Of a stretch of DNA of 64,000 nt, positions 1-64,000 are shown one piece after another; within the stretch, counting starts at the first letter, position 1; each line of letters starts with the position of its first letter. The stretch is from the IMG/VR virus record IMGVR_UViG_3300036398_003678, positions 57,242 through 121,241 of that record; one strand, 5' to 3'. The stretch is from a virus. The notes under the pieces are model-generated. The model was not told the DNA's origin. It worked only from the letters and a program-made list of their open reading frames with translations, and did not search any database. Made by a program: the position numbers and the translations under genes.

Positions 1-1313
1 GGGTTTACATAAGTCTGTGTTCTCTCTCTGCTGTTGACTATAGAGCAGGCCCTTGTGTAAAGAGTTGGCTTAATATCATCAAGCCATCCGTCTAGGGCAT
101 TTTGGTATTTGAATGCCTTTATATTTCCCGTTGTTGCGGGCGGAGTAGCTGACGAAGGAGAACTAGTTGATCCTCCTGAGCTCGTTAGTGGACCATTAGC
201 GGTTTCCTTAGCGAAGTCTAATCCTATTAAACCACTATTATCAGGAGCTAAGCCAGTACGTAATATCCCAGTGGTTTCTGTTTCTAGACCCCTAACTGTA
301 CCCTGAACCCTAACGGTAGTCGTATAATTATCACTAGTAGACGACTCTATCGAAAAATCTTCTATATATCGCACCCCACTATTAAAAGCTAGCCAATTAT
401 CATTAACCTCATAAGAACCTTCTGTGAGACTAAAATTAATAGATCTAACATGGTTGAAGAGAGATATCGAAGAACCAAAAGGTAATGTAGTAGACCCGCC
501 ACCAGCGCCTCCGCCAGCAATATAGGCCCCGCTACCTTGAAAAGGCCAGGCCAGTCTTTGTTCCACCCACTTTTTAGCATTCAAATAGGCCTTACTCATC
601 TCACCTGCTTTACCAGCAGGACAAGAAGTATTATTGTTACCAGGAGTGCTGCTTGAAGAATTACCAGACGATTGTAGGCCAGCAGCGGACACCCTATGCG
701 AAACTCTATACTGGGGCATATTAGTAAATTTAAAATTACTACCGCCTAAAGAGCCTATCCTAGTATTTTCGGATCCTTCTGGCTTCTTTTGTACTCCGGA
801 ATCCCAGGTCATATAGATATAATCCTCTATAGGCTCTATAGACCAACTATCAGAAGTGTTCGATACCGGTGGCTCTCCGCTAATAGCAGATTCTACTATT
901 TCTAAGCCTATAGAATAATCTGCTGTAAATACCCAATTGTCGCTTGATTTATCTGCCTTAAAATTTGAAACTCTAACCCCTGAAAACTCAGCTAGGTTCG
1001 TACCATTGCACTGGACCTCCAAAACCCCTTGCTCGCATTTAGTAAAAAGATCTTTAAGATCATTTATGGCTTTATAAACAGCCGATATACCAGACTGAGA
1101 CCCTGTGGTTTTAACGATTTTCCCATCGAGATTGATAGAAGTAATCATGCTAGTTGGCACACCAGCATTGTCCCTATTAATAGTTCTATCTATAGACATA
1201 AAAGGCGTTGGTCCCACTATACTGTGTAGTCCCGAGCCGTTATATAGTATAGCAACAGAAGATTTAGTCGATGTTCCTGGTGGATTGGGCGGAGGAGGGA
1301 AGAATGGCGGCAT
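1..1313 (-). CDS. Putative baseplate/tail-tip protein, 3'-truncated by the window edge
   Basis: An uninterrupted reading frame runs from an ATG at 1313 to the window edge (437 codons seen, no stop), so the C-terminus is missing. AGGAT lies a few bases upstream of the ATG. The product opens with a Pro-rich stretch (MPPFFPPPPNPPG), followed by a mixed beta-like region with motifs such as FSGVRVSNFKADKS and NWVFTADYSIGLE. Ser/Gly-rich linkers occur around residues 210-235 and 270-285, and a Ser/Thr/Pro-rich linker near residue 390. There is no Ig-like module or long Thr-Pro linker, unlike the upstream neighbours. As the last gene of the tail block after the tape measure, a baseplate or hub role is inferred from position only; I do not recognise the family with certainty. 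Confidence 0.6.
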   Translation of the reverse strand, partial: MPPFFPPPPNPPGTSTKSSVAILYNGSGLHSIVGPTPFMSIDRTINRDNAGVPTSMITSINLDGKIVKTTGSQSGISAVYKAINDLKDLFTKCEQGVLEVQCNGTNLAEFSGVRVSNFKADKSSDNWVFTADYSIGLEIVESAISGEPPVSNTSDSWSIEPIEDYIYMTWDSGVQKKPEGSENTRIGSLGGSNFKFTNMPQYRVSHRVSAAGLQSSGNSSSSTPGNNNTSCPAGKAGEMSKAYLNAKKWVEQRLAWPFQGSGAYIAGGGAGGGSTTLPFGSSISLFNHVRSINFSLTEGSYEVNDNWLAFNSGVRYIEDFSIESSTSDNYTTTVRVQGTVRGLETETTGILRTGLAPDNSGLIGLDFAKETANGPLTSSGGSTSSPSSATPPATTGNIKAFKYQNALDGWLDDIKPTLYTRACSIVNSRERTQTYVN

Positions 1314-1415
1314 ATTATTATCCTGTTATATTATTTGCAATATTACAAATTATATATAATTAAAGATACTCCTGTAGTATCATATTCTTTTTTTATTAAT
1401 CATTATATGATATAG
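1314..1415 (-). promoter_or_regulatory. Intergenic region with three consecutive dyad symmetries
   Basis: This 102-base gap is the longest gene-free stretch in the window. It holds three inverted repeats. Positions 1365-1381 form a 6-bp stem with a 5-base loop, followed on the minus strand by a T/A-rich run. Positions 1348-1361 are a perfect 14-bp AT palindrome (AATTATATATAATT). Positions 1333-1350 are an 18-bp palindrome with one mismatched pair. The first could be a weak terminator for the upstream Ig-like gene; the others could be operator-like or simply AT-rich chance. No confident -35/-10 pair was seen. Confidence 0.3.
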
Positions 1416-2060
1416 TTAAGACAAAGCAATAGACTCTTGTACTATACCAACAGTGTCCAAAATAATATTTCTAGGCAATACAACAATACCATCTCCATCT
1501 ATAGAAAGCATAAAAGTAATAGGGTTTGTGGATGACGGAATTAAAGCATTATCAAATTCCACAAATATCTTACGACTATTTGTATCTATAAATAAATTAT
1601 ATTTATTACTGCCGATAGTGGTATTTCCATACTTAACATCTAATAATCCGATATCGAGTCTTGACATATCTAAATTATTAGCATTATTAATTTGTAAAAT
1701 ATATGCAGCATTTTTAAGAGGTCTGATGTTATTATCATCGCATACAAATTGACTAAAAAACTCTAACTCCTGAGTTCTTTGTGAGGCTACAAAGGATATG
1801 GAATTGGGAAATATTCTAGATTTTGCTGGACCCATGCTAACGATTTTAGCTGTATATTTTTTCCCAGGATGAAGATGCTCGCACTTCAATATGATGCTGT
1901 CCGGGCAGCAGCATTCTGTTCCAGTCAATGATGTTTTACTACCATTATCAAATGATATTCTGGGTGGCTTGATACACGGCTTATTAGTAGCCGTTGGAGT
2001 AATTGTTGGAGTTGGAGTGGGTTGAGAAATAAGTTCTGACCCAGGTTCGGTAGTTGACAT
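1416..2060 (-). CDS. Ig-like distal-tail protein with short N-terminal Thr-Pro linker
   Basis: The product is 214 residues. I start it at the ATG at 2060 (MSTTEPGS), with AGGAA about 12 bases upstream, rather than at an upstream GTG. A short Thr/Pro linker (about residues 14-25) precedes one copy of the cysteine-bracketed Ig-like module shared by the neighbouring genes: a CCC cluster, a PGKKY turn and alternating hydrophobic strands. The C-terminal about 90 residues are beta-rich and unassigned. No enzymatic motif is visible. It is probably a surface-exposed tail-tip component; that role is inferred from the family context. Confidence 0.6.
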   Translation of the reverse strand: MSTTEPGSELISQPTPTPTITPTATNKPCIKPPRISFDNGSKTSLTGTECCCPDSIILKCEHLHPGKKYTAKIVSMGPAKSRIFPNSISFVASQRTQELEFFSQFVCDDNNIRPLKNAAYILQINNANNLDMSRLDIGLLDVKYGNTTIGSNKYNLFIDTNSRKIFVEFDNALIPSSTNPITFMLSIDGDGIVVLPRNIILDTVGIVQESIALS

Positions 2061-2193
2061 AAAAACTAAGTTCCTATGGATTCGTGTAAGGTATCTAATA
2101 AGATAATACACCTATTATAGATATTTATTTTTAAGCGTAAATCGGCTATTTATAGCTAAACTTAAAGAGCGCGATTTTTATTATACAGAATAA

Positions 2194-3285
2194 TTACGGA
2201 CAATTGTAGGAGCACTGTATAGAAATAAAGTCCACAAGATGCTCATTCGATTCTGGATCTTCTATAACGCACTTTACTATAGCTTTTGTTTGTCCCGCCA
2301 TATCTACTAAACACGCTATCTTACCATTACCGTCTCCAAATCCAGAAATTCCACTAGCTGGCGATACACTGATATCCGATGGCCAACTCTCAAAACCAAA
2401 ATTATAGGATCTCCCAGGCTCTGCTCCGGAAATATTCACCGCTAATGGCACACCTACTGCACAGCAGTTGCCCCCAACAGACAGCTTGGGACCTCCAACA
2501 AAAACTGGTTTTGGTTTTTTAACTGCGCATTTTGGAGGTATGCATTGATTGCATTTTACCATAATAGTATCCGACATAACCGGACAGCCCAGATTATCTG
2601 GACCTGTTACCCTTAATTCTAATATAGAATATATATTTTTTTGACTAAAATCTTTATCTGGATAGATATCCAACTTATAAGGAAAATAGCCAGAGTAATT
2701 ACCAGTAGTTGGAGCAAAATTAAATATATTAGTTATAGAATCTCCAGAAGTCGATGGAATAAATGTTCCAGATAACGGAGTGATTGTGCTGGGCCAATTG
2801 GAGGCTAATGAACTATAAGAGTATGAATATTGTCTACCGGGGATTAACCCACTTGTATTAGCTGATATATCCGCATAGATATTTCCAGAACCAGATAAAG
2901 AAACAGAATTATTAGGGAACGAAACGGTTGGACAGCATGGAGATAATGTGGCACATTTTTCTGGTGGCAAAGGATTAGAAATGGTGCCGCCGATAGCTGG
3001 AATAACATATGGAAAAGATGCGGAATTTTTAGAAATAAAATAGTACTCTTGTCCGCTTTTAAGCTCGGTTAAACTACTACTGGAACCAGGAGATCCGTCT
3101 ATATTTTTAAAAAAAACTGGAATTATACCATTCTCTTCTTGACTACCATATATTGTATATATGTTGCTAATAAAATTATTATATTGTAATAATAAACTAG
3201 GTTCTAATCCAGCGGGAGCTGATAATAGTGGCAAAGGTTCACTACCTAAATATCTTTCTATTATAAACTCATTAGTAATCAACAT
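2194..3285 (-). CDS. Distal-tail protein with two Ig-like modules
   Basis: The product is 363 residues, with AGAGG upstream of the ATG at 3285. The N-terminal about 110 residues are unassigned. They are followed by two copies of the block's Ig-like module. The first starts at CCPTVSF and contains PGRQYSYSYSS and PLSGTF; the second starts at KPVFVGGPKL and contains NCCAVGV, PGRSYNF and SPASG. Each ends in a Cys-x-x-Cys or Ile-x-Cys strand (VKCNQC, ISIQCSYNC). The paired cysteines at module start and end could form disulfides or bind a metal. The role is inferred to be a tail-tip or fiber scaffold. Confidence 0.6.
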   Translation of the reverse strand: MLITNEFIIERYLGSEPLPLLSAPAGLEPSLLLQYNNFISNIYTIYGSQEENGIIPVFFKNIDGSPGSSSSLTELKSGQEYYFISKNSASFPYVIPAIGGTISNPLPPEKCATLSPCCPTVSFPNNSVSLSGSGNIYADISANTSGLIPGRQYSYSYSSLASNWPSTITPLSGTFIPSTSGDSITNIFNFAPTTGNYSGYFPYKLDIYPDKDFSQKNIYSILELRVTGPDNLGCPVMSDTIMVKCNQCIPPKCAVKKPKPVFVGGPKLSVGGNCCAVGVPLAVNISGAEPGRSYNFGFESWPSDISVSPASGISGFGDGNGKIACLVDMAGQTKAIVKCVIEDPESNEHLVDFISIQCSYNCP

Positions 3286-3331
3286 GTTTTGCCTCTTATT
3301 ATTACTCTTTGTATCTATGCGATATATTTAG

Positions 3332-3859
3332 TTATACACCGGTATTAGTTAAAATAATTTGACCTATATTTATTGTGCCAATATATTGTGAACCATTTAG
3401 TGTTAATTTAATACTTTTACCAAAGTACGGCCCGATAAAAGATAAATCTCCAACTTTATTTCCTCCAACAAAGAGGCTAGCAGAAGATGGTATTGGCGCA
3501 GGCTGGCCGGGCTGAGGAAGTAAAGCAGAAGGTAAAACGGGTACCAATACGGATATATTAGATGATGAATTAGCAGGGATAACTCTAATAATTAGTAGAT
3601 TGTTGTATCTATATGTCCAATTATTTGCAAGATTGAGCACTATCTCTGGATCCACTTGCATAGAGGGAGTTACTGTTGGAGTGGGGTTAGGCGTCATATT
3701 AGGAGTAAGAGTAGGGGTCGGGGTTGGAGATCTCGACACAGAAGGCGTAGGTCCAGGAGTGGCAGGGTTTTCTAGGCACTCTACCATCATTAAATCCTCA
3801 GATGTATAGTTACCATCTGTTAAAATAGCTTTAAGTAACATGTAATTTTTTTGAGACAT
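3332..3859 (-). CDS. Small tail protein with central Thr-Pro mucin-like linker
   Basis: The product is 175 residues. Its start ATG at 3859 is preceded by AGGAAA. A short N-terminal region (MSQKNYMLLKAILTDGNYTS) resembles a capping strand. About 35 residues of Thr/Pro/Ser linker follow (positions about 3660-3765), then a C-terminal beta domain of about 105 residues with no recognised homologue. It has the architecture of its neighbours (domain, Thr-Pro linker, domain) but lacks their cysteine-bracketed Ig module. Function unknown; probably virion-associated. Confidence 0.55.
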   Translation of the reverse strand: MSQKNYMLLKAILTDGNYTSEDLMMVECLENPATPGPTPSVSRSPTPTPTLTPNMTPNPTPTVTPSMQVDPEIVLNLANNWTYRYNNLLIIRVIPANSSSNISVLVPVLPSALLPQPGQPAPIPSSASLFVGGNKVGDLSFIGPYFGKSIKLTLNGSQYIGTINIGQIILTNTGV

Positions 3860-3879
3860 ATTAAATTTCCTATATTATC

Positions 3880-6018
3880 TTAGTTAGATGACACCCCAAG
3901 AGGCAGTGGTGTTTGTGTCATTGTTGGTGTTGGAGTCGGGGTAGATGTACTAGTACTAGTAGGAGTGGGGGTAGAGGTTCTGGTTATCGTGGGCGTAATA
4001 CTACTAGTGACTGTTATTGTCGGTGTTGGAGTAGGAGTTACGGTATTATCTGTGCAATCCATGGTTCCGCATTCGCACTTGGTAGTACCGGAAGTATAAT
4101 TTGTATAACTTATGGATCCTATGCTATTAGTATTTGCGATTGCATTTTCTCTTGTTAGATAAAAAGAGAATGTGCTAGAATTAGTTAGATTTCCATATTT
4201 TTTAGCAAATCGAACGATATTTATAGATCTTTGTCCTGGATTACTTTTTATTATATTAACCCCACTACCATCTCCAGCTAAGAAAGGGGTTTTCTTAATA
4301 TATAGACCAGTCTCGTCTATCTCTTCTAAATAATTAGTTAAGACTGTGGACGGAAATGGTAAAGATAGTGTGGTGCATACATCTGTTGATTTAATGCCTA
4401 AATTCCACACAGATAATCTGTTAATAGGCATATCTACTAAACCATTATCATAAGTTACTGGATTTTCTTGTGTCCATATACCAATATCTGTGTCCATAGA
4501 CCATAGCGGAATAGTATTTGATTGTATTTGACTATTGAGCTCTAGTGTTACGGTAGCTGACTTAGACATAGTATAAGCGACATTACCGAATTGATCCGTG
4601 GCTTCTATAGAGAAAAGGGCATAAGTATAAAATACCGCATTATCTGATACCAAGTTATAATTATTATCTAAATAATTAGACACATTGAATCCGCCAGGAA
4701 ATATTTTTAAAGCCTTTTCATCAGATACTCCGAAGTGAATAGCTCTAAAAGTTATATCTCCGTTCAAAACCGTACCAGTTTTTGATCTCAACACAGTTCC
4801 ACTTGGTACGATAATATCACATGTTTCCGGTTTTAGTTGTGTGGGCTCGCAAGTTAGTACGACTGAATTAGTAATTTCTCCAATATTGTTAGTGGTAGTC
4901 GTAACTGTTGCGTGTGACACAGATGTGGGCATACCGCTATTGTTTAATAGGTTTATTTCGATGGTTCTATTGGATTTGTCTGCTAATACAAGATTTTGTC
5001 CAGTATGCATGAAGCCCGGTTTAATAACTTTTAGGTAAAAAGTAATATTATGATTATGACTTAGGATAGGTGAATTATCTAATAGATTAATACCAACAGA
5101 AGATTTGTTGATTTTTTGAATATTCAATAAACGATTTTGTTGCAATACTCCGTTGTATCTGACATTAGATATTGTTAATGCCGCATCCGAAAGATCTATA
5201 TCGTTACTATTTTGTATATCTTTGAATGATATAGTAAATACTCTAGAGCTTGATAAAGCATTATCTACAGTCTCTGTATCTAAATTGATATCTATTGATT
5301 CTGGCAAAACTCCACAAGTATTACCACAGCTAAATACATATAGAGGCGTTCTTTTAGACACGTTGGTGGATAAATCTGTTAAATTAAAACTAATATAAAA
5401 CACAGGAGACGTATTGGCTGAAATTATGGATACTAATGTGTTAAAATTTTGCTCAGTTTCACTACTAGCGAATAGTTCACCCGAAGCGTTTGAAAAATGA
5501 ACACCAGTACTAGGCGCAGAACTAAAAGAATATCTGTATTTGCGGCCAGGTACTAAATTTTCTGCAACCGCTACAAGATTGATTGGGAGATCACAGTTTG
5601 GTAGCAGCTTATCTCCCGACTTATTGATATCGTCTAATATTAATTTAACACTAAAATCTGACCTATATTTGTCATGACATTTTGTGCATCGTACCAAAGT
5701 GGTATTATGAGCTAACGCTTGTCCAGAATCGTTTTTTAGATAAGCTTTAATAATAGCTGTTTTTACACCTATTAAAAGCACGGAGGGTTCGCGCCTAATA
5801 CTTTGTGACGAGGCGCTAAAGAATCTATTATCGTCTTCTGGAAAACGTATCTCTCCTATGACATTATCAAAATATTGTACAGCAACAACCTCATAGCTTA
5901 GCGTATAGTATTGATTAGTAGCCAGCTCTGTGCATATAATAGGGAGAGTATATGTTTCCAAACAGCTCTCTAGATCACAAAAGTTCCATATATCTTGTTG
6001 AAATTGAAGTGTAGCCAT
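3880..6018 (-). CDS. Multi-domain tail protein with Ig-like modules and C-terminal Thr-Pro tail
   Basis: The product is 712 residues; AAGGAA lies upstream of the ATG at 6018. The first about 125 residues form a beta domain ending in VRCTKC. An Ig-like module follows (residues about 125-240; motifs PGRKYRYSFSS, NASGEL, FSCGNTC), then several further beta segments. The protein ends in about 55 residues dominated by Thr/Pro/Ser after a Cys-rich stretch (CECGTMDC). Here the Thr-Pro region is terminal rather than a linker, so it may dangle free or join another subunit. No catalytic motif was seen. A tail-tip surface protein is inferred. Confidence 0.6.
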   Translation of the reverse strand: MATLQFQQDIWNFCDLESCLETYTLPIICTELATNQYYTLSYEVVAVQYFDNVIGEIRFPEDDNRFFSASSQSIRREPSVLLIGVKTAIIKAYLKNDSGQALAHNTTLVRCTKCHDKYRSDFSVKLILDDINKSGDKLLPNCDLPINLVAVAENLVPGRKYRYSFSSAPSTGVHFSNASGELFASSETEQNFNTLVSIISANTSPVFYISFNLTDLSTNVSKRTPLYVFSCGNTCGVLPESIDINLDTETVDNALSSSRVFTISFKDIQNSNDIDLSDAALTISNVRYNGVLQQNRLLNIQKINKSSVGINLLDNSPILSHNHNITFYLKVIKPGFMHTGQNLVLADKSNRTIEINLLNNSGMPTSVSHATVTTTTNNIGEITNSVVLTCEPTQLKPETCDIIVPSGTVLRSKTGTVLNGDITFRAIHFGVSDEKALKIFPGGFNVSNYLDNNYNLVSDNAVFYTYALFSIEATDQFGNVAYTMSKSATVTLELNSQIQSNTIPLWSMDTDIGIWTQENPVTYDNGLVDMPINRLSVWNLGIKSTDVCTTLSLPFPSTVLTNYLEEIDETGLYIKKTPFLAGDGSGVNIIKSNPGQRSINIVRFAKKYGNLTNSSTFSFYLTRENAIANTNSIGSISYTNYTSGTTKCECGTMDCTDNTVTPTPTPTITVTSSITPTITRTSTPTPTSTSTSTPTPTPTMTQTPLPLGVSSN

Positions 6019-6031
6019 TATTAATCATTCC

Positions 6032-9000
6032 TTAATTACACGATGGTATGTTTAAGACCAAAGCATTGTTATATAAAATATCTAGAGAGTCTGTTTTTAA
6101 GATTTGTATTTGACAAATCTGATTATTAAAATTAGCGGCATTTGCTAACGATATATTAATAGATCCAGATAATGTCTGAGCCGGAATCGTTAAAGCAGAA
6201 GCAGATACTGTGGTGATTGGCGAGGTTCCTTGTACAATAATTCTTGCTATATATTCTTGAGCGACAGAAGAGGCCTTATTAGTTAACCAATTCAGTGTAA
6301 TTCTCGGAGCACCCCCTGAACAGCCATACTCGGTGGATGAGACGGTTACAGAAGCGGGGATAGACGACTGGGTTGGTGTTGGTGTTGGGAATATTTCACA
6401 GGGATTATCCTCAAACATGGGAGGTTCTATGTTTTCTATATCGTAATTACATAGATAATCAAAATCTGATTCTATATAACCATTATTACCGAATGTAGTA
6501 TCAGCAACAGTAAATTCTCCAGACGTGTCTTTGGATCTTCTAGCGACTCTGAAAGAATAGTTATAGTCGTTACCCCCAAAGCCAACTATATACAGCTTAT
6601 TATTATAGACTACTAGCGCAGAAATGGTCTCAGACTGTATATTTTGAGCACTAAGCCTATTCTTTCTCTGGTTTCCGAATAGATCGGTCTCTGTACCGCC
6701 CAAAAGTACAGGAGTCGTATTACCAGATGATAAATTGTATTTGGCTATAACGAATCTATAAGATTTACGGGCGTATGATGCTGTGACATCCGATATATCT
6801 TGTAGGACTTCTCTCTGCATTGGTTCTGGATCTAAACTATAAGGTATTTGATTACGACTAATAGTATCAGCAACGGTTCTAAGTGTAACGGGTCCCTTTC
6901 TCGGAATTGGGCTATTGAATTCCGTGTCTGAGATAGTATATTCGTTGTAAGCTATATTATAACCAACATACCATGATTGACCATCTTCTACAAACATTGA
7001 CGCATCATATTCTGGTAAAACCGTTACTGCTCCGCTATACGGCTGTGGTATCGCAAGTTTCCAAGATCCGTCTTTACCATTTTGATATTTGTATTTGCAT
7101 ACTCCAACCATATTACTATCAGCATATGTTATTGCTAAGTATATGCCTTCATTATTTATGAGACATGTTTTGAGCATCGGCTCTGTTTTTATCAAGGGGT
7201 CGACAATCAGATCAGAGGGTTGGATCTTAAGAGTACCATTATTATAGAAACTAGTATCAACAGAACCATTCAGATTTATGCGGGACACGACAACAACCGA
7301 AGATCCTGTTTCGTTTTTATTTTGTGCAACAACTAATAATTTTTGATCTATTACAGCAGCCCTTTTAATCTGATACTGAGTAGAAACCGATCCGGCGTCT
7401 ATGTTCACAATGCCTCCGGTACCAAACGAAGTATTGATTCGACCAGCACCAGAAATACTAGCTGCGCTATATGTATATTTTTTATTAACTATATCATAAG
7501 TTTCTAAGAACAATATAATATTATTATTTACTATTAAAGCGTCCCCTATTCCTACTATTTTTGTGTCTTCGATAGCAGATATCTCTAAAAAGCCTCTGTT
7601 TCCAAAGGTCGTGTCTATAGAACCTGTTGAAGCAAAATGTCTTGATATCACAGCGCTACCACTGGTATAGCTAACAACCAGAAACTTACCGCCTTGAGGT
7701 AGAATTTTCTTAGCGTTCACACTAACTTGAGCGCCGATATCGTTTTTAAAGGAATGGGTTGTGGACCCGGATACTCCGAACGAAATATCTAAACCGTTAT
7801 TTTTAATCTTAGATAAAGATATTTTACTTGCTACATTGGTATACGGAACACCAACACAGATCGACGATCCCGCTAATAATAAGGTATTAGCAACTATAGC
7901 TGCATCAATTGGCTTATCTATAGAAATTGGACTAGTAAGATCCGTATCTGTTACATCGCTACAGGCTACAGCAAACTTCTTCTCTTTTCTGGCATCAGAA
8001 TCAACAAAATTATTAAATCTATATGAACAGCCAGTGTCGCTAGTGGGCGTAGTGGTAGGTGCTGGGGTTGACGATGGACAAGGTGGACATGGTTTTACTG
8101 TAGAGGTGGGAGTAGGTGTTGGTACCGGAGCACAAGAGAACGAAATCTTCCATTCTGTGCTTTCGTCACACGCAGACTCCAAGATACAAACAATATATCT
8201 CGATCCCCTATTAGGTATTTTAATAGTGTCATATGTACCATAGGTATGATTTTTGCGATCTATACCCGCACAAAATAAATACTCATTATTATCGTCTTTA
8301 TCTACAGTACCAATATATCCACTATTGTATAATTCTGTACCATCAAGATCATAGAGAGACAGCTTTTCTGGGGATCCATAAAAACTATATGTTAAATTAA
8401 TCTCATAATTGTTCGTAGATAGTAAATCCACAACGAATTTATTACCGCTTAATTTTTTCTTAGTAATTATAGATGGACACAGGAATCTAGGTAAAGAACC
8501 CAAGTCTCCTACCCCTGGAATAGATAGGGCTTCTCTGGTGGGCGTGGGTGTTACAGAGGGTCCGTCTATCACCGGTATGGTGCCAGAGATTGTGAAATTA
8601 GGACAATGACAATCTGTGGAATCGCATGTAAGATTAATAGCGTATGTTCTAAGCAGCGTATTGTCTGTTAGATAAACACTATATATTAAAGGATAATTTG
8701 TTAAGCCACATACTTTATTAGATAATTGACTCTGATAGATCAAATAATTCTTACAGGTGGCGAATCCTGATGAAGAGCTATTGATAGTGCCAAAATTAGG
8801 AACCCCTTCTAGCCCAGCCGGTAAATTTAAAGCATATTTATATGTAGTATTTGGTAATAGTCCACTGATAGTGGTATATATAACTAGATCATCCGAGCCG
8901 CAAGATTCAGAGTCATTACCGAGCCTAATGCTGATTTTGGGCAAGCCTCTGGTTGGCGATGGAGTAAGTGTTGGGGTTATACTGGGTGTTACAGAAGGAG

Positions 9001-9565
9001 TAACACTAATAGTGGGCGTAACAGACGCTGTAGGAGTAGGAGTAGGGGTGTTTGATGATGTTACAGTAATTGTTGGCGTGACTGATGCTGTAACACTTGT
9101 GGTAGGGGTTGGTGTGGGTGTATTAGGAACCTGTGTACCAGTTGGAGTATTTGTTGGGGTCTTAGTGGGTGTTTGCGTTGGAGTCTTGGTTACGGTTGAG
9201 GTTGGAGTTGGAGAAGGCTTAGCTGGTGGTAGTCCTCCACAATCTATACCCAATATATCTTCTGATAGGGTCTTAATAACACCATTATCGTTAATAGTTA
9301 CGCGGGCTTTGATAACAAAGCTTTCGGAACCTTCTAAATATACTATATTGTCTATAGATTCTGATGATGCGGAGGCTATTATCTCGGTTGACGCACTAGC
9401 GAACGAGGCTGAGCCGGGACCTATGGAGCTATATTCTACTGTGTATGTATCATAAGGAATTAGATTCTCAAGCAAAATAGGTATAGAGAGTCCTACAGAG
9501 CAACAGCTCGGAGTATCAGCTTTAAGTACTATTTTATTACCGAAACTAATTTTAACGCTACTCAT
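6032..9565 (-). CDS. Tail protein: Ig-like modules, Thr-Pro linkers and a delta-60-type beta-propeller
   Basis: The product is 1177 residues. Domains in order: an Ig-like module (about 1-108; [15 protein letters not shown]), a long Thr-Pro linker (about 113-208), a second Ig-like module (about 210-325; [10 protein letters not shown]), a short linker, a beta domain with Cys pairs (about 345-475), another linker rich in Pro/Cys, then a region of about 550 residues. Within that region are delta-60-type repeats: [48 protein letters not shown] and [13 protein letters not shown]. Such repeats are known to form beta-propeller-like blades in secreted proteins. A last Thr-Pro linker leads to a C-terminal beta domain. 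The protein looks like a long string of beads, most likely a side fiber or tail-tip appendage; a binding role for the propeller is inferred. Confidence 0.7.
8936..9230 (-). repeat. Long Thr-Pro linker repeat tract
   Basis: This degenerate short-period repeat encodes (Thr-Pro)n/(Ser/Val-Thr-Pro)n between the first two Ig-like modules of the enclosing gene. On the plus strand it reads as GGNGTNGGNGT-type repeats. That makes the non-coding strand G-rich and creates long spurious antisense open frames rich in Gly-Val. Confidence 0.85.
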
Positions 9566-9580
9566 TACGAAACCTTCTTC

Positions 9581-11146
9581 TTATATATTAGTTGGCGTAG
9601 GTGTTGGGGTCGGGGTGGGCGTAGGAGTCGGAAAACACGTATCGCAATCAAAAAACAAGATTGTATCTGTTTTTATATTATCTAATAAATCTGTTACCTC
9701 TAGCTTCAAGCTAATTTTCTTAAGAGACCCACTATAACTAAATACTGTATTAATATTTTGAATATTATTACCAGCTATTATCGTTCCGCTTTTAGGCGAT
9801 ATATTAGCAAAATAATCATCAGGAGTAGAAAATAGATAAGAATATGATCTACCAATTTTAGCATTTTTAATCGAAGCAACCACACTCTTATACTGACCAC
9901 AACTCTTCATAAGTTCTTTGGAATCCGTAACAAATTCAACGTCTGGCGCAGATGGTCTGCCGCACTCTACCGTAAGAATATCTTCACCATAATTGAAGCC
10001 CACATACGGCACATTAGTAGCATCAGCGGGCATTTCATACGACCCCTTCTCCGTCTCAACACTATTGGGATCAATAGAGGTATTATATAACCAGTTGCAA
10101 TATCTTGCTCCATCTAACCAGCTCACAAAATTCACTGGCTTATTTTCCATATTGGGCTTACAAGTATAGCTAAATGTTTGATTAGTATTCGATGATCTAG
10201 TAATGCCGCCTCTAGGGTCTGTGGTCATTTTACTATTGTATAAGCCATATCTATCAGATTTCGCAGCGACGGAATTTAAAAATACCATATATTCATTATT
10301 AGTTACCGGATGCTTTTTCATATAAAAAGAATGCGGAACAGAGCCTATCCCATTATCATCCGCATCGTTCATGCCTAGAAAAGATCCTGATACCATGGAA
10401 AAAGTAGATGTATCAATACTAAGGGTTTGATTAACCTCGGCAGCAATACGAAGTCCTAAAGAACTAGACTCAAAAACCGGTTTGTTTTCAACTATTTGTC
10501 CAAGTTCAGAGATCGGACTATTCCAAGAACCACCAGTATATGGTTTAAGAGAGGTCGATATATCATCAAGCCATTCATTAATATTTCCATTTTGATCATA
10601 GGTACCATAATAACTCGGCCCGCCATTGGTACCAACGGTAGTCAAATTGCCGTCTTGACCATTCCAATCGGCTGTATTTCCAAAATTCGCAAAATTGCCC
10701 GATGCCCCAGCAGAACCGTCGCCAGAAGTATTACTGGTTACTGCAACAGGATTATTATTGCTCATAGTTGCGTATTGAGAATATTCTTCTGTATCTGCAT
10801 TATAATAAGCGCTCTTATACCATTCATTGCGATTAGGCAGCCAATACTTTGCGTCTTTTCTATAATCAAGGTCCGTAATTTTGAATTTAATAATATAAGA
10901 TCTAGACCCCTCTAAAGAAAATCCTATTGGTATATTCATAGGCTGATTTAGAGACTGTGTCATAACATAGAAATTGTTTTGAGCAAAAACAATAGAGCCT
11001 CTAGATATAGAAGATAGTTCGCAATAATATTTATGTCCGGGTATCATACCCGATACGGTAACTATGCTAGATACTCCGGTAGAACAACATCCTTCGTTAT
11101 TCACTAAAATATTTTTTTCTGCAAATTTTACAATTAAATTACTCAT
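9581..11146 (-). CDS. Tail protein with a circularly permuted SUMF1/FGE-like (C-type lectin fold) domain inserted in an Ig-like module
   Basis: The product is 521 residues from the ATG at 11146, which shares its A with the upstream stop (TAATG). Residues 1-94 are the Ig-like module (CCSTG, PGHKYYCEL, KFKITDL), whose last strand (GEDILTVECG) appears only at residues 387-396. Between them lie two halves of a SUMF1/formylglycine-generating-enzyme-like domain in swapped order. The usual C-terminal half comes first: YWLPNRNEWYKSAYY at 101-115, YYGTYDQNGNINEWLDD at 179-195, GGSW at 205-208 and SLGLRIA at 229-235. The usual N-terminal half follows: SGSFLGMN, HPVTNNEYMVFLNSV, YGLYNSKM, RGGITRS and NKPVNFVSWLDGARYCNWL at 335-353. 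A second Ig-like module (401-505) and a Thr-Pro tail finish the protein. The domain probably serves binding; catalysis is not indicated. Confidence 0.8.
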   Translation of the reverse strand: MSNLIVKFAEKNILVNNEGCCSTGVSSIVTVSGMIPGHKYYCELSSISRGSIVFAQNNFYVMTQSLNQPMNIPIGFSLEGSRSYIIKFKITDLDYRKDAKYWLPNRNEWYKSAYYNADTEEYSQYATMSNNNPVAVTSNTSGDGSAGASGNFANFGNTADWNGQDGNLTTVGTNGGPSYYGTYDQNGNINEWLDDISTSLKPYTGGSWNSPISELGQIVENKPVFESSSLGLRIAAEVNQTLSIDTSTFSMVSGSFLGMNDADDNGIGSVPHSFYMKKHPVTNNEYMVFLNSVAAKSDRYGLYNSKMTTDPRGGITRSSNTNQTFSYTCKPNMENKPVNFVSWLDGARYCNWLYNTSIDPNSVETEKGSYEMPADATNVPYVGFNYGEDILTVECGRPSAPDVEFVTDSKELMKSCGQYKSVVASIKNAKIGRSYSYLFSTPDDYFANISPKSGTIIAGNNIQNINTVFSYSGSLKKISLKLEVTDLLDNIKTDTILFFDCDTCFPTPTPTPTPTPTPTNI

Positions 11147-11961
11147 TATTCGCACCCATAGCATTGAATTAGTAATATATCTTCATCTAGTATTATATCA
11201 GGATATTTAGCATCAAATACTCTAACCTGTAAACTAACCATATTGCCTTTGGATGGATTAACGGTCACTACGGTATTTATGTTTTGTTCGGAGAAGCCTG
11301 CGGTCACAAAGCCGGTAGCCGGTGACAATAGTGGCGCCGCATCGCTAGTAAGACAAACAAAGTCGTATTTATATGTAGTTCCGATACGGGCATTTGATAT
11401 GGTGCAAATAATGTTGAGTTGTTCTCTGCACCTATTGGGAGGATTTACCATCATGACCGGACCAGCATCAAAGTTTACACGAGGCATAGATGCAGTGACA
11501 GGCCTAGCGGTTGGGGTTGGTGTAGGTACCGCTGGAATAGAAGCACAGCTAGCGGCTACCATATCAGAGGCAGCTATACCAGTATCTGTCTGATTAATGG
11601 TTGCTTTTAAAATATAATTATACTGTGGATCTACGTTAGCTACCGTGGTAAATTTTTGCGTTGGTGTCGAAGCAAAGATCGTTATAGCTGCCGGGTCAAA
11701 CACCTGTCGAGTAGATGACGGGTTCAATAATTCAAATAATATAGTATATTGTCTACCCGGTATTAAGTTAGAAGCCTCCGCTACAACGATAAAGGAGCCC
11801 TTAAGACATTGGGCATTTGGCAAAGTAATAGTTTTAGAATTTCCCTCTATACCATAATGAGAAAAATCAAACTTAACAGACAGCGAAGGTGAGGTATTTA
11901 CTGTTTCTGGCATCGGGGGCTCTTGTTGTGTGCTGGGGAATTTAATAAATAAATTAGCCAT
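11146..11961 (-). CDS. Distal-tail protein with two Ig-like modules joined by a short Thr-Pro linker
   Basis: The product is 271 residues; AGGAA lies 4-5 bases from the ATG at 11961. An N-terminal about 30-residue strand region leads to an Ig-like module (LIPGRQYTILF, MVAASCAS), then a short linker (PTPTPTARP). A second Ig-like module follows (PRVNFDAG, NRCREQLN, IGTTYKYDF, SPATGF), ending at IQCYGCE. The 88-base gap upstream contains a 7-bp AT-rich dyad (AAACTAT/ATAGTTT on the minus strand), possibly a weak terminator of the preceding gene. The function is inferred to be structural. Confidence 0.6.
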   Translation of the reverse strand: MANLFIKFPSTQQEPPMPETVNTSPSLSVKFDFSHYGIEGNSKTITLPNAQCLKGSFIVVAEASNLIPGRQYTILFELLNPSSTRQVFDPAAITIFASTPTQKFTTVANVDPQYNYILKATINQTDTGIAASDMVAASCASIPAVPTPTPTARPVTASMPRVNFDAGPVMMVNPPNRCREQLNIICTISNARIGTTYKYDFVCLTSDAAPLLSPATGFVTAGFSEQNINTVVTVNPSKGNMVSLQVRVFDAKYPDIILDEDILLIQCYGCE

Positions 11962-12049
11962 ATATTCCTAAAATCATTATAAATATACCAAAATCTCCTT
12001 CAAAATAAAAGATTCTAAACTATTATACACAATATAGTTTCTTTTTGAA

Positions 12050-13273
12050 TTAACTTTGACAAGCAATTGTTGTCAAACTTTGTGCTGTGCTTGTGCTATC
12101 TGAAACACTACAACTAACTACAAAAGAGCCTATTTTTTCTAGTGTATAAACGTAAGTAAAAATTTTATTATTGTTATTGGACATTGCAAATTGGCCGGTT
12201 CTTGGCTCAATAAAAATATTATTAATATTGTTATTATTACCAATAGATTCTACATTAAAGCTATAGTTATAAACGGTATTTGGTACACCAGAGACATTAG
12301 CGGATATTAATATACCGGTATCGCACTTACCTGAAAAATTAATTTGATCAAAAGTAACCGCAAAACTAGGCCTAGTATATAAAGGAGTCATTGTCGGAGT
12401 GAGTGTTGGCGTAGGGGTGGTCGTTGGTGTTGGTTCTGGTGTTTGTGAAATAGTAGGGGTGACCGATGACGTAGGCGTCTGGGTGGGCGTAACGGTATTA
12501 GTAGCAGTAATACTAGGGGTGATAGTTTGGGTGGGAGTTAAGGATATAGTTGGAGTAACTGTTGGGGTTGGAGTACTTGTAAGACCAGGCGTAGGTGGAG
12601 GGGTGTGAGTGGTGGTGTTAGATGGGGTAATCGAAGGAGTAACTGTAACCGAAGCAGTAGGAGTATTTGTCGGAGTATTGGTTGGAGTTACTGTGCTCGA
12701 TGGGGTAAATGAAGGAGTTATAGACACAGTAGGAGTATTTGTTCTGGTAGGAGTAGGCGTCCTAGTTGGTGTTTTGGATGGTGTTATCGATATTGTCGGC
12801 GTCACTGTTGGCGTCACAGACGGCGAGTTGGTGACTGTTGGGGTGATCGTGGTTGTTGGGGTTGGTGTGGTAGTGTTGGTTGGGGTAGGGGTGGGAGTAC
12901 GGGTTGGAACAGCGGTGTCCAACGGCTTACCCGCATCGCTGCATAAATTACCACATGAAATATGTATGTAATCTCTATATACTTCGCCACTAGAAGCAAT
13001 ATCTACAACGCTCAACCCTATAACGGATGAAGAAGAATTATCTACGGTATAAGCAGTATTAGAGGATACATATACCACAGCGTCTATTGTGTTAGAAGCT
13101 GGTCTAATTTGATATCCTGTTGGATTAATAATAATATCTGACTGCTGAGGGATGCAACTATCTTTCCAAAAGCTTAATCTATAATCATTACTTATATCTA
13201 CTGGTATTCCACTAAAGGTGATAGCTACGCCACTAGAACATAGGTTTTGCGAAATCTGTCTTTTTTGAATCAT
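12050..13273 (-). CDS. Tail protein: two Ig-like ends joined by a very long Thr-Pro mucin-like linker
   Basis: The product is 407 residues. An N-terminal module (residues about 1-115, ending [10 protein letters not shown]) and a C-terminal Ig-like module (about 300-407; [32 protein letters not shown]) are separated by about 180 residues consisting almost only of Thr, Pro, Ser, Val and Ile. This is the longest mucin-like tract in the window. Such tracts are extended and in many organisms O-glycosylated; whether that happens here is unknown. It would act as a spacer holding the terminal module away from the tail. Confidence 0.65.
12390..12915 (-). repeat. Longest Thr-Pro coding repeat tract, with a G-quadruplex motif on the plus strand
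   Basis: About 525 bases of degenerate 6- and 12-base-like repeats encode the mucin-like linker of the enclosing gene. The plus strand is G-rich throughout. At 12882-12903 there are four G-tracts of three or more (loops TA, T and AGTAC), fitting the standard G-quadruplex pattern on the template strand. Confidence 0.85.
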
Positions 13274-13282
13274 GTTTTATCC

Positions 13283-13801
13283 TTATGTTGCGGCACAGTT
13301 CTTGCAACAAATGGCCACTATAGCTTCGCTTTGTAAATTGTTGTTATTGTCTAAAACACTAAACTTTATTAAAGCATTAGGCTGATTAGTGTTGATGTTA
13401 ATAGAAATAGGAACTTGTCTAGTGGATCTACCAAGCGGAGTGATGTCCCCAGAACTCTGAGAAAATATGACAGTAGAATTACTGGTTAAATCTTGTACAC
13501 TATATTTGTATATTGAGCTAGCCATGAGGTTATTAATAGTAGCCACTAATACCGAACCATTGCAGCAAAAATTAGTGACATCAGCAAAAGATATAACCGG
13601 TAGCATATTGCTACAAGACCCATCTCCAGAAGAAGATAGTGGTACAGAAATAAACTTGACTATACTTTCATTGCCTTCTGAATCTCTTTTCTTTGTATAG
13701 AGAGTACCGGTCTGCACATTTAGTACTAGTTCTCCCACGTCAACCTGATCTAAGGCTGGGGCCAGGGTTGTAGAAATATCTCTTTTAAATTTAAAGCTCA
13801 T
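13283..13801 (-). CDS. Small tail protein: fiber-type N-terminus plus one Ig-like module
   Basis: The product is 172 residues; its ATG overlaps the upstream stop (ATGA). The first about 50 residues (FKFKRDISTTLAPALDQ, DVGELVLNVQTGTLYTKK) match the short N-terminal motif common in phage fiber proteins, in which a peptide is said to own a property listed as data. The rest is a single Ig-like module (LPVISFADV, FCCNG, SIYKYSV, SSGDITP, AICCKNC). It is the simplest member of the Ig-like family and sits directly after the large fiber-like protein that follows the tape measure. Confidence 0.65.
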   Translation of the reverse strand: MSFKFKRDISTTLAPALDQVDVGELVLNVQTGTLYTKKRDSEGNESIVKFISVPLSSSGDGSCSNMLPVISFADVTNFCCNGSVLVATINNLMASSIYKYSVQDLTSNSTVIFSQSSGDITPLGRSTRQVPISININTNQPNALIKFSVLDNNNNLQSEAIVAICCKNCAAT

Positions 13802-16152
13802 AGACTTACTCCGCTAAATACAATTACGCCGCCGTCTAGATCACTAATAGTATTTGTAGACTGCCATTGCGCAATATTACCAGATGTAGAAGTTAAAATA
13901 TATCCAGAAGGCACTGGTGTTTGACCTATACTAATACTGTCTGTATAAATATAGCCACTAACGCTTAAAGATGCATATCTATTTAAATTACCGGACTGTT
14001 GAACAATCTTAGGTGACGATCCATTAATAACAGTGGCGGAGACGGCCTCTAATCTATTGGACGGCTTAGCATTTACATAAATTGCTGGAGCAACTGATTC
14101 GCCATTAATCTGAAAGTCTATAGAATGCTTATTTTGATTAAAAATAGTATTGGTAAGAGGTCTGCAACTAATTGTTGTCTGAGGCGAAATAGCTGGTGCT
14201 CCGGAATTTTCTACACTAAGATTTAAATATCCTCCTTTATTTATGGAGAAAATATTACCCGTTCCAGAGATCGGTAGAATCTGATTCAATACGATATTTG
14301 TATAGCCATTACTTTCTGTAATGCTATTAATTGTTCTAAAATAATTATTGGTATTAACACTAATTTTTACCGTATCTCCAACACTAAACTCATTGCTTAA
14401 ACCGATAGCACTAATAGCTAAAACGTCTCCCCCGTTTTGTATAAAGCAAGATCTTATAGGATATTTTTCCCAAGATATATCTAAGCCCGACCATATAAAA
14501 TTATCTGCGCTTGGTTTTGACCATGCTATTCCAGATCCAGTATGCGTTAAAACAGAGCCTTGATCGGATGTGTTATTTGTATCCTTTGCTAATATCGTGT
14601 CTGCTCCTATATTCCAATTACCAATAAGAGTAGAGCTAGAAAAATCTATGTAAGATCCAGACGACTGAGAAAGTGCTGGAGCATTAATCCTGGGAGCAGT
14701 AATATTACCGCTAAAAATAGCGCCAGATAAGGACGCTTTAGTTCCAATCGAAGCTAGATCCGACTTGGTATATCCTGCGCTCTCTAAAATACCAGATTGT
14801 CCTACGCTCAGTATACTACCACTAATAGACAATGGCAATAAATGTAAAGAATCCGAAACGACTATTTTATCAGCAATCACACCGCTTGTAGATATTTGTA
14901 ATTGTCTGTTTTTATTTCTAATAGCAACCGAATCTGAATTAACGGTTAAGCTATCTAATGAGGAACCGCCATTATTTATTGATACAACAAGTTCTCCACT
15001 AGGACTAGAGGCTTGAGAAGAAATGGCTCTTGTGCGAATTTGAGAATAGTCTATCTCTGATCCAACAGAATTTTTGCCTGCTAGATGTATGCTACCAACT
15101 AATGACCCACTATCAAGAGTGGTAGAGGGCTTATGATAAAGTACAAGTTTAGGAGTGGAGCAGGAACTCCTATTCTCCAATCTTATGTTACTATCGCATC
15201 CCTGTCCAACGATGTGTAGTAATGTGGCGGGCTTTGCTCCCGACGGCAAATTTAAACCTATCTTTCCAGAAGCATCAAAAATACAATTTCTATTACCACT
15301 ACCATTAATAATAAAGTCTGTATTCTTGGATGTTTTATTAAAAATGGTTGTACCAGATCCTGATATGACTGTATCGGCGGATTGTTCCGATCCCGTACCG
15401 CCAAATAGCAGGCTATTAGAAGCGTTGCTATAATATATATTTGAGCCACCAAAAGAGGTAGAATTAACTTTGTATTGAATAGAGCCATTTGGTCCTTGTG
15501 GAGTACCCATCAAATCCGGATCTATATTTAGATTAACCTCATTTTTTAGTTCTATCCAGCCAGAACCATTCGATACCAAAGAGGTGTAGGCATTATCATA
15601 ATCTATAGTTAAAGAAGCTGAACCATCTATTAAATCTCCACTAGAAGCAATAATATGTAAATCCTTATTATTTCTATTATATGCTTTAAAATCTAGTATA
15701 AGACCGCGATTACCGGATGCTACGGGCAGAGTACCAGAAGCATGATTGGTAGATAGATCTACAACGTATGTAGACCTTACGTCTCCAATATTGAACACGC
15801 CCGTACTGGTAATTAAATTATTATACCCAAGATCCACAGAATACTGATTAGGATATACGAAAAACGTTTTTGTCCCACCGAAACTAAAAAATACTAACTC
15901 ATCATTGTTAGACGAACCAGAAACCTCTTCTCTTTCCACTATAGTGGTAGATATTACTTTGCCTATACCGGCTTCCCATTCTGTTGCACCAGTGGATAAA
16001 AGATTTTTGGCAAAATATGGTATAAAATGACCTATTAAAGAAGCGTCGAGACCAACAAACGTCGGCTCTGGTGCCTGTAAAATAAATCTTCCATTGACTA
16101 TTTCGAAAGATGCGCCAACATTATCTGGAATTTTAATATATGAATTTATCAT
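13798..16152 (-). CDS. Large beta-rich tail/fiber protein directly after the tape measure
   Basis: The product is 784 residues; its ATG overlaps the tape-measure stop by four bases. The sequence is rich in Ser, Gly, Asn and Ile with many short beta-strand-like repeats. Segments such as FDASGKIGLNLPSGAKPATLLH, here described by its key residues Gly-Lys-Ile-Gly and Leu-His, resemble phage fiber shaft motifs, and GTLPVASGNRGLILDFKAY resembles head-binding fiber regions. LTSTSGNIAQWQS near the C-terminus is also typical of fiber ends. Genes right after the tape measure usually encode distal tail or tail-tip proteins, so that role is likely. It lacks the Cys-rich Ig modules of the genes that follow. 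Confidence 0.6.
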   Translation of the reverse strand: MINSYIKIPDNVGASFEIVNGRFILQAPEPTFVGLDASLIGHFIPYFAKNLLSTGATEWEAGIGKVISTTIVEREEVSGSSNNDELVFFSFGGTKTFFVYPNQYSVDLGYNNLITSTGVFNIGDVRSTYVVDLSTNHASGTLPVASGNRGLILDFKAYNRNNKDLHIIASSGDLIDGSASLTIDYDNAYTSLVSNGSGWIELKNEVNLNIDPDLMGTPQGPNGSIQYKVNSTSFGGSNIYYSNASNSLLFGGTGSEQSADTVISGSGTTIFNKTSKNTDFIINGSGNRNCIFDASGKIGLNLPSGAKPATLLHIVGQGCDSNIRLENRSSCSTPKLVLYHKPSTTLDSGSLVGSIHLAGKNSVGSEIDYSQIRTRAISSQASSPSGELVVSINNGGSSLDSLTVNSDSVAIRNKNRQLQISTSGVIADKIVVSDSLHLLPLSISGSILSVGQSGILESAGYTKSDLASIGTKASLSGAIFSGNITAPRINAPALSQSSGSYIDFSSSTLIGNWNIGADTILAKDTNNTSDQGSVLTHTGSGIAWSKPSADNFIWSGLDISWEKYPIRSCFIQNGGDVLAISAIGLSNEFSVGDTVKISVNTNNYFRTINSITESNGYTNIVLNQILPISGTGNIFSINKGGYLNLSVENSGAPAISPQTTISCRPLTNTIFNQNKHSIDFQINGESVAPAIYVNAKPSNRLEAVSATVINGSSPKIVQQSGNLNRYASLSVSGYIYTDSISIGQTPVPSGYILTSTSGNIAQWQSTNTISDLDGGVIVFSGVSL

Positions 16153-19100
16153 ACTGATGAACTACCTTTAAGTATTTGATTAGATTGTTCCCCAAGAGCA
16201 TTCTCTGTAGTAACATTAAGCCTACTGACGGCAGTATTGATCGAAGAAACAACATATTCTTTCATTCCTTCGCTCATTCCCTTTAGTGCCTCTCCGCCAT
16301 TTATTATAACCTCTACTTTATGTTGTGCTGTAATTTGAATATTTTCTGGAATAGCCAAACCACTGATAGTATTAGCCACATTCTGTAATCTAATTGTAAA
16401 ATTATCAATAGCCTTTTGACTCTTATCATCTAAATTAATATTTAGTAATGCTGCATTTTGAGCAAAAGCGCGATTAAAATTTTCCAAAGCACTTACAGCC
16501 GATGGGGCCAAGCCCAGCTGTAAATTAGATACACCTACAGTCTTATTTGTAGACGATACATTTGGGATATTAGAGTGATATTGAGGTATAATAATACCCC
16601 CTTGATTAAGATAATTAACCATTCCACCAGTAGAATATTGGCCACTATTAATAGCTTTTAAGACAGGTAGATGTTTTTGAGTGGCCGCTCTATTGACCAC
16701 AAATTCTCCGGGGGTCAACATGGCTGGAACGGTATCGGTGCCTCTGGGCTGATAATCAACTAGAGTGCCTGTTTGAGCATAGATTATGCCCCCTCTGGCT
16801 TTCTTCTGCGGCTTTTTGACTTCCTCTGCTAAGGCTTTTCTCTTTGCTTGGAGCTGTAACGCCATATTATAATCTGGTAATTTTCCAAATGCTCCATTCG
16901 TTAATAGCTGTAAAGCAGAATTGGCGTCGGGGTATAGGCTATCAAAACCACGTCTCCATTTATCATTGCCGGCTTGACCATCACCATTCACAAAAGGATC
17001 CAAAAAAGTATTGTAGAAAGATCGAACCTTCTTGATAGTATCAATAACGCCCTGGTTAACCTTTTGATTAGCAAGCTCTTTCTCTAAAATACCAAAGAGA
17101 TTATTTCTTGTTTCCGTAGGAAACATAGAGTATGGATTCAGTATCTTTTTACCCAAATCTAATATGGTTTTGGGAGAAGTTCTATCAGATTGTTTATTCC
17201 AAGTTGTTTTCTCTAGTCCAGTAGCCTCAAAAATCGATTGGTTTTTATCCCCAAAAGCCCCCTCGATTGCCTTTTGATTGTCTTTATTTATTTCTTTATC
17301 CAAGATATCTGCCCCCAGACCCTGGGACATCATTCCTTGCTTAGCTAAAAACTTTGCGTATTGATTAACTTTGTCTGGTATTGTAGCGTCTGGTTTACCG
17401 TCAAAGCTAACGCCTAGCATCGAAGACAATCCTTGAGAATCTCCTGCTCCTAGTTTTAAAAATGTTTGTGCGGCAGCTCCTATTGCTCCCCAAACATTAT
17501 ACAACGCCTCTGGCGGAGTCCTCCCTTTCATTTTTTCCATAACAGCTTGTCCAAAAAACTTTTGCCCACCAAATAAAAGATTACCGTATGGCAATATGTC
17601 TGTCGCTTTTGTTAAGGGCATCAGCTTCATATTGTATGCCGATAAAACGCCGCTTATAGGAGCTAGTACTTTCTGTATAATGCCCCTAGCTATACCCAAC
17701 GGATTTTCTATATTTGCTTGTTTTATACCAGCATCAGTGCGTTTATCAGTAGTTTCAGCTGCCACAGCTCCTGCTATTAGTTCTTTTTTATTAAATAATC
17801 CTTTAATTTCATTAATGTAATTAGTAGCATTAAAGTTACCGCCAAGAACAGCTGTCTTTGGCATATAAGCATTATTTTTTGTGTCTTCGGAATAATCTAG
17901 CGCACCAAGATCAGTGCTATTTATTTTTTGCACAGTGGCGTAAGGCACTGGCGGCAAATTATCTGTATTGAGACCTCCTGTCACTGCATTAATTATTGGT
18001 TGAATACGCCCTTTTAAGGTTTCGATACTATCCGCATATATCGATCTACCAATTAAATTAACAGGGTCTAAATCTTTGAATGGGTTTAGCGGCTGTTCTT
18101 TGCTGTTGGCATCTAAATCAGCAACAACATATTTAATGGCTCCTAATGACTGATCTAATGTTTTATTGGTGCCAAATCCTCCTTGAATAGTTTTGTAGTT
18201 AAATTTCATGAACTCATCTTCGACGGAACCTGATGTAACTTTTATATTAGATGTATTATTTTTTTGATATTCTCCCTTTAGGTTATTGATAGCATCTACA
18301 TGATTAAATCCAGCAGCTATCCACGGTAGTGATTTTTGCGCTGGATTTATAGGTATAAAATTACTACTGTTTTCAGCATAGCTATTGGTGGGCGGCGCAG
18401 GCTGATAATTTTTAAAAGAATTAGCTAAATTATTCCATTTATCGGCCGTTAAATTAAATAATGTTATTGGTGGTTTAACATTGTCTTTACCCTTAATTTC
18501 TGTCTCATCGAATTGAGCCGAAAATATTGCACCAGATAATAGCTGTTGTAATTTGTTAATATATGTTTTATTCTTTAAGGAAGAATCGGTTTCTTTCAAT
18601 GGTTCAGAAATCGAACCGTCTGCCTCGATCTCTGGAATCTTAGTTTGAGACAAAGCATCAAATACTCTTGATAATGACTGGATATTGTTTTGCATTATCG
18701 GACCAGTAGCCTTAGCCATACCGTCATAATTAGTGACGTATTTAGATAATGCCATGCCTATAGACGGATCAACAGTATCATGCTTCATATTGGATAACCC
18801 GGCAACCACCTTCATGTCCGGAGAAATGATAGTAGTGGCTGTTGATCTATTTGTAAAACCATAAGGGTTTCCAGCATTAGTATTTTGACCAGAAGACCCT
18901 TCTCCTTCTAGATCTGCTACTGAGTATAGGCCATAAAGACCGTTAGTGGTTTTTGTTAGACCGCTCAGTGTTACTAGTGGCACACTAGACAATCCTCTAT
19001 TGACATATTTACCCACTTCAATAGTTGGCTCTATTTTAGGTCTATTATCCGCGTCTACTTTTGTGGCTATTTTTTTTGAACCTGTGTCAATAGACCCCAT

Positions 19101-22100
19101 AAACGTACCGGCATCAGAACTTTGCACAACAAATCTTTTAAGTTTTAACAGCGTTTCTAATTTATTTTTATAGTCCTCTATTTGATTTTTTGTGATATGT
19201 TTTTTTCTTTGAATATCTCTCTCAGATATTACATTATCAAAAAAATCTGATTGCGGCACATAACCCACATCTATGGGACCTGTAAAAGTAGTTCTTTTCT
19301 CAATCGTAGGTCGATCATCCTCTGTAGTCATACTAATAGTATCATAAGATGCTCCTAAACTCGCATTGGCGCCGATACTCACCAAAGGCTTCCGTCCAAC
19401 TTTAGGACTGAACCAATCTGAAATATCTCCTGGTGCCGGATTCGAGGCGTAAAAATACCCCGGCAGAGCGACGGCCTTTGTCATGTGGTCATATGGATTA
19501 GCGTTAAGAGATAATATGTCTGGATATTGTGTCGCTGTCTCTTGTTGTTGAATCCCGGCCTGCTTTTCCGCATCTTGCTTTTGATCCAATCCCCAACCTC
19601 CGCCAAATACTAAACCTCCTTGATTATAGTACTGTACTCTTCCACCATTCGAGTATCCATTGTTAATAGATTTTAAAAGAGGTAGATTTTTTTGAGTAGC
19701 AGATCTATTGACAACAAATTCTCCTGGGGTCAACATAGCCGGTACTGTATCCGTCCCCTTTGGAGCAAAATTAATTAACTGACCCGCGGAAGCATATACA
19801 ACACCTCCTCTTGCGAGCATCTCTGCCTCAGCTGCTGCTGGCTTCTTATCCTCCCTATTATTTTTAACAACAGTAATTAAATTTTTAATATTATCATTAA
19901 TATCTTGCAGTTGCCTGCTTTCAAAGTTTAATGAGACACCTCCGATAGCTGTAGCTAATTTAACAGCGGCGGTGTCAGAATTATTCTCCGCAATAAGCTG
20001 ATTCAAGGCAGCTAACTGTTCATTTGCAAATGCTTGTTCAGCTAGCGCTTCTCTATATATACCTATAGCTTCTGCCATTTGTGGATCGGCTTCTGGATTT
20101 CTTAAAGAATCTATCACTTGCTGCATCATTGGCGAAGAGTTTATGCCAGATTCTCTAAGCATAGATTCTAGAACATTGGCCTTCATACCACTCTGCTTAT
20201 CTCCGAGAAACGGCATGATCATGTTAAAAGCTTCTAGGCTGTCGCGTCTCTGGTCGGCATTGGTCCCAAAATTAGCCCGACCCTTCATATTGTTATCTAA
20301 TCTAGCCAAGGCCTGATTAAATTTATTAATTTCTGCTGGGGTGCTGGTGACCAATTTCTCAATGATGGCTACTCCAGCTTGTTGCTTCTGTTGAATCTCC
20401 GACATTTTATTTAACGCTGCACTAGCAACAGTAGTGTTTTCGCTAAGGCCTTTAAGCGCATCGTATGACTCTCTTAACGCAACACTTGTTTCCCTCAGCC
20501 TTCCCTGCATCATCATAAATTCGTCTTTACCAGAAAAACCCTTTTGAGCGGCGGCGTCGGATCTTGATTGTTGAGATTGTCTGGTCAATTCTAAATCTTG
20601 TATCTGTCTTCTAATATCTACAGCAGATGTTGGGCCTCCGGTCTGAGACGCAGTTGCAGCTCTAGTGTCAGCCACTACGCTTTGTAATGATACTGTTTTA
20701 CCTAAAACTCTATTAAGCTCATTTTGCCCAGAAACCAGGGTATCAGTAGCTCGTCTTAGCTTTTGATTACTATCAATTTGTAGATCTATCAATTGATTAG
20801 TTGTATTGGCATAATCGTTTAGTGCATTCTGCCAGTTTTCTAGAGCTCGTATCGCAGTTTCTTGAGCTCTCTTTGCACTGTCTACAACGTTTCCGAGTTG
20901 TGGAATTTTTTCTACCAATTGACTAAAATCAATTTTATCATCCCCAGATTTCCTCATATCCTGTACGGCGCTCTTTACCTCGCCAGATAATTTAGTTGAT
21001 AGGTCTGGTGGCAGCTCTAAGTCGTTTAAAGCTTTAAATATAGCTTGGTCTAATTTGATACCAACGGCCTCGTTACTTGCGGATGGATTATTTTTTAAAG
21101 TACTATTGATTGTAGATAATAACGTATCCTCAAGTCTACCAGAAACCTGTAATATCCCTTTCATTGACTTAGCTTCGCTGCCGAACATAGAAGCTGCCTG
21201 GTCTACAGCTCCCGCATTCGCATTAGCCCCATAAGCTCTACTATTTTGCAATACGTTTATACTATCTAGCTTTACAGATCCTACCCTGGCAGATCCTGAT
21301 AGTGCTGAGGTGGTGAGCTCTGCACTAGCGGTAAGCTTATCTAGCGCAAAAGCATTCGCCATAATAGACTGTTCCATATTTTGAAACATTCTCTCTAAGC
21401 TATTTTGTAAAACAATAGTAGACTTGCTAAGAGCTTCTAGATCCATCTCTTTTAGAGTTTGAGACTGAATTTCTCTGGCTTTAGCGTCTGCTACTGTCGC
21501 AATAGTACTATCTATGAGAGCTTTCTTTTTATTTTCTTCTAACGAAGTATTATTTTGTATAGTTAGAATTTGTTCTTGTAGCGCTGCGTCTGCAAGAGCT
21601 AAGCTTTTAGTGAAACCAGCAAAATCTTTGTCCGATTTGAGACCTTCAATAGAAGATCCTGATCTGATTTTACTTGTTATAAATTGTCTGGAGGCATCAG
21701 CCGCTCCGGTAAAATTCTTCGCTCTTTCTCTAGATAGTTCTGGTATATTTTGACTCATTGAAAACGCCCGGTTGGATTTAGCGTCTTCCCCACCAAACAT
21801 CTCTGTAGAACGCAAATATGCCATTATCCCTTGTTTATCCAATATTTGAGATCTTTCTGCTGCCGCTCGTTTCTCTGAGCTCGTACCATTATCGGCAGTG
21901 TCAAAAAAATTAAATAGTCCTCTTTTTACTGTTTGTGAGTCTGAGTCTGTGATAGCTTGGGCTTGTTTAGTGGCTTCTACTACATTTTTCTTGGCGTCTG
22001 TAGCAAATACGTTGTTCTTTATGTCTTTAGAGAATTTATCTAGGGACTTGGCTGCTGCCTCAAGCGTTTGCTCTAATTTATCTACCTTTAAACCTCTATT

Positions 22101-25100
22101 AAAATCATTTGCTGCATTTTCTGCGTCTGTAAATGCTTTAGCTAATCCTGCTGCTCCGGCTACTATACCAGCAGCTATGCCAACAGGACCCATAGAGGCA
22201 AGCATAGCTGCGCTACCAATAGCTGTGCTACTACCAGATATCATAGCATTGTTCTTAGCCTGCTCTGCTGTTTTTGGGTCTGCTGTCGTAAACTGATCTG
22301 CGATCATTGGTATGGCAAAGGAAAGCCCCATAGCCGCATTTCCTATTTTACTACCTATACCTCCGCCAGCCGATCCTGCCATGCTATCTCTAAAAGCCTG
22401 ACCTCGTAAACCTTGAGCCCTAGCATCTCTAGCCTGGGCCATCATATTTGCTCCTCTGCTGCCAGAAGGTATTAGTCCTCCTCCTGATCCGCCGCCAAAA
22501 CCAGCAGACTTTTGTGCGGCCGTCGCCATTTTACTAATTCCCTGAGTAATTTTTTGAAATAGCGTTGGCTGTTGTTGTGCCGCAGTGGCGCTTTGTTTAG
22601 CAAAATTAGCAATACGAATTCTAGCAGCAGCGTCATCAGCAGCGGCTTGTTGAGCAATCTGCATCTTAGCATTGATTTGCTGTACATAATTTTGTTGAGC
22701 ATTTGCCGTTAATGATTGATTAGCTCTAGCAAATACTTTGTTAGCTCTATCTTGAACCTTTTGTTTTTCTGCTGGATCGGACGCGGCATCGTATCTGTCT
22801 TTGAATCTTGCTGCTACTCTGTCTCTGAGGGAGCTTCTATCATTCGATAATTGAGTTCTCATCATTTGTTTTACTGAACCCGCTCCGCCAGCTCGTTCTC
22901 TGCCTAATACCGATTGAACGGCTTCGTTTCTAGCATTATCTATAGCGCTAGGAGTTCTGGTAACAACACCCTTTTGGCCAGGCAGCAAAGGACCATAAGC
23001 ATTAGTATCAACAGCTAATCTTGTTCTAGAAGCTCTCCTTACAACCCTATTAGCTCTTTGATTGTCTCTATATTCTTTTTCTTTTGCTTGATCAAGAACG
23101 CCTCCGGTAGTAATATCCACTCCTCTACCGGCTAACACATTCATACCTCTGTAACCAACGCTCTGAGATTGTTTTTTAAGACTCGCAGCCGTTTGTTGAG
23201 CCGCCTGAGACATAGACTCAATAGCTTTAGTTGCCTCGGCCAATGCTTTGGCAGCAGACATGCCCTGATCCATCAATTGTTTGGCTATTTGAACCCTACC
23301 CTGCCCTGACATAGCCATCTTAAGAGGAGAATCGGAACCTCTAGCAAATCTTTGTACTATTCCACCACTATGATATTTATTTAATGTATGAAGATTGCCA
23401 TATCCTATAGCTTTTGCGGATTTTCTATTAATAACATATTCCCCTTCCTGAGCCATGATGGGGACTTCTCCGCCAGAAGCCCTAGCTACTCTATTTATTC
23501 TAGGCCCTTTAGTTCTTAGTGCTTCAAGAGCGGGTAATTTGCTACCTCCTCTGGTAAATACCATATTTTGAACAGGTATACCGAATAATTGATTAATATG
23601 CTCAGCTAATCCAGGAGTTCTACTAGATTTACTAATTATAGATAAGTTTTTCGGCTGTATAACGCCCTTTTTGACTAGCTCTTGTAATTGTTTGCCAAAT
23701 TGTGTTAATCTAGCACTTTGAGCATCTTTGATTCTTGCTTGGGGGTCTCTGAAATATTTGGTTAAAACCGCTTCTTTTTGTTCTGGAGTTTTTGCGCTTG
23801 CATATGCTGCATCTCCAGTGGTTCTTTGCAAAGTCCTATCATAATCAATAGCCCCTCCTCCATTACGTATTATTTCATATAATGGAGAACCAGGTTTCAT
23901 ACCAGGCATCGGCAACATAGATCCAGGAGCGTTGGGGAGATCGTCTACTAAAGGCATGCCTCCTTTAGCCATAGCTATAAAACCACCAAGAGCTCTAGAT
24001 AATCTTTTAGTCCTTAACTTATCTCTACGACCTCTATCAAATTGTCCTTTTGTAAGTTTTCTTTTAGCCTGTTCTTTTGTTGCATCATTTGTGGCGTCTG
24101 TTAATGCTTTAGGATCTACTCCAAAAAGGTTTGCTAATTTTTTACCTAATCCCATATTAAAATCAATAGCTTTTGATTTAGGATCATATGGAGCCCCAGC
24201 AACAGCCAATCCGCTCTCAAACATCAATCCAGATAAATTGGGTAACTGTTTAGTTAAAATTTCACTAATTCTTTTTTGGTCCGTAATAGGTGTTGTTCCG
24301 GCGGCTTTGGCAATAGCTTGACCTATTTGAGCTACTATGCTTTCTGATTGAGAACGTATAATATCTTCCACTTGTGTCGCTAGATCATTTGGTAGACTGC
24401 CGGTTTGCAGGGTCGCTGGGACCCCTCGTAATCTTTGTCTTCCTGTTTTATCTTTAAGTCCCGGAGTCGTAACGGTAGAAGAGGACGTATCGCCTCGTAG
24501 TCCAACAACGGCTAATTTTCTGTTTTTAGCCCTATTGGCAATATTCTCTTCGGATGTTTTGGTGATAGTTCTTTTTTCTTGTAGATCTTTAATGATCTTT
24601 GCTCTGGTCTGTTCAGACCCCTTTGCTCTTGGATCTAGAAAACGTCTAAGCTCTATAGGAATATTGACTCCTAGCCTTTCTGCTTCCTTAAGTAAATCAG
24701 CCTTACCCATGGCCTCCAAAGGCTTAGAGGTACCTCTGGCAAATTTTTGTATAAGACCTCCAGATGCAAAAGTTGAGCCGAAAGATTTTCCTAAAACCTT
24801 TTTAACAGCTGGGAGGGTTGTACGACCACCAACCTCTCTAGGATTGGTGAGCGCCTGGTACTGCATTAATTCATCCCACAAACTACCGACCTGAGTATTA
24901 ATTTTAGATAAATATGGTTTAATATTCTTTTCCAGAATAAAGTCTAATTCTGAGTCTGATCTTAGAGTCTGAGGTACAGATCTAGACTTAACACCTCTCA
25001 ACAAGGCCGTCTTAAGACCCTCAAGCTTTTTTGATGCAAGCAACTCTTTGAATATAACAGATGGTACGCCTCCATCGCCAAAAAGTTGTTCGGGGGATCT

Positions 25101-27257
25101 TTTTGAGATGTCTTCGACTAACTCTTTTTTAGTAACTCCAGTTTTTCCTGTCTTTCTTCTAAGTCTCTGATTTATTAACGTAGATATATTGGGTTCAAAA
25201 TTAATTTGTCTTTCTGTTTTACCACTCACCACCTTTAGTGAACCGGTGCCTCTTTTTTTCGCTGCCATCGCCTCTCGATAACTAAGAGGAACTTTTGGTC
25301 CTATGTGAGTTCTTTGCGTCTCCTTGAGACCGGAAGAAGATCCTCCGCGGAATCTTTGCACAGAACCGCCGTATTGATAACCCGAAGACCCTAAAATACC
25401 TTCTGGTCCACCGAGTGCTTCCGTAGCCTTTTTTCTTATAACAAAACTACCTTCTGGAAGAGTAGTATAAAAACTATCGGTATTGCCAGATCCTGGAACC
25501 AATCCAACCTTACCTCCTTTGGCCATAGGTTTTCTGTCTGCATAATTCATTTTTCTTAATTTAGATACGCCTACTTCTTTAACCGCTTCAGGATATACCA
25601 CGGCCTCTCCCGGCATCAAAGCAACTGGAACATCTACTGGTCCTCCTTTTTTATATCTACTTATATAACCCCCATAAGCATTTCTTCTAGGAGCAGCTGC
25701 TCCCCCAGCGTTGCCTCTACGAAGACCTCCTATAAAACCAGAACCATATTGAGTCGCTACACTAGCTCCTCTAACGGCCATCATCAATCCAAGAATAGGC
25801 AAAACTCCTTTAACGCTATCCGCTACTTGAATCAAACCACTAGCGAGCTGCAGCGCTCCCTTTGCCAGTGTCTGAAAAGTATCTGAGCCACCAATATCTC
25901 TTACAAGAGCAGTAAATTCTTCTCTTACTTTGGCTATCTGATTAGCCAGGGACAACTGGGCTGTTGCCGCGTCTGCCGCCAAAGACCCCTGCCCAGTCTG
26001 TGCTACCTTCAAAGCTTCCTGGGCTGTTCCGAATTGCTGAATTAATGGAATAACCTTACCGATCTGACGGAAGCCGCCAAGCTCCTCAACAATCTGAGAA
26101 AACTTTAAATCTCTCGGATCTATTTGATTTAATCCTCTAGACAATAACTCAACAGCCTTATATGCTCCAACGAACTTGCCCTCTGCATCGGTTAGATTAA
26201 CCCCGAATTCTTTCAGAGCCTCTATAGTTCCTCCTCTTTGAACTCTAGTAAAAATAGTACGTAAACCAGTAGCAATAGTTTCTGCGCTTTCACGAGTAGT
26301 GGCTCGTATACTAGTAAATACCGCTATAAACTCATTAAGAGCATCGGTACCCTGACTAACTCCATTACTAGCAGAAGCGAACACTCCACCAGTACGCTGA
26401 ATAGCGGCTATAATATCGCTGGCTTCTACTGCGAATCTGGCAGCAACCGAGTTAACAGAGCCTAGCGCTTTTTCTAGATCAGACGCTCCAATGCCGAACT
26501 GTCTCATCAAAGCAATAGAGCCTTCCACCGTTTTATTCATATCATCAAAAGACGGAGCTAAAGCACTAAGAGCCAATGCTTTTAATGCTCTCTCGGTATC
26601 TTTGGCGCTTAAACCGGCCTGGGCTAATGTTGATGATACTTTGATAAGGTCTCCTGATGCTACTCCAAAATCAACAGATAATGACGTAATAGTATTCGAT
26701 AGTCTCTTAAGACCATCTGCAGATTCGCCTGTAACCTGTTGCAGCTTAACGAATTCTTTATCAAACTCGATAAATGCGGCTATGCCTTTATTGATGGCTC
26801 CTGTAAAAGAAAATACGGCGCCGGTGGCTAAGCTAAATGCAGCAAATCTTCTAATAGCTAAGGCCGACTGTCTTCCGAACTCTTCCATTTCTGTTCTAGC
26901 AACATTTAACTGTCTGGCCGCTGTGGTGCTAGTAGCTCCGACTCTTTGTGTAGCGGTAACGACATTATTGAGCTGTCTTGGTAAATTAGCCACTCCGGCA
27001 TTACCGACCGCCTGAGAAAAATCTCTAATAGCATTTGCAGCATTTCTGGCCGCTGTCTGAGTAGTGCCAAAAGTATTGTTAAGATTTCTTAAAGCAGCAT
27101 TGAGCTGAGTAACATTGCGTGAGGCATTTTGGTCCAATCGTAAGTTCACATCTGCGGAAATTGACCCCAATTGTCTTCTAATATCAGATACAATATTTCT
27201 AACATTAGATGGTCCTCTTAAATTTAGCTGGGCTGTTAAATTAAACGATTGTGACAT
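16149..27257 (-). CDS. Giant tape measure protein (TP901-type) with embedded HAD-like segment
   Basis: The product is 3702 residues. It sets tail length and is carried inside the tail tube. The N-terminal about 480 residues contain Gln/Asn/Ala-rich coiled coil, then the PhageMin/TP901 tape-measure core (AIRRFAAFSLATGAVFSF, FDKEFVKLQQVTGES, AQAGLSAKDTERALKALAL, ELGGFRQIGKVIPL). Five dispersed copies of a Gly-rich motif with a PGEFVVNR-type core lie near residues 546, 598, 1270, 2508 and 3513. Residues about 1130-1250 look HAD-like (DYDRT at 1138-1142, SIISKSSR, GSKLPALEAL). A hydrophobic helix pair lies at about 1665-1710. A Shine-Dalgarno is not evident at the ATG at 27257, and a terminator precedes it. 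At 0.15 nm per helical residue the length would correspond to about 555 nm if fully helical, which overestimates because of the globular parts. Confidence 0.95.
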   Translation of the reverse strand: MSQSFNLTAQLNLRGPSNVRNIVSDIRRQLGSISADVNLRLDQNASRNVTQLNAALRNLNNTFGTTQTAARNAANAIRDFSQAVGNAGVANLPRQLNNVVTATQRVGATSTTAARQLNVARTEMEEFGRQSALAIRRFAAFSLATGAVFSFTGAINKGIAAFIEFDKEFVKLQQVTGESADGLKRLSNTITSLSVDFGVASGDLIKVSSTLAQAGLSAKDTERALKALALSALAPSFDDMNKTVEGSIALMRQFGIGASDLEKALGSVNSVAARFAVEASDIIAAIQRTGGVFASASNGVSQGTDALNEFIAVFTSIRATTRESAETIATGLRTIFTRVQRGGTIEALKEFGVNLTDAEGKFVGAYKAVELLSRGLNQIDPRDLKFSQIVEELGGFRQIGKVIPLIQQFGTAQEALKVAQTGQGSLAADAATAQLSLANQIAKVREEFTALVRDIGGSDTFQTLAKGALQLASGLIQVADSVKGVLPILGLMMAVRGASVATQYGSGFIGGLRRGNAGGAAAPRRNAYGGYISRYKKGGPVDVPVALMPGEAVVYPEAVKEVGVSKLRKMNYADRKPMAKGGKVGLVPGSGNTDSFYTTLPEGSFVIRKKATEALGGPEGILGSSGYQYGGSVQRFRGGSSSGLKETQRTHIGPKVPLSYREAMAAKKRGTGSLKVVSGKTERQINFEPNISTLINQRLRRKTGKTGVTKKELVEDISKRSPEQLFGDGGVPSVIFKELLASKKLEGLKTALLRGVKSRSVPQTLRSDSELDFILEKNIKPYLSKINTQVGSLWDELMQYQALTNPREVGGRTTLPAVKKVLGKSFGSTFASGGLIQKFARGTSKPLEAMGKADLLKEAERLGVNIPIELRRFLDPRAKGSEQTRAKIIKDLQEKRTITKTSEENIANRAKNRKLAVVGLRGDTSSSTVTTPGLKDKTGRQRLRGVPATLQTGSLPNDLATQVEDIIRSQSESIVAQIGQAIAKAAGTTPITDQKRISEILTKQLPNLSGLMFESGLAVAGAPYDPKSKAIDFNMGLGKKLANLFGVDPKALTDATNDATKEQAKRKLTKGQFDRGRRDKLRTKRLSRALGGFIAMAKGGMPLVDDLPNAPGSMLPMPGMKPGSPLYEIIRNGGGAIDYDRTLQRTTGDAAYASAKTPEQKEAVLTKYFRDPQARIKDAQSARLTQFGKQLQELVKKGVIQPKNLSIISKSSRTPGLAEHINQLFGIPVQNMVFTRGGSKLPALEALRTKGPRINRVARASGGEVPIMAQEGEYVINRKSAKAIGYGNLHTLNKYHSGGIVQRFARGSDSPLKMAMSGQGRVQIAKQLMDQGMSAAKALAEATKAIESMSQAAQQTAASLKKQSQSVGYRGMNVLAGRGVDITTGGVLDQAKEKEYRDNQRANRVVRRASRTRLAVDTNAYGPLLPGQKGVVTRTPSAIDNARNEAVQSVLGRERAGGAGSVKQMMRTQLSNDRSSLRDRVAARFKDRYDAASDPAEKQKVQDRANKVFARANQSLTANAQQNYVQQINAKMQIAQQAAADDAAARIRIANFAKQSATAAQQQPTLFQKITQGISKMATAAQKSAGFGGGSGGGLIPSGSRGANMMAQARDARAQGLRGQAFRDSMAGSAGGGIGSKIGNAAMGLSFAIPMIADQFTTADPKTAEQAKNNAMISGSSTAIGSAAMLASMGPVGIAAGIVAGAAGLAKAFTDAENAANDFNRGLKVDKLEQTLEAAAKSLDKFSKDIKNNVFATDAKKNVVEATKQAQAITDSDSQTVKRGLFNFFDTADNGTSSEKRAAAERSQILDKQGIMAYLRSTEMFGGEDAKSNRAFSMSQNIPELSRERAKNFTGAADASRQFITSKIRSGSSIEGLKSDKDFAGFTKSLALADAALQEQILTIQNNTSLEENKKKALIDSTIATVADAKAREIQSQTLKEMDLEALSKSTIVLQNSLERMFQNMEQSIMANAFALDKLTASAELTTSALSGSARVGSVKLDSINVLQNSRAYGANANAGAVDQAASMFGSEAKSMKGILQVSGRLEDTLLSTINSTLKNNPSASNEAVGIKLDQAIFKALNDLELPPDLSTKLSGEVKSAVQDMRKSGDDKIDFSQLVEKIPQLGNVVDSAKRAQETAIRALENWQNALNDYANTTNQLIDLQIDSNQKLRRATDTLVSGQNELNRVLGKTVSLQSVVADTRAATASQTGGPTSAVDIRRQIQDLELTRQSQQSRSDAAAQKGFSGKDEFMMMQGRLRETSVALRESYDALKGLSENTTVASAALNKMSEIQQKQQAGVAIIEKLVTSTPAEINKFNQALARLDNNMKGRANFGTNADQRRDSLEAFNMIMPFLGDKQSGMKANVLESMLRESGINSSPMMQQVIDSLRNPEADPQMAEAIGIYREALAEQAFANEQLAALNQLIAENNSDTAAVKLATAIGGVSLNFESRQLQDINDNIKNLITVVKNNREDKKPAAAEAEMLARGGVVYASAGQLINFAPKGTDTVPAMLTPGEFVVNRSATQKNLPLLKSINNGYSNGGRVQYYNQGGLVFGGGWGLDQKQDAEKQAGIQQQETATQYPDILSLNANPYDHMTKAVALPGYFYASNPAPGDISDWFSPKVGRKPLVSIGANASLGASYDTISMTTEDDRPTIEKRTTFTGPIDVGYVPQSDFFDNVISERDIQRKKHITKNQIEDYKNKLETLLKLKRFVVQSSDAGTFMGSIDTGSKKIATKVDADNRPKIEPTIEVGKYVNRGLSSVPLVTLSGLTKTTNGLYGLYSVADLEGEGSSGQNTNAGNPYGFTNRSTATTIISPDMKVVAGLSNMKHDTVDPSIGMALSKYVTNYDGMAKATGPIMQNNIQSLSRVFDALSQTKIPEIEADGSISEPLKETDSSLKNKTYINKLQQLLSGAIFSAQFDETEIKGKDNVKPPITLFNLTADKWNNLANSFKNYQPAPPTNSYAENSSNFIPINPAQKSLPWIAAGFNHVDAINNLKGEYQKNNTSNIKVTSGSVEDEFMKFNYKTIQGGFGTNKTLDQSLGAIKYVVADLDANSKEQPLNPFKDLDPVNLIGRSIYADSIETLKGRIQPIINAVTGGLNTDNLPPVPYATVQKINSTDLGALDYSEDTKNNAYMPKTAVLGGNFNATNYINEIKGLFNKKELIAGAVAAETTDKRTDAGIKQANIENPLGIARGIIQKVLAPISGVLSAYNMKLMPLTKATDILPYGNLLFGGQKFFGQAVMEKMKGRTPPEALYNVWGAIGAAAQTFLKLGAGDSQGLSSMLGVSFDGKPDATIPDKVNQYAKFLAKQGMMSQGLGADILDKEINKDNQKAIEGAFGDKNQSIFEATGLEKTTWNKQSDRTSPKTILDLGKKILNPYSMFPTETRNNLFGILEKELANQKVNQGVIDTIKKVRSFYNTFLDPFVNGDGQAGNDKWRRGFDSLYPDANSALQLLTNGAFGKLPDYNMALQLQAKRKALAEEVKKPQKKARGGIIYAQTGTLVDYQPRGTDTVPAMLTPGEFVVNRAATQKHLPVLKAINSGQYSTGGMVNYLNQGGIIIPQYHSNIPNVSSTNKTVGVSNLQLGLAPSAVSALENFNRAFAQNAALLNINLDDKSQKAIDNFTIRLQNVANTISGLAIPENIQITAQHKVEVIINGGEALKGMSEGMKEYVVSSINTAVSRLNVTTENALGEQSNQILKGSSSV

Positions 27258-27281
27258 AATATTTTATACAATTGGAGGATA

Positions 27282-27325
27282 ATAAAAAACAAAATCCCTA
27301 GAATCAATAAAAGACGCTAGGGATT
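27282..27325 (-). terminator. Rho-independent terminator upstream of the tape measure gene
   Basis: On the minus strand a perfect 9-bp stem (AATCCCTAG/CTAGGGATT, 27325-27317 with 27301-27293) encloses a 15-base loop and is followed by TTGTTTTTTATT. It lies between the pre-tape-measure gene stop (27358) and the tape measure ATG (27257). It would reduce read-through from the abundant tube operon into the 11-kb tape measure gene. No clear promoter is seen after it, so partial read-through is likely. Confidence 0.75.
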
Positions 27326-27357
27326 CTGAATGAAAACTATCTGATAGCAACAAAGAA

Positions 27358-28242
27358 TTATGTGGTAGACTCTGTGTTTTCTGTTGATGACTGATCTGTA
27401 GTCTTGTCAGATTCAGTATTTGGTTCTTGTTTATCATTGTTTGCTTCGTCCAAAATGACAGGATTTCCATTTTCATCTAAAAACGGTTGAGGGTCAACAA
27501 CATAATCACCATCTTTATCTACCTTATTGCCGAACTTATCTACAAAATTGCCTTCTTCATCAATAAATCTACCGTCTTCATTGACTAGCCTGCCTTCCGC
27601 GTCTATCAGTCTTCCTTTTTTGTCCACTAGTCTTAATTTATCATCAACAAATCTATACTTTTTAAGGAACTTATTTTCTGGCAAGTTAGATTCATAATCG
27701 TTATCCAAACCATATAACATATTAGCCAAATTCTGGGCGGCCAATATTGCCACCTCTTCTGTGGCTCTATTCATATAGTCTTCCAAGCTAGAAAAAACAG
27801 TCTCTTTGGTATCATTATACACCACGCATGATGATACTAAATAATTAAATCTAGCATTATCTGCCTGTCCTTCTGCACTATGGTTATCTAAAGAGGTTCG
27901 TACGCTTATTAAATCTCTGATTTCGTCTCTAATAACCTTCATGCGAATGGCAAGATCCTTAGCTTCATTTAGGCCAAATCCGCCCTTAGCTAGTTTCTTT
28001 TCGCCCTCTAGTAGCTCCTTTTGAAGCTCGTTAAACTTCTTTTGCTTTTCAGCATTCCATAGTCCCTGATCTTCTAGTAAGTCATCGAGCTTGGCCCGAA
28101 CCACGCTCTTGCTCTTTATAGCGTCTGTAAAGGCCTGGTTATAAACCTTTTGAGCTTCTCTCTGGTCATTTAAAGAAGGGGTACGAACCAGTACTTCTCT
28201 ATCACTATCGTTGATCTTAACCTTAAAAGTTTTAGTTTTCAT
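27358..28242 (-). CDS. Putative tail assembly chaperone-like protein with seven-residue acidic repeat
   Basis: The product is 294 residues from the ATG at 28242, chosen because GGAG lies 9 bases upstream; an ATG 15 bases earlier lacks one. The N-terminal half (TFKVKINDSDREVLVRTPS, then a helical charged region) fits the alpha-helical proteins usually found just before the tape measure. Residues about 195-250 carry tandem seven-residue units of the form [LF]-[VI]-[DN]-x-x-G-[RN] (for example LVDKKGR, LIDAEGR, FIDEEGN). The C-terminal about 35 residues are disordered and rich in Glu, Thr and Ser. The gene overlaps the upstream stop by 11 bases. The chaperone role is inferred from position. I saw no convincing frameshift partner. 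Confidence 0.6.
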   Translation of the reverse strand: MKTKTFKVKINDSDREVLVRTPSLNDQREAQKVYNQAFTDAIKSKSVVRAKLDDLLEDQGLWNAEKQKKFNELQKELLEGEKKLAKGGFGLNEAKDLAIRMKVIRDEIRDLISVRTSLDNHSAEGQADNARFNYLVSSCVVYNDTKETVFSSLEDYMNRATEEVAILAAQNLANMLYGLDNDYESNLPENKFLKKYRFVDDKLRLVDKKGRLIDAEGRLVNEDGRFIDEEGNFVDKFGNKVDKDGDYVVDPQPFLDENGNPVILDEANNDKQEPNTESDKTTDQSSTENTESTT

Positions 28243-28546
28243 TGCTGCTATCTCCATCTTTAAAATAGAATTTATATCGATACGGATGTTTGTGTTTATC
28301 TTGCTTGCCAGAGCTATACAAATAATTCCCCAAATCGTCTAAAGCTGATCTCAACTGATTATTACCATTATTCAAAACTTGATTTCTGGTGTTTTCCCAA
28401 ATTGTCCAAAATCTTTCGGCCTCATCAGAATCCTCTTCTGTATTCCATAAATGACCAAAATTCTCTTCGAATCTGGCCAAAGCCCCTATCATAGTAGTTT
28501 GTATTCTTTTCTCTATAGATTTGATTAGCTCTTGTTTATTTTTCAT
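28232..28546 (-). CDS. Small helical protein in the pre-tape-measure cluster
   Basis: The product is 104 residues, highly charged and mostly helical by eye, rich in Trp/Phe in the middle (HLWNTEEDSDEAERFWTIW). It lies between the 345-residue gene and the chaperone-like gene, overlapping the latter. Function is not recognised. Its position where phages encode tail assembly chaperones makes an assembly role possible. Confidence 0.55.
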   Translation of the reverse strand: MKNKQELIKSIEKRIQTTMIGALARFEENFGHLWNTEEDSDEAERFWTIWENTRNQVLNNGNNQLRSALDDLGNYLYSSGKQDKHKHPYRYKFYFKDGDSSNEN

Positions 28547-28558
28547 AAAAACTTTCTC

Positions 28559-29596
28559 TTATTGTTTACGCATGCTTTGTGCTTTTGTAATTAAGTCTCT
28601 CTGTACATCCGGCAAATTAAAATCTTCTACTTCCGATCCTTTATTGCTATTGATATATCCTAGTTTTTCCTGTAATACAAATTTTGATTGATCGGTATTT
28701 AGATCTAATACCTTTCCAATATCCTGTTCGTCCGTCATTAAAAAAACTTCAGAAGCATTCTCTATCTTAGCGTTTTTGTTTCCTAATTTTTGTTTTTTAG
28801 CCTGTTCATTATTCTTCTTTTGGATAATCATCCATCCATCCAGCATATCGTCATCTTCTATAACAATATCTTCTGGACATTCTGGATGCTCATATATACT
28901 GTCATACATTCTACTAATATTTAATAAAGACCTTTGTTCATCTGTCAAGTCTATAGTATACTTACAAAATATCGATGTTTTATTCCCACAATTCCAATAA
29001 GATTTCCATAAAGCGCTTCTGGCTATGGACTTATAATCTGATACAGAGAGTACATAGGAATTAATTTCGTTTACTATATTATTAAAATGAACATACGAGG
29101 CTGAGTCTTTGGGCGAATTAGAAAAAACCCTTTTATTATTTTTATATAAAGTTGAACATATTATATATTCGTTCTTTATAGAGCTGGCATATCCTTCTAG
29201 GGTATTGGCCTGAAAATTTAGTTTGGTGTTGCTTATTTTATTTATTTCTTTATGAGTTGTTTTAATTTTTTTTCTATTATTCTCGGTTTCTTTAGTCTTT
29301 AATCTATCAGTATATAGGTCAACTTTTAACGCATCTAATTTATTCTCTAGCTGTTTGATCAAATTATCTGTATTCATATGCCAAACGCCTAACGATATCA
29401 TAGTCGGAATAAGATTCTCTTCTCTAATCCAATTATGAAATTTTTCTTCATTAATTATATTATTATATAACAACTCTGCTTTATATCTTATCTCTTTGGA
29501 TGGAGACCTTAGTTCGTACTGCTCTCCACCATAATAAAAAAATAGGGCCCCAGTAAAAATTCTATATAAAGATAAAGCAATATCCGGATCAATCAT
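28559..29596 (-). CDS. Conserved-looking phage protein of the tail assembly cluster
   Basis: The product is 345 residues. The N-terminal domain is helical (MIDPDIALSLYRIFTGALFF), followed by a Lys/Asn-rich coiled coil at about 80-125. A compact region with ARSALWKSYWNC, LTDEQRSLLNISRMYDSIYE and DDDMLDGWMIIQKK lies in the middle, and the tail is charged. Located between the tail tube and tape measure genes, four bases after the small coiled-coil gene. I do not recognise a named family; an assembly or tail-completion role is inferred from context. Confidence 0.55.
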   Translation of the reverse strand: MIDPDIALSLYRIFTGALFFYYGGEQYELRSPSKEIRYKAELLYNNIINEEKFHNWIREENLIPTMISLGVWHMNTDNLIKQLENKLDALKVDLYTDRLKTKETENNRKKIKTTHKEINKISNTKLNFQANTLEGYASSIKNEYIICSTLYKNNKRVFSNSPKDSASYVHFNNIVNEINSYVLSVSDYKSIARSALWKSYWNCGNKTSIFCKYTIDLTDEQRSLLNISRMYDSIYEHPECPEDIVIEDDDMLDGWMIIQKKNNEQAKKQKLGNKNAKIENASEVFLMTDEQDIGKVLDLNTDQSKFVLQEKLGYINSNKGSEVEDFNLPDVQRDLITKAQSMRKQ

Positions 29597-29600
29597 TTAT

Positions 29601-29744
29601 CTAGTCGTTTTGCGCGCCCTTATTTTTAAGCGCCAGAAGCTCCTGTTCCTGTTCTTTAAGTTTATTCTGTAATACTTCCATATACTTTTGCATATTATAC
29701 ATATCGGTATATAGTCGTCCTATAATCTGAAATAGTTCTTCCAT
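29601..29744 (-). CDS. 47-residue coiled-coil protein
   Basis: A short frame starts at ATG 29744 with AGGAG eight bases upstream, one of the strongest ribosome sites here, and stops at TAG 29601, four bases before the next gene's start. The product begins MEELFQIIGRLYTDMYNMQK and continues as a Leu/Gln/Glu-rich amphipathic helix ending in LALKNKGAQND. It is entirely helical by eye and could be a coiled-coil assembly factor. The ribosome site and tight packing between two real genes support it as a gene; function unknown. Confidence 0.65.
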   Translation of the reverse strand: MEELFQIIGRLYTDMYNMQKYMEVLQNKLKEQEQELLALKNKGAQND

Positions 29745-29806
29745 ACATTCTCCTAATAAATGTCCGTCCTTTTATTCCTATATAACCGACTAGAATCAAC
29801 CAAAAA

Positions 29807-30805
29807 TTAAACAGACTCGAAGGTGCCGTTTGCTGTGACCTTAAGGTAGTTATCTGTAGTAAAGCTATAAGTAATTGTAGCATTACCACCACCAGTATCT
29901 CCACCTTGATAGTTTACAGAAGTGATCTTGTTTTTCTTGCCAAGATCGATAGTTAGATTATCTCCTGTGCCACTACCGCAAATAACAAATTTAATTTCTT
30001 TATCTTGTACTCTACCCTCTCCTGTTCCGGTGCAGGAATATGTGGCTTCGCTGATGTTTAAATAATCACCAGTAGTAGCAAGAACCTCAATTTCCGAAGT
30101 GACTTCAACGGGGAAATTGACGTATCTATGATATGGAGTATACGAACCAAGTTCGTAAATAGACTCTCTACCAAAGTCAGCATTTACTGATACGCTTTGA
30201 ATAGGAGCGGTACTACCTATACCACCTGCGCCAGTAGGAAATACGCTCTCTGCTCTATTGAACTTCCATCTGCGAGCTGTGGCTGGGGCTGTGTATGGGC
30301 CGGAACTTGGTACGAAAGCACTGAGACCACCAGCGCTCCAAGTCTTACTGTTGCCAACTAAGGTAACATCTTCTGTAGCATTACCATCGGTTGGGAAGGT
30401 AAAACCAACACTGGAAACATACATGCCTGTGCATGTTACTGTGTGCTGTGCTGTGCCACTAGCTAGGGCGCCGGTATCACTATAGATGCCAAGCTTAACA
30501 TTTGCTCTGTTGTTGGCAAAATCGCCTATATTGCCCTCTACCTGACCGCCACCCATCGCTAAAAGATAAACAGGTACGGTTCCGTCAAATACTTTATTGA
30601 CTGTGATTTCAACTTCGGGATTGTTCTCGATATTATCATAAAGATCGATTTGACCAAGCTGGAAGATCTTTTCGAGATTGAAGTTGGTGTTCATTCCAAC
30701 GCTCTGTACACCCTTGGGCTTAACAGCTGTACTTGTTGTACCATTTGCGGCTATTGGCTGAATTTCGATTGCCTGGCAAGCGTAAAAAATTCTTTTATTA
30801 CTCAT
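29807..30805 (-). CDS. Probable major tail tube protein
   Basis: The product is 332 residues, with GGAG eight bases before the ATG at 30805. It contains two related halves. The first has VQSVGMNTNFNLEKIFQLGQ and NPEVEITVNKVF; the second has IQSVSVNADFGRESIYELGS and NFPVEVTSEIEV. This duplicated tube-like beta fold, its place before the assembly and tape measure genes, and its relatively GC-rich, regular codon use (by eye) all fit an abundant tail tube subunit. The C-terminal about 70 residues (DKEIKFVICGSG onwards) form an extra beta domain. No sheath-sized neighbour is present. Confidence 0.75.
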   Translation of the reverse strand: MSNKRIFYACQAIEIQPIAANGTTSTAVKPKGVQSVGMNTNFNLEKIFQLGQIDLYDNIENNPEVEITVNKVFDGTVPVYLLAMGGGQVEGNIGDFANNRANVKLGIYSDTGALASGTAQHTVTCTGMYVSSVGFTFPTDGNATEDVTLVGNSKTWSAGGLSAFVPSSGPYTAPATARRWKFNRAESVFPTGAGGIGSTAPIQSVSVNADFGRESIYELGSYTPYHRYVNFPVEVTSEIEVLATTGDYLNISEATYSCTGTGEGRVQDKEIKFVICGSGTGDNLTIDLGKKNKITSVNYQGGDTGGGNATITYSFTTDNYLKVTANGTFESV

Positions 30806-30865
30806 TTGAATATCTCCATGTTAATTTTGGCTTGGTCAATAATCAAATACACCTAAAAAATCAAA

Positions 30866-31801
30866 TCAGGGGAAAATCTCTATGGTCCATCTTGCTAATG
30901 TGCTATATAAATTACTAGTCAACGAAGAAAACCCATTTATAGTAGAGTTTTTTATAATGCATTTATTAGTAATATAATTAATATTTTCAGACAATAGTCT
31001 ATATGCCTGTCTATTTGGATTTTTTTGGCCGATATAATCTACATCAGAAAGGTTATCAATAGCTATTTTTCTCAGATTTAGTAGATTGAAAGTATTATCT
31101 TTTTGCATTAACAATAAATCGGCTATATTTTTAGACTTATTAGTATTTTCTGTTAGAATATGGAATAATACGTCTTGAGTAATATAGTTTTTAACATTTC
31201 CTAGTTCATATGGAGCTAGAATAGTTCTAGGGGCTAGTTCTATAATTATGCAAGGTAGTTGAACCCTATGATTTGCTGTTATGAAACTATCGCCAAAAAA
31301 TTGAAACTGAGATTTGTCAAAAGACTGTTTTTGTATTTCTTTAAACCATGGGGCATTGTCGGGTATATAGGTTTGAATATATCTATACGAATAGCTTGCT
31401 TCAACCTTTAGACTAGTGCTCATGGGACTATTAAAAACAACTCTACCCAAAGGATAGTTAATCTTATATGAGAAAGGACCTGTGTCGGTTATGGGAACAA
31501 ATGTGTCATTTATATAAATTCCGGACGGACTATTGGGGGAAACGCCATTATAAGCCACTTCGGTTTCATATACCCAATCTTTTTTATTAGATTCCCAAAC
31601 CCTGCCTAGCATAGCTGGGTCATTAACATAGTTTAAGATATGAAGACCTTGAGTTTGAGCGCCAGATGATGGCTTATTAATATTGATAAATCCGCCAATT
31701 TCTAATAAGGCATAATCTAAAAATAGTTTTATATTCTCTTCTAATGTAGATATAGAAGGAGAAGACGATATATCTGAAATATTATGAAATAGATTTGTCA
31801 T
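30866..31801 (-). CDS. Neck/tail-completion candidate upstream of the tube gene
   Basis: The product is 311 residues; its ATG overlaps the upstream stop by four bases. It has a helical start, a beta-rich middle (WVYETEVAYNGVSPNSPSG, INYPLGRVVFNSPM, VEASYSYRYIQTYIPD) and a helical/beta C-terminal half. The GRVVFNSP motif followed by an aromatic beta strand occurs in many phage connector-type proteins. Position between neck-like genes and the tail tube supports a neck or tail-terminator role, but I cannot name a family. Confidence 0.5.
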   Translation of the reverse strand: MTNLFHNISDISSSPSISTLEENIKLFLDYALLEIGGFININKPSSGAQTQGLHILNYVNDPAMLGRVWESNKKDWVYETEVAYNGVSPNSPSGIYINDTFVPITDTGPFSYKINYPLGRVVFNSPMSTSLKVEASYSYRYIQTYIPDNAPWFKEIQKQSFDKSQFQFFGDSFITANHRVQLPCIIIELAPRTILAPYELGNVKNYITQDVLFHILTENTNKSKNIADLLLMQKDNTFNLLNLRKIAIDNLSDVDYIGQKNPNRQAYRLLSENINYITNKCIIKNSTINGFSSLTSNLYSTLARWTIEIFP

Positions 31802-32442
31802 AAATTCTTTTCAATATGTGTTTGAATAGTGGTGGGTATATTTTTTTCAATGCGCTCTATTGCTCTAGTAGACCAATTATTCTCTGCGACTCCCGCAAAT
31901 TCAGAAGGGACTCTCCACGAATTAGTATCTGTAACCATCAGTGCCATACCGCTTCTGGAATTAGGATTCGATGTCATATCAACGGTATAATTTTTAACTA
32001 TCTCAGAAGTACCTCTTAGCATGAGCCATTCTAGCCAAGGTAAAGAATAACCATTTAAGCTATCCTGAACAAAAGCGTCGGGATCTCCTATCAAACCCCC
32101 GATATCTAGAGAAGATATGGCAGTTAATGTGAATCCGCCTAAAACGCCTCTATTTGTAGCCCTAACAGGATTCATAGATATAGTAACTGTGTCTGCTATT
32201 TTGTTGACAATAGAATCCACTATCGACGGATTTGGAATACCTAACTCTGCTCGTAGCTTACCGCTTGTTAAGGATGAGTATTCTGGTTCTTGTTTCAAAG
32301 CATCTCTTATCAAACCGCGAATATCTTCCAATATAGATGGTTGAGACTTAACCATAGTCTCTCTCATATGATCTGCTATGCCAGATAATATAGACTTATT
32401 AATTTCACTATTTGTTTCTAATAGGGCGAGAGAAATTTTCAT
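31798..32442 (-). CDS. Neck/virion protein with WRVPSEFAG motif
   Basis: The product is 214 residues from the ATG at 32442, which overlaps the upstream TGA (ATGA) and follows GGAAAAG; an upstream GTG would add four residues. The N-terminal half is helical. The C-terminal half contains YSLPWLEWLMLRGTSEIV, NPNSRSGMALMV and SWRVPSEFAGVAENNWSTRA, a pattern I recall from structural proteins near the neck of myovirus-like environmental phages. It is probably a neck or completion protein. Confidence 0.55.
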   Translation of the reverse strand: MKISLALLETNSEINKSILSGIADHMRETMVKSQPSILEDIRGLIRDALKQEPEYSSLTSGKLRAELGIPNPSIVDSIVNKIADTVTISMNPVRATNRGVLGGFTLTAISSLDIGGLIGDPDAFVQDSLNGYSLPWLEWLMLRGTSEIVKNYTVDMTSNPNSRSGMALMVTDTNSWRVPSEFAGVAENNWSTRAIERIEKNIPTTIQTHIEKNL

Positions 32443-33815
32443 TTTCTTTTCCACATCGTAAAAACGTATTTATTGTGTCCTAATCCAGCCGGTTGGGGAT
32501 CAGAATATCTTTCGTAACGATAATGACCTAATGCGCTAATATCTTTATCAAAAATAACTTCGCTAGCATTTCTTAGTTTAGGCAATAGACTAATACATGA
32601 TATGGACTGAGCCATGCCTTCGACTATATTAGTATTTTTATTAGACCAATTCATAAAATATTTGCTATCGAAAATAACCATCATATTAACGATTTCTTCG
32701 CTAGTGGAATTAGAAATAATACCGTTCCCAGCACATATAGGACATACTGACCCATCAGCAAATGGTACGGGACCGCCTATCAAATATTTGCCAGATGACG
32801 AGCGGGTTGTTGTGCTATAAATACAATTATTACATAAATTATTTTGTTGAGACGCGTTGGCGTATCTTAGTATACAAGGAACAGATAACGCATTAATATT
32901 TAATAAGGAGTCTATAGCGTTATTAAAAAGACTTTGAAACTCATCTCCTAGTAAACCGGAAAAGATCCCGGTCCCGCATGATAAATCGCTGCTTAATTTT
33001 GGTGTTTGTAATTTTCTATGTGGCGGTATAATTACATTATTAGAAGGACTAACTGTAACGGTAGGAGATGGTGTTACAGTAGGGGTCGCTGTCGGCGTAG
33101 CTGTAACAGTACTAGTTATCGAAGGAGTAGGAGTAGCGGTACCGGTATGGGTAACGGTTGGTGTTGGCGTACTGGTAACCGTACCGGTTATAGAAGGTGT
33201 AGGAGTAGCGGTACTAGTAACAGTACTGGTTATGGACGGGGTGGGGGTGGCGGTACTGGTTGCCGTACTGGTGATTGAAGGGGTAGGGGTAGCGGTACTG
33301 GTACGAGTAACGGTCGGTGTTGGGGTAGGAGTGTTAGAGCTAGTAATGGTTGGTGTAGGCGTAGGACCAGCACACAGAACTTCCACAGACCATCTGACAG
33401 ATATAATAGGGCTATCTACAACTAACGTAGCGGTATTGGGTGCGGCAGAAGATTTGTTTAGTATGATCGAACCAATACCATTTCCGGATATATTTTCTAC
33501 CGGCCTGCCTAACTCTAATAACTTGTTTGTAAGAGAGGTGTTGAATGCGCTACCTCCCCTATACCCACTAGTAACGCTCTGTCCATTCCATATCACAGTA
33601 AATTTGTCGGGTACTGCCAGCTCTGGATCTCCGAACGAGGTTCCGCAATTTAGTTCTCCGCTCGCACATGGAGGATTAGCATGATAATTAATGGTTATAG
33701 GACCAACTCCCGATCCTAGATCCATGTTAAAGGTATAGGTATTAGGAGTAGAATTTCTAAACAGAGAGATACTGTTACAGCTAATGGTGTCGGGTGTATT
33801 TATGAATTGTACCAT
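32439..33815 (-). CDS. Neck-region protein: beta domain, long Thr-Pro arm and zinc-knuckle virion domain
   Basis: The product is 458 residues in three parts. Residues 1-150 form a beta domain with a WNGQSVTSGYRGGS motif, known from other phage structural proteins. Residues about 150-260 are Thr/Pro/Ser-rich repeats. Residues about 265-458 are a conserved-looking domain with a Cys-x2-Cys-x26-Cys-x2-Cys motif (LCNNC ... CPICAGNG), likely a zinc knuckle, and a GGPVPFADGS turn. The last domain is followed directly by other neck-type genes, so the Thr-Pro arm probably displays the N-terminal domain away from the neck, like a whisker (inferred). Confidence 0.6.
   Translation of the reverse strand: MVQFINTPDTISCNSISLFRNSTPNTYTFNMDLGSGVGPITINYHANPPCASGELNCGTSFGDPELAVPDKFTVIWNGQSVTSGYRGGSAFNTSLTNKLLELGRPVENISGNGIGSIILNKSSAAPNTATLVVDSPIISVRWSVEVLCAGPTPTPTITSSNTPTPTPTVTRTSTATPTPSITSTATSTATPTPSITSTVTSTATPTPSITGTVTSTPTPTVTHTGTATPTPSITSTVTATPTATPTVTPSPTVTVSPSNNVIIPPHRKLQTPKLSSDLSCGTGIFSGLLGDEFQSLFNNAIDSLLNINALSVPCILRYANASQQNNLCNNCIYSTTTRSSSGKYLIGGPVPFADGSVCPICAGNGIISNSTSEEIVNMMVIFDSKYFMNWSNKNTNIVEGMAQSISCISLLPKLRNASEVIFDKDISALGHYRYERYSDPQPAGLGHNKYVFTMWKRK
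33030..33365 (-). repeat. Thr-Pro coding repeat tract in the neck-region gene
   Basis: About 110 codons of Thr/Pro/Ser repeats, including near-identical tandem units of about 48 bases encoding TPTPSITSTVTSTA-type segments. The units are more regular at the DNA level than in the distal-tail linkers, suggesting more recent expansion. Confidence 0.8.
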
Positions 33816-33834
33816 AATAAATCTTTTCTATTTA

Positions 33835-34026
33835 TTATTGCTTCAAAGGAATGGTATTGTCCGACTTAATCACAGAGATCCGCTCCTCTGTTGCGTATTT
33901 AGGTTCTAATATTATATTGCGTTGTATAGTTATCTTATTTGCTATGGTGTCAATCAGAACCGGTATCAAGTTTTGACTCACAACAACTAATCCGTATTTT
34001 TTAAATAGCGCTATGTTATAATTCAT
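33835..34026 (-). CDS. Small hypothetical protein in the neck region
   Basis: The product is 63 residues, packed three bases after the P-domain gene's stop and 19 bases before the next start. It begins MNYNIALFKKYGLVVVSQNL and is mixed hydrophobic/charged. No motif is recognised. Its size and packing favour a real gene, but a strong ribosome site is not seen. Confidence 0.45.
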   Translation of the reverse strand: MNYNIALFKKYGLVVVSQNLIPVLIDTIANKITIQRNIILEPKYATEERISVIKSDNTIPLKQ

Positions 34027-34029
34027 TGA

Positions 34030-34947
34030 TTATTCTGAATGATATGTGACTATCAGGGTCCAAGAAACGATACTGCCGGACTCGCTTGGATCGGTATCTT
34101 CAATTAACAATTCCCAGGTTCCATTAGCCAGCTGGTTTTGCAGATGGACAAAGGAGGGGACCAACGGGGAATCAGAATTGATAATCTGTGTCTTATCATA
34201 AATTCTACATTTACTATTATTAGTTATATTATGTAAGTAGGCATCCGCAGGAGCGGAATCAGAAATAATATAATTGAATCCTGGTCTATAATTTTTAATT
34301 TTTTGATTTGCCGACAGTAGAATAGACGACCCTGTTGGTGGAACTAAAACAAAGACTAGATCTTGTGGATTTTTATGCACCAACCCGTTGATTGCTAGTT
34401 CTATATTCTCGATGGTTCTGGTGTCTGTTATTTGTATAGTCGAAGAGGCTGATCCATTATCTGGAATATTAATGCCTCCACCAGAATATTTAACAGCATA
34501 AATATCTGTTGATAAGCATTCTGTTGGACATACAGATTCTGTTGATGGTAAATCTATACAGTTGGTGATTAGTTCTTGGGGGTTAGATCTTCTTATAATA
34601 AACGCCCTTCCTGTAGACAATCTAAAAGTTCTATAGCCGCTACCCTGATATTGCTCATTGGGTTCTTGAAGATCCAGATCGTATAAAGCAAAATCAAAAG
34701 AGTATGTATTCGTTGTAGTAGCCGGTAGACTAAATGTTATCCTGCCATCCGAATAAGTAGATAAGTCATAATTTAAATTTTTATTTCTATTACTAAATAC
34801 TGTCCTATTATTATTCGAGTCTGTCCACTGGAGTACGGCGCACCAGTCGGATATATCTACAGGATTACCATTAGGGTCCTGATAGACAAATGTAATTTCG
34901 TAATAAGACCCTTGCTCTATATTGAAGTCGTAAGTAATAGCTGCCAT
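34030..34947 (-). CDS. Virion protein with C-terminal proprotein-convertase P-domain
   Basis: The product is 305 residues. The N-terminal about 120 residues (DFNIEQGSYYEITFVYQDPN, DISDWCAVLQW) match a beta-sandwich domain widespread in phage tail/baseplate proteins (EQG...DxxG...DLS pattern). Residues about 150-305 match the P/Homo B domain known from subtilisin-like convertases and bacterial secreted proteases: NIPDNGSASSTIQI, TRTIENIELAINGLVH, QDLVFVLVPPTGSSILL, NGTWELLIEDTDPSESGSI and VSWTLIV. No catalytic protease domain is attached. A binding or stabilising role in the neck/tail is inferred. Confidence 0.7.
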   Translation of the reverse strand: MAAITYDFNIEQGSYYEITFVYQDPNGNPVDISDWCAVLQWTDSNNNRTVFSNRNKNLNYDLSTYSDGRITFSLPATTTNTYSFDFALYDLDLQEPNEQYQGSGYRTFRLSTGRAFIIRRSNPQELITNCIDLPSTESVCPTECLSTDIYAVKYSGGGINIPDNGSASSTIQITDTRTIENIELAINGLVHKNPQDLVFVLVPPTGSSILLSANQKIKNYRPGFNYIISDSAPADAYLHNITNNSKCRIYDKTQIINSDSPLVPSFVHLQNQLANGTWELLIEDTDPSESGSIVSWTLIVTYHSE

Positions 34948-34956
34948 AGTTTATTC

Positions 34957-35478
34957 TTATGAAAAAAAGTTTCTGTTGCGAACGCTGTTATTATGGAAAT
35001 TAATATTTCTTGGATCAAAATTATTACCCACAAACGGACTAAGCACAGCTCGTATAGCTGTGGCCTCTTTAACATCCCAATGAGAAGTAAGCTCTTCGTA
35101 TAAAGCGCATGGGCCATGCTCTATTATTGTTTTCCACGCGGCGCTTTGTCCCGCAACACTTAGGCTAGCAGGGCCAAGAGCGGCTCTTATGCCTTCCAAA
35201 GCGGCTTTGGTTCTTAGAGCACTTTGATCTATGATACAAGCAGCCTTCAAACTGACCAAACTAATAAAGATTTCATCTCGGTCGCTAGTTGGGTCTGGGC
35301 TAATATTTGGATTAGCCACGTCAATATTATATTTATGGTCTAATACCACGTCGAATTGAACGTATTTAGCAGCGACCGCTATAGTCTGCTGTATTCTTTC
35401 ATCGCTATAAACCGGCGTATCTCCCAAATCATTAATCAGAGTACGAACAATTATAGGTATTTCTATTTGCCAGCTCAT
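34957..35478 (-). CDS. Head-tail connector/neck candidate
   Basis: The product is 173 residues. It starts MSWQIEIPIIVRTLINDLGD, with mostly helical content through residue 125 (RIQQTIAVAAKYVQFDV, ISLVSLKAACIIDQSALRTK) and a polar, Asn-rich C-terminus. Small helical proteins of this type, with an N-terminal motif about a boundary of the chain followed by a long helix bundle, are typical of head-tail adaptors. It is the first neck-type gene after the enzyme pair. A neck/connector role is inferred, not demonstrated. Confidence 0.45.
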   Translation of the reverse strand: MSWQIEIPIIVRTLINDLGDTPVYSDERIQQTIAVAAKYVQFDVVLDHKYNIDVANPNISPDPTSDRDEIFISLVSLKAACIIDQSALRTKAALEGIRAALGPASLSVAGQSAAWKTIIEHGPCALYEELTSHWDVKEATAIRAVLSPFVGNNFDPRNINFHNNSVRNRNFFS

Positions 35479-35554
35479 AAATTAGCCTTTTAAATATACG
35501 GGTTCAAAGTTTTGATAGCATCTAATAAAAAATACACCATATAATCAACGGCGT

Positions 35555-36799
35555 CTATTTATGCAAAAAGACTCGTTCTACTTGGTTTAGATCTTCTGAT
35601 ATTTGAGATTTTAGCCCTTTTATTATATCAATGTCTACTAAATCTGGGTGAGCCCACCAATCCTCAAAAGAACTATTTTGATCGGGAGATACGTCATTGA
35701 CCACTAAAATATAACCCAGAGACTGTAAATACTCTCTAGATTTTTGTTTATATGAACGAGATATATCTATATAGTCATCGTGCTCATATGTTATTACGGC
35801 AAATTTATATTTATCAAAAGGAATACTTAATAAGGCCTCATATGTGTTTTTGGGCGGCTCTATATCTAGTTGTAAATAATCTATATTGTTTTGACCTGGA
35901 AAATATTTAGTTAACAATTTCTCATAGTTCACGATCAGAGCATCCGTACATAATACAGGGTTTTTTCTTTGATTTTTATGGGTGTTAACAAAGTCCTGAT
36001 TAAATTCTATACCAATTCCTGTCCAATCAAACTTGGTCTCTAGTAGTGCGGTATTGCTGTTTTTTAAAGCGTCGGACGAGCCTATTTCTAAGTATGACCC
36101 ATTACGCTTGCCATTTAGGGCAGTCAGTATAAACATATCCTGATATACTTGAGAAAAATTATGATCTACTAAATCTATACCTTTAAAAGTAAAGTTTAAG
36201 TTATCTTTAAGATTTTTATTGTATGGTCTTATGGCCTGAGACTCTGGGCCACTACCTAGTCTAGATAAATTATTTTCTAATAAAGTTTTATACTTATCTG
36301 TCATCTTATCAATATAATTATTAAACAGCTCCTTAAATAATTTCCTTGCCTCTAGGGGTTTTCCTATCCACCACGCCGAGGCCGCTTTCTGGAATAACAA
36401 AGCATATAAATCAGGAAATTCTATTGTAGAAAAAAATACCGACTTCTCTTCGCAGATATCTAAAGATATACTAGCATAGGTATATATGCTAGACCAATCT
36501 GATTTAGCTTCGTAATATTGAGTGAGAAAAAAATAAGCTTCTGGTTTGCGTGGACACAAAGATATAGCTTGTTTTAATAGTGTTTCACATGTATAGTCTC
36601 TGCCTCCTAGATTTCTATAGCATAGATACATCCTTAATAAAGACTCATATCGTAAGTCAATACTAGAAGTTTTTTCTGCACACCTCAAATAAAAACCTGA
36701 TGCGGGAGCGTGGTGGTTCTGATTCTCATAAAATAGACCTAAATAAAAATTATTGAGATCATTGTCGGGGTCTTTTATATAATCTGATAACTCTCTCAT
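35555..36799 (-). CDS. TPR-repeat protein fused to FkbM-like methyltransferase
   Basis: The product is 414 residues; its ATG overlaps the upstream stop (ATGA). Residues 1-180 are helical repeats of TPR type (LLRMYLCYRNLGG, LLKQAISLCPRKPEAYFFL). Residues about 205-414 match an FkbM-type SAM-dependent methyltransferase: SQVYQDMFIL at 216-225, the SAM-binding strand-loop YLEIGSSD at 236-243, GIGIEFNQDF, and YLQLDIE at 308-314. FkbM enzymes methylate sugars or related hydroxyls in other systems. With the adjacent sugar-enzyme-like gene this suggests a glycan-modifying pair. The target (virion, host or both) is unknown. Confidence 0.75.
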   Translation of the reverse strand: MRELSDYIKDPDNDLNNFYLGLFYENQNHHAPASGFYLRCAEKTSSIDLRYESLLRMYLCYRNLGGRDYTCETLLKQAISLCPRKPEAYFFLTQYYEAKSDWSSIYTYASISLDICEEKSVFFSTIEFPDLYALLFQKAASAWWIGKPLEARKLFKELFNNYIDKMTDKYKTLLENNLSRLGSGPESQAIRPYNKNLKDNLNFTFKGIDLVDHNFSQVYQDMFILTALNGKRNGSYLEIGSSDALKNSNTALLETKFDWTGIGIEFNQDFVNTHKNQRKNPVLCTDALIVNYEKLLTKYFPGQNNIDYLQLDIEPPKNTYEALLSIPFDKYKFAVITYEHDDYIDISRSYKQKSREYLQSLGYILVVNDVSPDQNSSFEDWWAHPDLVDIDIIKGLKSQISEDLNQVERVFLHK

Positions 36800-37785
36800 A
36801 ATCCCATAATCTCGTCTATAGTAGTAGTATTAACAGCTAGTAAATAAGAGGCATTGTCTTGAAACCCAAAAGTTATTAATATTTGATTGTTATAACGTGT
36901 CATACCGCAAGCGAATTCTATTTCTCCGCCCATAAAGTCAAACAACGGAGATACTCTAAGTAGATTAAAGTCCTTGTCCCATAAAATAAACCTATGTCTA
37001 TATGTGGCATTTTTGCGACCCGCTTCACTCTTAAATAAGTCTACTTCATGAACAATAGCTAAGTAATAATCTTTATAGGGGATAACCTGAGAACCGCCCC
37101 TTAAATCTCTAGTGTTCAAATTTTGATATTCTGTTAAAATAACCGTTTTAGTCTCTTTAGTTTCTGGATTATATTCCACGACTTCTGTGGGGTTTGTCCA
37201 TTTCACATACTGATACGGCCTATCCATAATGGGCATCCAATTTTTTTCACAATATGAATTATCTGGATATGGAGCCGGTAGTCTTTGTCTCGAAATTTCT
37301 TTCCAGCTATTTTGTTCAGAAACTATTTCCGATAGTTCTATTCTTCCTTGACCATTTGGTGTTGTATCCCGTCTCACGCCGCTCAAAAATAATTTCTGAT
37401 CCCAATGAACCAGCCTGCAGTCTTCTAGTCCAATAAACTCCCATAGTGGCTTAGCGTCTAGATTCTTAGTGTCCGCTATAGAATTAGAAACTATATTTAG
37501 ATTACTATCTAATTCGCAAAGTATATTATGGGTTGCTAATACTTGATGTTGTTCGGTGTGTAAGTAGCATAATGGTCCCCATACGTGTTCATTAATGCCG
37601 TGTTCAGCATGGTATAGGACATAATTAACATTACGTAAATTAACTAATAATTGTCCATTTAGATTAATAATAGAAGGATTAGTTAATGATGGTCCAATTA
37701 TGTCATTACTAGATACTAATAATGGATATAAGCCACCTCCTTGGTCTACACAATATTTGACAAAATTTGAAAGTTCGCTTTTCAT
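36796..37785 (-). CDS. Five-bladed beta-propeller enzyme, GH130-like glycosidase/phosphorylase or BMT-like transferase
   Basis: The product is 329 residues. The pattern GLEDCRL at 119-125, RRDTT, KNWMPI at 181-186, RGGSQVIPY at 229-237, HRFILWD and GGEIEFACGM at 286-295 matches the superfamily that includes GH130 mannoside phosphorylases and related beta-mannosyltransferases (the GLEDxR and RGGxxxI motifs). Which activity it has cannot be decided by eye. It is co-translated with the methyltransferase gene by a four-base overlap and preceded by a candidate promoter. Between fiber and neck genes it is a clear metabolic insertion into a structural operon. Confidence 0.7.
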   Translation of the reverse strand: MKSELSNFVKYCVDQGGGLYPLLVSSNDIIGPSLTNPSIINLNGQLLVNLRNVNYVLYHAEHGINEHVWGPLCYLHTEQHQVLATHNILCELDSNLNIVSNSIADTKNLDAKPLWEFIGLEDCRLVHWDQKLFLSGVRRDTTPNGQGRIELSEIVSEQNSWKEISRQRLPAPYPDNSYCEKNWMPIMDRPYQYVKWTNPTEVVEYNPETKETKTVILTEYQNLNTRDLRGGSQVIPYKDYYLAIVHEVDLFKSEAGRKNATYRHRFILWDKDFNLLRVSPLFDFMGGEIEFACGMTRYNNQILITFGFQDNASYLLAVNTTTIDEIMGL

Positions 37786-37805
37786 AAGAATTCTCTAGAG
37801 TATAA

Positions 37806-37836
37806 ATTATACTAATGAGTTCTTAAATAATGTCAA
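37806..37836 (-). promoter_or_regulatory. Candidate sigma-70-type promoter for the enzyme pair
   Basis: In the 64-base gap upstream of the GH130-like gene, the minus strand has a consensus TTGACA (37836-37831) and a consensus TATAAT (37811-37806). Their 19-base spacer is longer than ideal. The predicted leader is short (about 15 bases to the ATG at 37785). AGTATA/TATACT also forms a small hairpin around the -10. It is the best promoter-like pair I found in the window. Confidence 0.35.
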
Positions 37837-37849
37837 ATCTATTAATTTA

Positions 37850-38644
37850 TTAGACACCATATCTTCCTCTCAATTGATTGAAATTGGAAGAAATTTCTGA
37901 TTGCGATAAAGCTCTGTTATAAATTCTCAAAACAGGCAGTCGTCCTAAAAACCGACCGCCGCCAGAACCCCAAGCAGCAGAAGTACTAACCAGAGTGACA
38001 CCGGTGCCATTTGTAAAAGAAGTCAAATTATATGTAAATCCAGTGCCTTGCGCCAAATTTTGCTGAACCCCACCAAGAAAAACTCTATTAACTCCTGACT
38101 GTCTAGTCCAACATAAATGTCTCCAGGTATTGACCGCGCCCGCTTTATTTAAGCTTGTATTAAAACAACCATTGACCGTGCTCAAATCAACCCCTACTTG
38201 AAGCCTGTCTCCAAATCCAGTATTACCAAATCTAATTCCCAGAAGACCAGAAGTAAACAACTCTCTATAGTTTGCATCCGTTGTCGTCAAAAAAAACCAA
38301 GTTTCTATGCTAAAATCTGTAAGCGATGACATTGTGTTATTCATGACTATTGAATCATTTACCCCATCAAATGTAAAATAGCCACTATTTAGCGAAGAAT
38401 ATCCAACGCCGTTTAATAATGTGCCTGAATTCCTATTTATACTAACATCGTTTACAACAGTGCCAGATCCAGGATAGCTGTTTGGGTTTGCTGCATCAAA
38501 AAATAGTATTAGTCCATCAACGATACTTGGCCATTGATTATTCCTAATAGATGAACTTACTTGATCTAAAGACCAAACTCCACTAGCTAGTAAATCTGTG
38601 GGAGTGTTTGCGTTTCCTATTGTATTTGCAAATCTTTTTCCCAT
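37850..38644 (-). CDS. LamG/concanavalin-like lectin tail protein
   Basis: The product is 264 residues, starting at the ATG that shares a base with the upstream stop (TAATG). The N-terminal segment GVWSLDQVSSSIRNNQWPS is the short anchor motif seen in many phage fiber proteins. The rest is a LamG/concanavalin-type beta-sandwich: GLILFFDAANPNSY, GYFTFDGVNDSI, FSIETWFF, TWRHLCWTRQ and LPVLRIYNRALSQSEI. It ends in NQLRGRYGV, nearly identical to the end of the upstream gene's product, so the two are paralogues. It probably binds glycans, either on the host surface or on the virion. Confidence 0.7.
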   Translation of the reverse strand: MGKRFANTIGNANTPTDLLASGVWSLDQVSSSIRNNQWPSIVDGLILFFDAANPNSYPGSGTVVNDVSINRNSGTLLNGVGYSSLNSGYFTFDGVNDSIVMNNTMSSLTDFSIETWFFLTTTDANYRELFTSGLLGIRFGNTGFGDRLQVGVDLSTVNGCFNTSLNKAGAVNTWRHLCWTRQSGVNRVFLGGVQQNLAQGTGFTYNLTSFTNGTGVTLVSTSAAWGSGGGRFLGRLPVLRIYNRALSQSEISSNFNQLRGRYGV

Positions 38645-39459
38645 TAAACACCATACCTGTTTCGGAGAGCATTGAAGTTTTGAGATATCTCGCTTGCCGA
38701 AAGCGATTTGTTATATATTTTAACGCTACTCACAGCACCCGAGAAAAGACCGTATTGACCGGCGATAAACTCTCCCGAATTATAAAAAACGCTTGCTCTC
38801 AGACTCGTAAACCCATTTTTTATAAAAACATTATTGATATACAGACTTGGCAGTTTGTTGGTATAAACAATGACAATATTAGTAAAAATAGTATTGGATA
38901 TGGCTACAGCATGAGATAATAAAGGGGCGAGATAAGCGTTTCCATGCTCATAAACACTGAGGCCGTTCGTCCCAAGAGATATTCCTGCTCCACCGTTTGT
39001 TGCGGACTGAGCTGGGAAAAGAAGATATCTTTGTCCTGTCAATCCTGTTGTTCCAGAAGTGGCCTGGGCGTTAACGGTTATGGTCGCGGTTGGTCTCGCC
39101 CACACGTCTAATGAAAAGTTGTTTGTTCCGATGTTTTCGTATGTTCGGTTTGCACTCTGGTTGGTTCCGTTGAAACTTAAAAATCCCCCGTTATTTGAAC
39201 TGTATGAGGGAGAGTTAACCAATGTTACGTGACGATTGTTTCCGCTTAAATCATTCCATGTGCTACCCGACCCGGCATATGACTCGGGAATGCCCGCATC
39301 CATATTCATTTGCAATCCATCTCCGACTATCTGAACTGGCCACTGATTCCGTCTATTCCTATTTTCAATCTCATAAATATTCCAAATTCCATTACCAGCA
39401 GATAATGAAGATGTTCTTGTTGCTCCTATCATGTTTCCTTCTCGAAAAACAACACCCAT
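38644..39459 (-). CDS. LamG/concanavalin-like lectin tail protein, paralogue of the next gene
   Basis: The product is 271 residues from the ATG at 39459 (GAGG eight bases upstream; the stop of the previous gene overlaps as TGATG). It has the same layout as its neighbour: an anchor segment (GIWNIYEIENRNRRNQWP), then a concanavalin-type fold (LQMNMDAGIPESY, TWNDLSGNNRHVTL, GGFLSFNGTNQSANR, NFSLDVWARPT, SSVKIYNKSLSASEI) and an ending NALRNRYGV. The two genes look like a tandem duplication that has diverged in the binding surface. A role in host-glycan attachment is inferred. Confidence 0.7.
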   Translation of the reverse strand: MGVVFREGNMIGATRTSSLSAGNGIWNIYEIENRNRRNQWPVQIVGDGLQMNMDAGIPESYAGSGSTWNDLSGNNRHVTLVNSPSYSSNNGGFLSFNGTNQSANRTYENIGTNNFSLDVWARPTATITVNAQATSGTTGLTGQRYLLFPAQSATNGGAGISLGTNGLSVYEHGNAYLAPLLSHAVAISNTIFTNIVIVYTNKLPSLYINNVFIKNGFTSLRASVFYNSGEFIAGQYGLFSGAVSSVKIYNKSLSASEISQNFNALRNRYGV

Positions 39460-39830
39460 CAACGCACCTCTTCATAAGAGCACACAATTGTCAGATCTCC
39501 ACCCGCACTAGCCTGAACTGTGAGCCTTCTGTCTTCTTCAAGCCAAATTGGAGCGTCTCTGCCTACTAAAACAACGGTAGCATCCGCTGGAACAGTAACG
39601 GTATTGACGATTGGAAAACCCGTTCCAGCCGTGGCGGAATTGTATATCCTCAAAGTACAATCGACCGAAACCACTCCGTCAATATTCGCTGCATAAATAG
39701 ATACTATTTTTATAGCAGCATCGGAGTTAGCTGCATTAACTAAAAGATTGGTTTCTGTTGTGTTTGCGAGCGTTAAATATGTTGTTTTTCCATTAACGGT
39801 CGTTGGCGACATGAGATTAGGCGTTACCAT
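39459..39830 (-). CDS. Small beta-sandwich virion protein
   Basis: The product is 123 residues, with a strong GGAGGG ten bases before the ATG at 39830. It is an all-beta protein (TTYLTLANTTETNLLV, IKIVSIYAANIDG, TVTVPADATVVLVGRDAP, LTVQASAGGDLTIVCSYEEV). It resembles the 126-residue protein at 54245-54625 in size and strand pattern. Such proteins in phages are usually small decoration or tail proteins. It overlaps the upstream gene by 14 bases. Confidence 0.55.
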   Translation of the reverse strand: MVTPNLMSPTTVNGKTTYLTLANTTETNLLVNAANSDAAIKIVSIYAANIDGVVSVDCTLRIYNSATAGTGFPIVNTVTVPADATVVLVGRDAPIWLEEDRRLTVQASAGGDLTIVCSYEEVR

Positions 39831-40401
39831 AATTTATTCCCTCCAGTTCCTCTATAGTGGTTGATGATTTTATTTGAAGTCTTAACAATGAATCTTCTTG
39901 GCTTAGTTGAGATCTTGCTTGTCCATAGGCTAGCATCAAAGAAGTCAAGTCCTGAATATTCAATTCGTGGCTAACTCCTTCAATATCTATGATCGTGGTT
40001 GAGTTCTGCAATCCCAGAGCCGAAGCTTCTTTGAGCAATAAGAATGCTCCCATAAGCAATGTAACATCAGAAATATCTAAACCGAGGCTCCAACCATAAG
40101 GAGTAGCCCATCCCGATTTGATTTTTTCTTTCCAAACCTCGTCAAGAGCTTCTAATTTTTGTTGTTTGGCTTCTTCAAGGCTGGGCATTTTTAAATTAAT
40201 ATCTTCTTGAGTAATCTCCGTGATCATAAAGCCGGACAGCTCTAATATTTCGGGATCATTTGACCATTGTGATGGATCCGTTCTTGTTGACCCGTCAGGT
40301 AATCTAATTCTATTAGGAAGCGTCTCAATTAGCCCGGTTAATTTATTTCTGTAATAAGGAGGCTGTCCATAGTATTTTAAAATTAAATTATTATCAATCA
40401 T
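39817..40401 (-). CDS. Tail fiber assembly/DUF4376-like protein
   Basis: The product is 194 residues. The N-terminal part (YYRNKLTGLIETLPNRIRLP) resembles host- or fiber-recognition segments of phage fiber chaperones. The C-terminal half (SLEEAKQQKLEALDEVWKEK, GLDISDVTLLMGAFLLLKEA) matches the helical DUF4376-type domain usually found in tail-fiber-adjacent phage proteins. It follows the collagen-like fiber, consistent with a chaperone for it or for the downstream fibers. Confidence 0.6.
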   Translation of the reverse strand: MIDNNLILKYYGQPPYYRNKLTGLIETLPNRIRLPDGSTRTDPSQWSNDPEILELSGFMITEITQEDINLKMPSLEEAKQQKLEALDEVWKEKIKSGWATPYGWSLGLDISDVTLLMGAFLLLKEASALGLQNSTTIIDIEGVSHELNIQDLTSLMLAYGQARSQLSQEDSLLRLQIKSSTTIEELEGINYGNA

Positions 40402-40412
40402 TTATTAGTTTC

Positions 40413-41045
40413 CTAGTTAAAAATTGTACCTATATAGTAAGAGTTTTTAGTGGCATTGGTTCCTTGAATGCCTTGAATGCCTTGACTGCCGGTCAAACCT
40501 TGACTGCCGGTCAAACCTTGAACGCCGTCTATTCCTTGACTGCCGGTTAAGCCTTGGACTCCTTGACTGCCCGTGATACCTTGACTGCCGGTTAAACCTT
40601 GACTGCCGGTTAGGCCTTGAATTCCTTGACTGCCGGTTAGGCCTTGAATTCCTTGACTGCCCGTTAAGCCCTGACTGCCGTCTATTCCTTGACTGCCGGT
40701 TAAACCTTGACTACCCGTAATACCTTGAATACCTTGGCTGCCCGTGATGCCTTGAACGCCTTGACTTCCCGTACTACCGGAGGTGCCTTGACTACCAGTT
40801 ATTCCTTGAACACCCTGACTACCCGTGCTACCGGCGGTACCTTGACTGCCCGTGATACCTTGAACGCCCTGACTACCGGACGGACCTGCGGTATTTACAT
40901 AGACTAACGTGTTCCAAGCAGTAACACCGTCTCCTACTTTAAACCTCTGTGTATCTATTTCAAAAACAATTTCGCCGGCCGCAAGTATAGGATTAACAGA
41001 AGCCAAAGTAGCGGCTGTTCCTCGTTTGTTTTGAATTGTTGGCAT
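40413..41045 (-). CDS. Short collagen-like tail fiber
   Basis: The product is 210 residues. Residues 1-50 match the Mtd-like N-terminal motif of phage fibers ([34 protein letters not shown]). Residues about 55-195 are collagen-type Gly-x-y triplets of the form [12 protein letters not shown] with almost no proline. The C-terminus is a short cap ([10 protein letters not shown]). It is separated from the long collagen-like fiber by the oxygenase-like gene. Collagen-like stretches form rigid triple helices in other phage fibers. Confidence 0.8.
40470..40885 (-). repeat. Collagen-like DNA repeat tract (short fiber)
   Basis: A 9-base-multiple repeat encodes Gly-Ser-Gln/Gly-x-Thr triplets; on the plus strand it reads as CCTTGACTGCCGGT-type units. 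Higher-order units of 18 and 27 bases are shared with the tract in the longer fiber gene, which would favour recombination between them. Confidence 0.85.
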
Positions 41046-41084
41046 TATAACAACCTCTATAAAAACTTTTTTATCAGTATATTC

Positions 41085-41531
41085 TTAGCCTATATCAAAT
41101 CCGATAGAAAATCTATTACATTTTGACCAAACACAGTGCCACTGGGGGATATTAAATATTCTAATATTAAAACCAATCTCATCTCTATCTATTAGAATAT
41201 TATCTTTTTCAATATCGTACCAATTCATACCACTATCACCACTTTCTGACCATGATATATATATTCTTTTGCCAGATTTTGGACCGTTAGTATGCCACCC
41301 CATACCGCCGCGTGGTGGATAAAATATGAGATTTTTGCATCTGTACCCTAAAATTTCCATGTGCTCTTCTAAAAATATTTTTTGAAAATAGCCGGTTTTG
41401 TTTTCATAATCCAACAAGTCTGATGGCCTATCAAATAATTTATCAAAATTAAAACCTGGCGTATTAACATAATTTATATGTTTATTACTTAATAGTTCTG
41501 TAATATTGATGTTATTTAATTTAAAATTCAT
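41085..41531 (-). CDS. 2OG-Fe(II) oxygenase-like protein between two collagen-like fiber genes
   Basis: The product is 148 residues; its ATG overlaps the stop of the upstream collagen-like gene (ATGA). Core motifs are GWHTNG with His80 and Asn82, RIYISW at 89-94, FNIRIFNIPQWHCVW with His132, and NRFSIGFDI with Arg140. The order His-x-Asn ... His ... Arg fits a compact 2-oxoglutarate/Fe(II) dioxygenase, with Asn in place of the usual Asp/Glu ligand. Closely similar small proteins with a GWHTN motif are known from T4-like cyanophages. It could hydroxylate a fiber residue; because the neighbouring collagen repeats nearly lack proline, the substrate is unclear. Confidence 0.65.
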   Translation of the reverse strand: MNFKLNNINITELLSNKHINYVNTPGFNFDKLFDRPSDLLDYENKTGYFQKIFLEEHMEILGYRCKNLIFYPPRGGMGWHTNGPKSGKRIYISWSESGDSGMNWYDIEKDNILIDRDEIGFNIRIFNIPQWHCVWSKCNRFSIGFDIG

Positions 41532-43231
41532 TGTATATTAGCCGAAAAAGATTGTACTCTCGCTCCCCATTCATTTAAGATATATAATCTGATTATATCA
41601 TTAGTAGCTACAGAAAATGTCGTAGATCTAGACAGCGTGGCTCCGTTTGTTAAGGGTATCTCCCAAGCCAATAGATTGTTTTTCGTGACCTGTATTACAT
41701 CGCACCCAAAATCGCCACAACCACTGCGTACTGTCGTTGTTAGGTTTAATGTTCCTGTAGCAAGACATGTGAACATTAAATATGTGCCATTATTTTCAAC
41801 CAACCCATTCCATGTTAATGGGCTAGAAGATGTACCAGAACCTGTAGCCGAATCAAATACTCCAGTTGAAGCTTTTTGTAAAGAGGCTGATAATACCGAA
41901 CTGGCTGTTGGAGTGGGAGTCAATGTGGGCGTCTGAGTAGGAGTACTGGTTATTGTGGGAGTATTGGGAGGTAGGATCACGCCACAATCGATGGTAATAT
42001 TAGTATCTAGTTTTGATGTGGTAATAGCCCCGTTAGCAATATCTACTGTTGTAACAGAGTCGGTATTAATACTCAAAGTAGCTCCGCCATTGCTTATCGT
42101 AATATCTCCTTTATTACCATCTGAAAAACCTTGACCTACAGGACCGGTTGCTCCAATGGTACCCTGCGGGCCTGTTATCCCCTGACTACCCGTAACGCCT
42201 TGACTGCCCGTGATACCTTGAACACCTTGACCTCCCGCGCTACCGGAGGCTCCTTGACTTCCGGTGGTACCTTGACTACCGGTTAAGCCTTGACTGCCCG
42301 TGATACCTTGACTTCCAGCAATACCCTGGCTGCCCGTTAAGCCCTGACTACCAGTAGTACCTTGACTACCCGTAATACCTTGAATACCTTGGCTGCCCGT
42401 GATACCTTGAACTCCTTGACTGCCAGCGCTACCCGTGGTGCCTTGACTACCCGTAATACCTTGAACTCCTTGACTGCCAGCGCTACCCGTGGTGCCTTGA
42501 CTACCCGTCAAACCTTGAACGCCTTGCGAACCCGTTAAGCCTTGACTACCAGTCAAACCTTGACTGCCTGTTAGGCCTTGAATACCTTGATTGCCCGTTA
42601 AGCCTTGACTGCCTGTGATTCCTTGGCTACCCATGGTGCCTTGACTGCCCGTTAAGCCCTGACTACCGGTCAAACCTTGAACGCCATCAATTCCTTGACT
42701 TCCTGTTAAGCCCTGACTACCAGTAGTGCCTTGACTACCGGTTACTCCCTGACTACCTGTGGTTCCTTGTAAGCCAGTTATTCCCTGACTGCCAGTGTTG
42801 CCCGTAGTTCCTTGACTACCAGTTATTCCTTGAACGCCTTGACTACCCGTAATGCCTTGAACACCTTGACCTCCCGTGCTACCCGTGGTACCTTGACTAC
42901 CAATAAACCCCTGAATACCAAATAAACCCTGTATTCCTTGTGTACCAATAATTCCCTGAACGCCCTGAGTACCTTGAATAGTGGATATATTATTTAGTGT
43001 AGACTGTAAATTATTAATATCGGAAATATTATGTGAATGACCACCAATACTAACGCCCGTGCCATTAACAAAAATACCCTGACTAAAATTACCAGTACCA
43101 GCCACATCTAATTGATATAATGGATTGCTAACATTTATACCAACATTATTATTAGCTATATAAATAGTATCACTAATGCCAGAAGCATTAATAGACTGTC
43201 CTAAATTAGCGTTTTTTCTAGATATGGTCAT
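41528..43231 (-). CDS. Long collagen-like tail fiber with Thr-Pro linker and C-terminal beta domain
   Basis: The product is 567 residues. Residues 1-90 form an N-terminal region closely related to the small protein at 54638-54949 (SRKNANLGQSINASGISDTI, SIGGHSHNISDINNLQS), including a GHxH pair typical of metal-binding fiber knots. About 280 residues of Gly-x-y triplets follow ([12 protein letters not shown]; Thr and Gln dominate the third position), then FSDGNKGDI, a Thr-Pro linker (about 430-450) and a 120-residue C-terminal beta domain. It is a classic fiber with an anchor, a triple-helical shaft and a distal domain. Confidence 0.8.
   Translation of the reverse strand: MTISRKNANLGQSINASGISDTIYIANNNVGINVSNPLYQLDVAGTGNFSQGIFVNGTGVSIGGHSHNISDINNLQSTLNNISTIQGTQGVQGIIGTQGIQGLFGIQGFIGSQGTTGSTGGQGVQGITGSQGVQGITGSQGTTGNTGSQGITGLQGTTGSQGVTGSQGTTGSQGLTGSQGIDGVQGLTGSQGLTGSQGTMGSQGITGSQGLTGNQGIQGLTGSQGLTGSQGLTGSQGVQGLTGSQGTTGSAGSQGVQGITGSQGTTGSAGSQGVQGITGSQGIQGITGSQGTTGSQGLTGSQGIAGSQGITGSQGLTGSQGTTGSQGASGSAGGQGVQGITGSQGVTGSQGITGPQGTIGATGPVGQGFSDGNKGDITISNGGATLSINTDSVTTVDIANGAITTSKLDTNITIDCGVILPPNTPTITSTPTQTPTLTPTPTASSVLSASLQKASTGVFDSATGSGTSSSPLTWNGLVENNGTYLMFTCLATGTLNLTTTVRSGCGDFGCDVIQVTKNNLLAWEIPLTNGATLSRSTTFSVATNDIIRLYILNEWGARVQSFSANIQ
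42140..42975 (-). repeat. Collagen-like DNA repeat tract (long fiber)
   Basis: About 830 bases of 9-base-based repeats encode collagen triplets. Perfect duplicated blocks are visible, for example near 42410-42500, where a 54-base-scale unit occurs twice. Long spurious plus-strand frames arise from it. Confidence 0.85.
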
Positions 43232-43328
43232 ATTGATAATCTCTTGTAATATTTATTTATTTACACCTTTATCATAATTCCTGGTCATGAAAGGATAGAT
43301 ACCATAAAAAACAAACCTCATTGACCCA

Positions 43329-46300
43329 TTAAGCCCGTAAAATATTACTATTAAAAGCGTTTAATATCTGATTTAAGCTAATAATTTCAGCATCCGTAAA
43401 AGATAATCCCACCGAATACATTCCTATAGCAGCATTTGTTAGTACGCCTGGGCCATGTGTTGATGAATTTTTGTTAAAAATCCCAATTGTGGACGATCCT
43501 GGAGTTCCGGGGGTTACAACGGTCGAACCGTCAACGTCAAATATCCCGTTTTTATAAATCCTTCCTTGAGTAGAAGAGCCTGTACCTAACCAAAAAGTAG
43601 GAGGAGTATAAGAAGTACCCCAAACATAATCATTCCCAGCCCCTGAATAATATCCCATAGAAGAGGCCTCTCCGTTTGCGCTGATACTCCATGAGCTAAC
43701 ATTACTAGCTCCATTATCGGATCCTATTAAAGCTCCATAACCTCGCGTATTTTTTACCGTTTCATAAGCAGATAAGTGGCGATTATTCGTGGTTAAAACC
43801 GATTGAGCCAAATTGGTCAACAAATACTTATTACCAGAAAAAGACCCTTGTAATCCAGAAGTTTCTGAGTAATCGGAAGCTATAAAATTATTATTAATAT
43901 CAATATGAGATCCATAAAGAACAGTAGCTGAAGGGCCTAAATATAACGGAGTCAAAGCAGAAACTAGATTGTTTCCACAAAATAGATTTAATCTATAAAA
44001 TTTATCTCTCAAACCATTTGCATTAATACTATTGCAAAAACTATTTACAGAGCTAGCAGTATTAGAAGATATAGAACCTCCATTTGTATAAACTCTATTA
44101 ATCCATAGTTTAGCATCATTGTTTGTTACGGAAGCGAAGGTGTTGCTTGGTTTGCCTCTAGCAAGACCATCATTAAATGCGTCTATAATAGATGTTAGTG
44201 TGGCTATTTCTGAACTTGTTAAATTTATACCAATAGTATATAAAGACAATCTAGCGTCTGTATGAGTACTACCAACACTTGTTGCTCCTATTTTTTGAGC
44301 AAATATTCCTATAGAAGTAGTATCTGGGGCACTGATAGTGTTAACAGAATTGGTGGTTAAAGTATCCGAATATAGCTTATTCAACCCATCACTATCGGTA
44401 AGACCAATCACAAATGTTTTTTCCGTCATTAACATACTAATACCTGTGGATAGTTGTCCAGACGCATTACCTGTCCAAAAACTTGCTACATTTGTACCAA
44501 CATCTGTTTGTAGTCTGGTATCAGAAGTCCAGTCGAGCGTAGCGGCATTGGTTTTTGCGCCCATAATCATTCTGTATGGCGCAGAAGGTAACTTATTCAT
44601 AACCACGCCCAAATGTCTATATGTAGCAAAATTTTGTGGCAGCATAGTGTCTAGCCACTTATTTGAGGCGTTGCCTATTAATCCACTATTTTCACTATAG
44701 TCAGCTGATACAAAGTTATTATTTGTGTCTTCTACGCCTCCGTATCTGATTCCAGAAGTTGTTTGGCTACAATATATCGGCGTTAAACAAGACTCCAAGC
44801 CGTTTCCGCAAAATAAATTAACTCGATAGAATTTATTTCTTAATCCGGCAGCGTCTATACTATTACAAAAAGTATTAACCAAATTAGCGGTGCTAGACGA
44901 TGCCGAACCGCCCTTAGAGTATACCGTATCTATCCAAATTTTAGCGTCTTCATTATCTATTCCCGCAAATCCAGTACTAGATCTACCTCTATTTAAACCC
45001 AAATTAAATGTTTCTATAATTTGATATAATACGTTGTGTTCGGAGTCTGTGAGCGGCAAGCCTATGGTATAACCAGCAACAGTAGCGTCAGAGTGCGAGG
45101 ATACACCAGCACTACTATTTGTAGCTAAAATAACAAAAGAATTAGGGTTTGTGTCTGATAACTGACCGCTAATATTAGTGGTTGTAACTACGCCTCCTAC
45201 TCCTCCAGTATAAAATCTAGCGCTATTATTGGCATTGCGATTAACTACATAAAGTTCTTGAGCATTGTTTTTATAAGATATTATTGTACCACCACCCCCC
45301 GATCCGCTAAAAACCGCAGACATAGTATTAGATAAGACAGCATGATTTATTTGAAATCTGTCATTATTTAAGTCGTTAGTTGTGCCTATCAATCTTCTGT
45401 TATTAGATTGACTGCTTTTGGTCATATATATGCCAATATGTCCTGTTCGGAGATTGTCGGGAAGTTTATTGGGGGCCAAACCAGTATTCAAAAATTTGGT
45501 GGATCCATCACCACGTAACCCTGCCCCTACTCCTGTTTCAACATAATCCGAACTAGTAAAGTTATTGTTAGCGTCAATTAAACTACCATACTGAATAGTG
45601 CGATCAATTCCTTTGTACAGCGGAACACTCGCTGCATTCACATTATTTCCGCACATCAAATTTAATCGATAGATTTTACCCCTAAGACCAGCAGAATCTA
45701 TACTATTGCAAAACGTATTAAGAAGATTTGCTGTAGTACTAGATACCGTGCCGCCATTATAGTATACATTATCTACCCAAATCTTCGCATCTTCATTCGT
45801 AACTGATGCAAAAGAAGCGCTTGGTCTTGTTCGACCCATAGACGTATTGAACGCATCGATGGCGTTGTAAAGAGTAACGGTTTCGGCCGAAGTTAATCCT
45901 AAGCCTATATGATACATTGAAATTCTACCATCTCCGTAATTCGCTAGTGTTCCGTTATTATTTAGAGCGTGAATAACAAATCCGTCTGATCCTCTGGCTG
46001 CAGACACGGAATTGGATGATGAGCCAGATATTCCGTTCCAAGAATGGAAGAAATTATTACCGGCTGTCCTAGAATAAACATGATAACCAAAAAGAGTAGA
46101 GTTGGTTGGTTCAGCTGGATAGTATGTGGCACCATCCAACCCTCTAGTAAATCCATCTCTATAATACAAAACGGTCGTATCTGCATTAGTGTTTTGGGCG
46201 ACTCCTAGATAGGTACTAAATGCTTTGGATGTAGGCTCAGAAATAAATGCTCCAAAAGATATACTAGAATTATTAGTATAATCTGTGCCAAGTCCGGTGT

Positions 46301-48380
46301 CTAACCTTTTATTTGAACCATTGCCCTTAATACCAGCAAAACTACCGCTCTGATTATAGTCGGAACTAGTAAAGTTAGTATTTATATCAATTAGAAATCC
46401 ATGCTGTGTACTGCTAACACCCTGTCCTCTATAAAGAGGTACAGTAGCAGCATTTAAGTTGTCTCCACAGAATAAATTGAGTCTAAAGAACCTGCTTCTT
46501 AATCCGGCAGAATCTATAGTGTTACAAAAATTTTGTACAGCAGTTGCGGTTGACAGGCTGACAGTTCCACCGTTTTCATATACTCTAGTAAGCCAATCTC
46601 TAGCATCAGCATTAGTGATACTATCAAAAGTTGAACTTAGTGTTGTTTGTTGTGCTCGTGATAATGCCGCTTGGAAAGTTTGCATTATATCGTAGTAATT
46701 CTGTACATCAGCAGATGTTAATGATGTTCCTATAGAATAGCCTTGTAATCTATCCAAATAATTAAATAGAGCAATGCCGTTTCCTACTCTATTTTCAGCA
46801 AAAATTGAAACAGTACTAACTGTGGTGGGATTCAAAGCATTTGCAAACGTTAGATCTCGCTGTCCCACCACATTAGCTCTACCCTCATAAAGATTAAGTA
46901 TGTAATTAGAATAATTACCAACATAAAGTCCTTTTCTTGTTGGATATATAGCTGTGGTTGAGGTATTAGTTTGATTTAACCGAGCATTAGCAAAAGCTCC
47001 AACATTATACCCGGCCAAACCTATTTGTAATGAAAATCCTGTACTAGCACCATCATATGCTCCCATAGCATATCCACCACTAGTTAGATCTTTGCTATAA
47101 ATAGCATAGTGCATGTCGTTATTTAACTGACTAATAGATCCTGTAATAAGACCAGTGTCTAAATATCTTCTAGAAATATTGCTATTTCCAGCAATTTCTT
47201 GAGTATTTCCTAACAATCCTTGATTTTCTATATAGTTAAAATCGTCAGAATTAACATAGTATCCGTATGATATAGGTATATTAATGTCATTTTGATTGCC
47301 ATATCTAGGACCTAGGCGAGCTGGTGCTCTATATAAAGGCACTAAGCAACTATTAATAGTATTTCCACAGAATAAATTAAGTCTATAAAACTTATTTCGT
47401 AATCCAGCAGCATCTATACTATTACAAAAATTATTAACAGCCAAAGCCGTACTGATACTTACAGTGCCATTATTAGTATAAACAGCATCTATCCAAGATT
47501 TAGCTTCGCTATTTGTAACGGAGGCGAATTGTGCCGATGGTCGAATTGGGAGTCCTCTTCCAAGAGACGTTTGGAAATCTTCCATAATACTACTATATGT
47601 TGATACTTCCGCATCAGACATGCTATGGCCAAAACTATACCCTTTAAGATATCCGGAAATATATGTGAAACCAGAAGCTCCTACTGATCCATTAGTAAAT
47701 ATGCCGATCTGTGATGTTTGGGGTGTTTGATACAACATATTAAGAGAGTTTTGGGAAACGGTGCTACCTTGTTCATACGATTTAAAATTGGTAGCACTGC
47801 TTCTATTTGATACAAATAAACCCCCGAAATAAGAGCTTCTTGTCGGCACAAACGGCCCATAGTTAGAACCTAAATAGTGTCCGTCTGTGGTATCAAAAAA
47901 AGCAATACTAATTGATCCACCGCCCATAACTACTCTGTTACCACCAGCATATTCATTAGTATCGATATTGTATTGAGTCTGATAAAAAGCCATATGACCA
48001 AAATCTGACGCTCCTATAGCATCAAAAGATACTCCTGTCAATAAATGGTTTCCCTGTGCTGTTGAAATCAGCCCATTTTTTTCATCATAATTAGGTCCTA
48101 CAAAACCGTTATTTGTATCCGTTCTACTTCCATAAAATGTATTATTATCAGGACCCAAATATAACGGCGTTAAGCAAGCAGCTAGGTCATTACCACAAAA
48201 TAAGTTAACTCTATAAAATTTCTTTCTAATTCCAGCAGCGTCTATTCTATTGCATAAAGAGTTGACCCGATCCGCTGTTCGTTCACTAACGCTTCCTCCG
48301 TTTTGAAAAACTCTATCTACCCAATTTTGAGCATCTTTATTGGAGACTTTAATGTTGTGTCGAACAATAGACGATCCAAT
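43329..48380 (-). repeat. Six tandem coding repeats of about 840 bases
   Basis: Unit starts lie near 48345, 47520, 46620, 45815, 44970 and 44135 (minus strand). The central motif IDAAGLRNKFYRLNLFCGN is nearly invariant, while the middle of each unit differs. The protein units, each about 280 residues, would fold as repeated beta-sandwich domains. Confidence 0.85.
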
Positions 48381-51300
48381 ACTATTTGGTGAAGAGTATG
48401 ATCCTAATCCCCATTTTTCAGAGAGATAGTTCTCAACCATGGCTCTTTCATTATCTGTTAATACACGATCATATCTGATACATTCGGCAACATACCCGAT
48501 CATTCTTCTGGCTGTTTGCCCTCCTCCTGTTCTTGCACCTATTTGAACTCTGTTTGCTGCGGCGTTTAATGTAACTCCGGTACCCGTAAAGTTTTCTTCT
48601 AGATTTCCATTCACATATATTAGAGAATTGGAGGTATTGCTTTGATTATAAACTCCCGTAATAACCCTGGGCAAACCCAGCATACTAGAGTTTGTGTTAC
48701 TAGAAGAGGTTGTACCAGCGCCAGCACCATCCAAAAACACCAAGCAAGCTCCTGCCGCCGTTGATCCTATATAACAAAATCCTGGACCATTAAGTCCTCC
48801 AGTACTATCTCCGTGTGTCACAATACCAGAAACATCTCCGGAGTGAGAATCTATTCTGCACACCACAAATAGTGTGCAAGGAGCCGCATATGGTCTATTT
48901 ACCTGAGATAAAAGATCGTCTCCGCCATCAAAATAAAGCATAGGTCTGCCATTTTGCATATTCGTGCGATATGTCGGGCGAGCAGAAACCGTAGCCTGAA
49001 TAACGTCTTGTCCAGAAACTTTATCAGCCCAGTATGCAATAGTTTGTCCGTCCGCTGAAACATTAGTACTTGCCGCCGTATCAACAAATAGTGTTTTAGG
49101 GTCATTCGCATCAAGCCACATAGAGCATCTTGATATGTCTGTTGGTTTAGATATAGATGTAGTTAATTTGTTGATATTCCATTTATCGTGCAGATATTTT
49201 TCAACTAATTTGCGCTCTTGATCGCTCACAGCCCTATTGTAACAAATAAACTCTCCTATGATCATACCGCCGGTACCAAGAAAATTAGCATCCGAACTAT
49301 AACCGGCTATAATCAATACATCATTAGATCCAGTAGATAGGTTACCATCTACTCCGAGGTTGTTCTTTGGTAATAAAATACCATTACGATAAACGTTAGT
49401 AGAATTCCATATTGTTCCATTACTTTTAATAACAGATTCTATAATTGGTAAGTTCTTCGTTTGTGGAGGATTATTAATGGTTATTCCATTAGTTCCGCCA
49501 TATTCTATACGATCATCAAATTTTGCTATTTGAGTATATCCACTATAATTACCAAATCTAAAAACTACTTGATTATTAACACCAGGCTTTGTAATATTAC
49601 AAACCCAAAAAAAACTTAGTTCCTCTCCCGGTACAGTATTAGCTAGATAAGCAAGTAAAAAGCCAGAATTATTTTCAAAAGACACGGCTCTTTTACCATT
49701 AATAAAACCAATTTCTCCTTGTTTTTCTATTCTATACTGAGAAAGAGCAAAATTTAAATCTGTTTTATTCTTCCAATAACCTATTTTTTCTCCGGGCTGA
49801 CTGCTTTTGTCATGCAATGTAGTCTGCATACCCCATTTTTTAGACAAGTATTGTTCTACCCGTGCTCTATTTTCAGTTCCTATATCAGTATTAAAGGTAA
49901 TAACTTCTACTATTTTACCTTTCATGACGACTCCCGAAACTCCACCTCCGCCCGAGTAAGTAAAACCAATAGCGTGATTGTTTCCTCCGTCGTGACCAAG
50001 ACCTGATTGCGAATATATGTGATTACCATTCAATCTAACAAATAAAGTTCCAGATGCTGACCGAACAGAAGTAATATTAGTTCCAGTCCTGGGCCTATCC
50101 CAAGTGAAGGTTGCTGATTTATTATTAGTAAAATATCCAAAATTACTAGATCCGTCATATGTAAAATACGCATAGTTAACTTTAGTCTGATAAAGAGAAT
50201 ACGATACTGTATTATCAGGTTCAAAAACAATAAAGACTTCGCCAAAAGTAGGAAACACAGCAGATAAATTCCCTATTAAAAAATGATCATCCGCCCCATC
50301 AAATGTTATAGCAGGAAGGTCGTTGATAGATCCTGAATATGATGGCCTATAGCTAGAAACATCTTGTCTAGCATGGCGATTATTTCCTGTTTTATCTGCC
50401 CAATATCCTACCTTGCTATTAGCGGTTGTTGCAACGTGGTTGTCTGTTGTATTCCACTTATTAGCTAAGTACTTTTCGACAGAAGCTCTTTCTTCTCTGG
50501 TTAAATTACGATTATATGCTAAAATTTCATAAATATACCCGGTCATTCCGGATGACCCATTGCACGATGCCCCAATATTAGAAAGCAGAGACGATGCAGG
50601 GCCAGATCCCATAGAAGAATCGATAAAAGAAGATAGTCCTGCTTGCCATCCACTATAATTAGTAGATCCAGATCTAGATAAACATATCATTTGTACGGAG
50701 GTGGGTATGCCGACTTCTGTTGGAAAAGCTATTTCTGGTCCAGAGTTATAAAACTGAATATTTGTTGAATTTGCTCCAGGATTATTGTAGTACAAAGCGC
50801 TTGCGTAACAGCCCGGGGTTCGCCTACCTAAAATTACTTCTCCATCATGAACTGCTGTTCTTTGACATACTAAAAACACAGTATAGTCTTGCGTACTACT
50901 AGTAAGAGAGCCCGATATTTGAGTAGTTAATAATGTTGAATTAGCATTAGAAAATTGTAATCCCTGTAAATTATTTTGTGGATTAATATTTCTAGAAGGC
51001 CTTTGATTATTATTAAGTTGAGTCGCATGGAAGCCGTTGCCACTTTTATCTCTCCAGGCTCCAATTGTATCTCCGCTATTCGTAACGGTACCATTAACAT
51101 CAGAAATATTCCACTTATCGGCTAGATATTTTTCAACTCTATATATTTCATCATTCGTCAACCTGCGATTAAAAGCACAGACCTCGGCCAGCCTAATATC
51201 TCCGAACCTAGAGCCAGCGTATGAGTTGTGAGAATCTGCTCCTACCGAAAGACCAAAATTCGGGGACACTCCGCTAGTAGCGACATTAGTATTGACCGTT

Positions 51301-52238
51301 GTAATTGTGCGATCAGAGCCCTGTCCTCTCATGAATACAGATGGAGTAGAAGCTTCATAGGCCAGAGTATGCAGCCATATTGTTGCGTCAGGGGAGCTAT
51401 TTGTATCAAAAGTTACGTTCTGTTTATTGTGGGCGCCACCTTGGCTTATGACAAATTGTAAACGACCATTATGAGGATTTTGATCTTCTACAAATATCCC
51501 GAAGCTATTGATGTTTGATTGATATAATGGCTCTCCGTTTCCAAACCAGTAACGATAATCTGATGATACGGACGGGGTGTCGCCTCGTTGACCAACGAAG
51601 ATCCATGTCATACTACCTCCTGTAGCCCATCCCCATTCTGAAGCGGTCTGATTAGAAAGGATATCATCTATGCCATCAAAATGCACCGCTCCAGAAGAGA
51701 AGACAGATGTTGACCGAATTGGTTTTTTAGACCCGGTTGCCTGCTGAACATGTCTGGCATTACCGCTCTTATCTCTCCATAGTCCAACCGTATTGCCCAC
51801 CGAAGAAGGAGTGAGTCCCGCTGTATCTTCAAACATAGAAGCCGGATCTGAAGCATCAAGCCAGAATTGACAACCGCCAATGTCTGTAGGCGCAGATACA
51901 GGAGATAGTGGTCCTACATTAGTTTTATATATTGATGTATTATCAGCAGCATCCAGCCACAAAGCACACCCACTAACTTCTGTTGGACTAGAAACCGCAG
52001 TAACTGGCCCAGCACTAGTATTATATAATGTAGAGGCATCAGAGCTATCATACCAAGTAGAGCAACCGCCAACACTGGTGGGTGTAAAATTATCAGGAAC
52101 AGTTACAGATCCTTGATAATCGGTGGTAAATAGTGTAGATTCATCAGTAGCATCTATCCAAACCTTGCATCCAGGAAGTTTGGTTGGATTAAAGTCTAAA
52201 TTATCATCATTATTATTTGATGGAATTAAATTTCCCAT
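43329..52238 (-). CDS. Giant 2969-residue adhesin: five LamG lectin domains plus six 280-residue repeats
   Basis: The ATG at 52238 is preceded by AAGGAT. Residues 1-115 contain three truncated starts of the LamG motif (GCKVWIDATDESTLF, GCSTWYDSSDASTLY, GCALWLDAADNTSIY). Five complete LamG/concanavalin domains follow (about 120-375, 375-595, 595-805, 805-1025, 1030-1280), each with an AxWxDKSGN-type motif and ending VEKYLxxKWN. Six repeats of about 270-290 residues then run to the end. Each opens NxDAKxWxxxVYxxGGTVS, then FCNSIDAAGLRxKFYRLNLF and CGN, and closes LTSAEIxxLxxIxxAFN. It is probably a long repetitive host-binding fiber; a role in surface attachment is inferred. Confidence 0.8.
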   Translation of the reverse strand: MGNLIPSNNNDDNLDFNPTKLPGCKVWIDATDESTLFTTDYQGSVTVPDNFTPTSVGGCSTWYDSSDASTLYNTSAGPVTAVSSPTEVSGCALWLDAADNTSIYKTNVGPLSPVSAPTDIGGCQFWLDASDPASMFEDTAGLTPSSVGNTVGLWRDKSGNARHVQQATGSKKPIRSTSVFSSGAVHFDGIDDILSNQTASEWGWATGGSMTWIFVGQRGDTPSVSSDYRYWFGNGEPLYQSNINSFGIFVEDQNPHNGRLQFVISQGGAHNKQNVTFDTNSSPDATIWLHTLAYEASTPSVFMRGQGSDRTITTVNTNVATSGVSPNFGLSVGADSHNSYAGSRFGDIRLAEVCAFNRRLTNDEIYRVEKYLADKWNISDVNGTVTNSGDTIGAWRDKSGNGFHATQLNNNQRPSRNINPQNNLQGLQFSNANSTLLTTQISGSLTSSTQDYTVFLVCQRTAVHDGEVILGRRTPGCYASALYYNNPGANSTNIQFYNSGPEIAFPTEVGIPTSVQMICLSRSGSTNYSGWQAGLSSFIDSSMGSGPASSLLSNIGASCNGSSGMTGYIYEILAYNRNLTREERASVEKYLANKWNTTDNHVATTANSKVGYWADKTGNNRHARQDVSSYRPSYSGSINDLPAITFDGADDHFLIGNLSAVFPTFGEVFIVFEPDNTVSYSLYQTKVNYAYFTYDGSSNFGYFTNNKSATFTWDRPRTGTNITSVRSASGTLFVRLNGNHIYSQSGLGHDGGNNHAIGFTYSGGGGVSGVVMKGKIVEVITFNTDIGTENRARVEQYLSKKWGMQTTLHDKSSQPGEKIGYWKNKTDLNFALSQYRIEKQGEIGFINGKRAVSFENNSGFLLAYLANTVPGEELSFFWVCNITKPGVNNQVVFRFGNYSGYTQIAKFDDRIEYGGTNGITINNPPQTKNLPIIESVIKSNGTIWNSTNVYRNGILLPKNNLGVDGNLSTGSNDVLIIAGYSSDANFLGTGGMIIGEFICYNRAVSDQERKLVEKYLHDKWNINKLTTSISKPTDISRCSMWLDANDPKTLFVDTAASTNVSADGQTIAYWADKVSGQDVIQATVSARPTYRTNMQNGRPMLYFDGGDDLLSQVNRPYAAPCTLFVVCRIDSHSGDVSGIVTHGDSTGGLNGPGFCYIGSTAAGACLVFLDGAGAGTTSSSNTNSSMLGLPRVITGVYNQSNTSNSLIYVNGNLEENFTGTGVTLNAAANRVQIGARTGGGQTARRMIGYVAECIRYDRVLTDNERAMVENYLSEKWGLGSYSSPNSIGSSIVRHNIKVSNKDAQNWVDRVFQNGGSVSERTADRVNSLCNRIDAAGIRKKFYRVNLFCGNDLAACLTPLYLGPDNNTFYGSRTDTNNGFVGPNYDEKNGLISTAQGNHLLTGVSFDAIGASDFGHMAFYQTQYNIDTNEYAGGNRVVMGGGSISIAFFDTTDGHYLGSNYGPFVPTRSSYFGGLFVSNRSSATNFKSYEQGSTVSQNSLNMLYQTPQTSQIGIFTNGSVGASGFTYISGYLKGYSFGHSMSDAEVSTYSSIMEDFQTSLGRGLPIRPSAQFASVTNSEAKSWIDAVYTNNGTVSISTALAVNNFCNSIDAAGLRNKFYRLNLFCGNTINSCLVPLYRAPARLGPRYGNQNDINIPISYGYYVNSDDFNYIENQGLLGNTQEIAGNSNISRRYLDTGLITGSISQLNNDMHYAIYSKDLTSGGYAMGAYDGASTGFSLQIGLAGYNVGAFANARLNQTNTSTTAIYPTRKGLYVGNYSNYILNLYEGRANVVGQRDLTFANALNPTTVSTVSIFAENRVGNGIALFNYLDRLQGYSIGTSLTSADVQNYYDIMQTFQAALSRAQQTTLSSTFDSITNADARDWLTRVYENGGTVSLSTATAVQNFCNTIDSAGLRSRFFRLNLFCGDNLNAATVPLYRGQGVSSTQHGFLIDINTNFTSSDYNQSGSFAGIKGNGSNKRLDTGLGTDYTNNSSISFGAFISEPTSKAFSTYLGVAQNTNADTTVLYYRDGFTRGLDGATYYPAEPTNSTLFGYHVYSRTAGNNFFHSWNGISGSSSNSVSAARGSDGFVIHALNNNGTLANYGDGRISMYHIGLGLTSAETVTLYNAIDAFNTSMGRTRPSASFASVTNEDAKIWVDNVYYNGGTVSSTTANLLNTFCNSIDSAGLRGKIYRLNLMCGNNVNAASVPLYKGIDRTIQYGSLIDANNNFTSSDYVETGVGAGLRGDGSTKFLNTGLAPNKLPDNLRTGHIGIYMTKSSQSNNRRLIGTTNDLNNDRFQINHAVLSNTMSAVFSGSGGGGTIISYKNNAQELYVVNRNANNSARFYTGGVGGVVTTTNISGQLSDTNPNSFVILATNSSAGVSSHSDATVAGYTIGLPLTDSEHNVLYQIIETFNLGLNRGRSSTGFAGIDNEDAKIWIDTVYSKGGSASSSTANLVNTFCNSIDAAGLRNKFYRVNLFCGNGLESCLTPIYCSQTTSGIRYGGVEDTNNNFVSADYSENSGLIGNASNKWLDTMLPQNFATYRHLGVVMNKLPSAPYRMIMGAKTNAATLDWTSDTRLQTDVGTNVASFWTGNASGQLSTGISMLMTEKTFVIGLTDSDGLNKLYSDTLTTNSVNTISAPDTTSIGIFAQKIGATSVGSTHTDARLSLYTIGINLTSSEIATLTSIIDAFNDGLARGKPSNTFASVTNNDAKLWINRVYTNGGSISSNTASSVNSFCNSINANGLRDKFYRLNLFCGNNLVSALTPLYLGPSATVLYGSHIDINNNFIASDYSETSGLQGSFSGNKYLLTNLAQSVLTTNNRHLSAYETVKNTRGYGALIGSDNGASNVSSWSISANGEASSMGYYSGAGNDYVWGTSYTPPTFWLGTGSSTQGRIYKNGIFDVDGSTVVTPGTPGSSTIGIFNKNSSTHGPGVLTNAAIGMYSVGLSFTDAEIISLNQILNAFNSNILRA

Positions 52239-52255
52239 AAGTTATCCTTATAGAT

Positions 52256-52948
52256 TTAGAGCAATACTGAAGCTTCTCTAAATGCTTGGTCTATTTGTTC
52301 ACTACTCAGTCCTAACGAGGCACCCAAGGTATTTATCATAGGATGATCACGCTCTACATAAGGAGCATATTCCCACTGAACTTCTATTTGTGCTTTTAAT
52401 AATGGGTCTGGAATCTGAGAAATAATATCATATATTTGATTCATTGAGAAGCCATTGTTGACCAACCATAGTCGGATTTGTGTTGCTGTAATGGTTTGTG
52501 GAACTGGTATTTCTTGAAGTATTTTGCTCCATCCCGCTGGCAATTGATCATCAGGAATTAAACTAAAGCCTTCTGGAGCTTTCCAGCCAAGTGGTAAATC
52601 AAGTCTCAGAAATGTTTCAACTAATCCATCCGAATCTCTTACCAAAGCCCAAGACTGTGTTAATTCAGTTATCTGTGGCACTATAGCTGGTGTTGTAGTC
52701 GGAATAGCGGGAGTTTCTACGGGGCTTTCTACTACGGGTTCTGGTGTTGCTTCCGGTGTAGTCTCTGGGGTTAATTCTGGAGTCACCTCTGGTGATACGT
52801 CCGGAACGGGTGGTGTTGTGATTTCTGGATCTAATACTACCTCTGGACTATTTGTAGGATCTGGAACAATTTCAACAACTGTCTCAACAGTAGGCTCAGG
52901 TGGAGTATTAGTGTTATCGATTTCTGGATTGTTATCAAATTCATTCAT
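52256..52948 (-). CDS. Fiber-associated protein with Pro/Glu-rich N-terminus and conserved helical domain
   Basis: The product is 230 residues. The first about 95 residues are disordered and repetitive (TPE/VSPE/TTP units). A small domain of about 50 residues follows (WALVRDSDGLVETFLRLDLP, GWKAPEGFSLIPD). The C-terminal about 80 residues (TATQIRLWLVNNGFSMNQIY, EWEYAPYVERDHPMI-like, LGLSSEQIDQAFREASVL) match a helical module common next to tail fiber genes of many phages. It probably accompanies the giant adhesin or the Gly-rich adhesin, for instance as an assembly or attachment factor. Confidence 0.55.
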   Translation of the reverse strand: MNEFDNNPEIDNTNTPPEPTVETVVEIVPDPTNSPEVVLDPEITTPPVPDVSPEVTPELTPETTPEATPEPVVESPVETPAIPTTTPAIVPQITELTQSWALVRDSDGLVETFLRLDLPLGWKAPEGFSLIPDDQLPAGWSKILQEIPVPQTITATQIRLWLVNNGFSMNQIYDIISQIPDPLLKAQIEVQWEYAPYVERDHPMINTLGASLGLSSEQIDQAFREASVLL

Positions 52949-52952
52949 TATA

Positions 52953-54248
52953 TTAGCTCCATACTGTAATTCTTACAAAACCATCTCCGCCATTCCCTCC
53001 AGCTCCACTATTAAATCCATTAACAGAAGCACCTCCTCCGCCACCACCACCTCCTACACTAGCAGTACCACCAACACCACCTGCGCCAGCATTATTAGCT
53101 CCTCCACCGCCGCCTCCACTACCTATTCTGTTCAGATATACTACAGCAGGAGCACTTTCTCCATTGCCTCCTCCAGCAACTCCTCCAGCGGGATTATAAC
53201 TTCCAGTTGACGTATATCCGAACAGATCGCCACCAGGAAAAGTCCCAGTACCACCAGCATAATGAATATTTGACGAACTTATACCACCGCCACCGCCACC
53301 ACTTTTGCACCATCCGCTAGAATTATTAGCAGAACCGGCTACAGATTGGCCATTACCTCCAGCATTTCCTGTTCCCCCAGTACCTCCAGTAGAACCTTGA
53401 TATGTCGAAGGTCTTCCGTTTCCGGAATTAGCAGCGATACCACCGACACCTCCAGAAGTAGACCCTCCACCACCACCATCTCCAGGACCAGTACTAAAAT
53501 TATAGTTACTAGGAAAAAACACAGTAGTAAATGTAGTAGGATTAGCTCCACTATTTCCATTCGTATCATTTGCTGTTACAGCAGCCCCTCCAGCGCCGCC
53601 AGCAGCAACTGTTATTGTTGTAGTTAAGGAAGAGAATAATGATGTGGATACTCTATGTATACTAATACCACCAGATCCTCCTCCGCCTCCACCACCCCTA
53701 GTAGATCCAGCAGCACCTCTTCTTCCACTACCGCCTCCTCCACCCGCTCCAATAGTTATAATCTCTATAAACTTAGCGGAAGATGGTAGGGTCCATGTCC
53801 ACGATCCAGATGATCCTGTTGCGGTACTTGGAGCGCTTGTAACAGTAAAATCATAAACATTAGCAAAAGTAAAATCTGTTGGATTATAGGCTTTAATAAC
53901 CCCTGCTGTTCTCCAAAGCTTATTAGAATCATCATAAAACAAAGTAATAGATTCGTTAGGAGATAGAATAACATCATTATTATTAGAAACTAAGATTTTA
54001 TTCGTAGAAATACTAAAAGAAGATAGATTAGCTATTCTAATATCATAAGATCCAACGTTAAACATGGTAAAAATCTTGTCCTTGATACCTACTAATCCTG
54101 TTATGGTTATTACAGACGAACTAGTAAGTCTGATTATATCATAATTTTTGGGCAGAGAAAGGTTGTCGGTATCTACAGTTAAATTAATAACAGGATATAC
54201 TGAAGAATCATATCTTGTATTATATGCGCTAAATATGCCATTGTTCAT
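52953..54248 (-). CDS. Glycine-rich tail adhesin
   Basis: The product is 431 residues from the ATG at 54248, chosen because it overlaps the upstream stop (ATGA) and follows GGGGAT; an upstream TTG would add five residues. Residues 1-130 form a beta domain (ITLFYDDSNKLWRTAGV). After an SSGSWTWTLPSSAKFIEIIT strand come about 280 residues dominated by Gly runs (GGGGG, GAGGAGG) interspersed with Ser, Asn and Thr, ending GGDGFVRITVWS. This resembles the Gly-rich adhesins of T-even-like phages, whose Gly-rich sandwiches bind host receptors. Homology to those proteins is not proven. Confidence 0.7.
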   Translation of the reverse strand: MNNGIFSAYNTRYDSSVYPVINLTVDTDNLSLPKNYDIIRLTSSSVITITGLVGIKDKIFTMFNVGSYDIRIANLSSFSISTNKILVSNNNDVILSPNESITLFYDDSNKLWRTAGVIKAYNPTDFTFANVYDFTVTSAPSTATGSSGSWTWTLPSSAKFIEIITIGAGGGGGSGRRGAAGSTRGGGGGGGSGGISIHRVSTSLFSSLTTTITVAAGGAGGAAVTANDTNGNSGANPTTFTTVFFPSNYNFSTGPGDGGGGGSTSGGVGGIAANSGNGRPSTYQGSTGGTGGTGNAGGNGQSVAGSANNSSGWCKSGGGGGGISSSNIHYAGGTGTFPGGDLFGYTSTGSYNPAGGVAGGGNGESAPAVVYLNRIGSGGGGGGANNAGAGGVGGTASVGGGGGGGGASVNGFNSGAGGNGGDGFVRITVWS

Positions 54249-54625
54249 AGATCCCCACCCCAAGCCATAACGTTGAAGGTTTCTGCATTTGCTGTAGATG
54301 CTCTAAGAGTATTGCCAGAAGGTAATACAAAATTATCATAACTTTTATATGTTCTATAAGCTGTGGCACTAGACGAAGGAATAGTGGAGGATATAGGAAA
54401 CTCATCAAATAGATAATTGGTAGTTCCGTCAAAAATGAATAATCTAACCATACCAGAAGTAACAGTACCGGCCGCCTGTATAGTAATCTCATTAATTTTG
54501 GTGCCAGAAGCACCAGCTACAACAACATTAACTAGAGTTCCTGATCCATTAAGATTGGTGTTTGCAGTAGATATTGTTGCTATTCCTAGTCTTGGTGATG
54601 ATGCAAACTGTGGTGTTGCTGCCAT
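54245..54625 (-). CDS. Small beta-sandwich virion protein
   Basis: The product is 126 residues with AAGGA about 11 bases before the ATG at 54625. It is all-beta with conserved-looking strands (GTLVNVVVAGASGTKINEIT, MVRLFIFDGTTNYLFDEF, DNFVLPSGNTLRASTANAE). Its size and strand order are like those of the protein at 39459-39830. It is translationally coupled to the Gly-rich adhesin through ATGA, so it may form the adhesin's attachment or a capping subunit. Confidence 0.55.
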   Translation of the reverse strand: MAATPQFASSPRLGIATISTANTNLNGSGTLVNVVVAGASGTKINEITIQAAGTVTSGMVRLFIFDGTTNYLFDEFPISSTIPSSSATAYRTYKSYDNFVLPSGNTLRASTANAETFNVMAWGGDL

Positions 54626-54637
54626 TGTTATTGATCC

Positions 54638-54949
54638 TTATCTATAATTTGACCATAAAAATAAATTGTTTGTGCTTTGTGAATTGGTTGGTGCTATTCC
54701 TGATAGTGATGTTATGGTATTTTGTAAATTTTGTATATCTTGTATAGTATGTTGATGACCGGATAATGCGACACCACTACTGTTAATAGTTAAATTATTA
54801 ACAGATATATTATTAAAGGCTGCGTCTGGTCCACTAATAACACCGCTTACTACTGACACATCATGATTACTGTCTACTAAAATAGTGTCTCTAGAGCCAG
54901 AAACATTTATGGATCTACCCAGTAGCGCATTTTTATAAGCTATACTCAT
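54638..54949 (-). CDS. Small protein matching the collagen-fiber N-terminal region, with GHxH motif
   Basis: The product is 103 residues: SIAYKNALLGRSINVSGSRD, then SVNNLTINSSGVALSGHQHTIQDIQNLQ with the GHxH pair, and a short end. This matches the N-terminal about 90 residues of the long collagen-like fiber (41528-43231), so it is effectively a free-standing anchor domain with no shaft. It may be a shortened paralogue or a capping subunit. Confidence 0.6.
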   Translation of the reverse strand: MSIAYKNALLGRSINVSGSRDTILVDSNHDVSVVSGVISGPDAAFNNISVNNLTINSSGVALSGHQHTIQDIQNLQNTITSLSGIAPTNSQSTNNLFLWSNYR

Positions 54950-54966
54950 AGTAGTTCCCTATATGT

Positions 54967-57567
54967 TTAATAAAATAACAAACATCTATAGCATTCAGTA
55001 TTAGAATGTCTATTGAGCCACAAATATTTCAAGTGGTCGGGTGTTTCAAAAATTTCCATTCTATTTCCTATGATAGCCGTTCCAGCGACGAAGGGGTAGA
55101 TACCAGCCCCATGCACTATATTAGTATTTATATCTAAATAATAACATCTTAAAGTGGCTTCCTTAGTAAAATAAATTCTATCTTGTCCATCATAGATATA
55201 CATACTACCAGTAGTTAATGTTTCTGATTGTGGACTAACTACTATAGTATCCCAAGTATCGGTATTTAAGTTAAGCCTATCAAAACCAGAAGCGGCACCA
55301 CCTCTAGCCACAAACATAAATCTGCCTCTTTTGGCAAGATCCGAAGACCCCTGATTCCAGCTAAGCTCTATACCCGCACCTCTTGCTGGTATGCCCAATA
55401 TCGAATAAGTAGTATTCGCAGTTACTGCTGCTGTTGTTACAGCCGCTGAAAAGGTCAAGGTATTACTTGTATTAGATGATATAGTGGCTTCTTGATTCAT
55501 ACCCGTACCACTGGTAAATCTAACTCTTCTACCGGCGAAAATATTGACTACCCAATTCTTAGAGGTGTCCTGTATAGTAGTAGTACTCTGTGTTCCTGTG
55601 GCTAAACCACTATCTATCGCGCCGATAGCAGGAGCTGTCGATATAACATATCTAGATACTCCATTAACAGGGGCTGTACCAGCCGCTTGAAAAGTTAAAG
55701 TATTGCTTGTATTAGACGCTATTCTAAAGGCTTGTACAGTATTGGTGCTTGTTCCAGGACTTGTCTGATTGGTGTTCATATATACAATATAACCAGCCCA
55801 CTGATTAGTTGTCCAATTTTTAGCAGCATCTACGAGAACAGACGTTGAAATCGTATTAAACACAGCATTAGCTGATGGAGTACCGCTCATTGTATAAGTA
55901 TATGTTGTTGTAGAGGTAACGGTTATGCTAGCTGTAATATTATATAGCGCAGCATCTGCTCCTGTGGCACCAAGATGGGATATGGATTGTCCAGTTCTAA
56001 AGTTGTGAGGCACTGCCGTTGTGACCGTTGCGGTAGTTCCCGATCTGGTCGTTGACGTTATAGGAATGGCATAGTCGCTACCATATCTAGCGGAGCCGCT
56101 CCTACAAAGACCATTATCATATTCTCTACCATAAGACATAGAATCTCGTTCTAGATTATGAACTACCACAGCAGCTTGTCCACCATACATAACGAACAAT
56201 TTATCAGAATCTCCTTGTATTTTATACGTAGATGTAGAATCTGGATTGGTATTCCATGGGGGGCTCACAGTAAGTGTAGTACTGGTATTGGATATAATAC
56301 TACGTTGTTGTCCCGCGCCTGATCCAGATGTAATATATACAGACATGTTTTTCCATCTGTCTACCGCCCACGATTTGGTAGAATCAACAAGCGCTGTAGC
56401 AGTAGCGCTAGTCGTGGTTCCTGCGTCTAGTCCTTCTATAAGATATCTAGAGGTCGAGTCCGGGGAAGTACCAGATCCCGACCAGGTAAGAGTATCCACG
56501 GTATTGGATACTATCTGACGCAATTGATTCTCACCAGTACCGGTGTAAATCCTAACATAATAACCGGCGAATTGATTAACCTTCCATTGTTTTGTATTAT
56601 CTACTAAAGTAGTAGTGGTGCCTGAAGTCGCGACACCCTTTTCCCATATTGTAGAGTTTTCGGTTTGTCTTTCTATGGTGAGATCGGTAGGTGTACCGCT
56701 AGATAAGTTCGTAGTACTTCTATAATACCACGTATCTGCTGCAATATCATAATAAGCCGAAATGCCTGTAGCATATGTATATAAAAACACGCCACCAGAC
56801 TGTACCATAAATCTAGATGTAGCGTCTGGCTGTGTAGCCCAGTTGGTATCAACAGTAATAGTGGAACTTTCAATAGAGTATACGGTCTGAGAACCAGCAG
56901 TTGAAGAAACAGCCGTTCCTAATGGAGCCATAGCGTCCCATGGATTAGTAGCAAATAAATTAACGTCACCAAACGTTAATGTATTATTACTGTTATATAA
57001 TATTTTTCTCACTTGACTGATACCAGAACCAAAAGTGATTCGTAGCTGATATCCCACCCATTGATTAGCTGTCCAGTTTTTGGTAGAGTCTGTAATCTGT
57101 AACAAAGAAGTTGTGGATGAAACACCTGTAGCAATACCTGAGTCTATAGTTACTGGATCGGAAACAGCTGTTATTACTCTTTGTTGTCCTGCTCCTGTGC
57201 CCGATACGATGCGAACATCAAAACCTTTTAAAATTTCTCCATAATGTGCCGATGACACCATATTATTAGCGCCAGCTGATATAACACGACCATAGTACCC
57301 TACAGCCCCAGCAAATCTCATACTTGAGGCAGTAGTGGGCGTATAGGGAGGATTTGCTAGCTGTAGATAGGCATCTGTAATAGTGTCATATCTCCAAAAG
57401 CTGTTCGTTCCTATAAGATAGTATATGTATCTGCCATGATTAGGGTGATATAGGCTATTGTCCGCTGAACACGAGGCACTAACGGCAGAAGAAGCAGCAG
57501 GAGCAAATCTCAGCCATTCCCATACTGGAAGGTCTACTTGTGTTCTAAGAGTATTGACTAAGGTCAT
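54967..57567 (-). CDS. Virion protein with five tandem SGTGxxQxR repeats
   Basis: The product is 866 residues; AGGAAT precedes the ATG at 57567. The N-terminal part contains a phage structural segment (WEWLRFAPAASSAVSASCS, YIYYLIGTNSFWRYD). Five repeats of about 60-80 residues, plus a partial one, share the pattern DSTKxW...NQWAGYxVRIxSGTGxxQxRxIxSN...TLTF, separated by hydrophobic beta strands. The C-terminal region (RGRFMFVARGGAASGFDRLN, DGQDRIYFTKEATLRCYYLD) resembles a beta-propeller-like closing segment. It is likely a fiber or appendage component; function is otherwise unknown. Confidence 0.65.
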   Translation of the reverse strand: MTLVNTLRTQVDLPVWEWLRFAPAASSAVSASCSADNSLYHPNHGRYIYYLIGTNSFWRYDTITDAYLQLANPPYTPTTASSMRFAGAVGYYGRVISAGANNMVSSAHYGEILKGFDVRIVSGTGAGQQRVITAVSDPVTIDSGIATGVSSTTSLLQITDSTKNWTANQWVGYQLRITFGSGISQVRKILYNSNNTLTFGDVNLFATNPWDAMAPLGTAVSSTAGSQTVYSIESSTITVDTNWATQPDATSRFMVQSGGVFLYTYATGISAYYDIAADTWYYRSTTNLSSGTPTDLTIERQTENSTIWEKGVATSGTTTTLVDNTKQWKVNQFAGYYVRIYTGTGENQLRQIVSNTVDTLTWSGSGTSPDSTSRYLIEGLDAGTTTSATATALVDSTKSWAVDRWKNMSVYITSGSGAGQQRSIISNTSTTLTVSPPWNTNPDSTSTYKIQGDSDKLFVMYGGQAAVVVHNLERDSMSYGREYDNGLCRSGSARYGSDYAIPITSTTRSGTTATVTTAVPHNFRTGQSISHLGATGADAALYNITASITVTSTTTYTYTMSGTPSANAVFNTISTSVLVDAAKNWTTNQWAGYIVYMNTNQTSPGTSTNTVQAFRIASNTSNTLTFQAAGTAPVNGVSRYVISTAPAIGAIDSGLATGTQSTTTIQDTSKNWVVNIFAGRRVRFTSGTGMNQEATISSNTSNTLTFSAAVTTAAVTANTTYSILGIPARGAGIELSWNQGSSDLAKRGRFMFVARGGAASGFDRLNLNTDTWDTIVVSPQSETLTTGSMYIYDGQDRIYFTKEATLRCYYLDINTNIVHGAGIYPFVAGTAIIGNRMEIFETPDHLKYLWLNRHSNTECYRCLLFY

Positions 57568-57604
57568 TTTAAATTCCTATTATTTTAAATTTTGAATTAA
57601 TTAG

Positions 57605-57946
57605 TTATGAAAAATCTAGCTTGCTTCTGATTCCATTAGCATATGCGTTTCTTGCTATATCTACAAATTGTTGAAGTCCATGGCCAGCAATAGCAGCCAT
57701 ATTACTTACTGTAGACACGGTATTAACTGTAGCCAAAGTTGGTAAAGTATCTACTACCATTCTTTGTCTATTAGCGCTATCTACAACAGCATTGCTTTCG
57801 AGTAACTTAACCATTCTTCTAAGTAAAATTAATGCCTCTTCGCTAGCTAATTGATTATTACTTATCTGGTCGCTAGAAATAGTAACAGGTGCGCTGTTGG
57901 CATTATTGTTTTGGCCGTTTTGATTATTTCCTATGATATATGCCAT
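57605..57946 (-). CDS. Small helical tail protein
   Basis: The product is 113 residues, starting at the ATG at 57946 (MAYIIGNNQNGQNNNANSAP); an upstream in-frame ATG would run into the preceding gene. The Asn/Gln-rich start is followed by a helical segment (EEALILLRRMVKLLE) and a VDTLPTLATVNTVSTVSN stretch often found in phage fiber-associated small proteins. The gene lies between two large fiber-type genes. Function unknown. Confidence 0.55.
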   Translation of the reverse strand: MAYIIGNNQNGQNNNANSAPVTISSDQISNNQLASEEALILLRRMVKLLESNAVVDSANRQRMVVDTLPTLATVNTVSTVSNMAAIAGHGLQQFVDIARNAYANGIRSKLDFS

Positions 57947-57995
57947 AATTAGCCTATTTAAAGAGTTGAAAGACCACAAAGATAAAATACACCAA

Positions 57996-59372
57996 TTAAA
58001 TAATGATCCAGTTTTGACTATTACTGACCAGATCAATAGAAACGTATTGATTTATTATAGCAATAATAGACTGATTGTCTATAGTTTGTCCACTTTGTGG
58101 TATTACGTTGATTGTTCCATTACTTAAATTTTTAATAGTATACCTATTATTATTATCAACAGCCGATGGCATCGTGACGGTGACACCCGGTGCTGTCGCT
58201 ACATAAATATAATCTGTTTGTGGTGTGGTGCCAGCGGTAGTTGACGCCGATATAGTATTTATGCTTCTTCTAGCTTTACCCGAAATAAAAGACACATACT
58301 CGATTACCGATCCAGAGGCGGCTGGCGTATTAAGCGTAACAGTAGCCCCATCGTTGGCCGTATACTGGGCGTTTTTAATTAATTTTAATCCATCTTTATA
58401 TATATCTAAACCACCTACATCATATCCGCCGACTATATTAATAGTACTCAATGAACCCGTGACACTAATAATATCTCTACTAATTTCGGCGCTATATTGA
58501 TCGGTAGCAATATGTAATGGATTAGCAAGGGTCAAACTAATATATTCCAATACGCTACCAGAAGGTATCGGGGATATTGTGCTGAACGAGTACCCATTGG
58601 TTGCTGTAAAATCTATATCATTAACTAGTTTAACTCCGTTAAGAAATAGATCGAAGGCGCCAGCGGTATATCCACCAGGAACATTAAAAGACGAAGTGTT
58701 AGAAGTAACATTAATAGTACCTCTATTGGCTCCATAATAATTTTCTGAGCTTACTATTAAACTATTATTAACATCATCATAATTAATATTTATGCCTGTT
58801 CCTGCCACCAGAAGAGAAGCTACTCTGTCATCTACTTCTTCTGTGGTAAGTCCTAAACTCCCACTAACTCCAATAGAATAATTACCACTACTATTAGTAA
58901 TAGATACGTTCGGCCCTGCTAAAATATTTTTAACGGGTAATAATCCGCTGACATTGGCCGCAAAATCATTATAGCTTAGAAAAGAAAAATCGGTAATAGT
59001 AGGCGAAACCGCCATATACTCTATAACAGACCCGCTGGGAGCAATATCTGTTAAAGAAAATGTGGATCCGTCATTGGCGGTATAGTCTCCATATTGAGAT
59101 AGTTTAATACCATTTAAAAATATATCTAGAGTACCAACCGTATATCCGCCAGAAACATTAAAAGTGCCGCTAGGACTATTTAATATGATAGTTTCTTTAA
59201 TTGTTCTAGGATTAATACTAGACAAAGAATTCCAGTTATTAATACCGTTACCAATTTTTAAGATATTATTAGTAACATCATATCCAGGCTCTCCACTAGC
59301 CAATACAGGATTGGTAGAACTCCATAACGAAGCTGTTCCTTTTCGTAAAGTTATGGTTGTATTAGCTGGCAT
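57996..59372 (-). CDS. Tail fiber with Mtd-like N-terminus and triplicated beta domain
   Basis: The product is 458 residues. Residues 1-50 carry the Mtd-type anchor (TTITLRKGTASLWSSTNP, ILKIGNGINNWNSL). Three copies of a 50-60-residue beta unit follow (GGYTVGTLDIFLNGIKL..., GGYTAGAFDLFLNGVKL..., GGYDVGGLDIYKDGLKL...), each ending GSVIEYxxx. The C-terminal 70 residues (GVTVTMPSAVDNNNRYTIKN, INVIPQSGQTIDNQ) are a typical fiber end domain. Related repeats occur in fibers of marine and freshwater phages. Likely a receptor-interacting fiber. Confidence 0.7.
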   Translation of the reverse strand: MPANTTITLRKGTASLWSSTNPVLASGEPGYDVTNNILKIGNGINNWNSLSSINPRTIKETIILNSPSGTFNVSGGYTVGTLDIFLNGIKLSQYGDYTANDGSTFSLTDIAPSGSVIEYMAVSPTITDFSFLSYNDFAANVSGLLPVKNILAGPNVSITNSSGNYSIGVSGSLGLTTEEVDDRVASLLVAGTGININYDDVNNSLIVSSENYYGANRGTINVTSNTSSFNVPGGYTAGAFDLFLNGVKLVNDIDFTATNGYSFSTISPIPSGSVLEYISLTLANPLHIATDQYSAEISRDIISVTGSLSTINIVGGYDVGGLDIYKDGLKLIKNAQYTANDGATVTLNTPAASGSVIEYVSFISGKARRSINTISASTTAGTTPQTDYIYVATAPGVTVTMPSAVDNNNRYTIKNLSNGTINVIPQSGQTIDNQSIIAIINQYVSIDLVSNSQNWIII

Positions 59373-59451
59373 AAAAAACTTTCATTGTATTATTATATAT
59401 AAAATCAATCAGCTTTAGAACAAGTGGCATGCTTTTATTTTTATCTATTAA

Positions 59452-60177
59452 TTAACAAGTCAGAGGATTACCGCTTATAGAACCATTGACAGTACCACAA
59501 TTATAAGACGTATTAGCAAATATAGCATTTCCTCCAATATATCCGCCTATTGTATTATAAGAACTGTCATTAAAGACAACATTACCATAAACTGCGCCCG
59601 TATTCTGTGAGTTGCCATTAAAAGTAGCGCTCCCGTAGACATCGCCTGATTGGTTGACTGAACTATTTTTAAAAACAGCATTTCCTGTTACAACTCCAAA
59701 ATAGTTGATAGAAGTATCATTGAAAGAAGCACTACCGTTTACATAGTCCATGTTATACGAATTACCATTAAAAATAGCATCGCCGTTAACAGTCCCTTGA
59801 TTTCTTGCAGTGTTACTAAAAGCTGCGCTTCCATTGATAGTACCAGCAGCGCCAAGTCTTGAGTTATTTATAAAAGAGGCAGTTCCGGTCACAGTGGCAA
59901 CAATACCCAGAGTATTATTATTCATTGTTAGATCCACAACTGTTGGAGCATTACCGCTGTTAGTCAAACATGATGTTTTCAGTATCACGCTATCAATACT
60001 ACGTGGCAAATGACTAGATGGAATAGTATTCTGTTCATTAAGCCACCAATTATTTAAATTATTCCAATCACTACTAGTACCAAAGTAATATAGGACTTTA
60101 GATTCTGCTGTTCTAATCTTCGCCACACCGCCAACTATTCTTAGGCCATTACGTATTGTGCTTGAAAAATTAGTCAT
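59452..60177 (-). CDS. Beta-solenoid-like repeat protein
   Basis: The product is 241 residues from the ATG at 60177, with AGGAA upstream. After a short N-terminal segment and a YYFGTSSDWNNLNNWWLN motif resembling fiber fold boundaries, about eight units of 16-18 residues follow the pattern G-[SN]-A-x-F-x-[NG]-x-S-x-N-x-G-x-[VI]. The repeated Gly and Phe/Ala positions suggest a parallel beta-solenoid with small turns. No enzyme motif was seen. Likely a fiber shaft or a spike subunit. Confidence 0.6.
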   Translation of the reverse strand: MTNFSSTIRNGLRIVGGVAKIRTAESKVLYYFGTSSDWNNLNNWWLNEQNTIPSSHLPRSIDSVILKTSCLTNSGNAPTVVDLTMNNNTLGIVATVTGTASFINNSRLGAAGTINGSAAFSNTARNQGTVNGDAIFNGNSYNMDYVNGSASFNDTSINYFGVVTGNAVFKNSSVNQSGDVYGSATFNGNSQNTGAVYGNVVFNDSSYNTIGGYIGGNAIFANTSYNCGTVNGSISGNPLTC

Positions 60178-60194
60178 CAAAATAAATTCCTATT

Positions 60195-63100
60195 TTAGAA
60201 ACTTGGAAATCCTGTTAAATTAGCTGTAGATAATTGATATCCTCCACCTAAAGTATTCATCATTGTATTAATAGCACTAATGTGAGGAACAAGAAAAGTA
60301 CCAGAAGTAAATAGTCCTCCATACGTTAGGACCGTAACCAAAACCAATTCGTTATTAATAACAACGAACCCTGGGCTGCCAGAATCACCAGTAATAATAG
60401 ATTCCCAAAACGCTAATCTTTGAGAGTTTACGGGCTCTGCTATAGTTAGAGAATTAGATACTGAAACAATATCTCCGACTAATGCTTTCTCTTCTTGATC
60501 CACAATGATTATTGGCACTCTAGCAGCATAAGAAATATTAGGTAAATAAGAGGCCCAATTGGTCGGTAATACCTTAGCAAAAGATACTGTTGCTGGCACG
60601 TCTGAATCTAGAACTCCTATAGCTATATCAGGATAATAGGGTTTGTAATCTGGATGTACTAATTTATTAACCATAGTTCTATTAACGACATTACCAGAAC
60701 TATCTATAAATCTAACGATTGCTCCTGTATTGATTTGGTAGTGAGCAGCAAATAGTATGTGCCTTGGACTAATAAGTGTCCCACCCATCGTATTTAGTCC
60801 TGTAGAATTCCAAACAGAACAACAACTAAAATTAAGAGCAGAAGCCCAAAACGAAGCATTGGAAGGATAGCTTGGAGGATTTGTGGTATGATTTTGAGCG
60901 GAAAATCTTCTAATAGAACTCGAAGCTGTTTTACCTGCTAATAACGTATCTACTGTAGACGATATATTGTGCGCAGTTGTACCATTAACGAATGACGAAA
61001 AAGTATCAACCACAGAACCCTGTATTCTTTCTGTGACTACTTGTACAGAAGCCGTAGCGCCGGAGGAGTCTGTTCCGGTTATTTTTGTCACGCCAGGAAA
61101 AACAAATGAGGCTAGACCACCAGAAGCAGGAACTGGGTTAGTAATAACATTAGTATTATTGCTTACTAATATTCCACTAACTGGAGTATCTCCATTTTTA
61201 AGTAATCTTACGTCATAGTCTGTTTCAAATTCTCCATTGGTTTGTCGCGTATAATTAGAGTCTTTGACTACGACATTGGTCGTGGATGCTGGTACCGTTT
61301 GTCTTAATATTTTATTGGCGATGACTACTAATTCGTTTGCTGATACATCTCCGGTAATAGACCATCCGGCACCTCCATTTGCTATTGGCGCAGTTAAATA
61401 ATTTCTTGCTGCGCTAGCTGAAATATATTTGCCTGTATTAGAAGAATATGCGTACAAATTATCAGATCCGAAAACAAAAAATCTATTAGCATTAGCATGA
61501 TAGCCTGGAGTATACCATTCATTGTTTTTCTTAAACGGAAATCTGATCCAATCCTTGCCATCTCTGCTATATGCTAATCCCGTGTATCCGCATTTAATAA
61601 AAAGACCGTTAGCATATATAACGCTATACCAAAAAAAATCTGGGGAATCGTCGGCCCCTTTATAGGTTTGCCAATTAATGCCGTCAGTGGATACTGCTGT
61701 GTTGTAGGAGCTATTTCCTCCTCCAACCATTACCAATACGTTATTGCCAAAAGCAATATCGTACCAGTTAGCATCTGTAGAATTAGATGTGGTTAGCTGT
61801 GTCCATGAAATAGCATCTATTGATCTAAAAAGCCTACCATGTATACTATCTAAAACATAGTAAGCCCCATTTAAATATCGTATTCTATTACAGCGAGCTC
61901 CGGCACTAGCTGTAATATCGCTTATTTTTGTCCAACTATTACCATCTAATGAACTAAAAATCTCTAATATATAACTAATGCCATATAGAGAGGTGGGACC
62001 AAATGTGGTACCGACACCAATAAAACGACTACCGTCATAGCATACTCCAATCATACGCATATTAGGAGATTGGGTCGCCGCAATCCATGTTTCTCCAAAG
62101 TCTACAGATCTTATAATTGTAGGCTCAGAAACCACGCCCCCAAAGAAAGGATAGTCAACCCTAGATACTGCCACAAACACACCATTGCCATAAGCTATAT
62201 CGGCCCAGTTTTGTTGAGAAATAGTTTTATTAGTCCACGATATGCCATCATCAGATACTACTACTGTATTGGCTCCTACTCCTACGGAACGACCATTTCC
62301 ATATGCTACAGCTCCAACTCCACCGGTAATACTGAGATTATTTTCTTTCCAAAAAGGTCTATATTTAGGCATATCAAAAGTATATTCTATATCATGATAT
62401 TTTCTATTATTAGATAATAAGCTTACTCCTGTTGGAGCGCCTCCATTATCATTAACAAAATTAGCCCAGCCAATCAAAGTTCTACTATAGTTTTCTATAT
62501 CGATAGGAATATTACTAAAATTGAAATATGTATTAACATCAAACCCATAAATAGGCCAAGCGGCTAAGGATTGATTAAACGAAATATTGTCTCTTAGTAA
62601 GTCTTGAGTATTATACAAATTTGAAATATTCCAGTCTTCTATTGGCTGATTAAAACTTCTTGCATTATCTAACATATATATAGCGTCTACGACTGACGAC
62701 AAATCCCATTTATTTAATGGCTGATTAAAAGCGAGAGCATTATTAAATATAAAATATGCATTCGTAAGCTTAGATACGTCCCAAGAATTCAAGGATCTGT
62801 TAAAAGACGAAGCGTTAACAAACAAATCAGTCATATTTGTAATATTAGATACATTCCACATACCAATAGGCTGATTAAAAGACGTACAACCCTTAAACAT
62901 ACTGGACATATTGCTTACAGCAGATGGGATGCTCAATGGGACTTGTATTAGATTTATGGAGTTTAGAAAACAGGAAGAAAGACTCGTAATACCTATATTT
63001 CCAAAAGACAAACATCTGACAAGCTTTCGTCTATTTCTGTTTGATGAAATATTGACTACCGCTGTGGGCGAAGAACCATCAAGAGATGTTCCAAACCTAG

Positions 63101-63665
63101 TCATAGAACCACTAATCTGTACTACATATATACCTGGAGATGTATATGTCTTAGTTTGAGTCCCTGTGGCTGTATAAGTAGAAGACGTTCCGTCTCCCCA
63201 ATCTACTAAAATATTTGGCGAAGTACCATTAACATGAAGCGTGATAGTATTATTAACAGACTCTTTGCTGGTATCGTATACTAAAACTAATTTATTAGGA
63301 TCATAATTAAATGGAGCTAAACTATTACTGTTTATCGAATAAGAACTGGTACCAACCTGATTGACGGCCGCTACACGAAAAAGATAATCTTGTGCATTTA
63401 CTAGTCCCGAAACTAATAAAGAAGTTGAGGTAGATACTGGTTTTGATACCGTAGTCCAAGAACCTCCATTATCAGAGCTATACTGAACTATATAGTCGGT
63501 TATAGGACTAGTGCCGCTAAACTCCGGCGCTGTCCAAACCAACGATATAGAATTGTTGCCAGAAGAACCTGTAACTTCTGTTGGAGGATCCGGAATGGAA
63601 CGAAAAGCTGTTTTGATACCGTTTCGAAAAAATATTTTATCAGATTTTATTCGAAAACTGGTCAT
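60195..63665 (-). CDS. Multidomain fiber ending in a trypsin-like serine protease
   Basis: The product is 1156 residues, overlapping the upstream stop (ATGA). Domains in order: fibronectin type III (about 25-115; PPTEVTGSS, GLVNAQDYLFRVAAVN), a PKD-like/BspA-type region (about 125-250; ILVDWGDGTSSTYTATG), BspA/DUF285-type repeats (about 250-375; FNQPIGMWNVSNITNMTDLF-like units), sialidase-like propeller repeats (about 445-750; VAYGNGRSVGVGANTVVVSD), an inter-domain beta section, and a chymotrypsin-fold protease (about 900-1156). The catalytic triad is visible: His975 in PRHILFAAHY, Asp1013 in PDIAIGVL and Ser1095 in GDSGSPGF. A protease on a fiber could cut a host surface protein or process the virion. 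Confidence 0.85.
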   Translation of the reverse strand: MTSFRIKSDKIFFRNGIKTAFRSIPDPPTEVTGSSGNNSISLVWTAPEFSGTSPITDYIVQYSSDNGGSWTTVSKPVSTSTSLLVSGLVNAQDYLFRVAAVNQVGTSSYSINSNSLAPFNYDPNKLVLVYDTSKESVNNTITLHVNGTSPNILVDWGDGTSSTYTATGTQTKTYTSPGIYVVQISGSMTRFGTSLDGSSPTAVVNISSNRNRRKLVRCLSFGNIGITSLSSCFLNSINLIQVPLSIPSAVSNMSSMFKGCTSFNQPIGMWNVSNITNMTDLFVNASSFNRSLNSWDVSKLTNAYFIFNNALAFNQPLNKWDLSSVVDAIYMLDNARSFNQPIEDWNISNLYNTQDLLRDNISFNQSLAAWPIYGFDVNTYFNFSNIPIDIENYSRTLIGWANFVNDNGGAPTGVSLLSNNRKYHDIEYTFDMPKYRPFWKENNLSITGGVGAVAYGNGRSVGVGANTVVVSDDGISWTNKTISQQNWADIAYGNGVFVAVSRVDYPFFGGVVSEPTIIRSVDFGETWIAATQSPNMRMIGVCYDGSRFIGVGTTFGPTSLYGISYILEIFSSLDGNSWTKISDITASAGARCNRIRYLNGAYYVLDSIHGRLFRSIDAISWTQLTTSNSTDANWYDIAFGNNVLVMVGGGNSSYNTAVSTDGINWQTYKGADDSPDFFWYSVIYANGLFIKCGYTGLAYSRDGKDWIRFPFKKNNEWYTPGYHANANRFFVFGSDNLYAYSSNTGKYISASAARNYLTAPIANGGAGWSITGDVSANELVVIANKILRQTVPASTTNVVVKDSNYTRQTNGEFETDYDVRLLKNGDTPVSGILVSNNTNVITNPVPASGGLASFVFPGVTKITGTDSSGATASVQVVTERIQGSVVDTFSSFVNGTTAHNISSTVDTLLAGKTASSSIRRFSAQNHTTNPPSYPSNASFWASALNFSCCSVWNSTGLNTMGGTLISPRHILFAAHYQINTGAIVRFIDSSGNVVNRTMVNKLVHPDYKPYYPDIAIGVLDSDVPATVSFAKVLPTNWASYLPNISYAARVPIIIVDQEEKALVGDIVSVSNSLTIAEPVNSQRLAFWESIITGDSGSPGFVVINNELVLVTVLTYGGLFTSGTFLVPHISAINTMMNTLGGGYQLSTANLTGFPSF

Positions 63666-64000
63666 GGAGTTCCTCCGTCTACAAACGCTATTTCAATATT
63701 AGCAGAACCGTTAAAACTAGTTCCGTTAATAGTCCTTGCTGTTTGAAGAGTTGTAGCCGTACTAGCATTGCCAGTCAAAGCCCCGGTAAAACTCGTGCTA
63801 GACACACTAGTTAAACCAGCTATTGTAGTAGCTGATCCACCAAGGCTGATACTGGTTGAGCCAACTGTGACAGAACTATTAGCAAGCTGACTATTATCGA
63901 CACCTCCGGTTTTAATACTAACAGCACCGCCGCTAACGCTAAAGTCTCCGGTATCAAAACTAGCAATACCTTTAACCGAAGTTGTTGCGTCTTGCACGGC
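63662..64000 (-). CDS. Tail fiber C-terminus, 5'-truncated by the window edge
   Basis: The frame is open to the window edge and ends at 63662, overlapping the next start by four bases. The visible about 112 residues are typical of T4-like and cyanophage-type fibers: ATTSVKGIASFDTGDFSVSG, GSATTIAGLTSVSSTSF, TGALTGNASTATTLQTARTI and NGTSFNGSANIEI. The N-terminus lies outside the window. It shows that the fiber block continues upstream. Confidence 0.75.
   Translation of the reverse strand, partial: AVQDATTSVKGIASFDTGDFSVSGGAVSIKTGGVDNSQLANSSVTVGSTSISLGGSATTIAGLTSVSSTSFTGALTGNASTATTLQTARTINGTSFNGSANIEIAFVDGGTP

Follow-up and report, generated by a model that had tools for sequence, protein, structure and literature searches.

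A circularly permuted SUMF1/FGE-type domain in a protein of a tailed phage, and related phage domains opened at other loops

The window considered here, i.e., the whole stretch of 64,000 nucleotides that was analyzed, corresponds to positions 57242-121241 of a 121,241-base IMG/VR virus record and includes a gene, P0001, in whose product the motifs of a SUMF1/FGE-type domain appear in an unexpected order. The question is thus whether P0001 encodes a single, circularly permuted domain or instead remnants of more than one copy. In what follows, the domain is divided into segment A (the N-half), segment B (LPNRNEWYK..) and segment C (YGTYDQNGN..GGSW..LGLR), with A-B-C being the canonical order. 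P0001 and its parts, together with the basis for each assignment, are as follows:

9581..11164, minus strand: gene P0001, encoding a 527-residue protein (ORF list and alignment with the next gene)
10862..11146, minus strand: first part of an Ig-like module, residues 7-101, ending in the strand KFKITDLD (alignment to the Ig-like module of the next gene)
10709..10858, minus strand: SUMF1/FGE segment B, residues 103-152, KDAKYWLPNRNEWYKSAYY..GDGSAGA (segment HMM matches and tblastn)
10427..10708, minus strand: SUMF1/FGE segment C, residues 153-246, GNFANFG..YGTYDQNGNINEW..GGSW..LGLRIAAEVN (Pfam and segment HMMs)
10460..10522, minus strand: GGSW-LGLR stretch, putative positional equivalent of the variable region of retroelement targets (C-A-B alignment; equivalence drawn from PMC6328139)
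10397..10435, minus strand: fused C-A junction, residues 244-256, where the C- and N-termini of the ancestral domain are linked (comparison of junctions across permuted forms)
10001..10426, minus strand: SUMF1/FGE segment A, the ancestral N-half, residues 247-388, ..HPVTNNEYMVFLNSV..NKPVNFVSWLDGARYCNWL.. (Pfam and segment HMMs)
9959..9982, minus strand: DILTVECG, the final strand, with which the Ig-like module is completed past the insert (alignment to the next gene)
9629..9952, minus strand: second Ig-like module of P0001, followed by a (TP)n tail (reading of the sequence)
9230..9565, minus strand: uninterrupted Ig-like module that opens the next gene (6032-9565), its loop being short at the position of the P0001 insert (alignment)

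The true start of P0001 is possibly codon 7 (nt 11146), where MSNLIVKF resembles the MSSVKISF of the next gene.

Residues 103-388 of P0001 correspond to one SUMF1/FGE domain (PF03781), arranged in the order B-C-A instead of A-B-C. When compared with PF03781, P0001 scored 47.7 bits, above the gathering score of 23.3, and was matched in two pieces whose order is reversed relative to the profile, with profile positions 112-208 aligning to the N-terminal piece (record positions 67761-68081; E 5.6e-6) and profile positions 34-109 to the C-terminal piece (record positions 67326-67580; E 3.9e-10). As such, motifs of the C-half precede those of the N-half between 9995 and 10864 (P0001 residues 101-390), just as the original prediction had read them, and the break falls where that prediction had placed it, immediately before LPxxxEW, with segment B starting the domain. 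Because the two halves share 36-53% identity with bacterial SUMF1-like proteins, in which the order is the opposite one, the reversed order of motifs in P0001 is above chance. FGE and SUMF2 chains were likewise matched in permuted order in profile searches of PDB sequences. Upon in silico rotation to the canonical order, i.e., the swapping of halves that had been proposed as a check, the two Pfam pieces gave way to one continuous match of higher score, with values rising from 49.6 to 62.5 bits for the window, from 58.2 to 74.1 bits for locus L101 and from 71.6 to 82.2 bits for locus L007. With one copy each of A, B and C, a rotated order and fused native termini, circular permutation of the SUMF1/FGE domain in P0001 is confirmed.

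The alternative named at the outset, namely that P0001 contains two degenerate tandem SUMF1 copies, each missing half, or else separate half-domains, draws on the fact that tandems of this domain are known in bacteria and viral contigs, and on a protein (L006) in which a C-A-B unit is followed by an A-B-C unit. Yet the window protein, L101, L206 and most proteins of C-A-B order contain exactly one A, one B and one C per unit, the spacing of C-A and of A-B (or B-C) is tight while linkers outside the unit are long, and rotation generates a continuous Pfam match. Moreover, a copy of the related C-A-B form, modeled using AF2 with 50 sequences, was predicted to fold as a single domain (pLDDT 96.5, pTM 0.94). 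The reading of two tandem copies is accordingly largely refuted and would be highly improbable.

Rather, the permuted SUMF1/FGE sequence is, in these models, one closed domain. The structure prediction that had been called for gave a confident model of the domain itself in the C-A-B form and a mostly confident one in the window form, the latter matching TvpA, CarF and FGEs over part of its length, but not of the Ig-like part, where pLDDT values below 50 render the window model unreliable; this part was folded without relatives, and neighboring Ig-like modules were misaligned as alignment rows. In the window model, pLDDT values across the domain (residues ~103-383) were mostly 77-94, falling to 52-71 around residues 141-180 and near the domain end. 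The best PDB match was TvpA (2y3c; E 8e-4, probability 1.00), covering part of the domain only, followed by CarF and then FGEs, again covering only a sequential part. A Foldseek search of the PDB with the C-A-B model returned no match below E 0.001, the best being TvpA and FGEs with TM-scores of at most 0.24, and a structure search of BFVD with the same model returned nothing. The simplest explanation for this outcome is the permuted order, as would be expected of a sequential aligner. Thus, a confident model can lack a significant PDB or BFVD match most simply on account of segment order, and permuted phage adhesins may for this reason be widely overlooked. The structures of CarF (5aoh), SUMF2 (1y4j) and bacterial and human FGEs match parts of the phage domain in both sequence and fold. 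Still, all of these are of canonical order, and the FGEs contain catalytic cysteines that the phage domain does not.

The permuted unit had also been proposed to lie between the penultimate and final strands of an Ig-like module, the intact form of which is found next door, and this placement was borne out. When the insert was removed, P0001 aligned with the first 112 residues of the next gene product with a local score of 139, as compared to 62 for the best shuffled sequence (Z 20.7). As the alignment extends through the last strand, where EDILTVECG of P0001 lies opposite EDILGIDCG, the insert replaces the loop between the last two Ig strands. Insertion into an Ig-like module does not, however, explain the permutation, as had been suggested, since most permuted copies sit between Thr/Pro-rich linkers and not in an Ig hairpin. 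Nesting is a property of the window protein, with the permuted domain of most relatives being flanked by Thr/Pro-rich or Ser-rich linkers. Two other IMG/VR contigs (L003 and L004) are 100% identical to the P0001 region over 5 kb, such that the arrangement is not an assembly accident of a single record; these contigs and the window may come from the same virus population. The neighboring gene (6032-9565, minus strand) encodes a 1177-residue protein in which Ig-like modules are accompanied by PT-rich linkers, along with a weak match to a DUF5122 beta-propeller.

Relatives were collected in six scans of viral contigs, yielding several hundred loci, many of them overlapping, that were classed by segment HMMs on six-frame ORFs; the scans are biased toward query-like sequences and the numbers are not frequencies. 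C-A-B was by far the commonest order, with at least 84 divergent copies, counted as the rows left after removing those at least 85% identical. The B-C-A order was encountered in three cases, i.e., the window type, L101 and L206, the last including both a B-C-A and a C-A-B unit in one 747-residue protein. A third opening, inside B, was seen in L208, L209 and L210, where the order is B2-C-A-B1 and the domain begins with MYATQSD or MYATRSN and ends with YWIPSEDEWYKAAYYLPTV. In C-A-B proteins, the gaps between C and A and between A and B are mostly shorter than 15 residues and the linker from B to the next C measures 40-800 residues, L073 offering a rare case of a shorter gap. Such tight inner gaps and long outer linkers indicate complete permuted domains, as opposed to a tandem array read in another phase. 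The same fused C-A junction, typically GFRxAS..NPLSLxNFVxVGD, recurs in all permuted forms, and the natural A-B-C, C-A-B, B-C-A and B2-C-A-B1 versions are roughly 40-75% identical. The permuted SUMF1/FGE domain of the window belongs to a family that is widespread in phages and has been opened at three or more sites; the three openings identified lie in loops of one ~55-residue stretch of the fused domain. In tblastn searches of 50,697 cultured-phage records using P0001, one C-A-B domain and one B-C-A domain as queries, no match was obtained. In L179 and L186, the fused junction between C and A is interrupted by an insertion of ~250 residues.

The census also bears on the idea that the permuted order is an adaptation to domain swapping, with B-C of one chain completing A of a neighboring chain in an oligomer. 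Phage fibres are indeed often trimeric. Nonetheless, C and A are joined by a gap of 0-9 residues in nearly all copies, and the C-A-B model is confident as a monomer, making a swapped assembly distinctly improbable as compared to closure of the permuted domain within one chain.

The closest cellular relatives of the P0001 domain are found in Planctomycetota and Verrucomicrobiota, the bacterial groups already singled out on the basis of motifs. All complete bacterial units recovered are A-B-C; in the bacterial protein L204, two such units follow one another as a simple tandem (A-B-C-A-B-C). When genomes of Planctomycetota (294) and Verrucomicrobiota (289) were searched with a cutoff of E ≤ 1e-60, and with at most eight candidates scored per genome, no match covered C-A-B in a single run, and every match fell on the A-B part of the C-A-B profile; rare permuted copies may exist in bacteria. 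PEP-CTERM-tagged SUMF1-like proteins (PF03781) of these two phyla resemble the phage domain in all motifs, at 36-53% identity per segment. The phage domain differs from them in being rotated, in carrying neither a signal peptide nor a PEP-CTERM tag and in being embedded in phage proteins. Canonical A-B-C-A-B-C tandems with short linkers were also found in viral contigs (L115-L121, L219, L262 and L270-L278), where they form a divergent subfamily and are possible precursors of the fused junction. In L006 (38-4402), a 1454-residue protein contains a C-A-B unit immediately succeeded by a canonical A-B-C unit that belongs to another phage subfamily, an arrangement also seen in L125 and L128. Most other A-B-C matches in nominally viral contigs were rejected as evidence from phages, given their signal peptides, PEP-CTERM tails and short contigs, and are probably host DNA. 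For example, L150 (IMGVR_UViG_3300043438_003422; 6.2 kb) and similar short contigs contain consecutive PEP-CTERM SUMF1 genes with signal peptides, and are probably host DNA within the viral collection.

The origin of the permutation was addressed using trees for which segments were restored to canonical order before alignment. In a tree of 133 rows, a single branch (SH-aLRT 87) separates the A-B-C rows from all others, with the B-C-A and B2-C-A-B1 forms being placed among C-A-B rows. A reduced tree contained the same split with a support of 52, and in a test on this tree neither one nor two origins of B-C-A were rejected (AU p 0.64). In an earlier tree of 129 rows, one C-A-B row (L110) lay on the other side of the split. 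These sequence comparisons point, with moderate confidence, to a single origin of the C-A fusion. Were C-A-B, B-C-A and B2-C-A-B1 each to have arisen separately from A-B-C, as the weakly supported deep branches might allow, all permuted forms would nevertheless have come to share the same short C-A junction, including NPLSLxNF in both C-A-B copies and the B-C-A copy of L101, and the 133-row tree places the A-B-C rows on one side of one branch. Independent permutation is thus considered unlikely.

The simplest account would be a single end-to-end fusion, for which tandem duplication with later trimming is the probable route, followed by reopening at other loops. In this scheme, a host-type A-B-C domain would have been duplicated in tandem and then trimmed (permutation by duplication), such that the ancestral N- and C-ends came to be linked by a short turn. 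In the window type, the new opening would have been made in the loop that precedes the LPxxEW helix, with the resulting chain being inserted into the last Ig hairpin, and in related phages the same fused domain would have been opened at two other loops. The changed point of attachment may in turn have reoriented the variable face relative to the stalk. Plausible duplication intermediates do exist, as seen in the tandems of L204 and L115-L121 and in the mixed L006. Natural circular permutations occur in other protein families, with duplication and trimming being a general model for them. The rearrangement seen here is of the same type, yet involves one fused domain open at three sites in related phages.

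As for function, PF03781 is the label of an enzyme family, and a SUMF1/EgtB/PvdO gene of a halovirus has been put forward as a candidate auxiliary metabolic gene (PMC9769972), such that P0001 might be imagined to encode an active FGE- or EgtB-like enzyme serving phage metabolism or protein modification. The copper-binding catalytic Cys pair of FGE (GGSxxC..C) is, however, found in none of the 129 rows, and the domain occurs in multi-domain, linker-rich virion-type proteins, often in several copies per protein. An enzymatic role is accordingly very unlikely. Instead, residues 103-388 probably form one circularly permuted, non-enzymatic module of the SUMF1/FGE-type C-type-lectin-like kind that, as part of a phage virion protein, would bind a ligand. 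Display of a binding module on the virion is the most likely function.

Variability within the domain was next considered. The GGxW..GFR stretch is the most variable 25-residue interval of the C-A-B alignment (first among 268), and here pairs of close C-A-B copies differ 2.2-fold more often than elsewhere. Variability of this stretch is similar in A-B-C rows, and is thus a trait of the family and not specific to permutation. FGE-type C-type-lectin folds serve as targets of diversity-generating retroelements, in which the variable region and putative binding site lie at this position (PMC6328139), making the GGxW..GFR stretch a putative positional equivalent of that region. The link to retroelements raised in the original prediction held on the structural side, with the fold being the same and TvpA being the top match, but not on the genetic side, as a search of the 121-kb record, possibly a fragment, for a reverse transcriptase (RVT_1) returned no match. 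The retroelement variable proteins TvpA (2y3c), TaqVP and Mtd share the fold subtype and the hypervariable GGxW..GFR region. They are not permuted, and their variable stretch is C-terminal, whereas in the phage domain it lies inside the chain and is not accompanied by a reverse transcriptase. That P0001 is itself a target of such a retroelement, a notion to which the use of this fold by known targets, the match to TvpA, the hypervariable equivalent stretch and an Mtd_N domain elsewhere in the window all lend something, is extremely improbable given that the record, although maybe incomplete, contains no RVT_1 match and that bacterial-type A-B-C copies are similarly variable in the same stretch.

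In C-A-B copies, cysteines are found just after the new N-terminal end (NxxCADW; 40 of 84) and near the new C-terminal end (TCVxA; 51 of 84). Both are present in 39 copies, one alone in 13 and neither in 32 (Fisher 4.5e-12), while only 0 and 1 of 43 A-B-C copies, respectively, contain these residues. The NxxCADW cysteine has undergone at least 13 changes on the tree. A tree-aware test of the pair, which was underpowered, relied on three independent pairs on starred branches and, despite nearly always pointing in the same direction, was non-significant. A cysteine in the tail was rejected as partner of the N-terminal cysteine (Fisher p 0.83), the partner being the cysteine in segment B. A disulfide closing the C-A-B opening is a good hypothesis. 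More broadly, the SUMF1/FGE fold of these phages may have movable ends, with the original termini lost by end-to-end fusion and the chain reopened at three or more loops so as to set the presentation of the variable face on fibres, partly with the Cys pair serving as a staple; the odds of this proposal are judged to be even.

Natural permutation and the SUMF1/FGE fold are each already known. Searches of the open-access literature on circular permutation in connection with phage lectin, SUMF or FGE domains revealed no account of a permuted SUMF1/FGE domain, nor of one with several openings in a single phage group. The four segment orders constitute a natural set in which the origin and tolerance of circular permutation can be tested within one family.

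P0001 is located among the tail genes of a tailed phage, downstream of a gene encoding a 3702-residue tape-measure protein (16149-27257 of the window) and among those encoding fibre-like and lectin-like proteins. Tape-measure genes also appear in the phage context of permuted copies. The L003 contig encodes a major capsid protein with 86% identity to its counterpart in the L210 phage. Of 20 records inspected, 10 carry this capsid gene, for which the sole match in cultured phages is to the Bacillus phage G major head protein (22% identity). The L210 phage (207-1229) and records G298-G311 are large uncultured phages, with contigs of up to 244 kb, that have in common a major capsid protein distantly like that of Bacillus phage G. 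Elsewhere in the window, all on the minus strand, are a gene that matches tail-fibre PHROGs and encodes an Mtd_N domain, known as the N-terminal part of the tropism determinant of a Bordetella phage (57996-59372), a gene for a 1156-residue protein combining DUF285 repeats with an fn3 domain (60195-63665), and three adhesin-like genes, one with a P_proprotein domain (34030-34947), one with a Laminin_G_3 lectin-like domain (37850-38644) and one encoding a collagen-like tail fibre (41528-43231).

Follow-up and report, generated by a model that had tools for sequence, protein, structure and literature searches.

Organization of the fibre locus

The window analysed here is a stretch of viral DNA of 64,000 nucleotides (IMG/VR record IMGVR_UViG_3300036398_003678, positions 57,242 to 121,241), in which an oxygenase-like gene lies between two collagen-like genes on the minus strand. 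The original prediction, made from the letters alone, had the oxygenase-like gene overlapping the first collagen gene through ATGA and preceding the second by 39 bases, and the reading frames agree: the 210-aa collagen-like gene begins 39 nt past the end of the oxygenase gene, and all three genes share the same strand. The features of the locus are as follows.

41528..43231, minus strand: 567-aa collagen-like tail fibre, whole gene (reading frame and Pfam Collagen match, 1.5e-43)
42128..42973, minus strand: stalk of 94 collagen-like GXY triplets in the first fibre (2 prolines, zero at Y)
41897..41971, minus strand: Thr-Pro linker joining the collagen-like run to the tip (aa ~421-445), sequence PPNTPTITSTPTQTPTLTPTPT
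41531..41893, minus strand: tip domain at the C-terminus of the 567-aa fibre (aa ~447-567, ~120 aa)
41528..41531, minus strand: ATGA, 4 nt in which the stop codon of the fibre and the start codon of the oxygenase overlap (identical overlap in the related locus L006)
41085..41531, minus strand: 148-aa oxygenase-like enzyme (reading frame and family alignment)
41292-41294 (His80), 41286-41288 (Asn82), 41136-41138 (His132) and 41112-41114 (Arg140), minus strand: predicted metal and 2OG residues
41085..41890, minus strand: mobile cassette of tip domain and oxygenase, ending at the oxygenase stop codon (block common with L006)
40413..41045, minus strand: 210-aa Mtd_N and collagen-like protein (Pfam Collagen 4.3e-26, Mtd_N 1.8e-12)
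39817..40401, minus strand: 194-aa protein, weak DUF4376 match (E 0.061, below the cut-off)

Two parts of this layout had been overlooked. The 567-aa fibre, which runs from an N-terminal part through 94 GXY triplets and the Thr-Pro linker, is closed by a non-collagen tip domain for which a Pfam search gave zero matches, and the 210-aa protein opens with Mtd_N, the Major-tropism-determinant N-terminal domain. The latter protein has no tip domain and lies outside the cassette of tip and oxygenase. Translation of fibre and oxygenase is likely coupled through the ATGA overlap, and the 194-aa protein is, judging by its sequence, possibly a tail-fibre assembly protein. Beside the fibre cluster lie a 2969-aa protein of many repeated modules (43329-52238) and a tandem pair of LamG/ConA-type genes (37850-39462); elsewhere the window holds sugar-enzyme-like genes (35555-37785) and a 1156-aa protein with fn3 and DUF285 (5e-46) at 60195-63665, which is unusual in a phage structural region.

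Composition of the collagen-like runs

The unbroken runs hold 94 GXY triplets in the first fibre and 48 in the second, 142 in total, the most frequent being GSQ (46), GLT (18), GIT (15) and GVQ (13). Lysine is absent from the triplets of either run, while proline occupies X in 3 triplets and Y in 0/142, so that the near-absence of proline that had been predicted is borne out. As Y is the site used by collagen prolyl 4-hydroxylases, the substrate feature of these enzymes (Pro at Y, X-Pro-Gly) is missing from both runs, which supports the earlier view that classic collagen prolyl hydroxylation is not the main activity.

The use of viral prolyl 4-hydroxylases has been called cryptic, with collagen pointed to (PMC9301287). 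The PBCV-1 prolyl 4-hydroxylase (Eriksson 1999, cited in PMC9301287) is discussed as modifying virus proteins, collagen-like targets being proposed. It belongs to an algal virus, and its peptide substrates contain proline. The system in the window differs from it in being without Y-position proline and in having a fibre tip as partner.

A family with a His-x-Asn site

The window protein carries the motif GMGWHTN...WH...R; a Pfam search gave it no significant hit, and its one weak match in PHROGs is to an unannotated PHROG. A first scan of viral contigs returned two distant relatives besides five near ones, and several hundred candidates in viral contigs fit the pattern G[GFY][MV]GWH[TS]N. Because this pattern enforces the Asn, a second search was seeded by the C-terminal half of the protein alone, and His-Thr-Asn was found in 58/58 proteins with a readable site, the residue preceding the motif Trp varying between Gly and Ser. 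Over the whole set, HTN or HSN is present in all 149 readable proteins, and an Arg follows the distal His by eight residues, at the start of the last strand, in 148/149. His80, Asn82, His132 and Arg140 are invariant in the 38 aligned members (38/38), and both His, the Asn and the Arg are retained among members down to 22-30% identity. The His-x-Asn...His ligand set, proposed for a single protein, is a property of the family.

With regard to known iron sites, both His of the His-x-Asp/Glu...His triad are present and its carboxylate is replaced by Asn throughout, which likewise departs from the SyrB2-type Fe/2OG halogenases, where Ala or Gly replaces the Asp. The Arg on the last core strand is the predicted residue for the 2OG 5-carboxylate. 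As the His-x-Asp/Glu triad is lacking, the enzyme is not a confirmed 2-His-1-carboxylate member.

Existing models do not recognize the family: Pfam and NCBIfam models, including PF13640 and its kin, match 0/40 members, PHROGs matches phrog_61 weakly in 2/40, and no relation was detected when the family profile was set against three canonical 2OG oxygenases of phages. Members occur in 2/50,697 annotated phage records, never named as oxygenases, and are abundant in uncultured viruses; the family is known essentially from uncultured viruses alone, and without annotation. Within a partial coverage of the literature, no relevant paper was found on a His-x-Asn iron site or on a His-x-Asn phage family. 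Phage C48C1 (OQ984149) has three matches to the family in one genome, one adjoining a NifU-like gene.

Predicted fold

Sequence profile searches of solved structures returned nothing credible, and fold assignment therefore rests on predicted structure together with the motif. The member L070, modelled with 33 relatives, reached a pLDDT of 93.8 and a pTM of 0.89, and all 50 of the structural matches listed for it are entries of the 2OG-oxygenase fold. The top matches are PiuC and the Trichoplax PHD (both Z 11.7), P. putida P4H (11.4) and PHD2 (11.3), aligned over 141-147 residues, and PBCV-1 vCPH, a viral prolyl hydroxylase, follows at Z 10.8. The model of the window protein is weaker, with a mean pLDDT of 71, a core mostly above 90 and a poor N-terminal 60 residues; its best full-length structural matches are P4H and PHD2 (Z 8.4). 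A double-stranded beta-helix is accordingly present in the L070 model and less clearly so in that of the window protein. For the latter low-confidence model the GGCX beta-domain outranked P4H (Z 10, ~98 residues), and it was set aside, being absent among the 50 matches listed for L070.

In PHD2 the HxD-type motif, the distal His and the Arg lie on defined core strands, and both models place their counterparts on those same strands: HxN closes the second strand, while the distal His and the Arg open the seventh and the eighth, respectively. The spacing of +9 from the first His (His80) to the conserved Arg89 fits that of His313 and Arg322 in PHD2. The models and structural matches support the oxygenase-like fold that had been predicted, and on them the enzyme would have the P4H-branch fold and a ligand set that is non-canonical. 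It resembles the PHD/P4H branch (PHD2/EGLN1, P. putida P4H, PiuC and PBCV-1 vCPH) in the full-length beta-helix of the L070 model (Z 10.8-11.7), the His pair and the 2OG-type Arg 8 residues past the distal His; it differs in having His-x-Asn in place of His-x-Asp, in its smaller size (148 aa) and in showing neither detectable sequence similarity nor a match to a Pfam 2OG model.

Tip and oxygenase as a mobile cassette

The evidence on the partner of the enzyme comes from the near relative L006, whose oxygenase is 88% identical to that of the window. When 15 kb of the window is compared with the 12-kb L006 locus, the sole DNA similarity is a block at 41085-41890 (89% nt) that begins with the tip and ends at the stop codon of the oxygenase. 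The gene upstream in L006 is a different fibre, with another N-terminus and a long TTTTVAPTTTT stalk; it has the same tip domain and the same 4-nt overlap. A backbone structural protein (window 54967-57567) is 64% identical in amino acids in the L006 record and lies ~70 kb from the oxygenase there. Tip and oxygenase thus make up a single cassette that has changed both its fibre and its place in the genome. Between the two phages dN/dS is 0.16 for the oxygenase and 0.31 for the fibre tip, indicating purifying selection on both, and the window-type tip domain, when scanned alone, returned the same 5 contigs as the near relatives, with the oxygenase in 5/5. The co-inheritance of an enzyme with a particular tip, as in a dedicated fibre-modification cassette, is thereby observed. 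At 3199-4473 (minus strand), the L006 locus also encodes a subtilase-like protein with an N-terminal LENRSLL motif, which resembles a planctomycete surface-protein signature and may give a hint of the host.

A search of the 152-kb record of L006 gave no collagen domain, and the second collagen gene downstream of the oxygenase is absent there; tip domain and oxygenase are kept in these nearest relatives, at 87% identity. Since in the 15 kb compared only tip and oxygenase are shared with this collagen-free relative, the unit is tip plus oxygenase. The joint function that had been read from the gene order is thus supported with regard to the fibre and not with regard to collagen, which is rejected as an obligate partner; the collagen interpretation is replaced by that of a tip-oxygenase cassette. 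Another reading, in which Gln, Thr or Ser of the triplets is oxidised and the stalk is the main substrate, could draw on the collagen runs on both sides of the gene and on the collagen-bearing fibres that precede some members (L007, L020, L021, L023, L086, L112 and L116). Most fibre-linked members have no collagen next to them, however, the closest relatives keep the enzyme under purifying selection in its absence, and the triplets offer no proline at Y, so that this explanation is considered very unlikely.

Neighbourhoods across the family

The 149 members were dereplicated to 75 at 80% identity and three genes per side were read. Of these, 46/75 (~60%, a raw count) are at most two genes away from a gene for a fibre, a gpJ-type tail tip or a tail chaperone, or are fused to such a gene. 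For this count, the seeds of the second scan for members were fibre-linked, assignment to the fibre class depends in part on single-linkage clustering, and L006 and L007 were labelled by hand; L144, whose preceding fibre has the same C1q-like tip as that of L086, would raise 46 to 47. The neighbours of the fibre-linked members include gpJ tail tips, tail chaperones and fibres with Gly-rich, C1q-like or lectin tips. These partner tips show no sequence relation to one another (Gly-rich, C1q-like, C-type lectin, GGNDNN-type and others; that of L007 matches Lectin_C at 2.3e-13), so that they point to no common target residue.

In ten viral loci, forming two 80% clusters, the oxygenase is followed by a Phage_tail_APC domain in a single protein (E 5.5e-13). 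In other loci Phage_tail_APC chaperones (PF16778) adjoin the oxygenase; the window protein itself lacks this domain, which is distinct from the oxygenase. A scan with the GGNDNN tip, in which the enzyme was unused, gave an oxygenase ~0.5 kb downstream in 18/18 loci at tip identities down to 33%, where the seeds were tips known beside the enzyme, several of the 18 loci are close kin and the alignment had been narrowed beforehand, its first version being too diverse.

Whether members also lie away from fibres, which had been offered as a way to refute the joint function, has a mixed answer: against the fibre-linked majority stand a clade adjoining ThyX (10 representatives), which by inspection has a cyanophage-like gene order with DUF3310-type neighbours, and bacterial members (7). 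Because of these two groups, fibre modification is not the job of the whole family. Fibre regions are recombination hot spots, and a moron or AMG-like gene inserted there by chance, with no functional tie to the fibre, would also be expected to occur elsewhere in the genome, as some members do. Such an origin is nonetheless very improbable given the 18/18 and 5/5 pairing with particular tips, the conserved overlaps, the fusion to a tail chaperone and a cassette whose ends match tip start and enzyme stop.

For contrast, five annotated canonical loci were sampled from the 284 annotated phage records found with a canonical query (phrog_61, PF13640). The copies of S-H35 and ACG-2014a lie by UvsX/gp41 and that of ACG-2014h by DenV, while those of a Rhizobium phage and P-SSM5 have hypothetical neighbours alone and are uninformative; a control scan of the contigs with one canonical oxygenase returned that oxygenase alone. 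The phrog_61 cyanophage 2OG-Fe(II) oxygenases are thus alike in being phage-encoded and of the same fold class, and a few lie near members of the new family; they differ in having no sequence relation to it and in that the informative sampled copies do not adjoin fibres. Canonical-looking 2OG oxygenases are seen in fibre regions at L060:10570-11148, L100:4186-4764, L086:8706-9323 (PF13640), L123:4216-4842 and L102:4153-4806, and these loci may carry several fibre-modifying enzymes. A protein of ~112-143 aa with a ParB-like DGRHR(L/I) motif is also found near the oxygenase in 19/75 representatives (L070:8306-8650, L060:8246-8581, L027:3204-3551 and ~16 more loci).

In the L016-L025 lineage a NodU/TobZ-type carbamoyltransferase (PF16861, 2e-56) overlaps the oxygenase by 17 nt, and such a gene lies within three genes of the oxygenase in L016, L019, L020, L021, L023, L025, L055 and L123. 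In cephamycin biosynthesis, the 2OG hydroxylase CefF is followed by the NodU-type O-carbamoyltransferase CmcH; this is a small-molecule pathway, and by analogy with it the overlap suggests that the fibres of these relatives may be hydroxylated and then O-carbamoylated. Neither this carbamoyltransferase nor a PF13640 oxygenase was found in the window's own record.

Substrate and activity of the enzyme

The neighbourhoods also bear on whether the substrate is a protein at all. The enzyme could instead act on a sugar or other small molecule destined for the fibre or the host surface; the bacterial members L176, L177 and L181, which have an HTN site, adjoin NeuD/PglD-like hexapeptide acetyltransferases or other sugar-type genes and possibly have a non-phage function, and the window has its own sugar-enzyme-like genes. 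Gene overlap, transfer as a tip cassette and chaperone fusion point rather to a protein partner, and the nearest folds (PHDs, P4Hs and Tpa1) are mostly protein hydroxylases, which leaves a small-molecule substrate improbable.

The main rival is a catalytically dead tip chaperone, because prolyl 4-hydroxylase loses its activity with Ala, Gly or His at the Asp position, Asn not being among the variants (PMC2767507). Here catalysis would have been lost with the change of Asp to Asn, leaving the fold as a tip-specific folding or trimerisation chaperone, in keeping with the family-wide replacement of the carboxylate ligand, the fusion to or adjacency with tail assembly chaperones and the strict pairing of one tip with one enzyme. 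A pure binding protein, however, needs none of the His, Asn, His and Arg that are invariant over very divergent members, and the carbamoyltransferases, canonical oxygenases and methyltransferase that recur in the same loci are what a modification cassette would hold. A pseudo-enzyme is therefore unlikely, while being the alternative to be taken most seriously.

The preferred explanation, which is given slightly better than even credence, is a dedicated fibre-tip modifying enzyme of the PHD/P4H branch of the 2OG fold, with an Asn ligand, that hydroxylates the tip or linker after ATGA-coupled translation. It is supported by the fold match of a member, motif conservation, purifying selection, co-inheritance, the fibre neighbourhoods and the chaperone fusion. 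From these we infer metal and 2OG binding, catalysis, and the substrate residue and timing described below, while hydroxylation is suggested by the fold class of the models. The enzyme would be translated directly after the fibre via the overlap and would bind the tip as soon as it is made; in other phages it would do so alongside a tail assembly chaperone or as a fusion with one, and in those lineages the chaperone may deliver the enzyme to the nascent fibre. At least one side chain, in the tip or in the adjoining Thr/Pro linker, would then be oxidised, most likely hydroxylated, ahead of the mounting of the fibre. The NodU-type carbamoyltransferase of some relatives may cap the new hydroxyl by O-carbamoylation. 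As the window phage has no carbamoyltransferase in its record, its end point would be hydroxylation alone, or glycosylation by other enzymes.

Implications for phage host recognition

The genetic partnership of tip and oxygenase is unusual. Because the oxygenase-like gene travels with the fibre tip and not with the collagen stalk, the findings suggest that receptor-binding tips undergo chemical finishing in many uncultured phages. The fuller proposition, that a 2-His-1-Asn enzyme family does so in many uncultured phages, each with its own tip and some further capped, is put forward tentatively and is more doubtful than probable. A natural family with an invariant Asn at the iron-carboxylate position would test the strictness of the 2-His-1-carboxylate rule. 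Phage host range is usually predicted from fibre tip sequence, which by itself would be misleading if the tip is chemically altered by an enzyme inherited with it; if tip finishing is the true function, host recognition would depend on an installed chemical group and not on sequence alone.
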